Virus record (IMG/VR): IMGVR_UViG_3300050821_004395
Location: 1 to 48,586 of that record
Source of the DNA: a virus
Reading direction: 5' to 3' (one strand)
Length of the DNA: 48,586 nt
Position 1 is the stretch's first letter; each line of letters opens with the position of its first letter. Made by a program: the position numbers and the translations under genes. The notes under the pieces are model-generated. The model had not been told where the DNA came from. It saw nothing but the letters and a program-made list of their open reading frames with translations, and ran no database searches. Below are positions 1-48,586 of this stretch, piece after piece.

Positions 1-361
1 CCATACAGTAGCTGTAGAGATTCCATTGCTTGTTCCAGAACCACACATTAGATTTCTGGAGCAGGAGATGCATCTATTGTTCTCAGATGATTTGCTACCA
101 TTTGTTGCTTGCCATAATGGCTACTACGCAGGAGTGGCTGGTCAACAGATTCCAGAGGAGCTATCTGTATTCACTCCAAGAGGGTGGGGTGAGGACAACA
201 AAAGAATCTTGGATGGGAAAGAGATAGTCTATTCACATGTTCCAATGCAAAGTCCAAGTCTGTCTAAGGGGAAAATCAACATAGACCTTGGTGCTGGGCT
301 TGGAGGAAAGCTCTGTGCCATGGAGATGTATGAGAGGAAATTTACGATTGTAGGAGGCTAA
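1..361 (+). CDS. C-terminal part of a metallophosphoesterase-like protein (partial)
   Basis: The reading frame is open from the first bases of the window, so the start lies upstream; about 119 C-terminal residues are visible. The tail contains YSHVPM followed about 10 residues later by INIDLGAGLGGKLCAMEM. This resembles the GHTP...xNIDTGAxxGGxL ending of calcineurin-like Ser/Thr phosphatases, where the His is a metal ligand. The N-terminal metal-binding motifs are outside the window, so activity cannot be judged. The stop is followed at once by the next gene, whose ribosome site AGGAGG lies inside this one, which shows tight coupling. The family assignment is an inference from one motif. Confidence 0.5.
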   Translation, partial: HTVAVEIPLLVPEPHIRFLEQEMHLLFSDDLLPFVACHNGYYAGVAGQQIPEELSVFTPRGWGEDNKRILDGKEIVYSHVPMQSPSLSKGKINIDLGAGLGGKLCAMEMYERKFTIVGG

Positions 362-362
362 C

Positions 363-920
363 GTGGCTGAGAACGTTTATGAAGTAATCAAGGGAATGAG
401 TGGACCCTTGATGGAGAAATTGGACACCAATCACGAACTCTGTTCTTTCATCATGCTGATCTATAGCCATATGATCTATGTGGCTGCAGAAAATCCTGGT
501 GACCCAAGAGATCTGGTCTGTGATGTTACTGTGGAAATGGAGAGACTCTTTAAGATACAACTCTCCTATTCAAAGTCTAATGACAGGCCATCAAGGCAAG
601 TTTCGATCAGTGGAGATGATAAGAAGTTTAGCAAGAGAAATCCGACACTCGTAACTCTTCTTCAAGTAAATCAGAATGTGCGGGAACTCCCCATACGGAT
701 GGTGGAAGTTCTCGAAAGATGGATTGAAGAGAAGCCGTATCGAAAGGAATGTGGCTTTGCGAACCTTAAATTCGAGAATCAGATGTTCTGGAAAAACCTT
801 GTCTTTACGGCGGAGATTGTTTTGAAGGCAGAATTCGATTACGAAACTATAAAGCAGATGGGTTGGGACAAGGAACCAGAGCAGCCCACTGAAGAGGAAA
901 GGAGGATTATTCTACCATGA
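363..920 (+). CDS. Hypothetical protein in the head module
   Basis: A 185-residue acidic-to-neutral protein, mostly predicted helical, with no motif I recognise. GTG at 363 is chosen because AGGAGG ends about 8 nt upstream and the preceding stop ends at 361. The 3' end overlaps the next gene by the ATGA arrangement at 917-920, so the two are translationally coupled. Its place upstream of capsid protease and scaffold suggests a head or packaging accessory role, but nothing in the sequence proves this. Confidence 0.7.
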   Translation: MAENVYEVIKGMSGPLMEKLDTNHELCSFIMLIYSHMIYVAAENPGDPRDLVCDVTVEMERLFKIQLSYSKSNDRPSRQVSISGDDKKFSKRNPTLVTLLQVNQNVRELPIRMVEVLERWIEEKPYRKECGFANLKFENQMFWKNLVFTAEIVLKAEFDYETIKQMGWDKEPEQPTEEERRIILP

Positions 921-1756
921 CTTGGTATCCAGCTTGTGCAGCAACTCCTGAGGAAGATGGTCCGAACTTTGAGCCACCAGTAATTGGTCGTGCCTTCCAG
1001 AGAGGACAAGCAAGGCTCCGTGAGGCAGAAGCGTTCTCTTCTATGCAGAAGGAAGCTACCAAATTCCATGAGCGCATGGCTAAGAAGCACGGAGTGGATC
1101 GTCCGGTTGGTCTTGCTCACTTCAGGGCTGCTACTGCCTATCGGGAAGGACCAGGTAGGCTCCAAGAGATGTTCGATAAGCCAGGAGAGCAAATCTCTCC
1201 AAAGCATCAGATGAAGGCTCACAAAGCCTCCATCAAGTTCCACAAGAAACAGGCAGAGAAAGCTGGACTTAATAGTCCTCTAGCCCATGCCCATTTGCAT
1301 GCAATGGAACACCACATGGATGGGCTCCACCAACTGAAACAACAGGAAGCTAAGGCTGGGTTCTCTGGTAAACAATCTCCTGTTCCAGTTCCTAAGAAGG
1401 CAGATCAACCTAGCGAGGATATCCACCAGAATCTCCCTCCAGTTCCCCTTAAGAAGCTTCAGCAGAAGGAAGCCAGAATCCGTGCCTTTGGTAGAAAGAG
1501 AGAAGGAGATGGTGCTGGTCCTTATGAGGGGAAGCCAACTTTCCCGAGGTCTGATCGAGCTATCATGAAGCCTAATCTGGTTTTCAGAGGTAAGAAGCCT
1601 CGTCCAGGGAAATACGGACCGAAATCAGATAAGCCAGTCGTTCACGACGCTGCCAATGATAGAGAGTCTGGTCGTCGGAGGTCTCTTCGGCGAAGACCAA
1701 TCTGGGAAAGCGATGACAGCGAGAGGGACCGTTCGGCGTCTGGTCTCACAGCGTGA
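917..1756 (+). CDS. Basic minor head protein candidate with two His-rich helical repeats
   Basis: A 279-residue, Lys/Arg/His-rich protein. Residues about 51-90 and 105-145 form a tandem duplication: KFHERMAKKHGVDRPVGLAH is echoed by KFHKKQAEKAGLNSPLAHAH. The second half is Pro/Lys-rich and probably unstructured. The composition suits a nucleic-acid-contacting or internal head protein; that is inference. The last 100 nt overlap the next open frame, which is in +1. A GGAGG placed 3 nt before an in-frame CTT at 1677-1687 could shift ribosomes into it, giving a fused product of about 401 residues. Without a shift the protein ends at the TGA at 1754. Confidence 0.75.
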   Translation: MTWYPACAATPEEDGPNFEPPVIGRAFQRGQARLREAEAFSSMQKEATKFHERMAKKHGVDRPVGLAHFRAATAYREGPGRLQEMFDKPGEQISPKHQMKAHKASIKFHKKQAEKAGLNSPLAHAHLHAMEHHMDGLHQLKQQEAKAGFSGKQSPVPVPKKADQPSEDIHQNLPPVPLKKLQQKEARIRAFGRKREGDGAGPYEGKPTFPRSDRAIMKPNLVFRGKKPRPGKYGPKSDKPVVHDAANDRESGRRRSLRRRPIWESDDSERDRSASGLTA

Positions 1757-1766
1757 AAACAAAGGA

Positions 1767-2123
1767 ATGGTTGATCAGCGCTATGACTCTAGCCATCCAG
1801 AAGGTTTTGTAGATCATCGTTATCCAGATCACAAAGGAAATCTTGGTCAGGAAGCCAAAAAGAAGAAAGGATGGACTGGTCGCCAGAAAGATATGCACAA
1901 GGAAATCGGTAAGCAGATTGCCAGGGAGTCCAATCGGAAAGGCTCCTCCGGTCCCATCAGAGTGAACAGTGATCTAGGCCATCCGATCGATCTTCGGAGT
2001 ATCTCTAGTCAGCAAACGTTCCGTGAGGGTTGGAATGGTGGAATGTCCTATAGTCCTCCGGTCAAGAGAATCAAGAAAGTTATGGAGGCTGAAGCTGGGG
2101 CGGTTGAGATAAAGGAATTCTGA
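1767..2123 (+). CDS. Basic head-module protein, start or fusion uncertain
   Basis: The frame is open from before 1656. ATG 1767 gives 118 residues, but the AAAGGA in front of it is too close to be a normal ribosome site. The alternative is that this frame is entered by +1 frameshifting from the upstream gene near 1685, which would make it the C-terminal domain of that protein. It is rich in Lys, Arg, His and Gly (HPEGFVDHRYPDHKGN near the start) with no recognised domain. The stop TGA overlaps the ATG of a 28-codon ORF. Confidence 0.55.
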   Translation: MVDQRYDSSHPEGFVDHRYPDHKGNLGQEAKKKKGWTGRQKDMHKEIGKQIARESNRKGSSGPIRVNSDLGHPIDLRSISSQQTFREGWNGGMSYSPPVKRIKKVMEAEAGAVEIKEF

Positions 2124-2209
2124 TGAGTTTGCCACGACGACAGCAGCTAGAAAGAAGGGGAGATGACTTTCCTCCCATCTCCCCTTTCCTTTGGAGGAAA
2201 CATGCTTAG
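2123..2209 (+). CDS. Possible 28-residue linking peptide
   Basis: ATG at 2123 overlaps the upstream stop (TGATG), with AAAGGA about 7 nt before it. The ORF encodes a 28-residue basic peptide and ends at TAG 2207-2209, just past the ATG of the next gene at 2202. It may keep ribosomes moving through the hairpin at 2157-2184 and couple translation to the next gene. It could also be chance. Confidence 0.3.
   Translation: MSLPRRQQLERRGDDFPPISPFLWRKHA
2154..2187 (+). terminator. Hairpin between head genes, possible weak terminator
   Basis: GGGGAGATG (2157-2165) pairs perfectly with CATCTCCCC (2176-2184) around a 10-nt loop, with two more A-U pairs and one G-U pair at the base. The following TTTCCTTT is a poor U-tract, so termination would be partial. 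It could equally be a processing or translation-control hairpin just upstream of the GGAGG of the next gene. Confidence 0.5.
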
Positions 2210-2906
2210 CAAGCCAGATCTCCGTCCTTCTCTCGCTGACGATCCGGGATGGGCTGGAGAAGTAGACAGCTTTGGTGGTCGTCATCCAGTAACAAAGCAA
2301 TCAAGAGTGAGAGAAAGTGTTCGTTCTGGGCCACCGGAAACCTCTGATCGATTCGATGATACCCTTCGACTTGCAATTGCCTACCACGAATCACCACTGT
2401 GGAAGAGACTGAGAGAAGCTGGTCCACCGAGTGATGGTAAGTTCTCTCGTGGAGTGCCAACGAATGACACTTCTTCCACTACCAATTATCCTCGGAGCGC
2501 TACCAAGATTATCGATGGAGAACATAAGACCCTCTTGGCTTTGGGAAAGATCACGGAGGCGATGGAGGATGATGAGCATCCAGTACACCTCCTTGCCCAC
2601 AGAATCCTGTTGGCAGATCCAAATTTGAGTGAGACACAACGCTCTGGTTTGATTGAGCATATTACCGATCACACCAGAAAGAACAGGAAGAAGCTGAAAG
2701 CTGTGCAAGCTGCGAAAGAAACTGGGAAGTTCAAGCCAGGTTTGGGAAGGCTCTCGAGAGCTCTCCCAGCTACTCAGTACGATGTAATCCCTCAGGATGC
2801 TGATGTGGATACCGAACGGAAGAGGACGGCTGGCAACATGGCGATGGAAGCGAGAATGCATCGCTTCGATCGTGCTACACAAATTGCCAACCGGAGGGGT
2901 CTTTGA
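2202..2906 (+). CDS. Minor head protein candidate, zero-frame product ending at a +1 recoding site
   Basis: A 234-residue protein. ATG 2202 is preferred over the upstream in-frame ATG 2163 because TTTGGAGG lies 6 nt before it. The region around residues 100-160 looks helical (IIDGEHKTLLALGKITEAME). No known domain is recognised. The reading frame ends in CGG AGG GGT CTT TGA: a GGAGG, a 3-nt spacer and CTT-TGA, the geometry of the release-factor-2 (prfB) frameshift. The +1 frame continues to 3219 with sensible protein but no good start of its own. I infer two products, 234 residues and a 338-residue fusion. Confidence 0.75.
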   Translation: MLSKPDLRPSLADDPGWAGEVDSFGGRHPVTKQSRVRESVRSGPPETSDRFDDTLRLAIAYHESPLWKRLREAGPPSDGKFSRGVPTNDTSSTTNYPRSATKIIDGEHKTLLALGKITEAMEDDEHPVHLLAHRILLADPNLSETQRSGLIEHITDHTRKNRKKLKAVQAAKETGKFKPGLGRLSRALPATQYDVIPQDADVDTERKRTAGNMAMEARMHRFDRATQIANRRGL

Positions 2907-2907
2907 G
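2893..2907 (+). promoter_or_regulatory. prfB-like programmed +1 frameshift signal
   Basis: GGAGG at 2893-2897, spacer GGT at 2898-2900, slippery CTT at 2901-2903 and stop TGA at 2904-2906 followed by G. In bacterial prfB the order is AGGGGG, 3-nt spacer, CTT, TGA, C. Here the internal Shine-Dalgarno element is, if anything, a better match to the 16S rRNA. Slippage of the CUU-decoding tRNA onto UUU would continue at GAG 2905 and read to 3219. Confidence 0.7.
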
Positions 2908-3219
2908 AGCGATGAATTCAGCCCCAACATCCCAATCCTTGACAGAAAAACCAGGGGTCCACGCTTTAATAGGTTCCACAAGGAGGCGAATCAGAACCGC
3001 AAGCCTGATGCTAAAAATCCTGGTGTTAACGCAGCAATCACAGATCCACCACCAGACATGAGACTGAAACCTCCAATGCGTGGGGAAGTGGACAAGAACG
3101 ATCGTGGAAGGAGTAAGTTGTACGACGATTACGTTCCAGCATGGAACAAACCTACATCCACGAGAACTAGAAAGTTGTCTCGTGGCGACATTATGCAGTC
3201 TAAGGCTCCGTGGTACTGA
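2905..3219 (+). CDS. C-terminal domain reached by +1 frameshift
   Basis: The frame from 2905 encodes 104 residues and begins ESDEFSPNIPILDRK; the middle holds a Pro-rich PPPDMRLKPPMRGE stretch, and the end is YDDYVPAWNKPTSTRTRK and more. Possible starts upstream of the junction (ATG 2797, TTG near 2884) have no ribosome site and sit inside the previous coding sequence. The first ATG after the junction, near 3058, would remove half the domain. The simplest reading is that it is made only as a fusion to the 2202 product. If it is independent, its start codon is not obvious. Function is unknown. Confidence 0.6.
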   Translation, partial: ESDEFSPNIPILDRKTRGPRFNRFHKEANQNRKPDAKNPGVNAAITDPPPDMRLKPPMRGEVDKNDRGRSKLYDDYVPAWNKPTSTRTRKLSRGDIMQSKAPWY

Positions 3220-3242
3220 GTAACTGATACTGAGGGACTTTA

Positions 3243-5495
3243 ATGGCGAATGGTTCTACAGCACAGGGGCAACTAGAGCGAGCAGGGATAACTCGTATCC
3301 TTACAGGAAAACGTAAGAAGAGGAATCGCCGCCGAATGCTGGCTTCCAAGCGGATTCGAGAGACTGCTTCAAACCCATTCATTGAAAAGGGAGCAGATGA
3401 GAAGGCTTCCAAAACCAAAGGAGTCCCAAAGAATCGCGTCTATCTTGTAACCGTCATTGAAGAGGGTCTAGGTAACAGCAAAGACAAGAACTATTATAGT
3501 GGAGATGCATTAAGGAATGGAGTCAATGTTTTCAATGGCTCCAAAGCCTACGCTGACCATCCAGACGCGATCTCTGAAAAGACCCTCCCGGAACGTAGCA
3601 TGAAGGATTTGGTCGGCTGGTACAGCGACTGTTTTGTAGACAAGAATCCACAAACTGGTAAGATACGACTTCGTGGAAAACTCCACTTCTTCCCATCCGC
3701 GAAATGGCTAACTGACATGATCGATACGATCCTAACGGATCCTTCTGCCAAGACGCTCTTTGGCATCTCGATCAATGCGATTGGGAAGACTCGCCCTGCT
3801 ACAATGGAAGGCGAGGAAGTCAATTATGTGGAAGAGTTTCAGCGAGTAGACAGTGCGGATGTCGTAACCGAACCGGCTGCTCGTGGAAAGTTCGATCAGA
3901 TGCTCGAAAGTAAGAAGGGACGCACGAGCCGATCTGGTTCGAAGGTAAGTAGAGGTATGGCGAAGAATATACGAGCGAGGGAAGCGGCATCACTGAGCTC
4001 CGAGACAGCGAAGGAAGTTGCTGACTCTCTCGTTTCGGCTTATAACTCGGATAATCCTGACGAAGCGAAGCAGGCCATGTTCGAAGCGGCGAAAGTTCTA
4101 CATGCGGCTGCATCGATCTCCGGTAAGGGTCCGGGCCAAGTCAACGAAGAGCAGTACAGCAACATCAATCCTTCAGGAGGTCCAGACGAAATGTCCAAGC
4201 GTAATGTAAGGGCATCCGCCGGGGATCGCCGACCTCTTCGCTTCAGGAAGAAGAAGGCACTCCGAGCGGCTGCTGGGACTCATGCAGACAATGAAGAACA
4301 TCCAGAACCTTCTCCGGAAGATATCGACGATCGCCTGGAAGAAGCAGACGAGGCCGATGTTGAAGACGAAGAAGATGATGGAGATTTGGGAGATCAAGAC
4401 CACTATGGTGGTGGTGGGGAACATCACCAAGTAGAGTCCGGTAGTCGCCGTCGTTCTCATGAATCAATTGAAGCATTTGAGGACGAAGACGAAGGACTCG
4501 AAGATGAGGACGAGGGTCTCGAGGACGAAGACGAGAACGTTGGTCAAGCACCTGGTGGTTCTCCATCAATGCCAAGCGGAAGCGCTGCGCCAACTGGTGG
4601 TGGAGCTCCTGGGTCTTCTCGTTCGATGGCCTCGGAAGCTGATGACGATGATGACGATGATGATGACGATGACGACATGGACGATATGGACGAGTCCGTG
4701 GAAGACGAAGACGAGGATGAGCATGATATGATGCGCCCCGGAAACGTCGCCGAATCGCGTCGCCGTTCTTCATTCCGTGGTCGTCGTCGTGAGCGTGAAG
4801 CTGGCGACACTGGCAAGAAAGGTTATGATCCTGGTCGTGGTGGTCAGGGTCAAACAAAGTCAGACGCCTCGTTCGCTGGTGGTCTCGGCCATTCAGGGCA
4901 TACGGCTCTACCCAAGGGAGCAGATGACACTCATGGGTACGATACGGATGCACGAGATGAGGATTACGGTCCAAAGGATAGCTCGACGTCCGGCGTTGGG
5001 AAATCCTACAAGATCAAGACGAGCCGTTTCGCTCGCAACAGGAGAGCACGTAGAATAGCTAGACCGATCGTCAGAGAGGCGAATCGCCGCATCGCCCGAC
5101 TGGAGAACATGGTCTCTCGTCTGCGTGAATCTCTCAGGGCCAAGGATCGCAAAGTTTCTCACTACGCAGGAAAGGTACGGTTCATGGAGTCCAAGGCGAC
5201 TGCTACCGTCCTGCTGCGTGAGGCGGTCAAGGACGATCTTCTCACTGTTGGGTATGCTCAAGCAATCATGCGGGATCTTTACGGTCTCACACGTCCGGAG
5301 CAAATCCGTGAGATTAAAAAGCACGCTCATCTATTGGAAGCTGCAACCAATGAGAGCGTGTCTCGCCTGACCGAGTCCGTTGAAGGGAATGGAGCCAGAG
5401 GCGGCGTTGTATCCTGGAGATCCGCCGAAAATGCAGAGTCTGAGCTCGTATCGGCGCTCGCTGAAGATGGCGTGCCGGTGAAGGAAGAGGAATAG
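3243..5495 (+). CDS. Prohead serine protease fused to a capsid scaffold
   Basis: A 750-residue two-part protein. Residues about 60-225 match the prohead (S78/U35-like) protease pattern: YADHP with candidate catalytic His106, FGISI with candidate nucleophile Ser176, and SADVVTEPAA with candidate Asp206. Residues about 330-560 are low-complexity and very acidic, including a run of 12 Asp. Residues about 640-720 form a coiled coil (RIARLENMVSRLRESLR), typical of a scaffold core. In such fusions the protease cuts the scaffold out after shell assembly. ATG 3243 has GAGGGAC upstream. An internal ATG at 4191 with AGGAGG suggests that the scaffold is also made separately. The protease call is confident; the exact catalytic residues are inferred from motif order. 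Confidence 0.88.
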   Translation: MANGSTAQGQLERAGITRILTGKRKKRNRRRMLASKRIRETASNPFIEKGADEKASKTKGVPKNRVYLVTVIEEGLGNSKDKNYYSGDALRNGVNVFNGSKAYADHPDAISEKTLPERSMKDLVGWYSDCFVDKNPQTGKIRLRGKLHFFPSAKWLTDMIDTILTDPSAKTLFGISINAIGKTRPATMEGEEVNYVEEFQRVDSADVVTEPAARGKFDQMLESKKGRTSRSGSKVSRGMAKNIRAREAASLSSETAKEVADSLVSAYNSDNPDEAKQAMFEAAKVLHAAASISGKGPGQVNEEQYSNINPSGGPDEMSKRNVRASAGDRRPLRFRKKKALRAAAGTHADNEEHPEPSPEDIDDRLEEADEADVEDEEDDGDLGDQDHYGGGGEHHQVESGSRRRSHESIEAFEDEDEGLEDEDEGLEDEDENVGQAPGGSPSMPSGSAAPTGGGAPGSSRSMASEADDDDDDDDDDDDMDDMDESVEDEDEDEHDMMRPGNVAESRRRSSFRGRRREREAGDTGKKGYDPGRGGQGQTKSDASFAGGLGHSGHTALPKGADDTHGYDTDARDEDYGPKDSSTSGVGKSYKIKTSRFARNRRARRIARPIVREANRRIARLENMVSRLRESLRAKDRKVSHYAGKVRFMESKATATVLLREAVKDDLLTVGYAQAIMRDLYGLTRPEQIREIKKHAHLLEAATNESVSRLTESVEGNGARGGVVSWRSAENAESELVSALAEDGVPVKEEE
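4191..5495 (+). CDS. Nested scaffold protein from an internal start
   Basis: ATG 4191 is in frame with the 3243 gene and is preceded by AGGAGG at 4175-4180 with a 10-nt gap, an unusually good ribosome site for the interior of a gene. Initiation here would give a 434-residue protein holding only the acidic and coiled-coil scaffold part, without the protease. This mirrors known nested protease/scaffold pairs such as lambda C/Nu3. The spacing is on the long side and the alternative internal ATG 3958 (AGAGG) is weaker. Confidence 0.5.
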   Translation: MSKRNVRASAGDRRPLRFRKKKALRAAAGTHADNEEHPEPSPEDIDDRLEEADEADVEDEEDDGDLGDQDHYGGGGEHHQVESGSRRRSHESIEAFEDEDEGLEDEDEGLEDEDENVGQAPGGSPSMPSGSAAPTGGGAPGSSRSMASEADDDDDDDDDDDDMDDMDESVEDEDEDEHDMMRPGNVAESRRRSSFRGRRREREAGDTGKKGYDPGRGGQGQTKSDASFAGGLGHSGHTALPKGADDTHGYDTDARDEDYGPKDSSTSGVGKSYKIKTSRFARNRRARRIARPIVREANRRIARLENMVSRLRESLRAKDRKVSHYAGKVRFMESKATATVLLREAVKDDLLTVGYAQAIMRDLYGLTRPEQIREIKKHAHLLEAATNESVSRLTESVEGNGARGGVVSWRSAENAESELVSALAEDGVPVKEEE

Positions 5496-5529
5496 AAGTA
5501 AAAATCAAACTGTAGTAGGAGGTTAGCAA

Positions 5530-6030
5530 GTGTCTTCGCCGTTTAATGTGGTTAAGATCGAGAAGGAACGGGTAAGCCAGGTTCCCATCAACAATCTCAC
5601 CAATTTCAACTCTGGTGATATGATGAAGTGGGATACTGTCAATCTCGTAGCCACCCCGATCGTGGCAGGCGACGCTGCTAACGCTACCTCTGCTGCAAAC
5701 TTCATTGGCGTCTCTAACGATACGAATCCGATCACGAGCTTGTTGCAGCCTCTTGTTCCTCCCCGCATTACGATCATCACGAGAGGCATGTGCTTGTTCA
5801 CGGTGGATGATAACTCAACGTATTTTCCAGCAGACGCAGTGACGTTTGGAGCGGATCCGCAGAAGGTGAGAAAGTCTGGTGCATCAGGTGGTGCCATCAT
5901 TGGCTACGTCGCTCCCGAGAACTCGTTCTCGGTAGTTGCCGGAGTCACTCAAGGCATCGTGGCCACGGCGAACGTGACCCAACTCCTGATCAATTTGCAG
6001 CCAGCCTTCACCAAGTTGACGACGATCTAA
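5530..6030 (+). CDS. Putative capsid decoration/stabilisation protein
   Basis: A 166-residue protein rich in Ala, Val, Thr and Asn with a beta-strand pattern and almost no Lys/Arg clusters, lying directly before the major capsid gene. Size, position and composition fit head decoration proteins of siphoviruses; no specific family motif is recognised. Start GTG 5530 has TAGGAGG about 6 nt upstream. The protein is probably made in high copy, as its ribosome site is among the strongest in the window. Confidence 0.6.
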   Translation: MSSPFNVVKIEKERVSQVPINNLTNFNSGDMMKWDTVNLVATPIVAGDAANATSAANFIGVSNDTNPITSLLQPLVPPRITIITRGMCLFTVDDNSTYFPADAVTFGADPQKVRKSGASGGAIIGYVAPENSFSVVAGVTQGIVATANVTQLLINLQPAFTKLTTI

Positions 6031-6048
6031 CGGAGGCGGAGAAAGAAA

Positions 6049-7125
6049 ATGAAACCGGAAGCTATACCGAAGAATATGTGGGAACAGGCTGCGGACCAGA
6101 TCGACTGGTTCAATCCTGATCTCAGCTTCCGCCGCCTCCGCGAGTCAGTCTATCGACAAGCTGCGAGGTTGCGTGAAGCAAACGCCGAGTCTGCCTTCGG
6201 GCAGCTACTCCGCGCAGGTATCCAAACCTACGCGATCAACTCTTACCAAACGGTTCCGGTTGTCTATCCGGATCTGGTCACAGAAGTGGCTTCTCGCCGC
6301 TTCCAAGAGTACTACGCTCCTCTCTTCCGTCCCAATCTGCCGAAGAGAGTGGATCGTGGGCAAGAGTTCCAGGACAACCCTGTGGTTGGATTGGATCGTC
6401 ACCTCACGAACCAGAAATTCGGCATGATCGAGGCGTTTGAGCGCGAGTTGTTTGACGACGATCAGACTGGACAGATCAAGAACCGTGCTTCACAGATGGG
6501 CGAAAACTTCAAGATCATGGAAGAGATCTACGTTATCGGGAAGATCCTGGGAACAGGCTTCACCGTTCAAGGTGTACAAGTAGATCCAGACGTGACCTTC
6601 AATGACGCCTTCACAGGCACCGGAAACGGGACGTTCAACACCGCCCCGAAGAGCAATCGTCCGGCAGCATTTGGTCGGTTGAATCAGCCGAACCTGGAGT
6701 CGGCTGACATCTCGTTGATGAACATCGTGGATCCGTTGGGGAACAAGTTCCTAGTAGCTCCGAACACTCTGCTAGTATCACCAGCAGATAAGTTCGTTGG
6801 TGCGAAGCTCTTGAACTCCACGTTACAGCCATCGGTGCCATCAGCGAACGCGGGAGACACTGGCTACGTAATGACGATCAATCCGTTGCAAGGCCTGTAC
6901 AAGCTCCTGGTCTCTCGATTCATGGTCAGTAAGGCATGGATCTTGGGAGACCCGAAGAAGTGCTTGGTCTTCCAGCGCAGGGATCCCTTGGAGATCATCC
7001 AAGAGAATCCGGCATCAGGTCAGTCATTCAGCCAGGAAGTATACCGATTCAAGAGCCGGTCGCGTTTTGAAGTAGGCATGATCGATTCTCGCTTCCTCTT
7101 TGAGGGAGATGACGGGACGGTCTAA
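6049..7125 (+). CDS. Major capsid protein, HK97-fold type
   Basis: A 358-residue protein. The N-terminal 50 residues are helical and charged, like a delta/scaffold-facing arm. They are followed by a domain with the capsid-like pattern YPDLVTEVASRRFQEYYAPL and a conserved-looking C-terminal QEVYRFKSRSRFEVGMIDSR. Length, its place after protease/scaffold and decoration genes, and a terminator straight after the gene all fit the major shell protein. ATG 6049 follows GGAGGCGGAGAAAG. Residues 8-20 carry a tryptophan-rich MWEQAADQIDWF segment. Confidence 0.85.
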   Translation: MKPEAIPKNMWEQAADQIDWFNPDLSFRRLRESVYRQAARLREANAESAFGQLLRAGIQTYAINSYQTVPVVYPDLVTEVASRRFQEYYAPLFRPNLPKRVDRGQEFQDNPVVGLDRHLTNQKFGMIEAFERELFDDDQTGQIKNRASQMGENFKIMEEIYVIGKILGTGFTVQGVQVDPDVTFNDAFTGTGNGTFNTAPKSNRPAAFGRLNQPNLESADISLMNIVDPLGNKFLVAPNTLLVSPADKFVGAKLLNSTLQPSVPSANAGDTGYVMTINPLQGLYKLLVSRFMVSKAWILGDPKKCLVFQRRDPLEIIQENPASGQSFSQEVYRFKSRSRFEVGMIDSRFLFEGDDGTV

Positions 7126-7150
7126 AGGAAAGAGTCCGAATATCGTGAAG

Positions 7151-7175
7151 AGGGACACCGCTTGGTGTCCCTTTT
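7151..7175 (+). terminator. Intrinsic terminator after the major capsid gene
   Basis: AGGGACACC (7151-7159) pairs perfectly with GGTGTCCCT (7164-7172) around the loop GCTT and runs into TTTT at 7172-7175. This is a standard rho-independent terminator shape, placed 25 nt after the capsid stop, and probably sets the high level of the capsid message relative to downstream genes. Confidence 0.8.
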
Positions 7176-7191
7176 CCATAAGGAGGAAAGG

Positions 7192-7896
7192 ATGGAAGTA
7201 GAAAGGGAGAGGTACGAAATCTTAGGTCAGGCGGCTCCAGATGGAAAAGTCACTGTGACTGGAGAACGTAAAGTTGGTGGAGTGGAGAAGTTTGAATTTG
7301 GGATGCAGAGTGATCCGATGTCAAGAGTCATCGGTGGTGGGTATCTGTCCCATTGGGGAGTTGATTTTCTTCAGAAAGCACTCGGTAGCAGAGGGACCTG
7401 CTCCAGATTCTACTACGATCGAAAGATTGCTGTAGATATAGGTGATCCTGAGGACGAGATCTCCAGACGAAAAAGAAAGCTCCTCTTCAAGCACGGTTTT
7501 GGATATATGTGCATCCCCACTGATTTCCCTCAGGATGAAAAACGCCTTAAGAGGCTGTATGAGGCTGCCCTAGATGAATACAATCAATACGAAGAAATCC
7601 ATCCTCGTCCAGCAGTTCTACAAGAGACTACTATCATTGACGAAAAGGGGACAGTCAGGCGTGCTTTCGTCAAGGCGATCGACATCAAAGTAGGTGGTGG
7701 TCTCACTACTACAGTTTCAGAACAACAGAAAGAACTGAAGCACGCTGGCAAGCTCTCTAAGAAAGAGCTTCGTCTGATGAAGCTCCAAGCCAAGCTTCAC
7801 AAGAGGCTTCGTAGAGCTGCTCAGACTGGTACTCCTTTCAGAAATCCTTTCATCGCTAAGGGTAAGAGATTATTCCCAGTGCAGTACGCAAGGTGA
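7192..7896 (+). CDS. Hypothetical protein following the capsid gene
   Basis: A 234-residue protein with no recognised domain. ATG 7192 is preferred over the earlier in-frame ATG 7162 (inside the terminator) because AAGGAGGAAAG directly precedes it. The C-terminal third is strongly basic and helical (KKELRLMKLQAKLHKRLRRA) and ends FRNPFIAKGKRLFPVQYAR. The central part mentions no catalytic motif. It lies four bases before the first gene of the glycan island, so it may be the last head gene or the first member of that island. Confidence 0.7.
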   Translation: MEVERERYEILGQAAPDGKVTVTGERKVGGVEKFEFGMQSDPMSRVIGGGYLSHWGVDFLQKALGSRGTCSRFYYDRKIAVDIGDPEDEISRRKRKLLFKHGFGYMCIPTDFPQDEKRLKRLYEAALDEYNQYEEIHPRPAVLQETTIIDEKGTVRRAFVKAIDIKVGGGLTTTVSEQQKELKHAGKLSKKELRLMKLQAKLHKRLRRAAQTGTPFRNPFIAKGKRLFPVQYAR

Positions 7897-7899
7897 TCC

Positions 7900-8613
7900 A
7901 TGAGCGATCCCTGCGTAATCTGTGGATGTAAAGAATCCCCATTTGGATCTGGTGATGGGGAATACACCCGTTGTGTCCATTGTGGAGTTCTCAGGACTCG
8001 CTACTCCTACAATGCTGAAATGTATGGAGAAGCTTATGCCAAAAACTATCTTCTCTATGCAGAGAGCACTACAAATACTCCTCTGCAGCTATTCAGAGTT
8101 GGGCTGGTATCTAGGTGGCTACACAGAGGGGATAAGATTTTAGACGTTGGGTGCTGTGTTGGTGAGTTTCTTGGCTTTGCTGAGAAGTATTACAGCTGTG
8201 TTGGGTTTGAACCTAACAAGAAAGCCATAGCAAAACGCAGATGCAAAGCGAAGATCCATTCTACTATGAATGGGATGATCCTACCATCTAAATGCATCAC
8301 GATGTTTGATGTATTAGAGCATATAGAAAAACCAAGAGAATTTCTGAAACTTCTTTTCACGTACTTATCCCCTGGTGGGATCTTTGTCATAACAACTCCT
8401 GATGTACAAGCAGTAGGAGATAAGGGACTCAAAACGTGGAAACACTATAAGCCAAAAGAGCATTTATTTCTTTACTCTGAACTCAGTTTGGAGACTCTTG
8501 TGCAGAGTGTGGGACTTCAGATTTTACATTGGGGTCGTGAGGAGAGTGATATACGTCCTGATAATCCTAATGGAGACATCATGACTTGTGTAGCTAGGAG
8601 GCCATCATTATGA
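7900..8613 (+). CDS. Class I SAM methyltransferase with N-terminal zinc ribbon
   Basis: A 237-residue protein. Residues 5-32 carry a zinc ribbon: CVICG, then CVHCG. Residues about 80-180 form a Methyltransf_23-type Rossmann domain: motif I ILDVGCCVGEF, the acidic end of strand 2 (GFEPN), FDVLEHIEKP, and LSPGGIFVITTPD. The GD..TWKHYKPKEH stretch matches C- or O-methyltransferases that act on nucleotide sugars or glycans; the substrate is inferred from the neighbouring glycosyltransferases. ATG 7900 follows the previous stop by 3 nt. The end overlaps the next gene (ATGA). Confidence 0.85.
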   Translation: MSDPCVICGCKESPFGSGDGEYTRCVHCGVLRTRYSYNAEMYGEAYAKNYLLYAESTTNTPLQLFRVGLVSRWLHRGDKILDVGCCVGEFLGFAEKYYSCVGFEPNKKAIAKRRCKAKIHSTMNGMILPSKCITMFDVLEHIEKPREFLKLLFTYLSPGGIFVITTPDVQAVGDKGLKTWKHYKPKEHLFLYSELSLETLVQSVGLQILHWGREESDIRPDNPNGDIMTCVARRPSL

Positions 8614-9575
8614 GATTTCTTCTTCCGCAGGGGATTGGTGATTCAGTCTGGGCTCTACATAAAATTCAATCTGTTGCTAAATATTATGGGGCTGTGGGCA
8701 TAGAAGTCTATCTTAACTGTGCAGAGGAAAGCGAGGTTGAGAACAGAGCCCTAGACTTTGTTAAGAGATTCAAATTTGTTAACCATTCTGGTATGTTGCC
8801 TGGATTTCCGATCCATCCCAAAAAGCCCGTAGATGAACTAGGCAGATACAATTACATCCCTACTGGGTGGACAAAATACGGTGGGGAGGATTTGTACGTC
8901 ATGATACCGAATGGACATCTAGAGAGAGGATTTCGTCTGGAGTGGTGGCTTCCCCAACACGAAATAAATTGGGATATAATGAAAGACTTCTCCATAACAG
9001 ACGAAGAGAGAAAACCTGTAAAAGAGATTAAAGACCAGATCGGTGATTATGCTGTTTTCTACATTGGTCCCTTGCGTGGGAATACAGAGGAGGGACACAA
9101 TCGTGGTCCACTGTGGAAACCAGAGGATTGGCTAGAATTGGGAAAGAGAATCCACGCTGAGTTTGGTTTGAGTATCCTAGTGGTTGGTGCTCCCTACGAC
9201 GAATTGTACTATCAGGTTTATATTGAACCATTCATTGATCGAGCCTATTGGTACAATCTGATTGGACAAACAAATGTTGGTGCTCTCTACGCTCTCACAC
9301 AGGGTTCTAAATTCGTAATCTCCTACCAGTCTGGAGTTGGAATTGTGTCTAGCTACTTGGGAGTGCCAGTGGGAATTTTCTGGAGACCAAAAGGTGATTC
9401 CATAAATCCAGAGATATACCTCTCTTTCGAAGAAGACATGGCTTCGGCTTGGGTTCGTCCTGATGTCTTAGACTCTGGTAATCATCTTCCGCTCATTTAC
9501 GGAAGACACGGAGTTTCATACATTATGGAGGCTATCAAAGAGAGGAGATGGCATGATCATAAATCTCTATTATGA
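8610..9575 (+). CDS. GT9-like glycosyltransferase
   Basis: A 321-residue protein resembling the heptosyltransferase (GT9, GT-B fold) family. The N-terminus is FLLPQGIGDSVWALHKI, the usual glycine-rich GxGD loop. A second Rossmann domain has VFYIGPLRG, then LSILVVGAPYDE, then LIGQTNVGALYALTQGSKFV and SYQSGVGIVSSYLGVP, matching the donor-binding part where a Ser/Gly loop holds the sugar nucleotide. Family members transfer sugars from ADP- or other nucleotide sugars. Donor and acceptor are unknown here. ATG 8610 overlaps the previous stop. Confidence 0.75.
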   Translation: MRFLLPQGIGDSVWALHKIQSVAKYYGAVGIEVYLNCAEESEVENRALDFVKRFKFVNHSGMLPGFPIHPKKPVDELGRYNYIPTGWTKYGGEDLYVMIPNGHLERGFRLEWWLPQHEINWDIMKDFSITDEERKPVKEIKDQIGDYAVFYIGPLRGNTEEGHNRGPLWKPEDWLELGKRIHAEFGLSILVVGAPYDELYYQVYIEPFIDRAYWYNLIGQTNVGALYALTQGSKFVISYQSGVGIVSSYLGVPVGIFWRPKGDSINPEIYLSFEEDMASAWVRPDVLDSGNHLPLIYGRHGVSYIMEAIKERRWHDHKSLL

Positions 9576-9762
9576 CGAACTCAATTGGGCGAACGCAAAG
9601 AGAGCTGAGAATGACATTAAGCACAGCTTTCTCAACACATTCATAGAAGCTTGTTTCCGTGCTGATGCACAGAATTACGAAGTCCTGCGTCCAGCACTCA
9701 GATTCTTCATGGGGAAATATCCAGCTAAGGAGGATCTCAAAGTGGAGAGGAGTGAAACATGA
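9553..9762 (+). CDS. Small unknown protein of the glycan island
   Basis: A 69-residue protein starting at ATG 9553 with AGAGGAG at 9541-9547, inside the end of the previous gene, and ending with an ATGA overlap into the next gene. It is Asn/Ala/Phe-rich and helical (ANAKRAENDIKHSFLNTFIE). No family recognised. The overlaps on both sides make it a real coupled gene. Confidence 0.65.
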   Translation: MIINLYYDELNWANAKRAENDIKHSFLNTFIEACFRADAQNYEVLRPALRFFMGKYPAKEDLKVERSET

Positions 9763-10685
9763 AAGTCCTATATCTCTCTGGGGCAAGAGGTCCAGACTAT
9801 TTATGTGACGTGATCTTCCATGGGCTACGCTCTCTTCTCGGTTCAGACGTTGTGGATGTGAATCGTCTGAATTTCATGTACAGGGAGACGGCTGCTAATT
9901 GGACTGCGTTCACTCTGTACAATCTCTTGCCAGCAGATCCAGAGCCAGATAGATCTGATATAGAGCACAAGATCAGAACCAAGTTCTTCGATATCATACT
10001 TTACGGATCAGTGCTGCGAGATCGACAATTTCTTCCACTCGTGTTGGAAACCTATCCCCACAATAGAATTGGTTTCTTGGATGGGGAAGATGAAATTGAT
10101 ACCAGCTACATTGGCTATGAGCGTATTCCAGAGCAGAATCTTCACTATTGGGAACACCCGGGCATGACCGTACCTCGTGACTGCCCATACTTCAAGCGAG
10201 AATTAACTTCTACATCCCGTGCTATCCCAATCAGCTTCGGTATTCCAAAGGAGAAGATAAACGATCCTATTCCAGACAAGGTTCGCCTGATGGCACTCTG
10301 TGATCCGCGAGACCGCAGCACCTATGTCTACAGCATGGAGAATCAAGCGGACTACTATCGTCAATATGGGGAAAGCTATTTTGGATTCACTCGTAGGCAG
10401 GGTGGATGGGATTGTATGAGGCATTATGAAATCATGGCCGCTGGGGCAGTCCCCTACTTTGAGAACATTGAGAACTGTCCAGAAGGTACTTTAACCTTCC
10501 TCCCGAAGGACAGTCTAAAGACTGCTAAGATTCTCCATGACAACTGGACTGGTAGCAAAGCAGACTTGGAGGGTCGAGCAGATTTGGAGGGATACAGAAC
10601 AGTTTCTAACAGAATTAGATTTGCGCTCATGAACTATCTAACCACAGAGGCTTTGGCAAAGTATGTTCTGGAAAGGGTAAAATGA
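9759..10685 (+). CDS. Glycosyltransferase-like protein (GT-B type, C-terminal domain clear)
   Basis: A 308-residue protein. The start MKVLYLSGARGPDY is a typical first strand and Gly loop. The best signal is near residue 220-245, CMRHYEIMAAGAVPYFEN, which matches the RxxEaxAaGavP signature of group-1 and exostosin-like glycosyltransferases; its Glu contacts the donor sugar. The N-terminal domain is divergent, with FDIILYGSVLRDRQFLP. The substrate is not deducible. Translationally coupled on both sides. Confidence 0.65.
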   Translation: MKVLYLSGARGPDYLCDVIFHGLRSLLGSDVVDVNRLNFMYRETAANWTAFTLYNLLPADPEPDRSDIEHKIRTKFFDIILYGSVLRDRQFLPLVLETYPHNRIGFLDGEDEIDTSYIGYERIPEQNLHYWEHPGMTVPRDCPYFKRELTSTSRAIPISFGIPKEKINDPIPDKVRLMALCDPRDRSTYVYSMENQADYYRQYGESYFGFTRRQGGWDCMRHYEIMAAGAVPYFENIENCPEGTLTFLPKDSLKTAKILHDNWTGSKADLEGRADLEGYRTVSNRIRFALMNYLTTEALAKYVLERVK

Positions 10686-11260
10686 ACATTGAGAAAGCTC
10701 TAACCATAGAAGGAGGAATGAATCCTCTGGAATTGGAATGGTTGGCTGAGAAGGCTTCCAAATGCTATCAGGTTGTTGAGATTGGATCGCTGAGAGGAAT
10801 GTCAGCCAGGGCCATGGCGGATAACATGTTGGGAGATAGCTCTATCTACTGTGTAGACCATTTCCATGGTAGTGAAGAACATGGAGATGCATTTTCTAAA
10901 GATGACAGTCTATACAGACTGTTCAAAGCTAACCTTCGTGATCACATAGAAAGTGGAAGAGTTATCCCAGTTCCTATGGCTTCCGTAGAGACAGCAATTC
11001 TGTTCAAGAAGGTGAGAGATGAGCAGAAGAGAAAATATCCGTCCTTAGATACAGCTGACTTTGATATGATCTTTATCGACGCTTCTCATGACTATGACAG
11101 TGTCAAAGCTGATATTCAATCATGGGGACCACTATTGAAGCCTGGGGGTCTTCTCTGTGGGCACGACTATGGCCATCCTCCAATAGAACGTGTAGTTAGA
11201 GAATTATTTCCAAACAATCATCGCCCTGTTCCGGGTGGCAGCATATGGGAGGTTATATGA
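10682..11260 (+). CDS. Class I SAM methyltransferase (Methyltransf_24-like)
   Basis: A 192-residue protein with motif I VVEIGSLRGMSARAM, the second-strand acidic residue in YCVDHFHGS, IFIDASHDYDSVKADI, and LKPGGLLCGHDYGHP. The ASHDYxxVxxD pattern is characteristic of Methyltransf_24/cephalosporin-hydroxylase-like enzymes, in which His and Asp residues may bind a metal. The likely role is sugar O-methylation, given the neighbourhood. Start ATG 10682 overlaps the previous stop; the end overlaps the next ATG. Confidence 0.8.
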   Translation: MNIEKALTIEGGMNPLELEWLAEKASKCYQVVEIGSLRGMSARAMADNMLGDSSIYCVDHFHGSEEHGDAFSKDDSLYRLFKANLRDHIESGRVIPVPMASVETAILFKKVRDEQKRKYPSLDTADFDMIFIDASHDYDSVKADIQSWGPLLKPGGLLCGHDYGHPPIERVVRELFPNNHRPVPGGSIWEVI

Positions 11261-11802
11261 ATCAGCGTGAGCAAGAAATCAGTAATGTCTTCGAGAGTCT
11301 GAGACCAGAAACGGATAAATTTCAACATGGGTATGCTCCAGTCTATGCATCTCTTCCTTGGCAGGACGTTACGTCCATCTTTGAAATAGGCATAGATAAA
11401 GGGCATAGTCTATTGGCTTGGACTAAGATATTTCCACATGCCAATGTGTATGGGATTGATACAGATCCCAAAGTTGTTCGTGATGACATTATTCTACATC
11501 CGCGTATCACCTTTGAAAGAGGAGACGTAAAGACCTATGAGACGGACAAGATGTTCGATGTCATAATTGATGATTGTCTGCACGATCTGGATACGATTTC
11601 CGTAGGCTGGTACCGCTTCCGGGACAAATTCAAAATGGCTTACATCATTGAAGACGTCAGGCCTGAAATAATGTTCCAGGTCTACGAACTAGTAGCAGCG
11701 ACCAATCCAGAACTCCAAACAATTTTTTGGAGAACATCAGATTGGAAAGGGGATGTCACTTTTAGAATGAGCGATAGCAACTGCTTTATCGTGAGGAGAT
11801 GA
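11257..11802 (+). CDS. SAM methyltransferase-like protein
   Basis: A 181-residue protein. ATG 11257 is chosen over the in-frame ATG 11245 because GGGAGG lies just before it and it forms the ATGA overlap with the upstream stop. Motif I is IFEIGIDKGHSLLAW, followed by YGIDTDPKVV, FERGDVKTY and FDVIIDDCLHDLD. The DDCxH pattern resembles class I enzymes of the demethylmacrocin/macrocin O-methyltransferase group. It looks paralogous in fold to its two neighbours, but the sequences have diverged well beyond recent duplication. Confidence 0.75.
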   Translation: MNQREQEISNVFESLRPETDKFQHGYAPVYASLPWQDVTSIFEIGIDKGHSLLAWTKIFPHANVYGIDTDPKVVRDDIILHPRITFERGDVKTYETDKMFDVIIDDCLHDLDTISVGWYRFRDKFKMAYIIEDVRPEIMFQVYELVAATNPELQTIFWRTSDWKGDVTFRMSDSNCFIVRR

Positions 11803-11803
11803 A

Positions 11804-12403
11804 ATGATTTTCAATGTGAGAGACAATGCTGGCAAAGCTGATATGGGCCAACGTGGAGCTGAATATCCTGCATGGGTTGCTATCTGTGCAGCAGCAGGAG
11901 TAAAAACCTACGTTGAAGTTGGCTGTGGAATTGGAAGAGGATTGATGCGATTACGTGCAGCAGGAGTATCCAAGGTAGTTGGAATTGACTTGTGCCCACA
12001 TGCACCTTCTGTCTTTGTTGAGGAACGCCCAGGAGACACTGACTTGGGCTACATCTTTGGTGATAGTAGTAGTGCAGAAGTTGTTCAGAAAGCTCTAGAA
12101 TTTTTAGGGGGAGAGCCTGATGGCGTCTTCATCGACGCTGATCATAGCTATGGGAAATCGAGAAAAGATTACGAAGTGTGGTGGCCCCATGCAAGGATTC
12201 TCTTAGGATTCCATGATGTATTGATGGATCACGCTGACAGTGTGGGGACTCTTTGGAATCAACTCAAACTAGACACTCGTTCTTTGGAGCTCTATTCTCG
12301 CGATCGCAAATCTGTTTTGGAGTGGATGGATCAGGGAGCTCTAGACGCCTCTCCAGACGGTCGTCTAGCAGCTGGAGGAATTGGTATCCTATTCAAGGAG
12401 TAG
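11804..12403 (+). CDS. Class I SAM methyltransferase-like protein
   Basis: A 199-residue protein. Motif I is YVEVGCGIGRGLMRLRA, then VVGIDLCPHAP, then GVFIDADHSYGKSRKDYEVW and ILLGFHDVLMDH. The DADHSY...D and HD motifs again match the Methyltransf_24-like group. GAGGAGA precedes ATG 11804. It is the third methyltransferase in a row (10682-12403), which suggests either several methylation sites on one glycan or several different sugars. Confidence 0.78.
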   Translation: MIFNVRDNAGKADMGQRGAEYPAWVAICAAAGVKTYVEVGCGIGRGLMRLRAAGVSKVVGIDLCPHAPSVFVEERPGDTDLGYIFGDSSSAEVVQKALEFLGGEPDGVFIDADHSYGKSRKDYEVWWPHARILLGFHDVLMDHADSVGTLWNQLKLDTRSLELYSRDRKSVLEWMDQGALDASPDGRLAAGGIGILFKE

Positions 12404-12405
12404 CT

Positions 12406-12549
12406 ATGAAAACCGAAGAAGAGATACAGAAAAGACTCAAAGATTTGAAATCTTGTCGTTCAAGTAGTAAGAATCTTTGGCTTAAGTTTACAATAGAAGA
12501 ACTAGAATGGGTAATTTCTAAGAGAAAGACTGCCAAGAGGAAGCTCTGA
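12406..12549 (+). CDS. Small basic helical protein
   Basis: A 47-residue Lys/Glu-rich protein, probably a helical hairpin or short coiled coil (TEEEIQKRLKDLKSC, then FTIEELEWVISKRKTA). AAGGAG at 12395-12400 gives ATG 12406 an ideal ribosome site, and the stop touches the next start. No family recognised. Confidence 0.65.
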   Translation: MKTEEEIQKRLKDLKSCRSSSKNLWLKFTIEELEWVISKRKTAKRKL

Positions 12550-13353
12550 ATGCTGATTGATGCCATGCTATTCTGTAACGAACTGGATCTCTTAGAGATC
12601 CGATTGCATGAGCTTGATCCAATAGTGGACAAGTTCGTGATCGTAGAGTCTCTTGGTAGAATAGGATCCTCAGAACTTAAACCTGCTTTCCTTAAAGAAA
12701 ACTGGGAATTTGTAAGATCCTTTGAGAAGAAAATTCATTACGTTCTTCTAGAGGATCTAATTCCACCATTTGATGGAAGTCGAGAATCTCCATGGGAAAG
12801 GGAATGGTATCAAAGGAACCATTTATTGCAAGCAATCAGAGAAATCTGTAGTTCGGAAGATGACATAGTCACCCTCTCTGATTGTGACGAAATCCCAAGG
12901 ATGGAGACTGTTAGGGACAATCTGAAATCAGAGCTTCAAGTTCTGGAGCAGGATCTTTTCTACTACACTGTTAATAATCGTCTAAGCTATGGAAGGGCAG
13001 TTAACATAGGTAGTCTTCGGGAGATTGAGAGAGCAGGAGGACCTCAGGCAGTACGAGGTAAGAGAGGAGAATTGCCTGCAGTGAAAAATGGAGGATGGCA
13101 TTTTAGCTTCTTTGGGGGAATAGAGAAGATAAAGTTCAAGCTGAAAAGCTATTCTCACGCTCTAGACGACCTCTGCCAACAGGCTTCTAAATTTTCTGAC
13201 GAAAAGATTAGGGAGCTGATCTTAACAAGGAAAGATCTCTTCTTACACGATTTCCCAGATCAACAACATTGGAAAAGTGATGATCCACGATTGCCAAAGT
13301 ATTTTCTGGAACATCCAATCAGTTTTAGACACTTCACTGAAGAGGGCATATGA
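12550..13353 (+). CDS. GT17-family glycosyltransferase (GnT-III-like)
   Basis: A 267-residue protein matching Glyco_transf_17. It begins DAMLFCNELDLLEIRLHELD, then DKFVIVESL, WEREWYQRNHLL, the metal-binding-type VTLSDCDEIPR, and the late GGWHFSFFGG and FRHFTEEG. The eukaryotic founder of the family adds bisecting GlcNAc to N-glycans; phage and bacterial members add unknown sugars. The length equals the catalytic core without a membrane anchor, so it should be cytoplasmic. Translationally coupled to the next gene. This is one of the clearest family matches in the island. Confidence 0.88.
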   Translation: MLIDAMLFCNELDLLEIRLHELDPIVDKFVIVESLGRIGSSELKPAFLKENWEFVRSFEKKIHYVLLEDLIPPFDGSRESPWEREWYQRNHLLQAIREICSSEDDIVTLSDCDEIPRMETVRDNLKSELQVLEQDLFYYTVNNRLSYGRAVNIGSLREIERAGGPQAVRGKRGELPAVKNGGWHFSFFGGIEKIKFKLKSYSHALDDLCQQASKFSDEKIRELILTRKDLFLHDFPDQQHWKSDDPRLPKYFLEHPISFRHFTEEGI

Positions 13354-14255
13354 AAATTGGAATTGTGTTCGTAAGCACTGGTGGTAACAAAACTATGCGT
13401 GCTATCCGTTCTCTTAGGAGAATGGAGCCGGAGAGTCTTACAATCCACATCTGTATGGATGTGGATGCAAAATCTTGGTACTCTAGCCCTGCTGTGGATG
13501 AGTTTGAAAGACTTCCAAACGTAGTTGTTCGTCGTGTCCATGGCAACAAATTCTACGTGAACGGGATCATGAACCATGCAATGGCTTGGATGAAGGAATT
13601 AGGCTACGACCACGTTTGCATGCTACATGACGATATTATCTTTTCACCGTTCAAAGATCATGCTGGAGATCTTTCGCACTGGTTCAAGATGGTAGAAGTA
13701 AATCCACTGTTGTCAGTGGCTTCTGGGATTACCCTGAGTGCAGTGGAAGCTATCACTCCTGAGCCTGGAATTCCTTGTGTACCCAGACCGCCAGAATTCT
13801 GGGATTCTATGGACTTGGAATCTGAAGAATTTTGGACAAGGCTAAGATTGAATGGAAACTCCCCAGAATATCTTGACCAAGTACACCAGGTCTTTCCAGA
13901 AGGCTTAGGTTGGTTCCACGAATATTATGGAGTCGCAAAAATAGGTCGTTGCACTCGCTTAGGCTCTACTGGTCAAATTGTACCAGTGTCAACCTGGGAA
14001 TTGGTTGGGAAATTCGACGAGACGTTCGGGGTCTTCTACGATATGGAGTATCCTGTGGAGTGCTACCGACGAAGACTTCCTCCTATCTACATTATTCCTA
14101 ACATTCCATTTCTACATCTTCATAACCAAAGCCATGGACCAAGAGACCCTTCTGACAGAACTCTTTACCACAACTGTGTGGATGCCTGGTACCGCAAGTT
14201 TACCAAGGAGCTCGTGGATGAATTCCACCAAAATATGGGAAAGGATTATTTCTGA
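13350..14255 (+). CDS. GT2-like glycosyltransferase (GT-A fold)
   Basis: A 301-residue protein. The start MKIGIVFVSTGGNKTMRAIRS and the central YDHVCMLHDDIIFSPF, with an HDD in the DxD position, identify a metal-dependent GT-A enzyme. ELVGKFDETFGVFYDMEYPV resembles the acceptor-side aspartate region of GT2 members that is usually GxFDExFxxYxEDxD. C-terminal NIPFLHLHNQSHG supplies a His that often binds the metal. Donor unknown. Overlaps on both ends. Confidence 0.75.
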   Translation: MKIGIVFVSTGGNKTMRAIRSLRRMEPESLTIHICMDVDAKSWYSSPAVDEFERLPNVVVRRVHGNKFYVNGIMNHAMAWMKELGYDHVCMLHDDIIFSPFKDHAGDLSHWFKMVEVNPLLSVASGITLSAVEAITPEPGIPCVPRPPEFWDSMDLESEEFWTRLRLNGNSPEYLDQVHQVFPEGLGWFHEYYGVAKIGRCTRLGSTGQIVPVSTWELVGKFDETFGVFYDMEYPVECYRRRLPPIYIIPNIPFLHLHNQSHGPRDPSDRTLYHNCVDAWYRKFTKELVDEFHQNMGKDYF

Positions 14256-14959
14256 TGGCTAGTGTAGATCCAGAACTGATTCTTAAACAATTCGAGCTTT
14301 CCAAGGGAGATGATCCCCATATCTTTGGTGGCGAGTGTTTGAAGGTAGCCTCAGAGATAGAAACTAACTACAGAAAATCCACCTATGATCATAGACCATT
14401 TCTACCAAATTTTGAAGAAGACTCTCCTTTCTATCTTGAGCAATACAGGATAGGATACGCTTGCTTCAAGAGAGAGGTTGCAAAAGTTTTGAAGCCAAAG
14501 ATCATCGTGGAAATTGGGGTAGGAATTGGGATAGCAGCTTTGGCGATGATGGACGGATCTCCACAGTCTTCATACTTTGGGATTGATAATGATGAGTATG
14601 TATTTCCTGTATCCCCAGCGATAATACCTACTCAATTTGTTAGTGGGTGGATGGATGCGAAATCATACCCTTTCCACATTGTAGTTAATGACAGTCAGCA
14701 AATGGAAAAGATTCCTTTCTGTGATTTGGTTCATGTAGATGGAGATCATAGAAGAGAAGCTGCTAGGAACGACGTTGGTCTAGCTTGGCGCTCAGAAGCA
14801 AAGTGGATACTGTGCGATGACGCAAGGGATGCAGAAGTAGTCGCTGGGATATTTGAGGCTCTTGCTCTAGATTTGAAAAGAGGAAGTGTGGATTGGGCAT
14901 ATTTTGGAGACACGTGGACTGGTAGCATACTCATTCGTACAGATCACAGGAAAGGATGA
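14255..14959 (+). CDS. Class I SAM methyltransferase-like protein
   Basis: A 234-residue protein. Residues about 80-110 give motif I IIVEIGVGIGIAALAMM and FGIDNDEYV; residues about 160-180 give LVHVDGDHRREAARNDVGLA followed by WILCDDA. The VDGDHxxxxxxxD pattern again fits the Methyltransf_24-like group common in this island. The N-terminal 75 residues are an extra helical region. Coupled by TGATG and ATGA overlaps. Confidence 0.7.
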   Translation: MASVDPELILKQFELSKGDDPHIFGGECLKVASEIETNYRKSTYDHRPFLPNFEEDSPFYLEQYRIGYACFKREVAKVLKPKIIVEIGVGIGIAALAMMDGSPQSSYFGIDNDEYVFPVSPAIIPTQFVSGWMDAKSYPFHIVVNDSQQMEKIPFCDLVHVDGDHRREAARNDVGLAWRSEAKWILCDDARDAEVVAGIFEALALDLKRGSVDWAYFGDTWTGSILIRTDHRKG

Positions 14960-15855
14960 ACGTGCCACTTACTCTATTAGTCCCACCAGGAATTGGAGAC
15001 TTCAGTGCAATGTATCAGAAGCTCTGCTGTATAGATCGGGAAATAGTAATCAGACCATCTGCAGATGCTCCTGAGAGAATTGGACCCTTTCTAGACATCC
15101 TCCCAAAAGTAAAGAATGGTGGATACTCTGGTCATTCGACTAATGTCTCTGTATTTCAAACTCTGCCTCCTGGTGTAGATTTGGCAGGTCTACCAGATGG
15201 TGTGTACATTCTGGCAATCAATTCCTTTCTTGAAAATGGAGGAAAGGTTGCTGATTGGCTTCCTGGGCCAACAGAGTATCATTACGATTATCTCCTTTCT
15301 CAAGACCGTATGGAATCTCTGAACTCTTTCTATGATCAGCTGTCTGGAAGACCAAAAGTTGGAGTCTACTGTTCTGCTTATGGAAACTCTAGACATTGGG
15401 GTTTCTGGGGAACTGAAGAATGGAGAGAATTTATGTCTCTGTTACGAGATATACTTCCTCCACCAACTGAATACATTTTCATTGGCGCAGAGTACGACGT
15501 CCAGATTGCTGATTACTTAGCGAACTGGATGAGTATCACTGGTTTCAGAGCACATGACACTCTTGGTCTGTTTCATATCTCAGCTACGATGGAACTGATC
15601 AAGAGGCTTGATTATTTCATTTCCTTTCCTTCTGGTTTGGGATTCTTGGCTGATGTAGTCAGGACTCCAAATCTGATGTGGTTCCCAAAACATCTGGATC
15701 CGATGAGAGGGACATTTTGTGATCCAGAACAGTACGAACGGAAGCAGTCTTTGCATCGTGTCTTTGCATCTCCACAGGTAGCATTTGAAGAATTTAAACT
15801 GTTTGGTCTAAAACACTTGGAGGAAAGAAGCTATGCCAACAACCGTCACGAATGA
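14956..15855 (+). CDS. Divergent GT9-like glycosyltransferase
   Basis: A 299-residue protein. It starts LTLLVPPGIGDFSAMYQKL, the same glycine-rich GxGD loop as the 8610 protein. It also has KVGVYCSAYGNSRHWGFWG, YIFIGAEYDVQIADYLA and YFISFPSGLGFLADVVRTP, which correspond to the donor-binding strands and the Ser/Gly loop of GT9 enzymes. Very short N-terminal domain for the family, so donor or acceptor recognition may differ. The last 23 nt overlap the next gene. Confidence 0.65.
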   Translation: MNVPLTLLVPPGIGDFSAMYQKLCCIDREIVIRPSADAPERIGPFLDILPKVKNGGYSGHSTNVSVFQTLPPGVDLAGLPDGVYILAINSFLENGGKVADWLPGPTEYHYDYLLSQDRMESLNSFYDQLSGRPKVGVYCSAYGNSRHWGFWGTEEWREFMSLLRDILPPPTEYIFIGAEYDVQIADYLANWMSITGFRAHDTLGLFHISATMELIKRLDYFISFPSGLGFLADVVRTPNLMWFPKHLDPMRGTFCDPEQYERKQSLHRVFASPQVAFEEFKLFGLKHLEERSYANNRHE

Positions 15856-16987
15856 ATTTGGAAGTAAGGTTCTAGAGTACACTTGGGAGGAATACCAACA
15901 ACGTCTGAAGCAAAGAAAGCCTCTCAAGGCTGACACCGATCTGAATGACAAGGACTTAGTAGTCAAACACACTTGGGGACTTGGAGACATCCTGTATTCT
16001 ACGGCAGCCCTTAGAGGTCTCAAGCTAAAATATCCAAGGTGTAGGATTCATTACATCTGTACAAATCCTGACATCTTGGAGAACAATCCAGATGTTGAGA
16101 AGATCTATCACTTCATGGAATTTGGTTCCTTGCTGGAGCTTGGTGATAGTCTGCTCAAAGAAGGGAAGGGAGATTGGTACTGGTTGGATTATGACGTACC
16201 ACTGAAAGGTGGGTACGATTACAAGATCCACCTCAGGACCAAACCACAGTTGAACGAGTTCATGCGAAGTTTGCTACTGAAGAATCCTAAGGACCTATCT
16301 GGTGATGAGAGAGAATTTGTCAATCAGGCCAGTAGTACAGTCATCACTAGATATAAGATGATCGCTCTGGACATGTACTGTAAGCATGCCTTCGTTGATC
16401 CTCCAGAGAAGTCTGTGTACTACTATCCATACGATCATGAGCTAGAGGTAGCTAGGAAGTTTATGCAGAATGCACGTGATAAGGGATACAAGGTGATCAC
16501 TCTCCTCCCACATGCGAGTACCAATTTCAAAGACTACCCACACTGGAGAGATGTGATTCGTCTGTGTCCTCCGAAGTATTTCTGGTTGGTGCTTGACAAT
16601 TGGGCTCGTGGATCTACCTGGGCTGGTCCAAATATACAAGATTGTACTGGTCTGTTCAGAACGAGACCTGCCCAGGCTATGGTGATAGAAGCTGATCTCT
16701 GCTGCTCCAGTGATACTGGATTTTTGTATCCTAGAGCGGCACGCAATAGACCATGTGTAGTGACATATGGACCCCATGAGCCAGAACCTTTCCTGCATTA
16801 CTTTCCTTCTGCACATGGTCTCCGTGTACCTATGCTCCAGAAGACTGAAGGGATGATAGGCATGTGCTCTGTTGGGTGCTATATAGACACTACAAGCTGT
16901 CATCAGAAAGATCGTATAGCACCATGCCTTATGGAACTCTCACCAGAGACAGTTGCTGGGAAGGTGATGGAACTTTTGGGGGAGTAA
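15833..16987 (+). CDS. GT9-family glycosyltransferase (heptosyltransferase-like)
   Basis: A 384-residue protein. VVKHTWGLGDILYSTAALRGLK is a good GT9 N-terminal loop, followed by RIHYICTNPDILENNPDVEKI, the usual second strand. The C-terminal domain has VITLLPHAST, YFWLVLDNWARG, DCTGLFRTRPAQAMVIEADL and SSDTGFLYPRAAR, matching the donor-binding face. Residues 340-365 carry a Cys cluster (MCSVGCYIDTTSCHQ...C) common in phage and bacterial members. ATG 15833 has GGAGGAAAG upstream. Last gene of the island. Confidence 0.8.
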   Translation: MPTTVTNEFGSKVLEYTWEEYQQRLKQRKPLKADTDLNDKDLVVKHTWGLGDILYSTAALRGLKLKYPRCRIHYICTNPDILENNPDVEKIYHFMEFGSLLELGDSLLKEGKGDWYWLDYDVPLKGGYDYKIHLRTKPQLNEFMRSLLLKNPKDLSGDEREFVNQASSTVITRYKMIALDMYCKHAFVDPPEKSVYYYPYDHELEVARKFMQNARDKGYKVITLLPHASTNFKDYPHWRDVIRLCPPKYFWLVLDNWARGSTWAGPNIQDCTGLFRTRPAQAMVIEADLCCSSDTGFLYPRAARNRPCVVTYGPHEPEPFLHYFPSAHGLRVPMLQKTEGMIGMCSVGCYIDTTSCHQKDRIAPCLMELSPETVAGKVMELLGE

Positions 16988-17012
16988 CTCATAATGTGAA
17001 TAGGTGCCAACT

Positions 17013-17321
17013 ATGGCTGACTCAGCATTTTTAGATCAAGGAAGAAGATTAAAGATTCATGACAACGGAGATGGATCTTTCAGCTTCGTTGTTAGGACAG
17101 GAGGAGCTCAGGTGGCAGATCAGGGCTATGAACTTGAAGGGTTCCGTATTCAGCTCCACGATAATGGAGATGGGACCTTCTCACCATTGACCACTGTAAC
17201 TACTGGTGTCAATGACGTTCTATTTGAGAGGCAAGGATTCCGCCTTAAACTCCATCCTACAGGATCAAATGATCCGGTGACTGGACAACCAATGTATGCC
17301 ATTGTGGTGGTTCAAGTATGA
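17013..17321 (+). CDS. Small repeat protein at the start of the connector module
   Basis: A 102-residue protein made of three repeats: RLKIHDNGDGSFSFV, RIQLHDNGDGTFSPL and RLKLHPTGSNDPVT, spaced by about 30 residues. HDNGDGT looks like a tight turn or possible calcium loop. ATG 17013 (AGGTG upstream) is preferred over in-frame GTG 17004. It overlaps the next gene by 4 nt. Probably a beta-rich virion decoration or neck protein; function unknown. Confidence 0.7.
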   Translation: MADSAFLDQGRRLKIHDNGDGSFSFVVRTGGAQVADQGYELEGFRIQLHDNGDGTFSPLTTVTTGVNDVLFERQGFRLKLHPTGSNDPVTGQPMYAIVVVQV

Positions 17322-18058
17322 GCCAGAGATCACAAACTGAAGGGATCTTGGGATGCAGAGCAAATCTTGATGATCCCTATGATGGCAAGGTGGTCTTCCA
17401 GTTCCAACCACTTCAGGGTGCTCAGGACGGAAAGAACAGCATCTTTCAGATTCCTCAGAGTAGGATAGTTGTCTCTCCAGTTGGATTCTTGCCAGCTGTC
17501 TTCCCACAAATCTATGTGGATCAGACTGCTTTGGTCTTCAACACTGATTATGTGATGTTGGCTGCCAAACAGGGAATCTTACAGTACTCTGCATCAAAGA
17601 TCCCAACTCCTGAGAACTCTGTAACCTGCACCTTCTTCTGGTCTTGGTTTGATGATCTTGAATTGGACCATCATATGATGCGTGGTGCCAACAAGATTGG
17701 CTTCAGTGCCTACTACACTCAGCCGGCAACGATTCCTGGAACAGAGGCTATACCAACTGGTGATACTGCACCAGCTGATATTCCAGATGGTCTATTCGAT
17801 GCGATCATCCAGATGGGCACCTCTCTGGCCGCTGCTTCTCTTGCCATGCGCTTCTCTATGAAATATGACTTCGGAGCAGGAGATCAAAACTTCAGTCCTT
17901 CTCAGATGGCCAAATCCTACTCTGAGTTGGCTAAGACTCAGGAGAAGAGTGCTCTCAATGCGAGGGATGATTTCTACAAGGCACAAGGTCGTCAATACCG
18001 TCCAGTCACTGCTGTCAACAGTGGTTATATTCTTCCGAATTGGACACCGCCGAGGTAA
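17318..18058 (+). CDS. Putative connector/neck structural protein
   Basis: A 246-residue protein. The first half is beta-rich (VGFLPAVFPQIYVDQTALVF), the second half helical (YSELAKTQEKSALNARDDFY). No family motif recognised. It lies just before the head-closure and HK97 gp10-like genes in the position of head-tail adaptor or connector genes. Ends 4 nt before the next gene. Confidence 0.6.
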   Translation: MSQRSQTEGILGCRANLDDPYDGKVVFQFQPLQGAQDGKNSIFQIPQSRIVVSPVGFLPAVFPQIYVDQTALVFNTDYVMLAAKQGILQYSASKIPTPENSVTCTFFWSWFDDLELDHHMMRGANKIGFSAYYTQPATIPGTEAIPTGDTAPADIPDGLFDAIIQMGTSLAAASLAMRFSMKYDFGAGDQNFSPSQMAKSYSELAKTQEKSALNARDDFYKAQGRQYRPVTAVNSGYILPNWTPPR

Positions 18059-18061
18059 TGA

Positions 18062-18547
18062 ATGGGAACTCTTGGAAACAACTGGAGTGCTTCAGAATGG
18101 CAGGATATGAAGGATGCCTGGCTGGGCACTCGCGGATACGTGGATCGTCAGGTCATCTTCCGCAAATTCCTCAGTTATGAGACTAGAGGAAACCAGAACG
18201 TTCCATTAGAGTCCTTCCGTGTTGTCAAGTACGCCTCAAGAGCAGATCACGTTTGGCTCTCGCAAGTGAAGGTCTTCGACACTATAAAAGGTGGCTACTT
18301 TACAACAGGTGATCTTGATGTATATACCAATTTCAGGATTCAGGGATTCTCAGCTGGTTACAATCTCCCTAGTGGAGTTGTCATCAAGGCTTATGCTGGA
18401 GACGAGATAGTGTGGAATGGAAAGGTTTGGGTTGTAGCGGATCAAGTTGAACCAGTTCAAGTCAGTTATCAGGCTCCTCAGATCTGGTGGAGATCAGTAC
18501 TTCGCAGGACCGATCGTTCTGGAGCCGGAAACGTGGTGGGTCCATAA
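18062..18547 (+). CDS. Putative head closure (stopper) protein
   Basis: A 161-residue protein with a beta-barrel-like pattern in its second half (VVIKAYAGDEIVWNGKVWVV, VEPVQVSYQAPQIWWRS). Size and the gene order adaptor - stopper - gp10-like - terminator - tube match the canonical siphovirus head-tail interface. The function call rests on synteny, not on a recognised motif. The stop overlaps the next ATG by one base. Confidence 0.55.
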   Translation: MGTLGNNWSASEWQDMKDAWLGTRGYVDRQVIFRKFLSYETRGNQNVPLESFRVVKYASRADHVWLSQVKVFDTIKGGYFTTGDLDVYTNFRIQGFSAGYNLPSGVVIKAYAGDEIVWNGKVWVVADQVEPVQVSYQAPQIWWRSVLRRTDRSGAGNVVGP

Positions 18548-19041
18548 TGGCTTCTGATAGAACAGTAAGTGGTGCTGGTTTCAAATTGGTGATCAAGTCT
18601 GGTAGCCTGTCTAAACAGGTTCAGGCTGCTGTTATGGCTGGGCTGGGAGAGGTGGGAGAGGAGTACAAAAAAGAGATAATGAGGGTCATCAGTCTTGACG
18701 ATCATACTCTTCAACAACTCCGAGAAATGGGATATCCATACTCTACCAAGAAATCTGAAGGTACTGTACACGGAGATGACAGACTTGTTCATGAGCAAGA
18801 GGGCGAATTGAAAAGGAGTATTAGGATATCTTCTGTAGAAGAAACGTCTACCAGACGATTCAGTGTCTTTGCTACAAGCAATGCTCCTCACATGCCATTC
18901 CTGATCTATGGCACATCACGCATGCGCCCACGTCGTTTCCATGAGAAGGCTTTCGAGAATTTGAGGATGAAGGTCTGGAAGCCAGTTCTTAACAAACTTA
19001 GAAAAGTCAACTTTTTCGCAGAGACTTCGGAGAGTGAGTAA
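18547..19041 (+). CDS. HK97 gp10-like tail completion protein
   Basis: A 164-residue protein. The N-terminus has the usual helix (LSKQVQAAVMAGLGEVGEEYKK) and the C-terminal half has HMPFLIYGTSRMRPRRFHEK, the YGTSxMxPRxF signature of the HK97 gp10 family, which joins tail tube to neck. ATG 18547 is chosen over the upstream in-frame start because it overlaps the previous stop. An inserted segment at residues 55-85 (YPYSTKKSEGTVHGDDRL) is longer than usual. Confidence 0.78.
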   Translation: MASDRTVSGAGFKLVIKSGSLSKQVQAAVMAGLGEVGEEYKKEIMRVISLDDHTLQQLREMGYPYSTKKSEGTVHGDDRLVHEQEGELKRSIRISSVEETSTRRFSVFATSNAPHMPFLIYGTSRMRPRRFHEKAFENLRMKVWKPVLNKLRKVNFFAETSESE

Positions 19042-19049
19042 CTCTAATC

Positions 19050-19469
19050 ATGGCTATTAACAACATAGTTGACCAACTGACAAGGGATGAAGCAAAGAGA
19101 AACTTTCCCTATCTTGACACAAAGGGAAAGACATCCATCGGGGTAGGCCGCAATTTGTCAGACGTTGGACTTTTCGATGATGAGATTTCATACTTGCTCA
19201 ATAATGACATTAACAGAGTGAAGGGTCCACTGGAGCAGGGAATCTCTTGGTTCTCTTCCTTAGATGTGCCACGCCAGGGTGTGCTTATCAATATGGCTTT
19301 CAACATGGGTTTTCATGGACTTCTTGGATTTCATGATACTCTTTCGGCGATGGCAAAGCAAGATTGGGAAGCTGCCGCTGTAGATATGGAAAACAGCCTT
19401 TGGGCTAAGGAAGTGGGAGATCGTGCTACGCGTCTTGCCGAACAAATGAGAACTGGAGTGTGGCAGTGA
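19050..19469 (+). CDS. T4-type lysozyme (GH24), embedded among neck and tail genes
   Basis: A 139-residue muramidase. LTRDEAKRNFPYLDTKGKTS holds candidate catalytic Glu14 and Asp23, with the same nine-residue spacing as T4 Glu11/Asp20, and Ser29 at the T4 Thr26 position. INMAFNMGFHGLLGF and RATRLAEQMRTGVWQ match T4 lysozyme's C-terminal lobe. It cleaves peptidoglycan between MurNAc and GlcNAc. No signal peptide or membrane segment, so release would need a holin, or the enzyme is carried in the virion. Its position between the gp10-like and tail-terminator genes is odd for an endolysin. The 3' end overlaps the next gene (GTGA). Confidence 0.9.
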   Translation: MAINNIVDQLTRDEAKRNFPYLDTKGKTSIGVGRNLSDVGLFDDEISYLLNNDINRVKGPLEQGISWFSSLDVPRQGVLINMAFNMGFHGLLGFHDTLSAMAKQDWEAAAVDMENSLWAKEVGDRATRLAEQMRTGVWQ

Positions 19470-19960
19470 GTGCAAAGGTTTCAAATCTGGCAATCAGGAT
19501 ACTCAGGAACGCTATGTTCCCTGCGTTGCCACAAGATCTACAGGCTCTCTTCCCAAAAGTACAGGATCCCTTTGCACCTCCAAACAACCAGGAACCTGTC
19601 CCAAATATCATGCCTGGAGAATACGAGGACTACGGAGCCAATGCTGGAGCGATCTTAATCACTGTCTATTCCTATGGCCCAACAGAGCCAATCACAAGAG
19701 TCTATCGGCATCTAACTCTAGCAGTAGACATTTGGGTCAGTGCTGCACAAGCTACGAACGTGGATGGCAGAAGAATCGTAGAAATCTTGTACGAGTATGT
19801 CAGGAGAACATTGCAGGAAACGAACTGGTCTGGCCAGCTGGTTCAGATAGAACGCTCGTACGAGATAGAACGTTCCAAAGTTTTGTTCGAACCAACAAAC
19901 AAGATTTATCATATCACGAATTTGTACCGTGTCGAAGCTCTGAGTCAGACATGGTACTAA
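19466..19960 (+). CDS. Putative tail terminator protein
   Basis: A 164-residue protein placed directly before the tail tube gene, the standard site of the tail terminator. The pattern (ILITVYSYGPTEPITRVYRH then VDIWVSAAQATNVDGRRIVE) alternates strands and helices as in that family. GTG 19466 is preferred because it forms the GTGA overlap and has GGAG 7 nt upstream. Function inferred mainly from synteny. Confidence 0.6.
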   Translation: MSAKVSNLAIRILRNAMFPALPQDLQALFPKVQDPFAPPNNQEPVPNIMPGEYEDYGANAGAILITVYSYGPTEPITRVYRHLTLAVDIWVSAAQATNVDGRRIVEILYEYVRRTLQETNWSGQLVQIERSYEIERSKVLFEPTNKIYHITNLYRVEALSQTWY

Positions 19961-19974
19961 GGAGGCAGTAATCA

Positions 19975-20562
19975 ATGTCGTTACCTCTGGGGGTACAGTC
20001 AAGTAGGTTGTTGCAGTTGCAGGATCAGCGCAACATCCTTCTTGGAAATGGGATTGCTTATTATGGAGTCCCTCTAACTAACCTGGGGCAGATCAAAGGA
20101 GATGCTTCTTTCAACTACTCGCTGCGTCCATATGACGTGGTTGGTGGCAACCCATTGATTCTGCTTCGCCGATTCACTCTTGAAGAGCGATGCAACGTAG
20201 TTGTCCCTCTTCTAGAACTTGAAGCTACCAGCATCAGCTTGTGGTTCCGAAACTTCTTTGCCGGTCAAACTCAGGTTTTTGGAACTCCATCTGGTGGTGG
20301 AACTCTTTTCAGTCAGCAGTTTGGCGGCTCAGCACACATGCCATTCACTATCATGCGATTTGAGCATCCGACGCCAGAAGGTGGTTACATTGCTGTTCAG
20401 GGATTCGCTGTCTATCCTCCGATAGAATTGCGTCTGCCTTTCCCAGAACAGCGTGAAACCATCTACGATGCCACGTTTGAATTCAAGCATGACATCACTA
20501 AGCCTGTTGGTTCACAGCTTGGGCAGTTTGATGTATTTGTTTCGCCTTTGACGAATCAGTAA
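19975..20562 (+). CDS. Major tail tube protein
   Basis: A 195-residue beta-rich protein with central IMRFEHPTPEGGYIAVQGFA and a C-terminal TIYDATFEFKHDIT that resembles tail-tube proteins, where an extended strand closes the ring. AAGGAGG precedes ATG 19975. It sits between tail terminator and tail chaperones, as expected for the most abundant tail protein. No immunoglobulin-like C-terminal extension is present. Confidence 0.75.
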   Translation: MSLPLGVQSSRLLQLQDQRNILLGNGIAYYGVPLTNLGQIKGDASFNYSLRPYDVVGGNPLILLRRFTLEERCNVVVPLLELEATSISLWFRNFFAGQTQVFGTPSGGGTLFSQQFGGSAHMPFTIMRFEHPTPEGGYIAVQGFAVYPPIELRLPFPEQRETIYDATFEFKHDITKPVGSQLGQFDVFVSPLTNQ

Positions 20563-20567
20563 TCGAG

Positions 20568-20583
20568 CTCGGTAACTACCGAG
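20568..20583 (+). terminator. Short hairpin after the tail tube gene
   Basis: CTCGGT (20568-20573) pairs with ACCGAG (20578-20583) around AACT, just upstream of the TTGGAGGAATC ribosome site of the chaperone gene. Too short and U-poor for a strong terminator; it may reduce read-through or tune chaperone translation. Confidence 0.4.
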
Positions 20584-20596
20584 TCTTGGAGGAATC

Positions 20597-21229
20597 ATGA
20601 GTCTTGATGTGTGGCTCAGCCGTGGCAAAAAAGTTCAGATTGGTGGGAGAGAACTCATCATGATGCCTCTCCCACTGTCTAAACTGAAGCAGATTGGCCA
20701 TTGGCTGGAGGATAACTGCGACGATCTTGTTAGAGAGGTACGAGCAGAGATTAGGGCTGGTGGAACTGCTCCAAATCCGTTGGGGATGGTAACAAGGATT
20801 TTGCTTAAGGTCAATGTGGCTGAGACTGTGTTTGAGATCTTCTCTCTTCCAAAGGATCCAGTAACAAGGGAACCGATCAACAAGGATATCTCCTTGGAGT
20901 TCTTTGAGGACTACCTAGACATTCCAACGTCTAACAGCGTATATACAGCCTTTGTTGAACTCAATCAGTTGGAGAAGCTAATAAAAAACTTGCAGAGCCT
21001 TCCGATAGCAAAGGATCTGATGACGGCTGGAATGTCCACTTTTGGGATTCCCTTTTTGAACACTTTGCTTCAGAATACGGATTCGGCCCAGAAGACATCG
21101 GGAGGCTCACCTATCCCCAAATCAACCGATATATCGGAGCAGCGTACTTCAAGCGAACAGGATCTTGGGAGTTCGAAGAGGTCGGAACAACAGTCGGAGT
21201 CCAAGCTCCGTCCAGACTTGATAATGTAA
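20597..21229 (+). CDS. Tail assembly chaperone, short form (gpG-like)
   Basis: A 210-residue zero-frame product. The N-terminal 130 residues are compact and helical; after that the zero-frame tail is Ser/Gln/Lys-rich and low-complexity (STDISEQRTSSEQDLGSSKR), typical of unconstrained sequence overlapping another frame. At codons 129-131 the gene contains A AAA AAC (20983-20989), the classic -1 slippery heptamer. A fraction of ribosomes should shift to make the long chaperone. These proteins coat the tape measure protein during tail assembly and are absent from the virion. Confidence 0.8.
   Translation: MSLDVWLSRGKKVQIGGRELIMMPLPLSKLKQIGHWLEDNCDDLVREVRAEIRAGGTAPNPLGMVTRILLKVNVAETVFEIFSLPKDPVTREPINKDISLEFFEDYLDIPTSNSVYTAFVELNQLEKLIKNLQSLPIAKDLMTAGMSTFGIPFLNTLLQNTDSAQKTSGGSPIPKSTDISEQRTSSEQDLGSSKRSEQQSESKLRPDLIM
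20983..20989 (+). promoter_or_regulatory. -1 ribosomal frameshift slippery site A AAA AAC
   Basis: In the zero frame of the 20597 gene the codons read ATA AAA AAC, which is X XXY YYZ with X=A and Y=A. After a -1 slip decoding resumes at 20989 and stays open to 21528, producing protein-like sequence. The location in the gene before the tape measure matches the universal chaperone arrangement of long-tailed phages. Confidence 0.8.
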
Positions 21230-21528
21230 CAGAGAAGAAAAAGGAGGAACCAATTGTTGTAGAATTTGAGCCGGCATTAACTCGTGTAAGGAATGCTCTC
21301 AGTCCAAAGAGCGTGGTGCCGGCAAGCTCTGCTACGAACCGAGAGGGGTATTCTGGTCCTCCAAAAGAATACTCTCCTGGTTCTCTCCAGTTTGGATGGA
21401 GAGTTAACAAGAATGCTGAAGACTGGAAAGCTATAGAAGAAAGATTCCAGACCATAAGAGATAGCAGCGGTCGAACTATGGCAGAAGTATGTAAGGAATA
21501 CTGGGAGAAAAAGAAACGTGCCCGCTAA
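20989..21528 (+). CDS. Tail assembly chaperone C-terminal extension (gpT part of gpGT)
   Basis: The -1 frame after the slippery site encodes 179 residues: SDDGWNVHFWDSLFEHFASE, then YGFGPEDIGRLTYPQINRYI, the usual aromatic start of the T domain, followed by a charged linker and a C-terminal helix RTMAEVCKEYWEKKKRAR. Joined to the first 131 residues it gives a protein of about 310 residues. There is no good independent start near the junction. The end overlaps the tape measure start by 11 nt. Confidence 0.75.
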   Translation, partial: LAEPSDSKGSDDGWNVHFWDSLFEHFASEYGFGPEDIGRLTYPQINRYIGAAYFKRTGSWEFEEVGTTVGVQAPSRLDNVTEKKKEEPIVVEFEPALTRVRNALSPKSVVPASSATNREGYSGPPKEYSPGSLQFGWRVNKNAEDWKAIEERFQTIRDSSGRTMAEVCKEYWEKKKRAR

Positions 21529-24133
21529 TTTCTTAGAAGCATTGATGGGTATGCATGTAGACCTCTCTGGTCTAGAGGATGGTCTAAAGAAAGCAGAACA
21601 GAGAGCTGAGCAGAGCACCAGTAAAATTGCTGGTGGATTCAATCTCATGGCTGCTGGCATCGCTACTGCCATTGCGGGAACAGTTCTTGTTGCTCTTGAG
21701 AAGTCTATCTCTACTACAGCAGAGTGGGGTCTCGAAATGGAGCATCTTGGAGACCGTATGGGTATGACGGCTCAGGAGGCTGCCACTCTGGTAGGAGTGA
21801 TGGAGAGATTTGGGGTTAATTCCAATGTAGCTGCTCGCTCTATGCAAATGTTAGCGATGGAGTCCAAACAGACTGCTGATGCTCTTGATCCTCTCCATAC
21901 GAGACTAGGGAAAGTTCTTGGTACTCTTCGTGACTCCACTGGTAATCTTTTGAACATGAACCAGATGTTTGATCTGGCTCGGCAAAAGGTTCTCGCAACA
22001 GCTGACGCTACTCAACAATTACAGATTGCTCAGCAGATCTTTGGCACTAGAATGGGTGGCCAGATGCTGCCAATTCTTAAGCTCTCAAACGACGAATGGG
22101 AAAGACAGAAGAGTGCTGTAATGAGTGCTGAAGGAGACGTTAACGCAGCTGCAGAAGCAGCATTGAAATATAAAGAAGCCTCTGCTGCACTCGAACAATC
22201 TATTCGGGGTCTAGAAGTTTCCATAGGAACAGCACTGCTTCCGGCTCTGACCAAAACAATTGATGCCTTTGCTTCTGGAGTCAACTACATCAAGGACTGG
22301 AGGCGCTGGCTCTCAGATCTAGGTGGAAATATAGACAAGACATCTACAGATCTTCAGAAGCTCGCAGACGCAGCTGGCAAACCAGGAGCAGCTGCAGCAG
22401 CAGCTAAGCCATTCACTTTGGCTGGCTTGACACCAGATGAATTAGAGAAGTATGGAAAAGCTTCCACTGGTTTGGCAAAGGAAATGGAAGCTGCTCAAAA
22501 GATGGGTCTGGTTACTGCCAATGATCGTGTAGCTGCTGACCAAAGAGAATTAGAAGTTCTTAGGGAACAGCGTAGGCAACAAGAAGAGCTTCTTGCTGGT
22601 GGAGAAAAGGGTGGTCTTGATCCACAACAGAGAGTGGAAGCTGAGAAGAACATTCTTCAGTACAAGGTTCAGGAAGCTCAAATAGTTTCCAAACAGGCTG
22701 TTGATCAATATCACACTGAAGAGCTACAAGCGAAAGCTCTTGGTCTAATGAATCAGCAAACTGAAATGCAGCTGCTTCAGCAACAGCTGTCTGATGCCAG
22801 AATTGTGGGAGATGAGCGTCTCAAGATTGAAGCTGATCTCTACCAGAAGAGATTGAAGTACGAAGAAGACACGATGAAGGTAGCTGTCCAGCTTGGTGCT
22901 GCTACTGTGAACCAGGAGATTGCTTTCCGCAAACAGAAGGCAGCACAGCTTCTTGGTTCTGGTGATGTTCTCGGAGCAGCTGGAGAGGTTGTCAAAGCAA
23001 GAGACCTCGCTACTCAACAAGCTCAAGAGCAGATGGACTTCGTGAAGAAGCTCCGGGTTGTTTCTCTGCAAGATGAAATCAATTTCCAGAGGCAGAAGTT
23101 GGAAGTAGTGAAGGGGAATGCTTCTGAGGAAATGAAAGTCATCGGTCAGATTGCTGATCTTGACAAACAGCTGTACAATCAGCGTCTGGAATACGCTCTC
23201 AATTACGTCACCAACACGCAGTCAGCTTATGACAAGCTGGTTGCTGCTCAAGCCAAGGGTGGTGAGTTCCTAACTGCTGCAGAAAGACAACGCAATGCTG
23301 AAAGGCAAGAGCGTGAGTCTGGTAGACTAGCAGCAGAAGTTCTCCATGGTGGCGGGACTGAATCCCAATTCCAAGCCAGCCAAGCATGGGCAACGCAGAC
23401 TATGAAGACTGCTGAAGCTATGCTGGCTATGGGAAAAGAGCTTACTGATACCCAGAAGGACAACGTTGGGATTGCAAGAGATGTCTTAAAGGCAGCGAGT
23501 GGTGGGGAAGAAGTGCGTGCTCCAGGAGGTCCATCTCCAGAGGTTGGTAGCATTCTGTCTCCGATAGAAGGATTGGCTACGCAAGGGCTTGCTAGAGGAA
23601 GTGATATTCCTCGCTTAGACACCTCCTTCGTAGATCTAGCCACTCGTTTGAGAGACACTCTGAATTCCAATGTGGGGAACCTGATCAATTTTGGAACAGT
23701 GGTTGGGGATGTCACTAAGAAGGTCGCTGCCATTACTGGTACAGTCTTGAATCCTGGTGCTGTTGGTCCTGGTGGTGGGATCATCGGTGCTAACACTCCA
23801 GGAACTCTACCAAATACAGGTGGTGGAACTACCACTGTTGCTGCTCCAACAATTGGTCCTGGAGGGAGCCCAACTGTACCATCACCACAAACTGGTGTTG
23901 GTCCACAAGGTGGTAATGATGAGCTGATCGCTGCTGTGAAATCACTTGGTGACAAGCTGGATACTGTTAGTCAAGCTGTGTCAGATGCCCAAAATAACAG
24001 TGCTGCCCAGATCAATGAAGCGATCGCTCAGTTCACAGCATCCAAGTCTCAAGTTTCAGTAACTGTAGGTGTAGATCCGAACTCAGGGGACATATTGACT
24101 AGCTCTAAACTTGAACAAGCATTAGCTCCTTAA
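21518..24133 (+). CDS. Tape measure protein
   Basis: An 871-residue protein that sets tail length. Residues 1-25 resemble the usual conserved start; about 38-58 are a hydrophobic Ala/Gly-rich segment (LMAAGIATAIAGTVLVALE); residues 300-610 are long coiled coil rich in Gln, Glu and Ala; residues about 690-800 are a Gly/Pro/Thr-rich linker; the end is a short helical and strand domain. GTG 21518 overlaps the chaperone extension. Taking about 1.5 angstrom per residue, as in other siphoviruses, it implies a tail near 130 nm. No peptidase or lysozyme domain is visible, which may relate to the separate lysozyme gene. Confidence 0.88.
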   Translation: MPANFLEALMGMHVDLSGLEDGLKKAEQRAEQSTSKIAGGFNLMAAGIATAIAGTVLVALEKSISTTAEWGLEMEHLGDRMGMTAQEAATLVGVMERFGVNSNVAARSMQMLAMESKQTADALDPLHTRLGKVLGTLRDSTGNLLNMNQMFDLARQKVLATADATQQLQIAQQIFGTRMGGQMLPILKLSNDEWERQKSAVMSAEGDVNAAAEAALKYKEASAALEQSIRGLEVSIGTALLPALTKTIDAFASGVNYIKDWRRWLSDLGGNIDKTSTDLQKLADAAGKPGAAAAAAKPFTLAGLTPDELEKYGKASTGLAKEMEAAQKMGLVTANDRVAADQRELEVLREQRRQQEELLAGGEKGGLDPQQRVEAEKNILQYKVQEAQIVSKQAVDQYHTEELQAKALGLMNQQTEMQLLQQQLSDARIVGDERLKIEADLYQKRLKYEEDTMKVAVQLGAATVNQEIAFRKQKAAQLLGSGDVLGAAGEVVKARDLATQQAQEQMDFVKKLRVVSLQDEINFQRQKLEVVKGNASEEMKVIGQIADLDKQLYNQRLEYALNYVTNTQSAYDKLVAAQAKGGEFLTAAERQRNAERQERESGRLAAEVLHGGGTESQFQASQAWATQTMKTAEAMLAMGKELTDTQKDNVGIARDVLKAASGGEEVRAPGGPSPEVGSILSPIEGLATQGLARGSDIPRLDTSFVDLATRLRDTLNSNVGNLINFGTVVGDVTKKVAAITGTVLNPGAVGPGGGIIGANTPGTLPNTGGGTTTVAAPTIGPGGSPTVPSPQTGVGPQGGNDELIAAVKSLGDKLDTVSQAVSDAQNNSAAQINEAIAQFTASKSQVSVTVGVDPNSGDILTSSKLEQALAP

Positions 24134-24152
24134 GGGAGGTGAAGAAAACAAG

Positions 24153-24782
24153 ATGTCTATACCATCCAACGCTGCGAACGCGGGAAACAATAGTTCGGCG
24201 CAGAATGTTTTCCGCATTCAATTTAGTCAGTCTCTTTCTGCAAATCCTACTCTGGAATCATGGGATGACTCTACTTTCTCTACCAACGCTAGGGAGCAAT
24301 TCACCGGAACAGCTGGCAATGGGAACATTCCCTATGTATCAGCTGTAGCAACGACTGATTCTGCGCCAATCGCTGCTTGGAAGCCGGCATCTCCTGTAGC
24401 TGGTGGAGCGGTAGCAAATCGCTTGAAGGGTTTGACTAACTTTGTCAATCTTTCTACGATCATCCCAGTAGCTGGAGCAACGGTAAGATACAATCTGGAC
24501 TTCGAAATTCCGTTCGATGCTACTGTTCCAAGCACCAATACTTTTGGTGTTCTAGCTTGCAGATTCTCGTTCTCAGGTGCTACACCAACTCTGACTTGGC
24601 AGTTCAATGATGTATCTGCTGGGGGAACAGAGGGAGCTCCACAATGGACTACTCTCACTCCTGGAGCAGCTGGTAACTTTATTAGACCAGCTGATGCTGG
24701 CACCACTTCTGCGAATGTGATAGTAACCAAACCTACAAGTGGCGTGATAGACGCTGCTCAGGTTTGGGTAACAAATACTTAG
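24153..24782 (+). CDS. Putative tail protein after the tape measure
   Basis: A 209-residue Ala/Thr/Gly/Pro-rich beta protein with almost no charged residues; the end reads TSGVIDAAQVWVTNT. Likely a distal tail or virion-surface protein by position and composition; no family recognised. ATG 24153 has an AGGGAGG about 13 nt upstream, slightly far, but no better start exists. Confidence 0.65.
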   Translation: MSIPSNAANAGNNSSAQNVFRIQFSQSLSANPTLESWDDSTFSTNAREQFTGTAGNGNIPYVSAVATTDSAPIAAWKPASPVAGGAVANRLKGLTNFVNLSTIIPVAGATVRYNLDFEIPFDATVPSTNTFGVLACRFSFSGATPTLTWQFNDVSAGGTEGAPQWTTLTPGAAGNFIRPADAGTTSANVIVTKPTSGVIDAAQVWVTNT

Positions 24783-24792
24783 GAGGCATCCC

Positions 24793-25212
24793 ATGTGGAT
24801 GGCAAACTTCGAAGACGGGAGTTCTGAAAGTTCTAAGAAAGCATTTTGGACACAGCTACCACGTGGGAAGAGGATGAGTGGTCTTCAACTCTCTCATCCT
24901 TACCTCCCCAAGCTGTGGTTGTGTCTCAATGGTTATGACAAGTATTATTTCACTCAGGAGGCGATAGCTTCTCCATCTGGAACTCAGACAATAAGTATCA
25001 TTGCGGAAGTCATCGGAGCTCACGATGTGAAATTAGGAATTGGAGTAGAAATACGTCTGGCACGAACGGGTAACGTCAACGTCAGGACTTATCCGATGTC
25101 AATCTTCAAATACTCGCCAGAGATTCTCTATGACGGCAACCGAGGTGCAAAGGAACCAGAGATGGGCGTCATGGAGGACAGGAGTTCAGCTGAACAACCT
25201 GCCGCCTCCTAG
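24793..25212 (+). CDS. Putative distal tail protein
   Basis: A 139-residue protein with GGAGG at 24782-24786 before ATG 24793. Middle part is beta-rich (TQTISIIAEVIGAHDVKLGI), last 25 residues acidic and disordered. No recognised family. Its place between tape measure and the large tail-tip genes suggests a distal tail component. Confidence 0.62.
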   Translation: MWMANFEDGSSESSKKAFWTQLPRGKRMSGLQLSHPYLPKLWLCLNGYDKYYFTQEAIASPSGTQTISIIAEVIGAHDVKLGIGVEIRLARTGNVNVRTYPMSIFKYSPEILYDGNRGAKEPEMGVMEDRSSAEQPAAS

Positions 25213-25226
25213 GGGAGACTGGCCGA

Positions 25227-27839
25227 GTGGGAACACTTGTTCAAAGTCAGGTCTTTGAAGATAGCTCCGGGAGTAACAATTTCATATCCGGAGCTTTTCC
25301 TTCTGCAAACACTGGCGGAAATGCTATACTTGTCTTCGGCTACCAAAGTGATGCTCCTGTACCTCATGGCAACAACACCATAACAGTTCAAGACAGTCAG
25401 GGGAACGTCTACACTACGATCTTTGGGCCAAAATATAATGACCCAGGAGATCTGTCAGTAATGTATGCGTTTATCGCTACCAACATAAAAGCTGGGGCGA
25501 ACACTGTCACACTCCATCTATTTCATTCTGGATCTCCTATTACTAACGTCTCGAAATTAGCCATTCTGGAAATATCGGGACTCGCTGCCAGCCCAATTGA
25601 TAAGAACAGCTATTTTGGTGACTCTAGTTTCGCGACCAACGTTTTGGACAGCGGAGGAGCAGGACCAACTACACAAGCCAGTGAATTCCTTGTCGGATTT
25701 GGTGCTACTCTAAACAACAATGAAACCTTCACTCCTGGTTCTGGCTGGACAATGCCAGCTGGAACAGCCGGTCAGGTGACAGGAGGATTTGAAGGTGCTG
25801 CGATAGAGTGGCAATCGGTCAGTGCTACTGGCACTTACCATGCGATCATGACCCAAACGGGTAACGACGGATGGTCTGCTGGGATTGTCACTCTGAAGAA
25901 TTTCATTGCCCCTCCTGTTACAAATATAGTCCACAATGTGGATTGTGTTGTGGCTCGCCCAACTATCCCACTACATTTTGTAGACTGCATTGTTTCTCCA
26001 TTCACTTGGAACAGACCAGTACACTCTGTGGACGTGTGGGTCTCGCCAGTCATTAAGAGGCAATTTGTTAATCTGGCGATGAATTTGCAGTTTCCTATTG
26101 ATCCAACGCAAGGTTATGTAAAGTTCGCTGGAACTCTAGCTACTCAGCAACTGAGCTTCGTTACTCTCCTTGGTACTATCAAAGTCCAGTCTGAGACATT
26201 CGTAAGTTTGGCTGGTACAATTCAGTCTACGACAAGAAGCTATGTGAAATTGGCTGGTAGCATTGTCAATCACACTCTTACGCAGCATAACGTAGACTGC
26301 GTTGTCTCTACCAGTTCTCTGAGTTATGTCCAGTTGAATGGTACGATTCGTGGAGCAATTGGACCTGGTCCTTGTGGATCTTTTCCAGATGCTAGTTATG
26401 TAAAATTGGCAGCGTGGATTGTTAAACCAAATGATTCAATCCAGATGCCAAACTCTGGATTTGCTCCATCAGAGGATTGGTTCTCATCTCAGGATGCTCT
26501 TGCTTCTTACAAAGCTGTATCACTGTTTAAGTTGGCAGCTATTAACTTGATAGTGACTGCTTTCACAACTGGTGTCATAAGCTGGCAAACAAGAACTCGT
26601 TCCTGGCTGCGCCGTGTTGATGCTGTGCCGAATGGGATCTTGTTAACCACCAGCGTCAATACACACACTTTGCCTAATGGGGCAGTGATCACAACCACCA
26701 CTCAGGTCTTCCAGATCCAAGATACAATAAAGACGGTGGTGACAATCCAGAACAGTGCAACTCCTACTCGTACCAGTACCATTGTAACTGAAGAGACTAA
26801 GAGTGGACAAAAGTCTATTCGAGAGTCTGAGACCAAGAACGAGCAGGGAGTCAAAGTCACTACCACCAAGAATGTCTTCTCTAAGCCACCAACGACAGAG
26901 AATATTCAGCCTTTGAGAGTTACGACGCTAGATGGTGTTCAACACTATCAGTTCTTCGGAATCATCAATACTGAGTGGGCTGGTGGAGATCAAGAAGGTA
27001 CGACTACCTCTTCGGTCACTGAGTCAATCCAAGGTAACACTAAGACCACTGATGAGATTGTAGACACTCCTGATGGTAAGCATATTGAGACCACTACTGT
27101 TATCACTGGCTCAAATGAGGCTGGGACAACTACTACGGACACTACCGAAAATTTTGTCGGTCTCCAGACAACAGTCCACAAGGTGGTCACGTTCCCAAAT
27201 AAACAGCAGATCATTACGGATACTCTCACTACCGATCTTCCTAGTGATAGCCACTCTGTAGAAACTGAGGTTGTCACAGACGAGTATGGCCAAGTCACAA
27301 CGACTGTAACTGATACTGAGACTAAGACATTCCAGGATCCGCAGACTGGGTTGGCTCGTACTCAAATCACCAAGAAGGTGACAGTGACAAAAGGTGCTGT
27401 CACTACAGTTGACACCACTGTACAAACCACTGATGACTTCGAGAATGATATTGTCAATCAGAAGGTTCAAGTCTTCCTGATCCAAGAGTTTACTATCAAC
27501 TGCGTGATCGATGAGCTTAGCATGTTTGCTTTGTGGGAGATAAATGAGACCCATCAGCAGAACTTCGCTCTCCTGGAACTCTTTGGTCAGCAACTGAGTA
27601 ACGCAACACTGAGCTATGCCTTCAGACAGAATCTGATTAAGCAATTCAATGCAGCGAATTCTTGTATCAAACCAGTGACACTGCAAGCGAATGGGAGAAC
27701 CTACCAAGTGGTATTCGCTCCATCAGCTTCAGGATTCCGTGCGAAATTTATACCTGGAACAGAGCCCCATGTGTATGAGCTCCAACTAATTCTACAGGAA
27801 CGGAGCAATCTGATAACTGGGACTCAAGGATTCTTCTAA
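25227..27839 (+). CDS. Large tail-tip/fibre protein with beta repeats and a Thr-rich region
   Basis: An 870-residue protein. Residues 1-230 form a beta-sandwich-like N-terminal domain. Residues about 235-275 contain repeats of a VDCVV/VDCIV unit; about 290-400 contain six copies of a SYVKLAGTI-like strand. Residues about 470-745 are Thr-rich with alternating strands (VVTDEYGQVTTTVTDTET). The final 100 residues are a compact domain ending in LQLILQERSNLITG. The repeats suggest an elongated, possibly trimeric fibre or spike; receptor binding is plausible but unproven. GTG 25227 follows AGGGGAG; the stop overlaps the next ATG. Confidence 0.72.
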   Translation: MGTLVQSQVFEDSSGSNNFISGAFPSANTGGNAILVFGYQSDAPVPHGNNTITVQDSQGNVYTTIFGPKYNDPGDLSVMYAFIATNIKAGANTVTLHLFHSGSPITNVSKLAILEISGLAASPIDKNSYFGDSSFATNVLDSGGAGPTTQASEFLVGFGATLNNNETFTPGSGWTMPAGTAGQVTGGFEGAAIEWQSVSATGTYHAIMTQTGNDGWSAGIVTLKNFIAPPVTNIVHNVDCVVARPTIPLHFVDCIVSPFTWNRPVHSVDVWVSPVIKRQFVNLAMNLQFPIDPTQGYVKFAGTLATQQLSFVTLLGTIKVQSETFVSLAGTIQSTTRSYVKLAGSIVNHTLTQHNVDCVVSTSSLSYVQLNGTIRGAIGPGPCGSFPDASYVKLAAWIVKPNDSIQMPNSGFAPSEDWFSSQDALASYKAVSLFKLAAINLIVTAFTTGVISWQTRTRSWLRRVDAVPNGILLTTSVNTHTLPNGAVITTTTQVFQIQDTIKTVVTIQNSATPTRTSTIVTEETKSGQKSIRESETKNEQGVKVTTTKNVFSKPPTTENIQPLRVTTLDGVQHYQFFGIINTEWAGGDQEGTTTSSVTESIQGNTKTTDEIVDTPDGKHIETTTVITGSNEAGTTTTDTTENFVGLQTTVHKVVTFPNKQQIITDTLTTDLPSDSHSVETEVVTDEYGQVTTTVTDTETKTFQDPQTGLARTQITKKVTVTKGAVTTVDTTVQTTDDFENDIVNQKVQVFLIQEFTINCVIDELSMFALWEINETHQQNFALLELFGQQLSNATLSYAFRQNLIKQFNAANSCIKPVTLQANGRTYQVVFAPSASGFRAKFIPGTEPHVYELQLILQERSNLITGTQGFF

Positions 27840-29401
27840 TGTCTGAAGAGATCGGTCTCCCATCTTTTAACACTATCGTTCCAGGTTCCACAGCGTTCAC
27901 TCCACAGAATGTCGTCAGCATGCAAATAAACTACACTCTGACTGGTGGAACTTTTTCAATCACTGCTCTCACTGGCACTGTAAATATGGTTTCTGAGAAT
28001 GCTCAATTCAGTCTTCCTTTCGGACGGATAGCAACAGTGAAGAGCGTTGGAAAGGGATATTCTAGTGGTGGATTGGTGGATATCCTATCCGGCCCAATAC
28101 TTCCGCCGGCAGCAACCCTGCCAACTCTAGTTGGATTACCAAACAACGTTTTTGCACTGGCTTCAGCCTTGGCTAGTGCTATGGGTCTTGCTGTTGCTTG
28201 GAATGTTTTCAATCCACAGGTGCGGAGCTTCATCTACAAGGGAAATGCCCTAGGTGGAATCCAGCAATTGGCAACTTTCGTTGGGGCAGAAGTTCTAGTG
28301 AGATCTGGTGGTGTCTACGTTGTTCAACCTGGTGTAGCAGCTGGTGGAGGAGGCAATTTTAATGTAGTCAAGGCAGACATTGTAAATGCCAATCAAGCTG
28401 TAGACTACTCTTTGGACTTTGCCAATGTGATCAACCCAGCATTGACCACTGCACAATTGGTGCCAGAGGGGATGTTTGTATATGACAGTGACCATGCTCA
28501 GAAACAAGCAAAGACTACTGTGCAAGCTGGGGCTCCTCTCTTGCTAGGATCTTCTGATTTCATACCAATTCCAGACGGCTGGTTAGTGGATGGAACTTTT
28601 GAAGAGTGGACTCCACCGAGTGGTACAGATGCATCTAATCCAGCTTCTACTGCGCAAGGTGGTAGGTATTGGAAGGATTATCCTTCTCCCACTTCTCCTG
28701 GTTTGAGGAGAGGAATTCTAACTTTTACAAGGTTGATAAAGCAGATCAATGTTCCTGGGAATGTCTCCTCATTTATAGGTTCTCCTGTTAGTGGAGATAC
28801 TCAACCTGGTACTCTGGCATCTTTCTCATTTGCTGTTCCTGGTTCTCAAAGTGGAATCTATGGATTTGACTCTAGTGGACCAGTCACTTTCTTCGACATC
28901 ATCAGTGGACAATTTCTAACATTTGATAATGCCATTGTATTGACTCCTACTGGTGGTGGCGCAAGCGGTCCAGCAAATCAGAATTTCTACTCCATAGTGA
29001 TGGAGCTCTGGACTTTCCCTAAGGTCAATCCACAGATATTTCCAGTTGGGAATCCTGTAAATCCATTCAATCTTCCGAAGGATGCGTTGGTTGTCAATCC
29101 TCCAATGAGTAATCTTGTCTTTCCAGATTCTGGTTCTCTGTTGTCTTACTTCAATGCCTTCATGATAAACTATAGGAGAACAAACTCTCCACGTCTACGG
29201 ACGACTATAAGCTGTGTGTACCGAGGACTCATGCCAGAAATTGGAGATAGCTTAACTGTGCAAGGATTGGGAGTAGGAAACTGTGGAAGGATTTCAGCGG
29301 TATCTTTGAACCTGGGTCGGTCTGGGATAACTGTTAACATTACTGCCGAAGTGTATCAGTACACCACTGGTCTCTCTGGCAAGTATCCGGCTCTCTTGTG
29401 A
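27839..29401 (+). CDS. Putative baseplate hub/tail-tip protein
   Basis: A 520-residue beta-rich protein with few charged residues. The segment ALGGIQQLATFVGAEVLVRS resembles the hub-domain helix and strand found in gp27-like tail-tip proteins, where a ring forms around the tube exit. C-terminal LRTTISCVYRGLMPEIGDSL also fits that class. Size and position after the fibre gene agree. It overlaps the preceding stop by one base. Confidence 0.55.
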   Translation: MSEEIGLPSFNTIVPGSTAFTPQNVVSMQINYTLTGGTFSITALTGTVNMVSENAQFSLPFGRIATVKSVGKGYSSGGLVDILSGPILPPAATLPTLVGLPNNVFALASALASAMGLAVAWNVFNPQVRSFIYKGNALGGIQQLATFVGAEVLVRSGGVYVVQPGVAAGGGGNFNVVKADIVNANQAVDYSLDFANVINPALTTAQLVPEGMFVYDSDHAQKQAKTTVQAGAPLLLGSSDFIPIPDGWLVDGTFEEWTPPSGTDASNPASTAQGGRYWKDYPSPTSPGLRRGILTFTRLIKQINVPGNVSSFIGSPVSGDTQPGTLASFSFAVPGSQSGIYGFDSSGPVTFFDIISGQFLTFDNAIVLTPTGGGASGPANQNFYSIVMELWTFPKVNPQIFPVGNPVNPFNLPKDALVVNPPMSNLVFPDSGSLLSYFNAFMINYRRTNSPRLRTTISCVYRGLMPEIGDSLTVQGLGVGNCGRISAVSLNLGRSGITVNITAEVYQYTTGLSGKYPALL

Positions 29402-29407
29402 GGAACT

Positions 29408-29707
29408 ATGCCAAAAGGAAGTCCAATCTATCAAAGAATTTCTGAAATCGTTAAAGAAGTAATCGACGAGATACAGTCTAACACACCAAACACAGATCCA
29501 GAATTTGGGTCGATCACTCAAGTAAACGACGATGGTACAGTGAACGTTCAGACAACTATCGGTGCTAACTACAACGGAGTTGGTGCTGCTACCATAATGA
29601 CCATCGGCACACAGGTAGTTGTTATCACTGCTGATGGAGCTAAGGTAGCGATCCCACGAGGGACCCAGACTGTTGATTCTGCTATAGTAACTGTCACAAA
29701 GCCATGA
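29408..29707 (+). CDS. Small tail-tip protein with OB-like domain
   Basis: A 99-residue protein: an N-terminal helix (ISEIVKEVIDEIQSN) followed by strands with EFGSITQVNDDGTVNVQTTI. The same helix-plus-GxIxQxNxDGTxN layout recurs in the N-terminus of the next gene, so the two probably arose by duplication. The DGTxNV pattern is common in gp5 N-terminal OB folds of phage tail spikes. Overlaps the next gene by 4 nt. Confidence 0.6.
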   Translation: MPKGSPIYQRISEIVKEVIDEIQSNTPNTDPEFGSITQVNDDGTVNVQTTIGANYNGVGAATIMTIGTQVVVITADGAKVAIPRGTQTVDSAIVTVTKP

Positions 29708-31218
29708 CGATACGCGATCAGATCAAGAAGATTGCTGCAGAGGTGTATCTGGCTCAAGGTTCTCCTCCCAAATATCGCATGGGTACAGTTTCTCAGATGA
29801 ACAGTGATGGAACCTGCAACATAATGATAGATGGAGCCTCCGTACAAGCTGCCCCACTGTTTCCCATGGTGAAGGGAGAACAAGTCGTTGTGATGAGAGG
29901 GTCAGATGGCTCGTGGACTGCTTCTCCGATCAGAGCACATGCACCAATAGTTCCATTCGAGCATCCACCATTCTTTACTGGTGGAGGATTTAGAGTTGCT
30001 GCAGTTGTGAATGCTCTTGCAAATGGAGGAACTCCACCTCTGGGATCTAGGGATGGAGATTTGATGATTCAGGAGTCTGGAAACTCCAAGGTATTCTTGG
30101 TGCCGAGTGGGGCTGTGAATGCTTTTGTTGCTCCTTTTGGAGGCAATGCAAGCAACCTCATAGACTGGTCTTTCTCACCAGATGGGCAATACGTTGCATT
30201 CCTATGGGCAGATCTGAGCAACACAGTTAACAACTATTCTGTCGGAGTGTATCAGATAGGGAAAGCTAGACTGTCTTCTACTGTACAGATAGGAGCTCCT
30301 AATCTAAATCTATGGAAGATAGCACCTACTGTGATCACTCCGAACGTGATCTTCCCATATACGGCTGAGGAAATAAACGCATCTCAGCAGTACTTCGCCA
30401 TCAATGATGTATTTAGCATTTCCAATGCTTGCTTGAAAGTGGACGACTCTGGAAATGTATTGATAATTATTCCCTTCCTTCTCAATCCAGTGCATGTGGG
30501 ATTCCACATATACTCCATATTGGCAGGAGCCTCGTCTGCAACGACAGTTCAGACGGTTACATATCCTCTAGGCACTCTTCTCATAAGCAAGATCGGTCAG
30601 TTCTGGGGGAATGATGACGGATTCACCAGACTCTATGATGGCTATAAATTTGTAAACGCTGTCACTGGTTTTGAAAACCAGATCACAGATTTTTCTACGT
30701 TCACGGTATTTGCGGCTGGTGGAGATTTTACTAATCAACCTAATCCGGCTACCTCTGTCTGTACAAGTAAAGGATTCGCTGCCAGTGGGTTTCGCGTCTC
30801 TAGTGCCGCAGGAGACTACGCCTTATGGAGCCAGAAGAAAGGAAGTTCAGTTGTCGTCACTACTACGTTGGCTGGGTTTATAGCTGGTTTCGGTAGTACA
30901 GGTCACAAGAAATCCATAGAGAACCGCTTTTTCTTTTCTCAGGGTGCCTTTTTGGGATTCTTTCCGATCCTGCTCACAGCGTCGAACGGCAATTGGGTAT
31001 TAGATTCGAATTTTGGTGTCGATCCTAGAGGAAGGATGTATCCCCTGACTGGAACTATTGGAGGGACTCTTACACATGGTCTTACACCGTTTCCAAACTT
31101 CTCCCCTGGAACCACAGACCCTTCTGTCATAAGACTTATGAATGATATCATATTTCCAGTAGATCCAATTGCTACCATTCAAGATGGGAATCTCGGCTTC
31201 TGCGCGTTTGGTGAGTAA
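29704..31218 (+). CDS. Putative tail spike/fibre protein with N-terminal OB-like domain
   Basis: A 504-residue protein. Residues 1-85 duplicate the preceding small protein (IRDQIKKIAAEVYLAQG, then GTVSQMNSDGTCNIMIDGAS). Residues 90-500 form a long beta-strand repeat region with FSPDGQYVAFLWAD, reminiscent of WD40/beta-propeller repeats, and further strands up to the C-terminus. It could be a spike with a receptor-binding propeller. That inference rests on one motif and strand pattern. Confidence 0.6.
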   Translation: MTIRDQIKKIAAEVYLAQGSPPKYRMGTVSQMNSDGTCNIMIDGASVQAAPLFPMVKGEQVVVMRGSDGSWTASPIRAHAPIVPFEHPPFFTGGGFRVAAVVNALANGGTPPLGSRDGDLMIQESGNSKVFLVPSGAVNAFVAPFGGNASNLIDWSFSPDGQYVAFLWADLSNTVNNYSVGVYQIGKARLSSTVQIGAPNLNLWKIAPTVITPNVIFPYTAEEINASQQYFAINDVFSISNACLKVDDSGNVLIIIPFLLNPVHVGFHIYSILAGASSATTVQTVTYPLGTLLISKIGQFWGNDDGFTRLYDGYKFVNAVTGFENQITDFSTFTVFAAGGDFTNQPNPATSVCTSKGFAASGFRVSSAAGDYALWSQKKGSSVVVTTTLAGFIAGFGSTGHKKSIENRFFFSQGAFLGFFPILLTASNGNWVLDSNFGVDPRGRMYPLTGTIGGTLTHGLTPFPNFSPGTTDPSVIRLMNDIIFPVDPIATIQDGNLGFCAFGE

Positions 31219-31236
31219 CTCCTTCTAGAGGAAAGT

Positions 31237-31605
31237 ATGGAACAAGTCGGTTGGCAAGTCCTGTTGAATTTCATAGCTGTGTACGTAATCAGATTCTCAG
31301 AGACTTCCCAGTGGGGCTTCCTGAAGAAGATCTGTGAGGACTACGTATGGTTCCGTAGAGGAGTAATCTTGGTCTTCTCTACGATAACAGCAGCTGGATT
31401 GGTTTTCCACTATGAGATCAAAAGTGGAGATTTCGTACTTTCTGGGAATTTCTGGTCTCTACTCCATGCTAGCAAGCATATTGGCCAGAACTATTTCGGA
31501 ATTCAGGGAATGTACTGGGTCAAAACAGTATATGATTCTATGGTGGAATTAAGACCAACTATGAAGGCTCTTACTCAGCAGAATCTACCACCTAAAACTC
31601 CGTGA
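31237..31605 (+). CDS. Holin-like small membrane protein
   Basis: A 122-residue protein with two predicted membrane segments, about residues 4-18 (VGWQVLLNFIAVYVI) and 42-58 (GVILVFSTITAAGLVFH), and a charged C-terminus. The size and last position in the late operon fit a holin that would release the lysozyme encoded 12 kb upstream. Other small membrane proteins would look the same. RBS GAGGAAAGT precedes ATG 31237. Confidence 0.5.
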   Translation: MEQVGWQVLLNFIAVYVIRFSETSQWGFLKKICEDYVWFRRGVILVFSTITAAGLVFHYEIKSGDFVLSGNFWSLLHASKHIGQNYFGIQGMYWVKTVYDSMVELRPTMKALTQQNLPPKTP

Positions 31606-31696
31606 GGGGGATAACCTAGGTCGTGGTTCCTGGAACGCTGTACGGACTCCGCAACTGGTACCACGATCGTTGTACAACGTCCTGGTGACCTCCCCC
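31606..31696 (+). ncRNA. Structured RNA element, copy 1
   Basis: Non-coding 150-nt gap. GGGGG (31606-31610) can pair with CCCCC (31692-31696) and AGGTC (31618-31622) with GACCT (31687-31691); CGTGGTTCC (31622-31630) pairs with GGTACCACG with one mismatch; CGTTGTACAACG (31668-31679) is a perfect palindrome. The core GGAACGCT...GGACTCC recurs at 40032-40050 in a second element whose closing stem differs in sequence but still pairs. Could be a processed RNA, a 5' leader of the replication operon, or a protein-binding site. Confidence 0.5.
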
Positions 31697-31757
31697 AACC
31701 GAACATTTTCGTCTATTCCGCGTTCTATACATATGGAGGGATGTATCACGCGTATAC

Positions 31758-32321
31758 ATGAAATACCCAGAACCAGAGAAACCGAAACAGAGGTTCCCTA
31801 GAACCAAGAACGTAATCGCCATCTACATGGCAGAATTGAGGGTCAAATACCCACCTCCAGAATACAACCCGCATTATGATGGTTCTATGAATCCTGCCGA
31901 TATGGTTCTACAGTCCTTTATGAAGGTTACTAAGAAGAAGCTGAAAAGGTGGTGTAGAAAGCACTCCTTAAAGGACACAGGGAACCGTAGGAAAATGATC
32001 AAGAGATTATACCTACATTGGAGAGCCTCAAAGATGGGTATGGGGGATCCTCAAATAGGGTACGGGAAGGGATACGAATGTACCGAGCCACCGCACTGTG
32101 TTTGTGGTGCACGCAGAAGGTCCGACTTCGTTTTATACGAAAAACGGAAAGAACAAGAAAGGGAAATGAGACGTAAACAGCGCCGTCGTGCAGATGAGCT
32201 TTGGACTAGAGCATTTAACAAGAACTATCATAGGAGATTTCCGAGGCTTCGTTTTCCACGATTTAAGAACCCAGAGGATGCTAAAATCTATTACAAGGAT
32301 TTTGATAGGATGCTTCTGTGA
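31758..32321 (+). CDS. Basic protein with a SAP-like motif
   Basis: A 187-residue, strongly basic protein. Residues about 55-90 (VTKKKLKRWCRKHSLKDTGN RRKMI) match the helix-turn-helix-like SAP pattern with the conserved Gly before a Lys/Arg helix, a DNA-binding module. Residues about 110-120 carry CTEPPHCVCG, a possible zinc site. The C-terminus is a long Arg/Lys/Glu helix. First gene of the replication block; overlaps the helicase gene by 4 nt. The nearest purine-rich site (GGAGGG) is about 16 nt from the ATG, so the start is not certain. Confidence 0.65.
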   Translation: MKYPEPEKPKQRFPRTKNVIAIYMAELRVKYPPPEYNPHYDGSMNPADMVLQSFMKVTKKKLKRWCRKHSLKDTGNRRKMIKRLYLHWRASKMGMGDPQIGYGKGYECTEPPHCVCGARRRSDFVLYEKRKEQEREMRRKQRRRADELWTRAFNKNYHRRFPRLRFPRFKNPEDAKIYYKDFDRMLL

Positions 32322-33811
32322 TCACTTTGGACGTCTACAACGCGAGGACCTTCTTTGAGGGTCCAGAGCCGCAGCTTGAAATCATGTTTGAGGCTCTGTG
32401 TGTTGAAGACAAGAATTCGTTCTGGAAAGCTAAGGGAACTATCCGGGCAATGGCAATGCGTGGTGCTTTTGAAGGTATGGATGAGGAGGAAAAAGATGAC
32501 GCCATCAAAAAAGTCGAAGAAGAGGCGAAGTGGGTCAAGTTCTACGACCGTCGTACAGATAGCTTTGGATCAGGGCTCTTCAAACGTGTACGTAAGCATC
32601 TCAAACTTCAGCATATCAAATGTGAAGTCCTGGATCATCGGCAAAAAGTACGGACCACGGGGGAAGGGATCAGAAGACTCCGTTTTTCTGACAAAGTGGA
32701 TGTTAGAGGGGAACAAATTAGTGCCGTACGGAAAGCTCTTTCTAGGGGAAGAGGAATTTTACACTGCGCTACCAATTTTGGGAAGACAGAAGTCGCGTGC
32801 GCCATCTGTGCAGAGTATAACCATCAAAGGAAGGAATTTCCACGTGTTCTTTTCCTAATCCATCGGAAATCTCTTGCTGTGCAAACTATGAAGCGTTTCC
32901 AGAAGCATCTGGAGGGATTTCCAATCCAAATGATTGGAGCCGGCAAGAAAGAGATCCCAGATAAAGGGATTCTGATCGCTACGACACAGACTGCAAACAT
33001 AGTTCTTAGGAGAGCAGCGTTTAGGCGATTCATGGAGCGCTGCAACATTTTGTTTATAGATGAGTTTCATGTAAATAAGGCCTGGCAAATATCCAGGATA
33101 GTTGCTCAGTGCGCAGCACCGATGCGCTTTGGGCTGTCAGGAACGATAGATAAAGAGAACAAGATAAAGTGGATGCATTACAAGGGGATGACTGGGCCGA
33201 TCATTGCTGAGACTAGAAACAAGGAGCTAGTGGATCTTGGGCGCAGTGCGAAACCTATTATCCGGATGGTGGAAGTACATGCTAAGAAACTGGAGGGAAC
33301 TTATGCAGAAGACTACAGGCTGGGTGTGGTTAGGAATCGGGTTCGGAATCGGTTGGTCCTTAGTGAGACTATTCGGTATGTCAAGAAGAACTACAGGACG
33401 TTGGTTACCGTTTCTCGCATCGCCCACGGAAAACTTCTTAAGAGGGAACTTGAACAAGCCATTGACGTCCCCATCGCATTTATTTCGGGAGGAACAAGTC
33501 TCTGGCAAAGGGAGAAAGTCATCAAGCTTTTTGAAAAAGGGAGAATACCTGTACTGATAGCCAGTCCGATATTTGATGTAGGGATGGATGTGCCGGCAAT
33601 TGAAGCATGGAACAATGCAGCTGGTGGGAAGGGATGGGAATTGGTTCTTCAAAGACTTGGTCGTGTTCTTAGAAAGAAGAAAGGGAGGAATGAAATCTAT
33701 GTGACAGATTACGTAGATATGCACAGTAAACATCTGTTCAGTCATTCGGTTCTTCGATTAAAGTATTACGAGAAGGAGAAGATCGCTAAGATAAGGGTGG
33801 TGGAAACATGA
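32318..33811 (+). CDS. Superfamily 2 helicase, UvsW-like
   Basis: A 497-residue DNA helicase. Motifs in order: VRGEQISAVRKAL (Q-like) about residue 129, Walker A ATNFGKT at about 151-157, motif Ia FLIHRK, motif II IDEFH near residue 246, motif III GLSGT, motif V ASPIFDVGMDVP and motif VI QRLGRVLR. T4 UvsW-type enzymes branch-migrate and unwind R-loops and recombination intermediates. The N-terminal 125 residues are a separate domain. Overlaps both neighbours by 4 nt, so it is translated together with the SAP-like protein and a zinc ribbon. Confidence 0.88.
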   Translation: MITLDVYNARTFFEGPEPQLEIMFEALCVEDKNSFWKAKGTIRAMAMRGAFEGMDEEEKDDAIKKVEEEAKWVKFYDRRTDSFGSGLFKRVRKHLKLQHIKCEVLDHRQKVRTTGEGIRRLRFSDKVDVRGEQISAVRKALSRGRGILHCATNFGKTEVACAICAEYNHQRKEFPRVLFLIHRKSLAVQTMKRFQKHLEGFPIQMIGAGKKEIPDKGILIATTQTANIVLRRAAFRRFMERCNILFIDEFHVNKAWQISRIVAQCAAPMRFGLSGTIDKENKIKWMHYKGMTGPIIAETRNKELVDLGRSAKPIIRMVEVHAKKLEGTYAEDYRLGVVRNRVRNRLVLSETIRYVKKNYRTLVTVSRIAHGKLLKRELEQAIDVPIAFISGGTSLWQREKVIKLFEKGRIPVLIASPIFDVGMDVPAIEAWNNAAGGKGWELVLQRLGRVLRKKKGRNEIYVTDYVDMHSKHLFSHSVLRLKYYEKEKIAKIRVVET

Positions 33812-34035
33812 ACTGTTGGTTCTGTAAACACATCATGTGTCTAGTTGACACTGGAAAGAAAGAGGCAGCTGAAAAGCTGCATCAGACGGAGTATCACTGT
33901 TCTAACTGTGGTGCACTCTACGTTGTCTCAGAACATCTACTTCACGGTCCAACAAAGACTGGATTTTCAATTAACGTTCCAGATTTACCAAAGGAGGAAA
34001 AACTTGGAAGAGAAAAATCTGCAGCAGGATCGTAA
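33808..34035 (+). CDS. Zinc-ribbon mini-protein
   Basis: A 75-residue protein with CWFCKH at residues 3-8 and YHCSNCGALY at about 29-38, a two-knuckle zinc ribbon, followed by a disordered acidic and basic tail. The end overlaps the start of the next gene in another frame. Likely nucleic-acid or protein binding; no enzyme motif. Confidence 0.7.
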   Translation: MNCWFCKHIMCLVDTGKKEAAEKLHQTEYHCSNCGALYVVSEHLLHGPTKTGFSINVPDLPKEEKLGREKSAAGS

Positions 34036-34390
34036 AACAGTATTTGATCTACCTGAGATAATCGTTCGCTGTTTCGCTGAAGCCAAGAAGTTGGGATACA
34101 TCTCTGACTATCTTGGGGCCACTGAGGAATTGGTAGTACAAGGAAGACAGATTCCAGTTCCTATCATCGTCAACCAGAATGATCTTGCTCATCACATTTC
34201 TAGAACCATCATTGGAGAACTTTACGAACTGGAGATCATTAGGCGTATCGTTCCAATCTTCAGAGAAAATCGTGCCCTGACCCACGACTTCCTGTTGTTT
34301 GGAGATGCCTTTGAACTCTTCTACGACAAACAGATTCAGGAACAGAAACTCAGTGGCTTGAGAATTGAACCAGAGGAGGGAGTAATCTAA
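34004..34390 (+). CDS. Hypothetical replication-module protein (TTG start)
   Basis: A 128-residue helical protein. TTG 34004 has AAGGAGG seven bases upstream and is the only start with a ribosome site; the longer frame upstream is a shadow of the zinc-ribbon gene. Sequence includes DLPEIIVRCFAEAKKLGYIS and HHISRTIIGELYELEIIRRI. No family recognised. The stop overlaps the next ATG. Confidence 0.65.
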   Translation: MEEKNLQQDRKTVFDLPEIIVRCFAEAKKLGYISDYLGATEELVVQGRQIPVPIIVNQNDLAHHISRTIIGELYELEIIRRIVPIFRENRALTHDFLLFGDAFELFYDKQIQEQKLSGLRIEPEEGVI

Positions 34391-34548
34391 TGGAATACGT
34401 CAAACCAGACAAAGCGAAGTGGTGGTGGCAGGTAGAAAAGCTCCACAAGAGGTACAAGGAAGAACTGAAGGAGCTGAAAAAGAAGTACAAGAGGATCTTC
34501 ATCAAGAAGTACAAGAAGGACAAGAAAAAGGAAGAGGAAGACGAATAG
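34390..34548 (+). CDS. Very basic coiled-coil mini-protein
   Basis: A 52-residue protein starting at ATG 34390 (TAATG overlap). It has a WWW cluster at residues 11-13, then one long Lys/Glu helix (KELKKKYKRIFIKKYKKDKK) and an acidic end. Possibly nucleic-acid binding. Probably real because it is tightly coupled to the upstream gene and preceded by GAGGGAG. Confidence 0.6.
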   Translation: MEYVKPDKAKWWWQVEKLHKRYKEELKELKKKYKRIFIKKYKKDKKKEEEDE

Positions 34549-34557
34549 CTGTATCAC

Positions 34558-34608
34558 ATATGCGCCTGGCGCCATGTTCATGCTCTCATACATGGCGTCG
34601 GGCCATAT
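34558..34608 (+). ncRNA. Imperfect long hairpin in a 150-nt gap
   Basis: CGCCATGT (34570-34577) pairs perfectly with ACATGGCG (34590-34597) over a 12-nt loop, and ATATG (34558-34562) pairs with CATAT (34604-34608) outside it, with a few bulged bases between. No U-tract follows, so a terminator is unlikely. It may be an RNA processing or regulatory site between the two replication sub-blocks. Confidence 0.45.
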
Positions 34609-34651
34609 TAGCTAGAGTAGATTCAGTTCTCAAGAAGTCTTAAATAAGTAC

Positions 34652-34686
34652 TCCCTTGCTTCGCAAGGGAAGCGGCTCCGCCGCTT
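34652..34686 (+). promoter_or_regulatory. Tandem hairpins abutting the next ribosome site
   Basis: TCCCTTGC (34652-34659) pairs with GCAAGGGA (34663-34670) over TTC, and AAGCGG (34670-34675) pairs with CCGCTT (34681-34686) over CTCCG. The GGAGG of the 34698 gene follows immediately. Two stacked helices directly before the Shine-Dalgarno element look like translation control or an RNase-resistant 5' end. Confidence 0.45.
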
Positions 34687-34697
34687 GGAGGATTGCT

Positions 34698-35414
34698 GTG
34701 GCAAAGAAGGTGATGAGATTTCCAAGGTTGTATTTAACTTCGGAAATGATGGTAGCTGAAAAGATTGTGCGTCACATTTACAACAAGTTATATGAGGACC
34801 GACTTTTCAGACATGGGAAATCTAGGGGTGATAGGTTTGGGTGGTACGATGTTTATAAGACTAAGAGAGGTATACAACAACAAGCCCAAGTAAAATTCAT
34901 GATGCTTGGACAAGATTTGGTAGAGAAGAAAATAGATCCTGCTGTCTATGTGAAAGTTCTTGCCCAATATGGCAAGTTTCAAAATTCTAGGTATATGCCA
35001 CATCCAACTTGGATGGCAAGTGGAAAGGCCATCAAGGTTTTCAAGTGGATGAAAAAGAGGTCCAGACAAAAATTCCGTCTAAAGTCTGACTGGAAGAAAT
35101 CTCTCAAGCTAGATAACACAGACGAGATAAAGCAGATGATGAAAACTTCTGCCATGATAGTAAGAGACGTCAGGAAGAATTTCAACCTGAAGCTCTTTGA
35201 GGCTTTGATCTTTCTACGAGATGAGATTAGCCCTTGGTATTGGGCAGTGTTTCTATCTTTACTAAAGAGAAAAAGTAGAAGAGAAGAGGTTCTAGATTTC
35301 CTGTGGAGAGAAGCTCCAGATTTGAGGAAGGCTGTAATTCTGTGCACAAAATACTTCCTAGGTCACAGACCGATCTGGAGAATGTCGTGCGCTCAGCTCC
35401 AAAAATATATATGA
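34698..35414 (+). CDS. Hypothetical basic protein before the replicative helicase
   Basis: A 238-residue Lys/Arg-rich helical protein. GTG 34698 is chosen because GGAGGA lies just upstream; the longer frame would begin inside the tandem hairpins. It has conserved-looking RFGWYDVYKTKRGIQQQAQ and YWAVFLSLLKRKSRREEVL. Position before dnaB-like helicase and primase makes a helicase-loading or replication accessory role possible, but there is no ATPase motif. Confidence 0.62.
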   Translation: MAKKVMRFPRLYLTSEMMVAEKIVRHIYNKLYEDRLFRHGKSRGDRFGWYDVYKTKRGIQQQAQVKFMMLGQDLVEKKIDPAVYVKVLAQYGKFQNSRYMPHPTWMASGKAIKVFKWMKKRSRQKFRLKSDWKKSLKLDNTDEIKQMMKTSAMIVRDVRKNFNLKLFEALIFLRDEISPWYWAVFLSLLKRKSRREEVLDFLWREAPDLRKAVILCTKYFLGHRPIWRMSCAQLQKYI

Positions 35415-35449
35415 AACATTTTCGGTAGCGCCGCGTTTCATTCCTATAT
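35406..35449 (+). promoter_or_regulatory. Leader hairpin before the DnaB-like gene
   Basis: ATGAAAC (35411-35417) pairs with GTTTCAT (35435-35441); CGG (35423-35425) and CCG (35431-35433) can pair inside it, and AT-rich flanks can extend the base. It overlaps the stop codon of the previous gene and ends just before the GGGGAGG of the TTG-started helicase gene. Probably a regulatory or processing structure. Confidence 0.4.
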
Positions 35450-35461
35450 GGGGAGGAACGA

Positions 35462-36883
35462 TTGGCTAGAGAATATGATTTCGATGAAGAGTTTCAACAG
35501 AAGCTGTTGGCTCTCTACTTAAGAGAGCCGCAAGCAACTTACAGGATTGTAGAGCCAGCATACTTCAGGAATCCTGTCTTTGTGGATGTAGCACGTCTCG
35601 CCAAGGAAATCTATTCCAAACATGACAGAAAAGAAGTGCGGCTTACTAAGAGTACGATGTACGCCATCGTCCGAGGATTCCTTGGGAAGAAGAGAAGAAA
35701 ACTGTGGCGTGGCTATCGTAGAGTTGTACGAGAAGCTTTCAGAGAAGACATTGCAGACAAGCCGGTCATCATTGAACAGGCTATAGCGTTCGCAAGGGAG
35801 CAGAAGTTTAGACAAGCCCTTGTGGATGCAGAGAAGGATGTTAACAGCCGGCAATACAACAGGGCGATCAGTCGGTTCGATAGCTTGAAGACTTTTGGAA
35901 CTGAACGAGATATTGGTATTGAGTTCTGGAAGGAAATAGACAATCCAAATCGGTGGATAGAAGACCGTGAAGGCGTAGTGGGATCTTTCTATCTGAAAAT
36001 TCTGGATGAAGCGATGGGTGGAGGATTGGGAGCAGGAGAATTAGCCATCGTCTTGGCTGGTGGGAAGGTGGGGAAGTCTACTCTTCTTGCTAGAATGGCT
36101 GCTGGAGCCTTGTGGCAAAAGAAGAACGTAGCCATCGCGACTGGAGAATTGTCAGCGAAGAAATATAGGAAGCGTATAGACGCGATGATAACTAGGGTTC
36201 CAACCTACAAGTTGACAGAATATGCAATGAAGGGAACTGGAGGTAGCAAGAAATACCGTAGGAAGCTACGCAAATTATTTCGGAAGCTGGCTTTGGCCCA
36301 GCGCCAAATGAAAGGGAAGCTCTTCATCAAACAGTGGCCAACTAACAAAGGTAAAATATCTGATATAGAGGCTTGGTTGGATCACCTGGAAGACAGTGGT
36401 AACAAGATCGATATTCTGTTTGTGGATTATGTTAGGGTCTTCAGGCCAAATGAACGGTCAGATGATATGCGTGGTAGGATAGGTCAACTTGCTATGGATC
36501 TGAGAGGTATGGCTGTAGAACGCAACCTTCCAGTCTGGACAGCGTCACAATCTAACAGGGCTGCGTTGCATAAGGACATGATCGGTCCAGAGGATCTAGC
36601 AGAAGACATTTCCCAGTTCTGGACACTTGATTTCCTATTAGCCCTGTGCCAAACAGAAGCTGAGAAGGATAGAAGCCTAGACAAGAATGGTGAAGTGGTG
36701 CGCCCAGAATATGCTAGACTTTTCCTGACGGCCGCAAGAGATGTTGGTCAAAGCAAAATGATAGGTGTTTCTCTAGAGAGGGATACCTTTGTCGTAAAGG
36801 AGCTTCCGAAAGACGCCCAGAAGCAAATCAACAGAAGATGGCGTCGACATAAGCGCAAGAAGAGGGCGATGGAACATGGCTAG
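35462..36883 (+). CDS. DnaB-type replicative helicase
   Basis: A 473-residue SF4 helicase. Residues 1-150 are a helical N-terminal region. The RecA-like core has Walker A AGGKVGKST at about 199-207, the catalytic-Glu motif ATGELS, Walker B ILFVDYVRVF and WTASQSNR. The C-terminus is Arg/Lys-rich. Family members load as hexamers and unwind DNA at the fork with the primase encoded just downstream. TTG 35462 has GGGGAGG upstream. It overlaps the primase gene by 8 nt. Confidence 0.87.
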   Translation: MAREYDFDEEFQQKLLALYLREPQATYRIVEPAYFRNPVFVDVARLAKEIYSKHDRKEVRLTKSTMYAIVRGFLGKKRRKLWRGYRRVVREAFREDIADKPVIIEQAIAFAREQKFRQALVDAEKDVNSRQYNRAISRFDSLKTFGTERDIGIEFWKEIDNPNRWIEDREGVVGSFYLKILDEAMGGGLGAGELAIVLAGGKVGKSTLLARMAAGALWQKKNVAIATGELSAKKYRKRIDAMITRVPTYKLTEYAMKGTGGSKKYRRKLRKLFRKLALAQRQMKGKLFIKQWPTNKGKISDIEAWLDHLEDSGNKIDILFVDYVRVFRPNERSDDMRGRIGQLAMDLRGMAVERNLPVWTASQSNRAALHKDMIGPEDLAEDISQFWTLDFLLALCQTEAEKDRSLDKNGEVVRPEYARLFLTAARDVGQSKMIGVSLERDTFVVKELPKDAQKQINRRWRRHKRKKRAMEHG

Positions 36884-37799
36884 TGATATTAAGGAACATT
36901 TTGCTGCTGTAAAGGAGACCAATGAGGGATGGCGAGCCAATTGTCCCATGTGTGGGGACAATGAGAAGAAGCTATACTGGAACGTAGACAAGGGAGTAGG
37001 TTGCTGCTTCCATTCGGAGTGTCCATGGTTCAAAGATCGCGGTGGGGTGACAGAATACCGTCTAAAAGCATACTTCGAAAAGGAAGGGATAGAGGTTGTT
37101 GTTCCAGAGGTCATTAAAGCCGATCCAAAGTCCAAGCTGAAACTGCCAGAAGGTTTCAGGACGCTGAAAAGCATGCCGGATTACCGTAGTGAGCCGATCT
37201 ATGACTATTTGGACTCCAGAGGGTTGCGTCGTAAGATTGTAAACATGGCAAGAGTAGGTTACGTCCGTGAAGGAGATCTCTGGGGCTACATGATCTTCCC
37301 GGTCTTCAATTTTGATGGTCAGGTGATCTATTGGCAAGGGCGACGCTTTAAGAACAGGAAATCCAAGTTCTACAATCCTACTTCTAGCGTCCGTGATGAA
37401 ATCTTGTATCAGGTTCGCTGGCCAAGAAAGCCAAAAACCTGTATCGTTGTGGAATCCATAATCAACGTTCTAACTCTGGAAAGCAATTGGGGCGAAGACG
37501 ATGCGGTGATCATGGGAACCTTCGGAACATCTATCACGGAGGAACAATTCTATAAGATTCTGGAATACAATGGTGTCATCAAGGAAATAGTTCTTGCTTT
37601 GGATCCAGATGCGCTGCGTGTCGCGTTCGACTTCGCTGACCGATTGGGCAGCATAGTTCCAAAGATCAAGGTCCCAATGTTTCCTGATGGTGAGGATGTA
37701 AATTCACTTGGCTTTAAGAAATCTCGCCGTCTGATTCGTGACGCGTCGCTCTACAATTACAAGAACCGGACACAACTTTTGCAGAGAGGGAAACTGTGA
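36876..37799 (+). CDS. DnaG-type primase with zinc ribbon and Toprim domain
   Basis: A 307-residue primase. Residues 22-49 form a zinc ribbon (ANCPMCGD then CCFHSECPWF). The middle has YIRE-like DLWGYMIFPVFNFDGQVIYW and RRFKNRKSKFYN; the Toprim part has CIVVESIINVL (catalytic Glu), VLALDPDA (DxD) and DGEDVNSLG. It makes RNA primers and is probably coupled to the DnaB-like helicase, whose gene it overlaps. There is no separate helicase-interaction C-terminal domain. The stop overlaps the next GTG start. Confidence 0.87.
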   Translation: MASDIKEHFAAVKETNEGWRANCPMCGDNEKKLYWNVDKGVGCCFHSECPWFKDRGGVTEYRLKAYFEKEGIEVVVPEVIKADPKSKLKLPEGFRTLKSMPDYRSEPIYDYLDSRGLRRKIVNMARVGYVREGDLWGYMIFPVFNFDGQVIYWQGRRFKNRKSKFYNPTSSVRDEILYQVRWPRKPKTCIVVESIINVLTLESNWGEDDAVIMGTFGTSITEEQFYKILEYNGVIKEIVLALDPDALRVAFDFADRLGSIVPKIKVPMFPDGEDVNSLGFKKSRRLIRDASLYNYKNRTQLLQRGKL

Positions 37800-38101
37800 A
37801 GGATTTGGAATTGAGTTACATTGCTGGTGCTATTGATCACAGAGGAAAAGTCTCTGAGGATTCTAGAGGCTATCCTTACGTCTCTATAAGAACACTTGGA
37901 TCTCTGCCGAAGAAATTGAAGAAGGAATTTGGTGGGACGTGTTTCAGGCATCAGGGTGGAGATAAGAAAAAGAAGCAGAAGCCCAAAAAGTGGTGGTGGT
38001 ATAAGGTGACCGGAGAAAAAGCCAAAATTCTGTTGCAGGAGATTTCTCCTTTTCTGAGAAGGTACAAGCGGGAGGCTGATGGTATAATCGCTTCAAAATA
38101 G
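37796..38101 (+). CDS. LAGLIDADG-like protein without catalytic acid
   Basis: A 101-residue protein. The start LSYIAGAIDHRGKVS aligns with the LAGLIDADG helix (LAGLIDADGS), but the final metal-binding acid is replaced by Arg16. The rest, including YPYVSIRTLGSLPKKLKKEF and WWWYKVTGEKAKILLQEISP then FLRRYKREAD, follows the family's strand-helix pattern. A single-motif member would act as a dimer; with Arg in the active site it is probably DNA-binding only. GTG 37796 overlaps the primase stop. It lies next to the structured RNA tract, so an RNA or DNA binding role there is possible. Confidence 0.68.
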   Translation: MKDLELSYIAGAIDHRGKVSEDSRGYPYVSIRTLGSLPKKLKKEFGGTCFRHQGGDKKKKQKPKKWWWYKVTGEKAKILLQEISPFLRRYKREADGIIASK

Positions 38102-38170
38102 GGCGACCTAAAAATGAGCGATCTCCGATCAGTCCTGGCTTGCGCAATTAGTCCTTTACTTTGGGGCTGA

Positions 38171-38600
38171 AAAGGAGTAACCTATTACTAACGATTGTAG
38201 GTTAGCTAAAAGCTAACCTTTGCTCTTTGAAAAATAAAGGTTCTCGAGCCGGAAGACCGGAGCCGGGGATAAACAGTAGCTCAGCCCTAGCAAACAAGCC
38301 GCTAGGGACGGACTGATAAGGACGGCGACGGGCAAGGCAAGAGTAGTGGGAAGTCGGGGACGACCCGGAAGACCGCGACCCTAAGTAGCGCGCAAGCGCA
38401 AATAGTCCTCCATTCAGTGAGAAGGTTATGCGGTCAAGCCCACGAGGGTAGCAGGCTCGAAGAGAGAATTTGAGAAAATTCTCCCACCGTAGAAAAACGA
38501 TGTATGGGGATTGGCCCACCGTAAACTATGGTTGAACCTATATAAGAGGAACCGCGAGACAAACCTTCAGCGGGGCAAATTTGCTCCAAATGGAGAGACC
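38171..38600 (+). ncRNA. Structured RNA tract, left part
   Basis: No convincing ORF. Local helices: AGGTTAGCT/AGCTAACCT (38199-38219, loop AAA), CCCTAGC/GCTAGGG (38285-38307), CGGG/CCCG near 38355-38367, GCGC-GCAA-GCGC near 38388-38399 with a GNRA-type loop, and GAGAATTT/AAATTCTC (38464-38483) with a GAGA loop. CCGGAAGACCG occurs near 38249 and nearly again near 38365. The density of perfect stems and GNRA loops resembles large ornate bacterial or phage RNAs such as GOLLD and ROOL, but no family could be assigned by eye. Confidence 0.5.
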
Positions 38601-38603
38601 CAA

Positions 38604-38702
38604 ATGAGAAACTGCGATGTTCCAGGTTGTATAAAAAAGGTTGTTGGGAAAACAAACTACTGCAAGAAACATCAGAAGACTGGGAAGAAACTAGCAGCGT
38701 AG
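38604..38702 (+). CDS. 32-residue zinc-knuckle mini-protein inside the RNA tract
   Basis: ATG 38604 has GGAGAG 6 nt upstream. The peptide has CDVPGCIKKVVGKTNYCKKH, matching the CxxxxC...CxxH treble-clef half found in many phage zinc and HNH proteins. It is the only clear coding island in the 38.1-39.34 kb region. Its stop is followed at once by a strong hairpin. Confidence 0.55.
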   Translation: MRNCDVPGCIKKVVGKTNYCKKHQKTGKKLAA

Positions 38703-38705
38703 AAC

Positions 38706-38724
38706 GCGGGGAAGTTTTCCCCGC
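38706..38724 (+). terminator. Hairpin after the zinc mini-protein
   Basis: GCGGGGAA (38706-38713) pairs perfectly with TTCCCCGC (38717-38724) over a GTT loop; AGAAC (38701-38705) can pair with GTTCT (about 38730-38734) outside. No U-tract follows, so it may be a weak terminator or part of the RNA fold. Confidence 0.5.
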
Positions 38725-38740
38725 TGAGGGTTCTGTCTCG

Positions 38741-39335
38741 GCTAGAGAAAAAGTATAGAGCGCTAGGACGCACGGTGAAACAGTTGGAGTACGTCGGGAT
38801 GACGTATACCCAGGCGACGGCCGCAGTTGTCCACCAGCTAGGGACCACCTAGCGAAGCGAAATAGCGCGAGAGAAAATTCTCGGGTCATGCCAGCGGGTC
38901 CTCAGGCGATCATCACCGAAAAGGAAATTCCACCATGTCAGTTAGTTGCTGCGTTGCCAAGCCAAGCGCAGGGAAAAGGACAGAGTGGATAGGTGTGCGG
39001 ATAGCGTAGGCGAACCTATTTATAGGATTCTTCGCCAAAGACGCACCAAAAAGGTTTGCGGTTAACTCTGAACCGTCGTCCGACAGACCGGACGTAAAAT
39101 GTTGTGGGTGATTCGTGCAACCAAAACTTCAACCCGTCGCAAAGGAGAAGTGGAGGAAACGCAGGGCAAGCCAGGAAACTGGAGCAGGAGCTTAGCAAAC
39201 TCCGAAAGCCTCTGTGTCTTGCTTCTCCTTTGTGGCGACAAGGCTGCTCTCGTTTAGGGGATAGGAACTCCGTCTTCCAAGCGGAACCTATTCTGGTCGC
39301 GGAGAGCAGCCCTGCCGCCAACTGGCGGAAGAGGG
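38741..39335 (+). ncRNA. Structured RNA tract, right part
   Basis: Helices include TACGTC/GACGTA near 38790-38806, GCTAGG/CCTAGC near 38839-38855, GGCGAA+CCTAT / ATAGG+TTCGCC (39009-39036), CGTCCG/CGGACG (39077-39094), GTCGC+AAAGGAGAAG (39136-39150) with CTTCTCCTTT+GCGAC (39222-39239), CCAG-GAAA-CTGG near 39169-39180 inside it, GGCTGCTCT/AGAGCAGCC (39242-39250 with 39303-39311) and CCGCC/GGCGG near 39315-39328. The long-range pair of 10 and 5 bp enclosing a GNRA hairpin is the strongest sign of a folded RNA. It ends at the ribosome site of the SWIM gene, so part may be a 5' leader. Confidence 0.55.
38935..39009 (+). CDS. Possible 24-residue peptide within the RNA tract
   Basis: ATG 38935 has AAAAGG about 12 nt upstream and 24 codons to TAG at 39007. 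The peptide (SVSCCVAKPSAGKR...) is basic with no motif. The spacing is poor and the region is structured, so it may be chance. Confidence 0.2.
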   Translation: MSVSCCVAKPSAGKRTEWIGVRIA

Positions 39336-39343
39336 AAAAACGA

Positions 39344-39544
39344 ATGATCCCAATGCGTATCCTCAGTCGGGTCCGGCTGTCCAATGGCCGGATCAACTAC
39401 AAGGTTAATTCCACAAGCGATGCAAGGAAACGCTATACTGTTCAGTTCTCTGGCAAGACGCCCAAGGGCTGTTCTTGTAGAGGCTGGATTTTCAACCGTG
39501 TCAACTGCCGACATATAAGGTTCGTGAAAGGAAAGGTGGCCTGA
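39344..39544 (+). CDS. SWIM-type zinc finger mini-protein
   Basis: A 66-residue protein. The C-terminal half GCSCRGWIFNRVNCRHIRF is a SWIM zinc finger (CxCx(n)CxH). The N-terminal part has strands RILSRVRLSNGRINYKVN and YTVQFSGKT. ATG 39344 is chosen because AGAGGG precedes it; the longer frame runs through the structured RNA region. SWIM fingers bind nucleic acids or proteins. A second one is encoded at 45831. Confidence 0.72.
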   Translation: MIPMRILSRVRLSNGRINYKVNSTSDARKRYTVQFSGKTPKGCSCRGWIFNRVNCRHIRFVKGKVA

Positions 39545-39545
39545 C

Positions 39546-39863
39546 ATGTCCATGAGGAAATCAACCCGTCAGGAGCTACGGAAGGCTAGAGAGCTCCTGC
39601 GATTCTGTCTACGCGGTAAGGTTTGCTGGTTCAGGTTCTGCCGCAAACCTTTACTAAACGATGTTTCATACGCCAAAGATGGCGACGGCCAGGGAAGCCC
39701 TATCTCCAGGCGGATAACCATCCACCACAAGGACGGTGACCACGACAACGATGACCGGCGGAACAAGAAACTGGTCCACACCAGCTGTCACAAACGATAT
39801 CACATACGAAAACGGCGGCGAGAAGAAAAGGCCGCAAGGAGGCAGAATGGCAAGGCCATATAA
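39546..39863 (+). CDS. HNH endonuclease-like protein
   Basis: A 105-residue protein. VCWFRFC and CHKRYH supply zinc-binding cysteines and the HNH core ITIHHKDGDHDNDDRRNKK with His-His and Asn/Asp positions fits a His-Cys-type HNH nuclease. Small phage HNH proteins act in genome packaging, recombination or homing. It could be catalytic, as both His and the Asn/Asp metal-contact positions are present. AAGGTGG lies upstream. Basic, Arg-rich tail. Confidence 0.75.
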   Translation: MSMRKSTRQELRKARELLRFCLRGKVCWFRFCRKPLLNDVSYAKDGDGQGSPISRRITIHHKDGDHDNDDRRNKKLVHTSCHKRYHIRKRRREEKAARRQNGKAI

Positions 39864-40003
39864 AACGTTCTGTATAGAAAGCAAGGAACCTGAGGCTGAC
39901 GCCGAAGGAACGGCGTGAGCTTGAGGAAATTCTGAAGCGTACCACTTTACGGGTAGGCAAGCAACGGATTAGGCTCACGCTTTTGGAGTACGAAAATTTC
40001 TAG
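39847..40003 (+). pseudogene. Small helix-turn-helix-like gene split by a +1 frame change
   Basis: AAGGAGG precedes ATG 39847, but the zero frame stops after 23 codons (TGA 39916-39918). The +1 frame over 39872-40003 encodes a protein-like stretch, LRLTPKERRELEEILKR and GKQRIRLTLLEYENF, similar to the start of IS630-type transposases (LTPEERxELExLxR). It has no start of its own. Either a single-base change broke the gene or a frameshift joins the two parts. Confidence 0.4.
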
Positions 40004-40017
40004 GTAGTAGGGTTATA

Positions 40018-40081
40018 GCCTAGCTGTAGCCGGAACGCTTGTAGGACTCCCTATTGGTTCCTACTGGGGACCTGTAGGGGG
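40018..40081 (+). ncRNA. Structured RNA element, copy 2
   Basis: Lies in the gap between 39.9 and 40.1 kb. The core GGAACGCTTGTAGGACTCC (40032-40050) is nearly the same as at 31632-31650, and both copies have TGGT a few bases later. GTAG (40026-40029) can pair with CTAC (40061-40064), replacing the GTGGT/ACCAC of copy 1; CCTAC (40060-40064) can alternatively pair with GTAGG (40074-40078). Placed just upstream of the AAGGAGG of the next gene. Likely a structured leader or processed RNA. Confidence 0.5.
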
Positions 40082-40109
40082 ATTTCATTTAGCCCAAGGA
40101 GGCTAACCT

Positions 40110-40292
40110 ATGGAAGACAATCTGGACCACAAGGACGCGGTACTTGCTCAGTTCACAGAAGGACTGGACCGCTGTGCAATCTGCAAGGGGCAACTAGCTG
40201 TCGCTAGGAAGGCGGAATACTCAGGTGGCAAACAGTGGCCCTATTACTACTGTCCGAATCCCGGTTGTATAATGTTCGGGAGGGATCAATGA
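40110..40292 (+). CDS. Zinc-ribbon mini-protein
   Basis: A 60-residue protein with CAICKG at residues 22-27 and YYYCPNPGCIMFG at 46-57, a four-Cys ribbon typical of phage regulators. AAGGAGG precedes ATG 40110. Overlaps the next gene by 4 nt. Confidence 0.7.
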   Translation: MEDNLDHKDAVLAQFTEGLDRCAICKGQLAVARKAEYSGGKQWPYYYCPNPGCIMFGRDQ

Positions 40293-40459
40293 GCAGTAGG
40301 TTCATACGAGAAAAACCTAAACCAGTTCCTTCCTGTTGGAAATGTCGTAAGCCACTGAACGGACCACGACCGTTCTTCTGCAATGCAAAATGTGCAGAGG
40401 AATGGGCCATGCAAGAAGCATTTGTTCTGGATCGTAGGATGGAAAAGTACCGCAAGTAA
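40289..40459 (+). CDS. Zinc-finger mini-protein
   Basis: A 56-residue protein, ATG 40289 with GGAGGG about 9 nt upstream and overlapping the previous stop. SCWKCRKPLNGPRPFFCNAK and CAEEW form a CxxC...CxxxC finger like the zinc-binding DUF2256/MYND-type fold. Likely protein or nucleic-acid binding. Confidence 0.65.
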   Translation: MSSRFIREKPKPVPSCWKCRKPLNGPRPFFCNAKCAEEWAMQEAFVLDRRMEKYRK

Positions 40460-40515
40460 ATTCTGCCCCAACGTGGGCATTCTGAATTCCCCCAAACCAA
40501 AAAGGAGAAACAAAT

Positions 40516-41928
40516 ATGTCTCATGCAACAATTGATCGTGCAAAAATCACGTTGAGAATATGTCAGAATTGCAAAGGGCTAGATGGACATCACTTCATCA
40601 CGACAAAGAAGAGATGTCTAATCTGCGACCGGATCACTTCCCCTCTGGACGCAGACTTCATCTTCAGGAAGGACAAGGAAGCGAAGATGAAATCGAAATG
40701 GCCCAAGAACATCAAACGGTTCCCACGAGAACTGACCGCTGACAAGGATCAGCAAATCGTGGTGAACGTAATCCAAGAAAAGGTAAAGGACTTCGAGTGT
40801 CCTGGCAAGATAACCGATGTCAAGAAAGGACCGATCGTTACGGAGTATGAGTTCATGCCGGATCGGTACACCAGGCTGAAACGCTTGAAGACCTTGAACG
40901 AGGACTTGGCCGTGGCTCTCTCTGCGGAGACCGTCACGATCCAACGTATCCCCGGCAAGAATACGATGAGCATTTCCATCCCAAACAAGGACCGGAAGAC
41001 TGTCACGTTCAATGACTGCCTTAAGAACGTGGCAGAAGTGGAGAAGGAAATGGCCGTGCCTATCAACTTTGGTATCACTGCTTCTGGTGAACCGATGGTT
41101 GTGGACTTGGCTGATTGTCTCCATATGCTTGTCGGTGGACAAACTGGATCGGGAAAATCGGTGTTCCTGAACAACCTATTACTCTCGATGCTTGTCCATA
41201 GATCACCGAAAGAGCTCAACCTATATCTAGTGGATCCGAAGTCGGTGGAGCTCTTCCCGTACAAAGGAATACCCCATCTCCAGAGTGAGCCACTCAACGA
41301 TGTGTGGAGAGCTCTTGGGATGATGGATGGGCTCATCGAAGAGATGAAACGACGGACTACGTTCTTTGAAATCACTGGCGTGAAGAATCTGAAAGAGTTC
41401 AACGCCTTGATGGACAAGAACGGAAAGCCTGATGAGAAGAAACCATATGTCGTAGCGGTCTTTGACGAGATCGCTGACATGATCCTCCAACAGAAGAAGG
41501 AGTTCACCCAGCGTATGGCACAGATTGCTCAGATGGCCCGAGCCTCTGGAATCTATGTCATAGCAGCAACCCAGCGTCCTTCGGTAGATATACTGAAGGG
41601 CACTATAAAGGTTAACTTCCCGACCCGAGTAGCCTTCCGCGTCCCGTCGGCTGTGGATAGCAAGACCATCCTCAACTTTAAGGGAGCGGAGCAGTTGTTA
41701 GGACGAGGCGATATGTTTGCGCTTCTTCCTCACAAGAGTGCTGCTCAAGGGTTCGGCTTCCACTTGCACTCACCACTTGTCACCAACGAAGAGCGAGACA
41801 AGATTCTCGATCAAATCAAAGCGATCGGGTTCGATTCTCGCTGCGTAGCGGACGGTCCTCTTCCTGGGCAAAAGGCTACTGGAACAAACGGGAAGTCTGT
41901 CGTCCCGATCAAGAAGGAGTCTAAATGA
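40516..41928 (+). CDS. Soluble FtsK/SpoIIIE-like DNA translocase
   Basis: A 470-residue protein. N-terminal zinc ribbon: CQNCKG at 16-21 and RCLICD at about 33-38. Then a FtsK alpha-like part (KITDVKKGPIVTEYEFMPD) and the beta motor with Walker A GGQTGSGKS at about 207-215, YLVDPKSVELFPYKGIPHL, Walker B VVAVFDEIADM, ATQRPSVDILKGTIKVNFPT and AEQLLGRGDMFAL. Membrane domain, linker and the gamma KOPS-reading domain are missing. Homologs translocate dsDNA as hexamers during division, sporulation or conjugation. Its role in the phage is unknown: genome segregation, packaging or host takeover are possible. AAAGGAG precedes ATG 40516. Confidence 0.88.
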   Translation: MSHATIDRAKITLRICQNCKGLDGHHFITTKKRCLICDRITSPLDADFIFRKDKEAKMKSKWPKNIKRFPRELTADKDQQIVVNVIQEKVKDFECPGKITDVKKGPIVTEYEFMPDRYTRLKRLKTLNEDLAVALSAETVTIQRIPGKNTMSISIPNKDRKTVTFNDCLKNVAEVEKEMAVPINFGITASGEPMVVDLADCLHMLVGGQTGSGKSVFLNNLLLSMLVHRSPKELNLYLVDPKSVELFPYKGIPHLQSEPLNDVWRALGMMDGLIEEMKRRTTFFEITGVKNLKEFNALMDKNGKPDEKKPYVVAVFDEIADMILQQKKEFTQRMAQIAQMARASGIYVIAATQRPSVDILKGTIKVNFPTRVAFRVPSAVDSKTILNFKGAEQLLGRGDMFALLPHKSAAQGFGFHLHSPLVTNEERDKILDQIKAIGFDSRCVADGPLPGQKATGTNGKSVVPIKKESK

Positions 41929-42482
41929 ACCTCTTCTACATCGTATACCAGGTTGTGCCTCGAGATCCTCCTTCTAGTTGGGTGGATCTCGAGCAACAAC
42001 TGGTGTTCATCTCACGTACGAAGGCTGAACACTACATCAAAAAACATCAGGGGATATTTCTCCTTCAAGAAATGTGGGCTCAGAGATGGATTGAAGGGAA
42101 ACCGTCCCCTGTAAAATTCAGAGAAGCTAAAAGCTGGAGGAAAAAGAAAATGGCACTTCCACTCTCACTTCAGACCAGAATCATGCGGACAATCACTAGA
42201 TTCGCAGCAGATCACAAGATGAAGGAGGAGGTTGTTGAAAAGATCCTCAAAGATATTAACGAGGATCAGATTCTCTCAGAATTAGGGCTGGACACCTCTG
42301 CTACTGTAAGAGCCATGATTGACTATCACTCTGAGGATAAGCAGGACCTCAGATATGCGGATCTGCTGCTGTATGTTGGACCAAGAGATTTCCAGTGGCG
42401 AATGCGCGATGGAGAACTTGTTGGAGCAGGTACGCGTGTAGAAGGAGGGATCATAGATGAAGACTGTAGTCGCCGTTCTTGA
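41925..42482 (+). CDS. Hypothetical protein coupled to the FtsK-like gene
   Basis: A 185-residue protein. The first 70 residues include FYIVYQVVPRDPPSSWVDLE and an aromatic FLLQEMWAQRWIEG; the middle is helical (LQTRIMRTITRFAADHKMKE). No family recognised. Both ends overlap neighbours (4 and 26 nt). It may be a partner of the translocase, judging only by coupling. Confidence 0.65.
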   Translation: MNLFYIVYQVVPRDPPSSWVDLEQQLVFISRTKAEHYIKKHQGIFLLQEMWAQRWIEGKPSPVKFREAKSWRKKKMALPLSLQTRIMRTITRFAADHKMKEEVVEKILKDINEDQILSELGLDTSATVRAMIDYHSEDKQDLRYADLLLYVGPRDFQWRMRDGELVGAGTRVEGGIIDEDCSRRS

Positions 42483-42948
42483 CACCATGTGGGGAGAGCG
42501 AAATGCTAGAGCCCCACGATATTTCCAAATCAACCCTAACAACCGATCTGGGAAAATGCTGTACAGATTGGTCGGTCCGTACAGAAGGCTCTGGGTCACA
42601 AATTCCTGTCGGGAGATGGTTAACAATGCTCGCCGGCATGGTAAACCAGATCCTGGATGGCTGGCCGAAAACCTGCGTCGTCTGAAGCCAGATCTAGTCC
42701 TCGTCTGTGGAAAGATAGCTCAGAAGACGTTCCGAGAGGCTTGTCCTATGAAGTGGGATGGATGTGATGATATATCCATCCCGCATCCAGCTGCTAGGAA
42801 CTGGAGTCAGAAGCAGATCAAACGGATCTCCAGAAAGATTGAGAAGAAGCTGGGAGATCCAGTTGAGGAAGTCTGTATGGTCTGTTGGGAGCCAGCAGAT
42901 CCAGACCATCCTCACAAGAAATGCAATAGGTTGTGGAGGATCTTGTGA
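42457..42948 (+). CDS. Uracil-DNA glycosylase superfamily-like protein
   Basis: A 163-residue protein. The segment LKPDLVLVCGKIAQKTFREA followed by DISIPHPAARNWS matches the pattern of small UDG-like proteins, in which the HPA/HPS loop contacts the flipped base. The upstream WVTNSCREMVNNARRHGKPDP also fits. AAGGAGGG precedes ATG 42457 inside the previous gene. The C-terminus has CMVCWEPADPDHPHKKC, a possible zinc knuckle not usual for the family. The family call is moderate; activity is unproven. Confidence 0.5.
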   Translation: MKTVVAVLDTMWGERNARAPRYFQINPNNRSGKMLYRLVGPYRRLWVTNSCREMVNNARRHGKPDPGWLAENLRRLKPDLVLVCGKIAQKTFREACPMKWDGCDDISIPHPAARNWSQKQIKRISRKIEKKLGDPVEEVCMVCWEPADPDHPHKKCNRLWRIL

Positions 42949-43139
42949 ATGATGACACTAGGGCCAAGTTGATTGAAATCGTTCTAGAAGAATTGGGAAG
43001 GCAGAAAGCAGTTCATCTTCTAGGACGACTGAAGAAGGACATCAAGGATGATCAGGAATTTCTCCACGAAGTAGGAATGTTGCATGTCCTAGCAAAGTTT
43101 GCATTTCCCTCAACGGGGGGATCCTATGACGACGAATGA
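42945..43139 (+). CDS. Small hypothetical protein
   Basis: A 64-residue acidic helical protein. GTG 42945 forms a GTGA overlap with the previous stop and has GGAGGA just upstream, so it is preferred over GTG 42933. The C-terminus ends GGSYDDE and overlaps the LuxR-type gene by 14 nt. Confidence 0.6.
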   Translation: MNDDTRAKLIEIVLEELGRQKAVHLLGRLKKDIKDDQEFLHEVGMLHVLAKFAFPSTGGSYDDE

Positions 43140-43416
43140 TAAAATGACTCACCGTCAATTGGAGATTCTTAATTTGCTGTGCAAAGGATATACCTCCAAA
43201 GAAGTAGCAGCCAGATTGGGAATCTCTGTAAAGACTGCTGAGACTCATAGATCCAACATCATGCGTAAGTCTGGCGTAGATAACACTGTCAGACTGCTGC
43301 TATGGTCGTTGGTCTATGGAAAGGTAGACTACATGGTTCTCGGCAATGAGTTGATAGTAGAACAACTTCTGGGATTCCCAGAAAGAAATGGAGATGATCA
43401 TGTGGAACCCATTTAG
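43126..43416 (+). CDS. LuxR-type helix-turn-helix regulator, no receiver domain
   Basis: A 96-residue protein. Residues 7-60 form a GerE/LuxR DNA-binding domain: MTHRQLEILNLLCKGYTSKE, VAARLGISVKTAETHRSNIM and RKSGV. The family normally carries a receiver or ligand domain; here there is only a short C-terminal helix-strand tail. It is a candidate transcription regulator of phage or host genes. ATG 43126 has GGGGGGA upstream. Overlaps the next gene. Confidence 0.82.
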   Translation: MTTNDKMTHRQLEILNLLCKGYTSKEVAARLGISVKTAETHRSNIMRKSGVDNTVRLLLWSLVYGKVDYMVLGNELIVEQLLGFPERNGDDHVEPI

Positions 43417-43798
43417 GAGTAGGGAACCGAAACAAACTCTGGTAGAAGTGGAGATTGCTATTAAGAACATTTTGGGTTACGATCCGGTAGAAAAGGGTCG
43501 TATCCCAGACGAAGATCTTCTGAAGGTTAAGCACTTGGTCAGATTGAGAGACGACCTGTTGTTCAAGAGCTTTGAAGAAAGACAGTGTCCAGACTGTCAT
43601 GGGAAGAATTTCATCATGGGTCCACATGGAGGTATGTCCCAGAATATAGAGTGCTCTTCCTGTGGGTCCAATTTCAATGTCGGTCCATTTGACGATGGGG
43701 TGTTTCTAGGATCAGTATTCATGGTTGATAGAATCGGCTGGAACATCTCTGGTCGGTGGGCTGAGAAAGGGAGGCTGAAAGAAGAAAAATCTGCGTAG
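43400..43798 (+). CDS. Zinc-ribbon protein
   Basis: A 132-residue protein with RQCPDCHGKNF and IECSSCGSNF, a two-knuckle zinc ribbon at residues about 62-92. Start is ATG 43400 or in-frame ATG 43388; the GGAG between them favours 43400. The 5' end overlaps the LuxR-type gene. Function unknown. Confidence 0.68.
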   Translation: MWNPFRSREPKQTLVEVEIAIKNILGYDPVEKGRIPDEDLLKVKHLVRLRDDLLFKSFEERQCPDCHGKNFIMGPHGGMSQNIECSSCGSNFNVGPFDDGVFLGSVFMVDRIGWNISGRWAEKGRLKEEKSA

Positions 43799-43807
43799 CT
43801 CTGAGCG

Positions 43808-43821
43808 GGGGACATTTCCCC
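43808..43821 (+). promoter_or_regulatory. Short hairpin before the 43836 gene
   Basis: GGGGA (43808-43812) pairs with TCCCC (43817-43821) over CATT, just before CTAAAGGAG. It may regulate translation of the next gene. Confidence 0.35.
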
Positions 43822-43835
43822 TAAAGGAGAAAATT

Positions 43836-44114
43836 ATGCCACGTGGTGTATATCCTCGTCAGCCAAGGGTCTCTACTGTCAGAATAATTCCTAAGGTCAG
43901 GTTGTCCGCGAAAGAGCGGAGCTCACTCGAACTACCCAAGGAGCCGATCGAAGTTCTAACGGACGACGATCCAACCCTGGGAAATGTTCTCAAGCGTATC
44001 ACCCTCACGTACAATGAGAGAGAAGACCATGCTGATAAGGCCAGCTATCTCAAGTATCTGTACGAGGCACTTGATGACATCGATGACAGCATGAAGACAG
44101 ACGAGGAAGTCTGA
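43836..44114 (+). CDS. Hypothetical acidic protein
   Basis: A 92-residue protein. The N-terminus is basic and Pro-rich (RGVYPRQPRVSTVRIIPKVR), the rest is acidic and helical (ASYLKYLYEALDDIDDSMKT). No family recognised. AAAGGAG lies 7 nt before ATG 43836. Confidence 0.65.
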   Translation: MPRGVYPRQPRVSTVRIIPKVRLSAKERSSLELPKEPIEVLTDDDPTLGNVLKRITLTYNEREDHADKASYLKYLYEALDDIDDSMKTDEEV

Positions 44115-44120
44115 TCCTTT

Positions 44121-44143
44121 GGGAGGCAGAAAGAGTGCCTCCC
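44121..44143 (+). terminator. Hairpin after the 43836 gene
   Basis: GGGAGGC (44121-44127) pairs perfectly with GCCTCCC (44137-44143) over a 9-nt loop. Only a short T run follows, so it is a weak terminator or an RNA boundary. Confidence 0.45.
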
Positions 44144-44185
44144 GCTCAGAGTTTCGTGTGTCAAATAAAAGAAAAGGAGAACGCC

Positions 44186-44236
44186 ATGACTCATGCACCT
44201 CCTGTAGTGCGCAACGCAAATAAAATGAATATGTAG
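44186..44236 (+). CDS. 16-residue leader peptide candidate
   Basis: ATG 44186 has AAGGAGA 5 nt upstream and reads MTHAPPVVRNANKMNM to TAG 44234. Its codons contain ACCTCCT (44197-44203), complementary to the AGGAGGT (44314-44320) ribosome site of the next gene. Translation could free that site, as in leader-peptide attenuation. The peptide is short, so the call is tentative. Confidence 0.45.
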   Translation: MTHAPPVVRNANKMNM

Positions 44237-44240
44237 GATC

Positions 44241-44295
44241 GGCGACATCGCCGGCAAAATGCTTGGAGGAGGGGAGTTCGAGAGGAGCTCCCCTC
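44241..44295 (+). promoter_or_regulatory. Two hairpins in the 44329 gene leader
   Basis: GGCG (44241-44244) pairs with CGCC (44249-44252) and GAGGGGAG (44269-44276) pairs with CTCCCCTC (44288-44295). Together with the leader ORF and the anti-Shine-Dalgarno sequence upstream they make a folded 200-nt leader for the 44329 gene. Confidence 0.4.
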
Positions 44296-44328
44296 TGGCT
44301 GTCAGACTGAGAAAGGAGGTACAAACAA

Positions 44329-44544
44329 ATGGCTGGACTAGCGAAAAAGCCTGCTGCGAAAGCGGCAGCTATTCTGAAGAAGTACATCGGATCCGCTAAG
44401 GATATGCTGAAGATGCTCGATGAGCTCAAAGAAGCGTCCAAGAATCGTGGATTCCGAAAGTCACTTCGAAGGATTGCCAAGGCAGTGAGACGTTCTGAAA
44501 AGAAACTGACCAAGGCAGTCAACAAGGCCAAAGTAGCTGCATAA
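44329..44544 (+). CDS. Small Lys/Ala-rich histone-like protein
   Basis: A 71-residue, very basic helical protein (LAKKPAAKAAAILKKYIG, then AKAVRRSEKKLTKAVNK) similar in composition to bacterial histone H1-like proteins. AAAGGAGGT precedes ATG 44329. A role in condensing or coating DNA is likely but inferred from composition only. Confidence 0.62.
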   Translation: MAGLAKKPAAKAAAILKKYIGSAKDMLKMLDELKEASKNRGFRKSLRRIAKAVRRSEKKLTKAVNKAKVAA

Positions 44545-44553
44545 TGCTGTAAA

Positions 44554-44653
44554 AACGGGCGGAGATTCGGATGCTCTGGGTTGAGACGGACTATGGCGTC
44601 CGTACGACTGGACGTAAAGAGCCAGCCTCAGAGCATCCTAGCCTCCGCCCGTT
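44554..44653 (+). ncRNA. Highly stable structured RNA between small genes
   Basis: AACGGGCGGAG (44554-44564) pairs perfectly with CTCCGCCCGTT (44643-44653), and GGATGCTCTG (44569-44578) with CAGAGCATCC (44629-44638). Inside, ACGGAC (44586-44591) pairs with GTCCGT (44598-44603), or alternatively CGTCC (44597-44601) with GGACG (44610-44614). The two inner helices exclude each other, suggesting a switch or pseudoknot. There is no U-tract, so it is not a normal terminator. The CGTCCG...GGACGTAAA part resembles the sequence at 39077-39098. Confidence 0.62.
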
Positions 44654-44677
44654 CAAATTTCTCAAAAGGAGAAAGTC

Positions 44678-45094
44678 ATGAAAAAGATTTCAAAGAAGCT
44701 TGAGAGGGAATTCCGTAAGTCTGCAAGTCAATTCATTGCTCGCATAATGGCAGAAGGTGCCATAGAAGAGGTCAAAGTAATGCCGATTGATCTCCAAATC
44801 TCCATCTTGAAGAAGACTGAGCGTTACTTCAAGGATGGGAAGTTCGCTCAGGACTCAAAGCAAGTCCAACGGAAGTATCTGAATTCTGCCGCCAAATGCC
44901 TCCAGACTCTTCAGGGTCAGATGGAGAGGACTATGGAAGCCATTCAAGGTGCTCTTATGATTATCCATGCTGAGCAGGATGCAAGAGATATTGGTACTGA
45001 ACCATCTGACAAAATCCTCTCAAAGGATGAGAGGAGACGGCAATCTAGACTGGAACGCTACAGAAGTAGAATCCAAAAGAAAGGAGGGAAATAA
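44678..45094 (+). CDS. Hypothetical helical protein
   Basis: A 138-residue protein, basic at both ends, with an alpha-helical centre (LNSAAKCLQTLQGQMERTME) and a KDERRRQSRLERYRSRIQKK tail. No family recognised. AAAGGAG precedes ATG 44678; the stop overlaps the next ATG. Confidence 0.65.
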   Translation: MKKISKKLEREFRKSASQFIARIMAEGAIEEVKVMPIDLQISILKKTERYFKDGKFAQDSKQVQRKYLNSAAKCLQTLQGQMERTMEAIQGALMIIHAEQDARDIGTEPSDKILSKDERRRQSRLERYRSRIQKKGGK

Positions 45095-45321
45095 TGGCGG
45101 AAAAGGTAATCCCAAAAGAACCACCAAAGAAGCCTTTCACAATCACACCAGAAGCCAAAGCTCTACTGTCTGACATTAAGGAAGTAGAGCAGACAGTTGG
45201 TAAGGACGCTCGGAAGGCTCGGCTCCTTACCATCACTGCGAGAGCCTTGCTAACCAAACTGGCAGAAGCCAGTCCAGCAGTGAAGTTTCTGCTGGAAGGA
45301 AAGGTGGAGAAGAAGACATGA
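45094..45321 (+). CDS. Small hypothetical protein
   Basis: A 75-residue Lys/Ala/Pro-rich protein with a C-terminal helix (LLTITARALLTKLAEASPAV). AAAGGAGGG precedes ATG 45094, which overlaps the upstream stop; the end overlaps the next gene by 4 nt. Confidence 0.6.
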   Translation: MAEKVIPKEPPKKPFTITPEAKALLSDIKEVEQTVGKDARKARLLTITARALLTKLAEASPAVKFLLEGKVEKKT

Positions 45322-45530
45322 ACGACTTTTACATGTGGTGGGAAAAGCTGGATCTGAGAAAGAGAAGGATGGTGCTAGATAAGATTGGAGCTACTCGTTC
45401 CCAAAAAGATGCTCTTGTTGGGAGGAGTTGGATAGCTCTGAGTGGATGGGTTAGAAAGAAGCTGAAGAAGCTTCGTAACACCAATGTCACCAAGGATTCC
45501 TGGCAAAAGTTGATGGAGGAGACGTCATGA
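45318..45530 (+). CDS. Small basic hypothetical protein
   Basis: A 70-residue protein, Trp-rich at the start (NDFYMWWEKLDLRKRR) and with a basic helix (WVRKKLKKLR). The pattern MVLDKIGATRSQKDALVGRS could be a helix-turn-helix but is too short to assign. Coupled by overlap on both sides. Confidence 0.58.
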   Translation: MNDFYMWWEKLDLRKRRMVLDKIGATRSQKDALVGRSWIALSGWVRKKLKKLRNTNVTKDSWQKLMEETS

Positions 45531-45925
45531 TTAAAAGGATCTCCTCTCACATCTTTCGTTTCAGAGTCACTCCACAAGAAGTTCTAGAATCTTTCATGGA
45601 GAGCTTCCTGACAGACCGAGAGGCCTTTCCATTGAATGATTGTATGATCGTAAGACCGACACCAAGAAATATCATACAAGGATTCAAAGATTGGTGGGAA
45701 GGCTTTTCTACGTTAGGCACTAAAGAGATTGAAGGTTACAAGTGCCGGCTGGTAATCCCTCCTAGAGAATCCATTCTTCCTCTCATAAAGGAAGCAATGC
45801 CAAAGCTAATCGAGATAGGTAGGAGGATCAATGAGCGAGGTGGGAAAGATCAAGAGGACCATGGGGTGGCAATATCGTCTAGCAGATCTACGCGAGGACA
45901 TCAGAGACCTTCTGCGTCCAGGTGA
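45527..45925 (+). CDS. Hypothetical protein with a long overlap at its end
   Basis: A 132-residue protein. Residues 1-100 look like ordinary folded protein (IVRPTPRNIIQGFKDWWEGF and others). The last 32 residues overlap the SWIM gene at 45831 in another frame and are Ser/Arg/Gln-rich, as expected of a shadow. The 95-nt overlap is unusually long here; the true product may be as annotated or the 3' end may have drifted. ATGA overlap at its start. Confidence 0.62.
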   Translation: MIKRISSHIFRFRVTPQEVLESFMESFLTDREAFPLNDCMIVRPTPRNIIQGFKDWWEGFSTLGTKEIEGYKCRLVIPPRESILPLIKEAMPKLIEIGRRINERGGKDQEDHGVAISSSRSTRGHQRPSASR

Positions 45926-46133
45926 TCGTCTCTTCGTTGCAGAAGTAACCAGTGGGGATTCTGGAAAGAAGTACTGGGTCCAACTCTGTTTCCCAAAAGA
46001 AGGGAAGGTAATGTCAGTCTGCCAATGTAGTGCCGGCTTCTTCCAGTGGTATCCTGGTGTCTATGGGATGAAGCCGTGTTGTAAGCACGCAGAGAATCTA
46101 ATCCTGTTTCTAAGGGAGAAAGGAAAAATATGA
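45831..46133 (+). CDS. SWIM-type zinc finger protein
   Basis: A 100-residue protein. The C-terminal half has VCQCSAGFFQWYPGVYGMKP then CCKHAENLILFL, a SWIM finger (CxCx(n)CxH) with an extra Cys. The N-terminal half has ADLREDIRDLLRPGDRLFVA and a beta-rich strand. AGGAGG four bases before ATG 45831 gives a strong start despite lying within the previous gene. Confidence 0.75.
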   Translation: MSEVGKIKRTMGWQYRLADLREDIRDLLRPGDRLFVAEVTSGDSGKKYWVQLCFPKEGKVMSVCQCSAGFFQWYPGVYGMKPCCKHAENLILFLREKGKI

Positions 46134-46399
46134 GTTCTAACTTGAAAAAGAGAATCTCGGTGATCTCCAAAGCAGTGGAGAAAGGAAGGTCGAGAAAGGA
46201 AGGTCTAGAGAAAGGAGGAAGTTCTAGACTGGACACGATCGATCTGACTCAACCTGACGTGGTCCAAATCCTAATTTCCAGAGATGGAAAAACTGTTTGG
46301 GTCAATATAGATGGAGTCTGTAGACTCCGTGTATGTAAAATCAAGAAACTACTTATGGAAGACAACTATGGCAGAACGAGCTACCAAGCCATTCATTAA
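46130..46399 (+). CDS. Hypothetical small protein
   Basis: An 89-residue protein: basic N-terminal half (SSNLKKRISVISKAVEKGRS) and a beta-rich second half, VVQILISRDGKTVWVNIDGV. The latter resembles short phage proteins of the C-terminal beta type seen with SWIM genes. Overlaps both neighbours. Confidence 0.6.
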   Translation: MSSNLKKRISVISKAVEKGRSRKEGLEKGGSSRLDTIDLTQPDVVQILISRDGKTVWVNIDGVCRLRVCKIKKLLMEDNYGRTSYQAIH

Positions 46400-46709
46400 C
46401 GAGGAAGGACAAGGCTACAAGAACGCTCAGCATGCTCAGTGGAGTGTTCTTGTCAAAGCCTCCTTGGAGGAAGCTCATCAGTTGTCTGAGTTCTTCCTGA
46501 GCCAATTTAACATGCGTTCCTGTCTGCACTATGACGATCAGTTCTTGTCAATGTGTTACGGAGAAGCTGGTTCTGGTGCCGAACCCCTACGAGCAAGGCT
46601 AGTAGCTTTCACTATAGGATATTTCTATGGGAAAACTGGTAGGATGCTTGTAGAAGAGAGGAATCAGAACACAACAGTCATAAGAGAAAGGAGGATGGAA
46701 AAGCTATAG
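46368..46709 (+). CDS. Hypothetical protein
   Basis: A 113-residue protein. ATG 46368 is chosen because GGAAG precedes it and the sequence becomes protein-like there (MAERATKPFINEEGQGYKNA). Helical centre LEEAHQLSEFFLSQFNM. No family recognised. Overlaps the previous gene by 32 nt. Confidence 0.62.
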   Translation: MAERATKPFINEEGQGYKNAQHAQWSVLVKASLEEAHQLSEFFLSQFNMRSCLHYDDQFLSMCYGEAGSGAEPLRARLVAFTIGYFYGKTGRMLVEERNQNTTVIRERRMEKL

Positions 46710-46744
46710 GTCTAAATTTTCCCTTAATGGGGGAGGAGAAAAGA

Positions 46745-47419
46745 ATGAATCAGAAGCGTATCCTTGAAATGGTTCAGAGAGAGGTGGCTACGATTCGAGA
46801 TACAGCTGACCTTCCTTCTGTACCAGTTGGGATGGAAGAAGACATGGTGAGGTTGGGGCATGATTCCAGAGATATTCTGGGATATCAACCTCTACACAAG
46901 AAGGCTGTCCTTGGTGGCAGTCGTCTTGCTAATACACTAATAGAACTCGGGATTGAGGTGCTGTCACCGACCGCTATCCTAGAGTACGAAAGCAAACTGG
47001 GTCGTCCAAATCGTTACCTCGTCACAATGGTAGAACAGGGAATGGGAGTATTGGATGAGGTAGATGATGGGGCAGACGATGAAGACGATGACGATGACGA
47101 CGATGACACTGACGAAGCTAATGACGAGAGACAAGCTCGTATAACAAACTTCGAGTGGTATCGTACCAACATTCAAGATTACTCCAAACCAATCCCTCCA
47201 CATGTTCTAGCGAAGGCGATCGAGATCAAGAAGGCTCTGCCAACCACTGAGTTCTTTGTTGAAGAGCTCAAGGCTGTTCCTGATCCTTTCCTGATCGCGT
47301 CCTTTGGCTCTAAAGATTACAAGGAGCAGTATTACATAGAAGTGTGGGAGGAGCCAACCTTCGAGAAACGAGCAACCAAGGATGCACCATCTAAGAGCAG
47401 TAACCGAAAGCAACGCTGA
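46745..47419 (+). CDS. Hypothetical acidic protein with Asp run
   Basis: A 224-residue protein. ATG 46745 is chosen because GGGGGAGGAG lies in front; an in-frame ATG at 46727 is inside that site. Residues about 112-125 are a run of Asp/Glu (DDEDDDDDDDDTDE). The second half is folded-looking and includes FEWYRTNIQDYSKPIPPHVL. The acidic run could mimic DNA. No family recognised. Confidence 0.65.
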   Translation: MNQKRILEMVQREVATIRDTADLPSVPVGMEEDMVRLGHDSRDILGYQPLHKKAVLGGSRLANTLIELGIEVLSPTAILEYESKLGRPNRYLVTMVEQGMGVLDEVDDGADDEDDDDDDDDTDEANDERQARITNFEWYRTNIQDYSKPIPPHVLAKAIEIKKALPTTEFFVEELKAVPDPFLIASFGSKDYKEQYYIEVWEEPTFEKRATKDAPSKSSNRKQR

Positions 47420-48086
47420 AGACCGCAAGCGCCGTCTAGAAGCACAAAAACAAAACAAAGAAATGCGCTCCGCCAAGCTAGAACGTACTCGGCATGGCGG
47501 AGCGCATGACGACGTCGAGTTAGTGAATATATTTCGCTCGCTTGGCATAGACTTCTTCTCCGTACCAAGGGACCAGTTATTTGGGCTCATTCAAAAGACA
47601 TGGGAAGGGCGTCGCATAGATGATATACCAGAAAGTGCGATTCCCTTCCTTTCTGAAAATTTCAATGTGAGACGAGTGTATGACGGAGAAGGTAGGGCAC
47701 TCGTTCACTTTGAAAATCTCGAGGAGGAAAACATGAAGTTGCATACCCAGCTTGCAGAAATCTCTGGTCAGCCTAGAAAGATAGTAAAGGCTGTCATGGA
47801 GGCATTCCTCAAGCAAGTACGTCGGTCACTCAAGGCGGATCGTGGCATCAGAATCCCAGAATTTGGGAAGCTCTCGGTCCGGTATCGAAAGGCCAAACCG
47901 AAACGGAAAGGGAGAAATCCCTTTACAGGAAAGGAGGGATGGTTCAAGGCCAAGCCGGCAAGCAACAAGCTCAGGTTCTCTCCAGCGAAGGACTTGAAAA
48001 GGTTCGTTGCTGAAAAGATCGAAGTCATTGAGCCGAAGAAAAAGAAAGGCAAGAAGGGCAAGAAAAGTAAGAAACATAAGAAGTAG
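47382..48086 (+). CDS. Protein with C-terminal HU/IHF-like DNA-binding domain
   Basis: A 234-residue protein. Residues about 118-215 match HU/IHF: LAEISGQPRKIVKAVMEAFL, RIPEFGKLSVRYRKAKPKRK, GRNPFTGKEGWFKAKPASNK and LRFSPAKDLKRFVAE. The final 20 residues are Lys-rich. Residues 1-115 are an extra N-terminal region without recognised motif. The start ATG 47382 has a poor site, while an internal ATG 47733 has a perfect GAGGAGG, so a separate HU product is probable. HU proteins bend and coat DNA. Confidence 0.8.
   Translation: MHHLRAVTESNAEDRKRRLEAQKQNKEMRSAKLERTRHGGAHDDVELVNIFRSLGIDFFSVPRDQLFGLIQKTWEGRRIDDIPESAIPFLSENFNVRRVYDGEGRALVHFENLEEENMKLHTQLAEISGQPRKIVKAVMEAFLKQVRRSLKADRGIRIPEFGKLSVRYRKAKPKRKGRNPFTGKEGWFKAKPASNKLRFSPAKDLKRFVAEKIEVIEPKKKKGKKGKKSKKHKK
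47463..47507 (+). repeat. Perfect 13-bp inverted repeat inside a coding region
   Basis: ATGCGCTCCGCCA (47463-47475) and TGGCGGAGCGCAT (47495-47507) are exact reverse complements with a 19-nt loop, located inside the N-terminal part of the HU-domain gene. This is unusual for coding sequence and may be an RNA control element or a protein-binding site. Confidence 0.6.
47733..48086 (+). CDS. Probable nested HU-like protein
   Basis: ATG 47733 is in frame within the 47382 gene and directly follows GAGGAGG at 47721-47727 with a 5-nt gap. The 117-residue product is the size of a stand-alone HU protein plus a Lys-rich tail. Whether both forms are made is unknown. Confidence 0.55.
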   Translation: MKLHTQLAEISGQPRKIVKAVMEAFLKQVRRSLKADRGIRIPEFGKLSVRYRKAKPKRKGRNPFTGKEGWFKAKPASNKLRFSPAKDLKRFVAEKIEVIEPKKKKGKKGKKSKKHKK

Positions 48087-48100
48087 CTCCGCGTCCCCGG

Positions 48101-48145
48101 ATTCCGGCTCATCTAATCCGCACCAAAGGTGAGCCGGAATTTTTC
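48101..48145 (+). terminator. Strong intrinsic terminator after the HU-domain gene
   Basis: ATTCCGGCTCA (48101-48111) pairs perfectly with TGAGCCGGAAT (48130-48140), an 11-bp stem with an 18-nt loop, followed at once by TTTTTCTTTCC. This is a clear rho-independent terminator and marks the end of a transcription unit. Confidence 0.85.
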
Positions 48146-48162
48146 TTTCCTACGGAGTATGC

Positions 48163-48586
48163 ATGGAAGATGAAATAAGAAAACCTGAGAAGAGAGAATG
48201 GGAACTACAACGTGAAGCTGCTCAGAAAGCCAGAGTGGAGGAACTTCGTAATTTCTGGCTCAGTAGAGTCCTACCTGGTAATAGGATTCTAGAGAAAACC
48301 TCTGGAATGACTGGAGAGGTATACAGGATCCACGAATGGGGCGTGGAAGTTTGGGTATTAGACATGAGCAATGCAAGACAGAATTGGCATTGGAACATGC
48401 TTGCTACCCGTTTCCCTAGGAAGATCAAGAGGTATCCACGTCCATTTCGGTTCCCGAGAGAAGTTCCAACGCAGTGTTGTCACTGTAGGATAGGTCGTAT
48501 GGAAGTAGAAGGTGAACATGAAGTCCGATGCACACGATGTAAGCTCCTCGTTGGGGACGAGTCCTTCCCGAGAAGGATCAAAAGGG
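48163..48586 (+). CDS. Zinc-ribbon protein (partial, 3' end outside window)
   Basis: ATG 48163 has CGGAG about 6 nt upstream and the frame is open to the window end, giving 141 codons so far. The start is a charged helix (EIRKPEKREWELQREAAQKA); later QCCHCRIGRME and VRCTRCKLL give a zinc ribbon at residues 105-130. No family recognised. The end is not visible. Confidence 0.6.
   Translation, partial: MEDEIRKPEKREWELQREAAQKARVEELRNFWLSRVLPGNRILEKTSGMTGEVYRIHEWGVEVWVLDMSNARQNWHWNMLATRFPRKIKRYPRPFRFPREVPTQCCHCRIGRMEVEGEHEVRCTRCKLLVGDESFPRRIKR

Follow-up and report, generated by a model that had tools for sequence, protein, structure and literature searches.

What is encoded at positions 38102-39343 of IMG/VR virus record IMGVR_UViG_3300050821_004395, whose 48,586 bases form the stretch analysed here (the window)? 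The tract follows a primase and a small LAGLIDADG-type gene and was proposed in an earlier note to specify a large structured RNA, either a member of a family such as GOLLD or ROOL or a novel class. To our knowledge, only a few classes of large ornate phage RNA have been described, and no function has been established for them. The tract probably encodes a long, structured noncoding RNA that spans about 1,150 nt (roughly 38190-39335), is headed by a boxA element and likely acts in trans. Comparison with two related phages shows a conserved position, a conserved leader, compensatory pairing and exchange of the genes in the linker and downstream. Transcription of the tract as one continuous RNA, its dependence on Nus factors and the place of its 3' end are predicted.

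Genomic setting and coding content

Gene order around the tract in the window is DnaB-type helicase, primase, LAGLIDADG-fold gene, tract, SWIM gene, HNH gene and FtsK-type gene. A helicase search of viral contigs gave two IMG/VR environmental phages, here called L002 (91,991 bases) and L003 (92,914 bases), with helicases about 59% identical to that of the window; both keep the order helicase, primase, LAGLIDADG-like gene, then noncoding tract. A further match, L010, shows no difference from the window over 5,809 bases and contributes no independent homologue. In viral scans with patterns for helicase, primase, HNH, boxA and the K hairpin, only L002, L003 and L010 turned up, and no homologue was found among phage records by blastn or in genome_contigs searched with the helicase. 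The protein genes in and beside the tract are as follows.

37796-38101, forward strand: LAGLIDADG-fold protein of 101 aa, adjoining the tract upstream in all three phages (L002 10419-10730, L003 10252-10524)
38604-38702, forward strand: zinc mini-gene of 32 aa within the linker of the RNA, at the place where L002 has an HNH gene
39344-39544, forward strand: SWIM zinc-finger gene, starting 15 bases past hairpin T; its L002 homologue is 46% identical and starts at 12448
39546-39863, forward strand: small HNH gene, 66% identical to the HNH gene within the L002 RNA

The upstream neighbour had been called LAGLIDADG-like from its sequence, and here a profile match to I-MsoI (E 1e-6) and the predicted fold agree. 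Its AlphaFold2 model (mean pLDDT 82) is matched by Foldseek to I-CreI and I-MsoI with probability 1.00. The second acid of the motif is catalytic in LAGLIDADG nucleases; its position is Arg in all three phages (AGAIDHRG, AGALDERM, AGLFDGRG). We infer a nucleic-acid binder devoid of nuclease activity, which might, as the earlier note supposed, bind the RNA.

Coding content within the tract is slight, as had been noted: the zinc mini-gene is the only supported gene in 38102-39343, and its product has weak profile matches only (phrog_144 HNH, E 0.014). It has no recognisable counterpart at the same place in L002 or L003. The L003 linker holds a short cysteine-bearing frame with no standard start codon nearby and no recognisable gene; a zinc-type gene 3' of the L002 RNA is a possible counterpart, on a cysteine pattern compared by eye only. 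Two antisense frames in the tract, of 151 and 126 codons, are without counterpart in L002 and L003. Comparison of all frames of the three tracts found no conserved reading frame inside the RNA. The sole conserved protein in that comparison is the SWIM gene 3' of the RNA, the next-best match being the DNA-level conservation of the leader read as peptide. ARAGORN found no tRNA genes in the window or in the L002 and L003 loci.

Homology between the tracts is detectable at the DNA level. It joins the window and L003 over the promoter, hairpin and boxA (E 1e-11), L002 and L003 at the 3' end (E 5e-9), and the window and L002 at the K hairpin (E 3e-4). The leader is closest between the window and L003, and the 3' end between L002 and L003. 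The HNH gene sits within the L002 RNA but follows the SWIM gene in the window; in L003 it was not detected by a family scan. The first gene 3' of the RNA is SWIM in the window, zinc-type in L002 and FtsK in L003. Because flanking and linker genes shuffle around it, the RNA itself appears to be the conserved unit, and not a leader for one gene.

Two other regions of the window may be recorded here. Positions 39864-40109, which separate the HNH gene from the small gene that follows, form another gap, about 245 bases long and holding several inverted repeats; the 300-base window from 39902 has a folding z of -3.0. A long run of predicted genes (7900-16987), resembling methyltransferases and glycosyltransferases by eye, lies between capsid-type and tail-type genes.

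The candidate promoter, hairpin and boxA leader

The 5' end of the tract carries three elements in close succession, which have counterparts in L002 and L003.

38155-38183, forward strand: candidate promoter TTTACT-17-TAACCT, at the same place and with the 17-base spacer in L002 (TTGCGT/TACAAT) and L003 (TTTACA/TATGAT)
38199-38219, forward strand: leader hairpin of 9 bp, immediately 5' of boxA in a boxB-like position, with 3 compensatory columns
38221-38237, forward strand: boxA TGCTCTTTGAAAAATAA, the same in the three phages except for one Y; the 17-mer is single-copy in the window

By promoter consensus scan the L003 copy alone passes (10/12 matches, good), the window and L002 copies being weak. 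The hairpin has 8-9 pairs across the three phages and is followed in each by the rRNA-type boxA TGYTCTTTGAAAAATAA. In a Nitrospira MAG, the T form of the 17-mer lies 29 nt upstream of a 16S rRNA gene (the gene confirmed with the Rfam rRNA model). Most of its other copies in bacterial genomes have no rRNA nearby, and the identification as boxA therefore rests on position and conservation besides sequence. With these features, the 17-mer would be a boxA element heading an untranslated transcript, for which transcription, binding of NusB/S10 and resistance to Rho are predicted. We think that this leader, overlooked in the earlier note, is the most informative feature of the locus.

In reporters, boxA with Nus factors works against termination by Rho on long untranslated RNA; it also aids rRNA folding (PMC4807359). 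boxA has also been described ahead of long noncoding transcripts, CRISPR arrays among them (PMC7862264). A long untranslated RNA is preceded by the same succession of promoter, hairpin and boxA in the bacterial rRNA operon leader (boxB-boxA) and in boxA-led CRISPR arrays (PMC10250234, PMC7862264); the RNA downstream here, however, is neither rRNA nor a CRISPR array.

The exact boxA 17-mer was also seen elsewhere. In another IMG/VR record (phage contig L023, IMGVR_UViG_3300021400_001148, 354,809 bases; positions 2740-3290) it comes right after a Bacteroidetes-like promoter, TTTTTGTATATTTG, and is followed by about 500 nt that have no ORF of at least 70 aa and by a strong hairpin with a T-run. 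In the predicted fold of that tract the boxA end is paired to the 3' end; the tract folds no better than shuffles do (z -0.8) and has no match in Rfam or among phage records. At 10950-11200 of L049, a hairpin, CTATCTATAAAGATAG, stands immediately 5' of the 17-mer, followed by about 200 nt of noncoding sequence. Both noncoding tracts are unrelated to that of the window. The genome of Desulfobacteraceae SURF_3 (L183, L188-L194) has eight copies of a repeated element with differing flanks that starts GTACAGGTTCAGAGG and contains a hairpin and the boxA 17-mer; its contigs all end about 22 bases past the 17-mer.

Domains, helices and compensatory change

Beyond the leader, the predicted RNA can be divided into a 5' domain, a linker bearing an open reading frame, and a 3' domain, the last on the basis of tract DNA homology, hand-aligned helices and folds.

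38239-38553, forward strand: 5' domain, containing a GNRA hairpin at 38388-38399; its closing helix is P1 (38239-38245 / 38546-38553), which has 6 compensatory columns
38562-38732, forward strand: linker that bears the ORF; its closing helix is PL, of 14 bp (38562-38575 / 38719-38732)
38719-39328, forward strand: 3' domain
39059-39075, forward strand: hairpin D of the 3' domain
39077-39094, forward strand: hairpin K of the 3' domain
39136-39150 / 39222-39239, forward strand: long helix A of the 3' domain
39242-39251 / 39302-39311, forward strand: hairpin H of the 3' domain
39315-39328, forward strand: terminal hairpin T of the 3' domain

Away from the anchors, neither global MAFFT nor automatic structure-aware alignment could be relied on, and helices were therefore aligned by hand. 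Across nine helix segments from three sequences only, chosen for pairing so that the comparison flatters them, 181 of 182 cells are canonical and 27 columns show compensatory double changes. Sliding the partners by 1-5 bases as a control leaves 62-94 canonical cells and 1-6 compensatory columns. The strongest single case is hairpin H, with ten pairs in each phage and five compensatory columns. The long-range pairing described in the earlier note as 10+5 bp is exact, joining GUCGC (39136-39140) to GCGAC (39235-39239) and AAAGGAGAAG (39141-39150) to CUUCUCCUUU (39222-39231). It is the covarying helix A, whose inner part has seven compensatory columns. Helix PL also encloses the HNH gene of L002, its mean pair probability being 0.98 in the window and 0.90 in L002.

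Unconstrained minimum-energy folds of the full sequences contain different sets of these helices in each phage. That of the window contains L, G, PL, D, K, most of A, H and T; that of L002 contains L, PL, D, K and H, helix A being absent; and that of L003 contains P1, G, A, H and T. P1 is absent from the window's own minimum-energy fold and is supported there by comparison only. GNRA-type loops, pointed out before, do cap perfect stems (GCAA 38392, GAGA 38472, GAAA 39175, GGGA 38357). Four GNRA-capped stems of at least 4 bp are observed against 0.95 in base shuffles, and four are reached in 5 of 500 shuffles.

Folding energy by itself does not set the tract apart in this genome. Positions 38102-38604 fold better than dinucleotide shuffles with z -2.9 (100 shuffles), as do 38703-39344 with z -5.5 (20 shuffles only); the 5' half of L002 is hardly above its shuffles (z -0.5). 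In genome-wide 300-base windows, the tract ranges from -1.0 to -3.6 and others reach -5.8, so that it is neither unique nor the most structured region. Two windows in or beside predicted genes, 44402-44701 (z -5.3) and 47402-47701 (z -5.8), out-fold it. Taken alone, the number of helices and the folding energy would not be proof of an RNA; stronger evidence comes from homology and covariation.

Known RNA families, alternative readings and a proposed mechanism

The whole window has no Rfam family at its cut-off. With relaxed thresholds, the three tracts gave no match to GOLLD, ROOL, HEARO, OLE, group I or group II introns or any other model beyond what chance gives. Matches to MIR164, speF and DAOA-AS1 scored far under their cut-offs and were set aside as chance. 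The earlier proposal of a large structured RNA, or a novel class, gains support from the homologous tracts in two phages, the compensatory changes and the lack of a conserved frame, whereas membership in GOLLD or ROOL receives no backing from Rfam.

The likeness to both families is nevertheless evident in outline, as analogy from three sequences and not as homology. GOLLD (RF02032) is phage-borne, longer than 800 nt and ornate, with a 5' region, a variable linker in which tRNA genes can sit and a 3' region that is better conserved (PMC12286853); it was not found in the 250 genomes searched. The tract shares with it the phage-borne large RNA and the variable linker between 5' and 3' regions. 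It differs from GOLLD in the missing Rfam model match, in a linker that holds protein genes, perhaps in its boxA leader, and in the lack of tRNAs, although neighbouring or embedded tRNA genes are frequent, not universal, in GOLLD and ROOL. ROOL (RF03087) is large and structured, occurs in phage and prophage and has a disordered variable linker (PMC12286853). The tract resembles it in being a large structured phage RNA with such a variable linker, but is without a match to its model and about twice its length. Two ROOL loci showed no clear boxA, the position of ROOL within those loci being unmapped. An RNA-only homo-oligomeric cage is a further mark of GOLLD and ROOL. The RNA probably represents a class of its own among large structured phage RNAs, with an rRNA-style leader; it would work like GOLLD or ROOL by analogy and has no detectable membership in either.

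Unrelated genes in the linker, and halves that diverge at different rates (leader best window-L003; 3' end best L002-L003), would fit a pair of separate RNAs flanking a small gene: the 5' one boxA-led and about 370 nt long, the 3' one independent of it and about 600 nt long. Against this, PL links both halves in the window and L002 (pair probability 0.98, 0.90), a consensus scan finds no shared promoter ahead of the 3' half, and both halves co-occur in 3/3 phages; we regard two RNAs as unlikely. Quite improbable, too, is a very long structured leader, either nut/put-like for antitermination or a regulatory UTR, serving the genes downstream. Such a leader would explain why boxA and hairpin look like those of nut and rrn leaders and why the RNA end adjoins a ribosome-binding site and start codon with no terminator after it. 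The downstream gene, however, varies by phage (SWIM, zinc-type, FtsK), the 17-mer is single-copy in the window and hence not part of a nut-site set, and antitermination does not need a conserved 3' domain of several hundred nt.

An ORF within a helix-closed loop, with HNH and LAGLIDADG genes close by and an HNH gene that lies within the L002 RNA but outside that of the window, recalls mobile self-splicing introns or other ribozymes that carry small nuclease-type genes in a structured-RNA loop. Yet group I/II models (E up to 5-10) match none of the three tracts and no conserved core was detected by Rfam. The flanking genes are intact with no host gene interrupted, and the tract has its own promoter and boxA and the same site in 3/3 phages, which leaves an intron very unlikely. 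Scarcely credible is a guide RNA for the neighbouring HNH protein in the manner of HEARO/OMEGA, although an HNH gene adjoins or sits within the RNA: the protein has only about 100 aa, with HNH-type matches only and no RuvC domain detected, no HEARO match was found, and L003 retains the RNA although the scan found no HNH gene there. The divergent primary sequence, and a folding energy that is not extreme genome-wide, could be expected of a non-functional spacer or decayed coding sequence, a reading that has hardly any probability in view of the compensatory changes, the conserved boxA leader and the lack of a shared reading frame.

The preferred reading, a single boxA-led structured RNA, would be realised as follows. 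Host RNA polymerase would initiate at the promoter before 38190, and the nascent hairpin and boxA would recruit NusB/S10 and other Nus factors in the fashion of an rRNA leader. Nus loading would render transcription processive across about 1.1 kb of mostly untranslated sequence, and the RNA would fold while tethered to the polymerase, giving 5' and 3' domains connected through a helix-pinched linker that tolerates small genes. The 3' end is a guess, since no intrinsic terminator follows the RNA. During infection, the folded RNA would most likely work in trans, with a structural role, as RNA or RNP, comparable to that of GOLLD/ROOL. A scaffold role for it, suggested by analogy, is possible but doubtful.

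The tract may stand for a novel kind of large phage RNA whose synthesis resembles that of rRNA, from its own promoter and with a boxB/boxA leader, along with a wider use of boxA by phages for long noncoding RNAs, for which the boxA-headed tracts of L023 and L049 would be further cases; we hold this broader view tentatively, at somewhat under an even chance. A boxA-led class would tie large phage RNAs to a defined host pathway, that of the Nus factors, and the link yields a testable prediction on how phages make long untranslated RNAs. That small genes are exchanged in the linker points to a way in which RNAs of this kind may acquire protein genes, and the boxA leader would provide a DNA signature by which more of them may be found.
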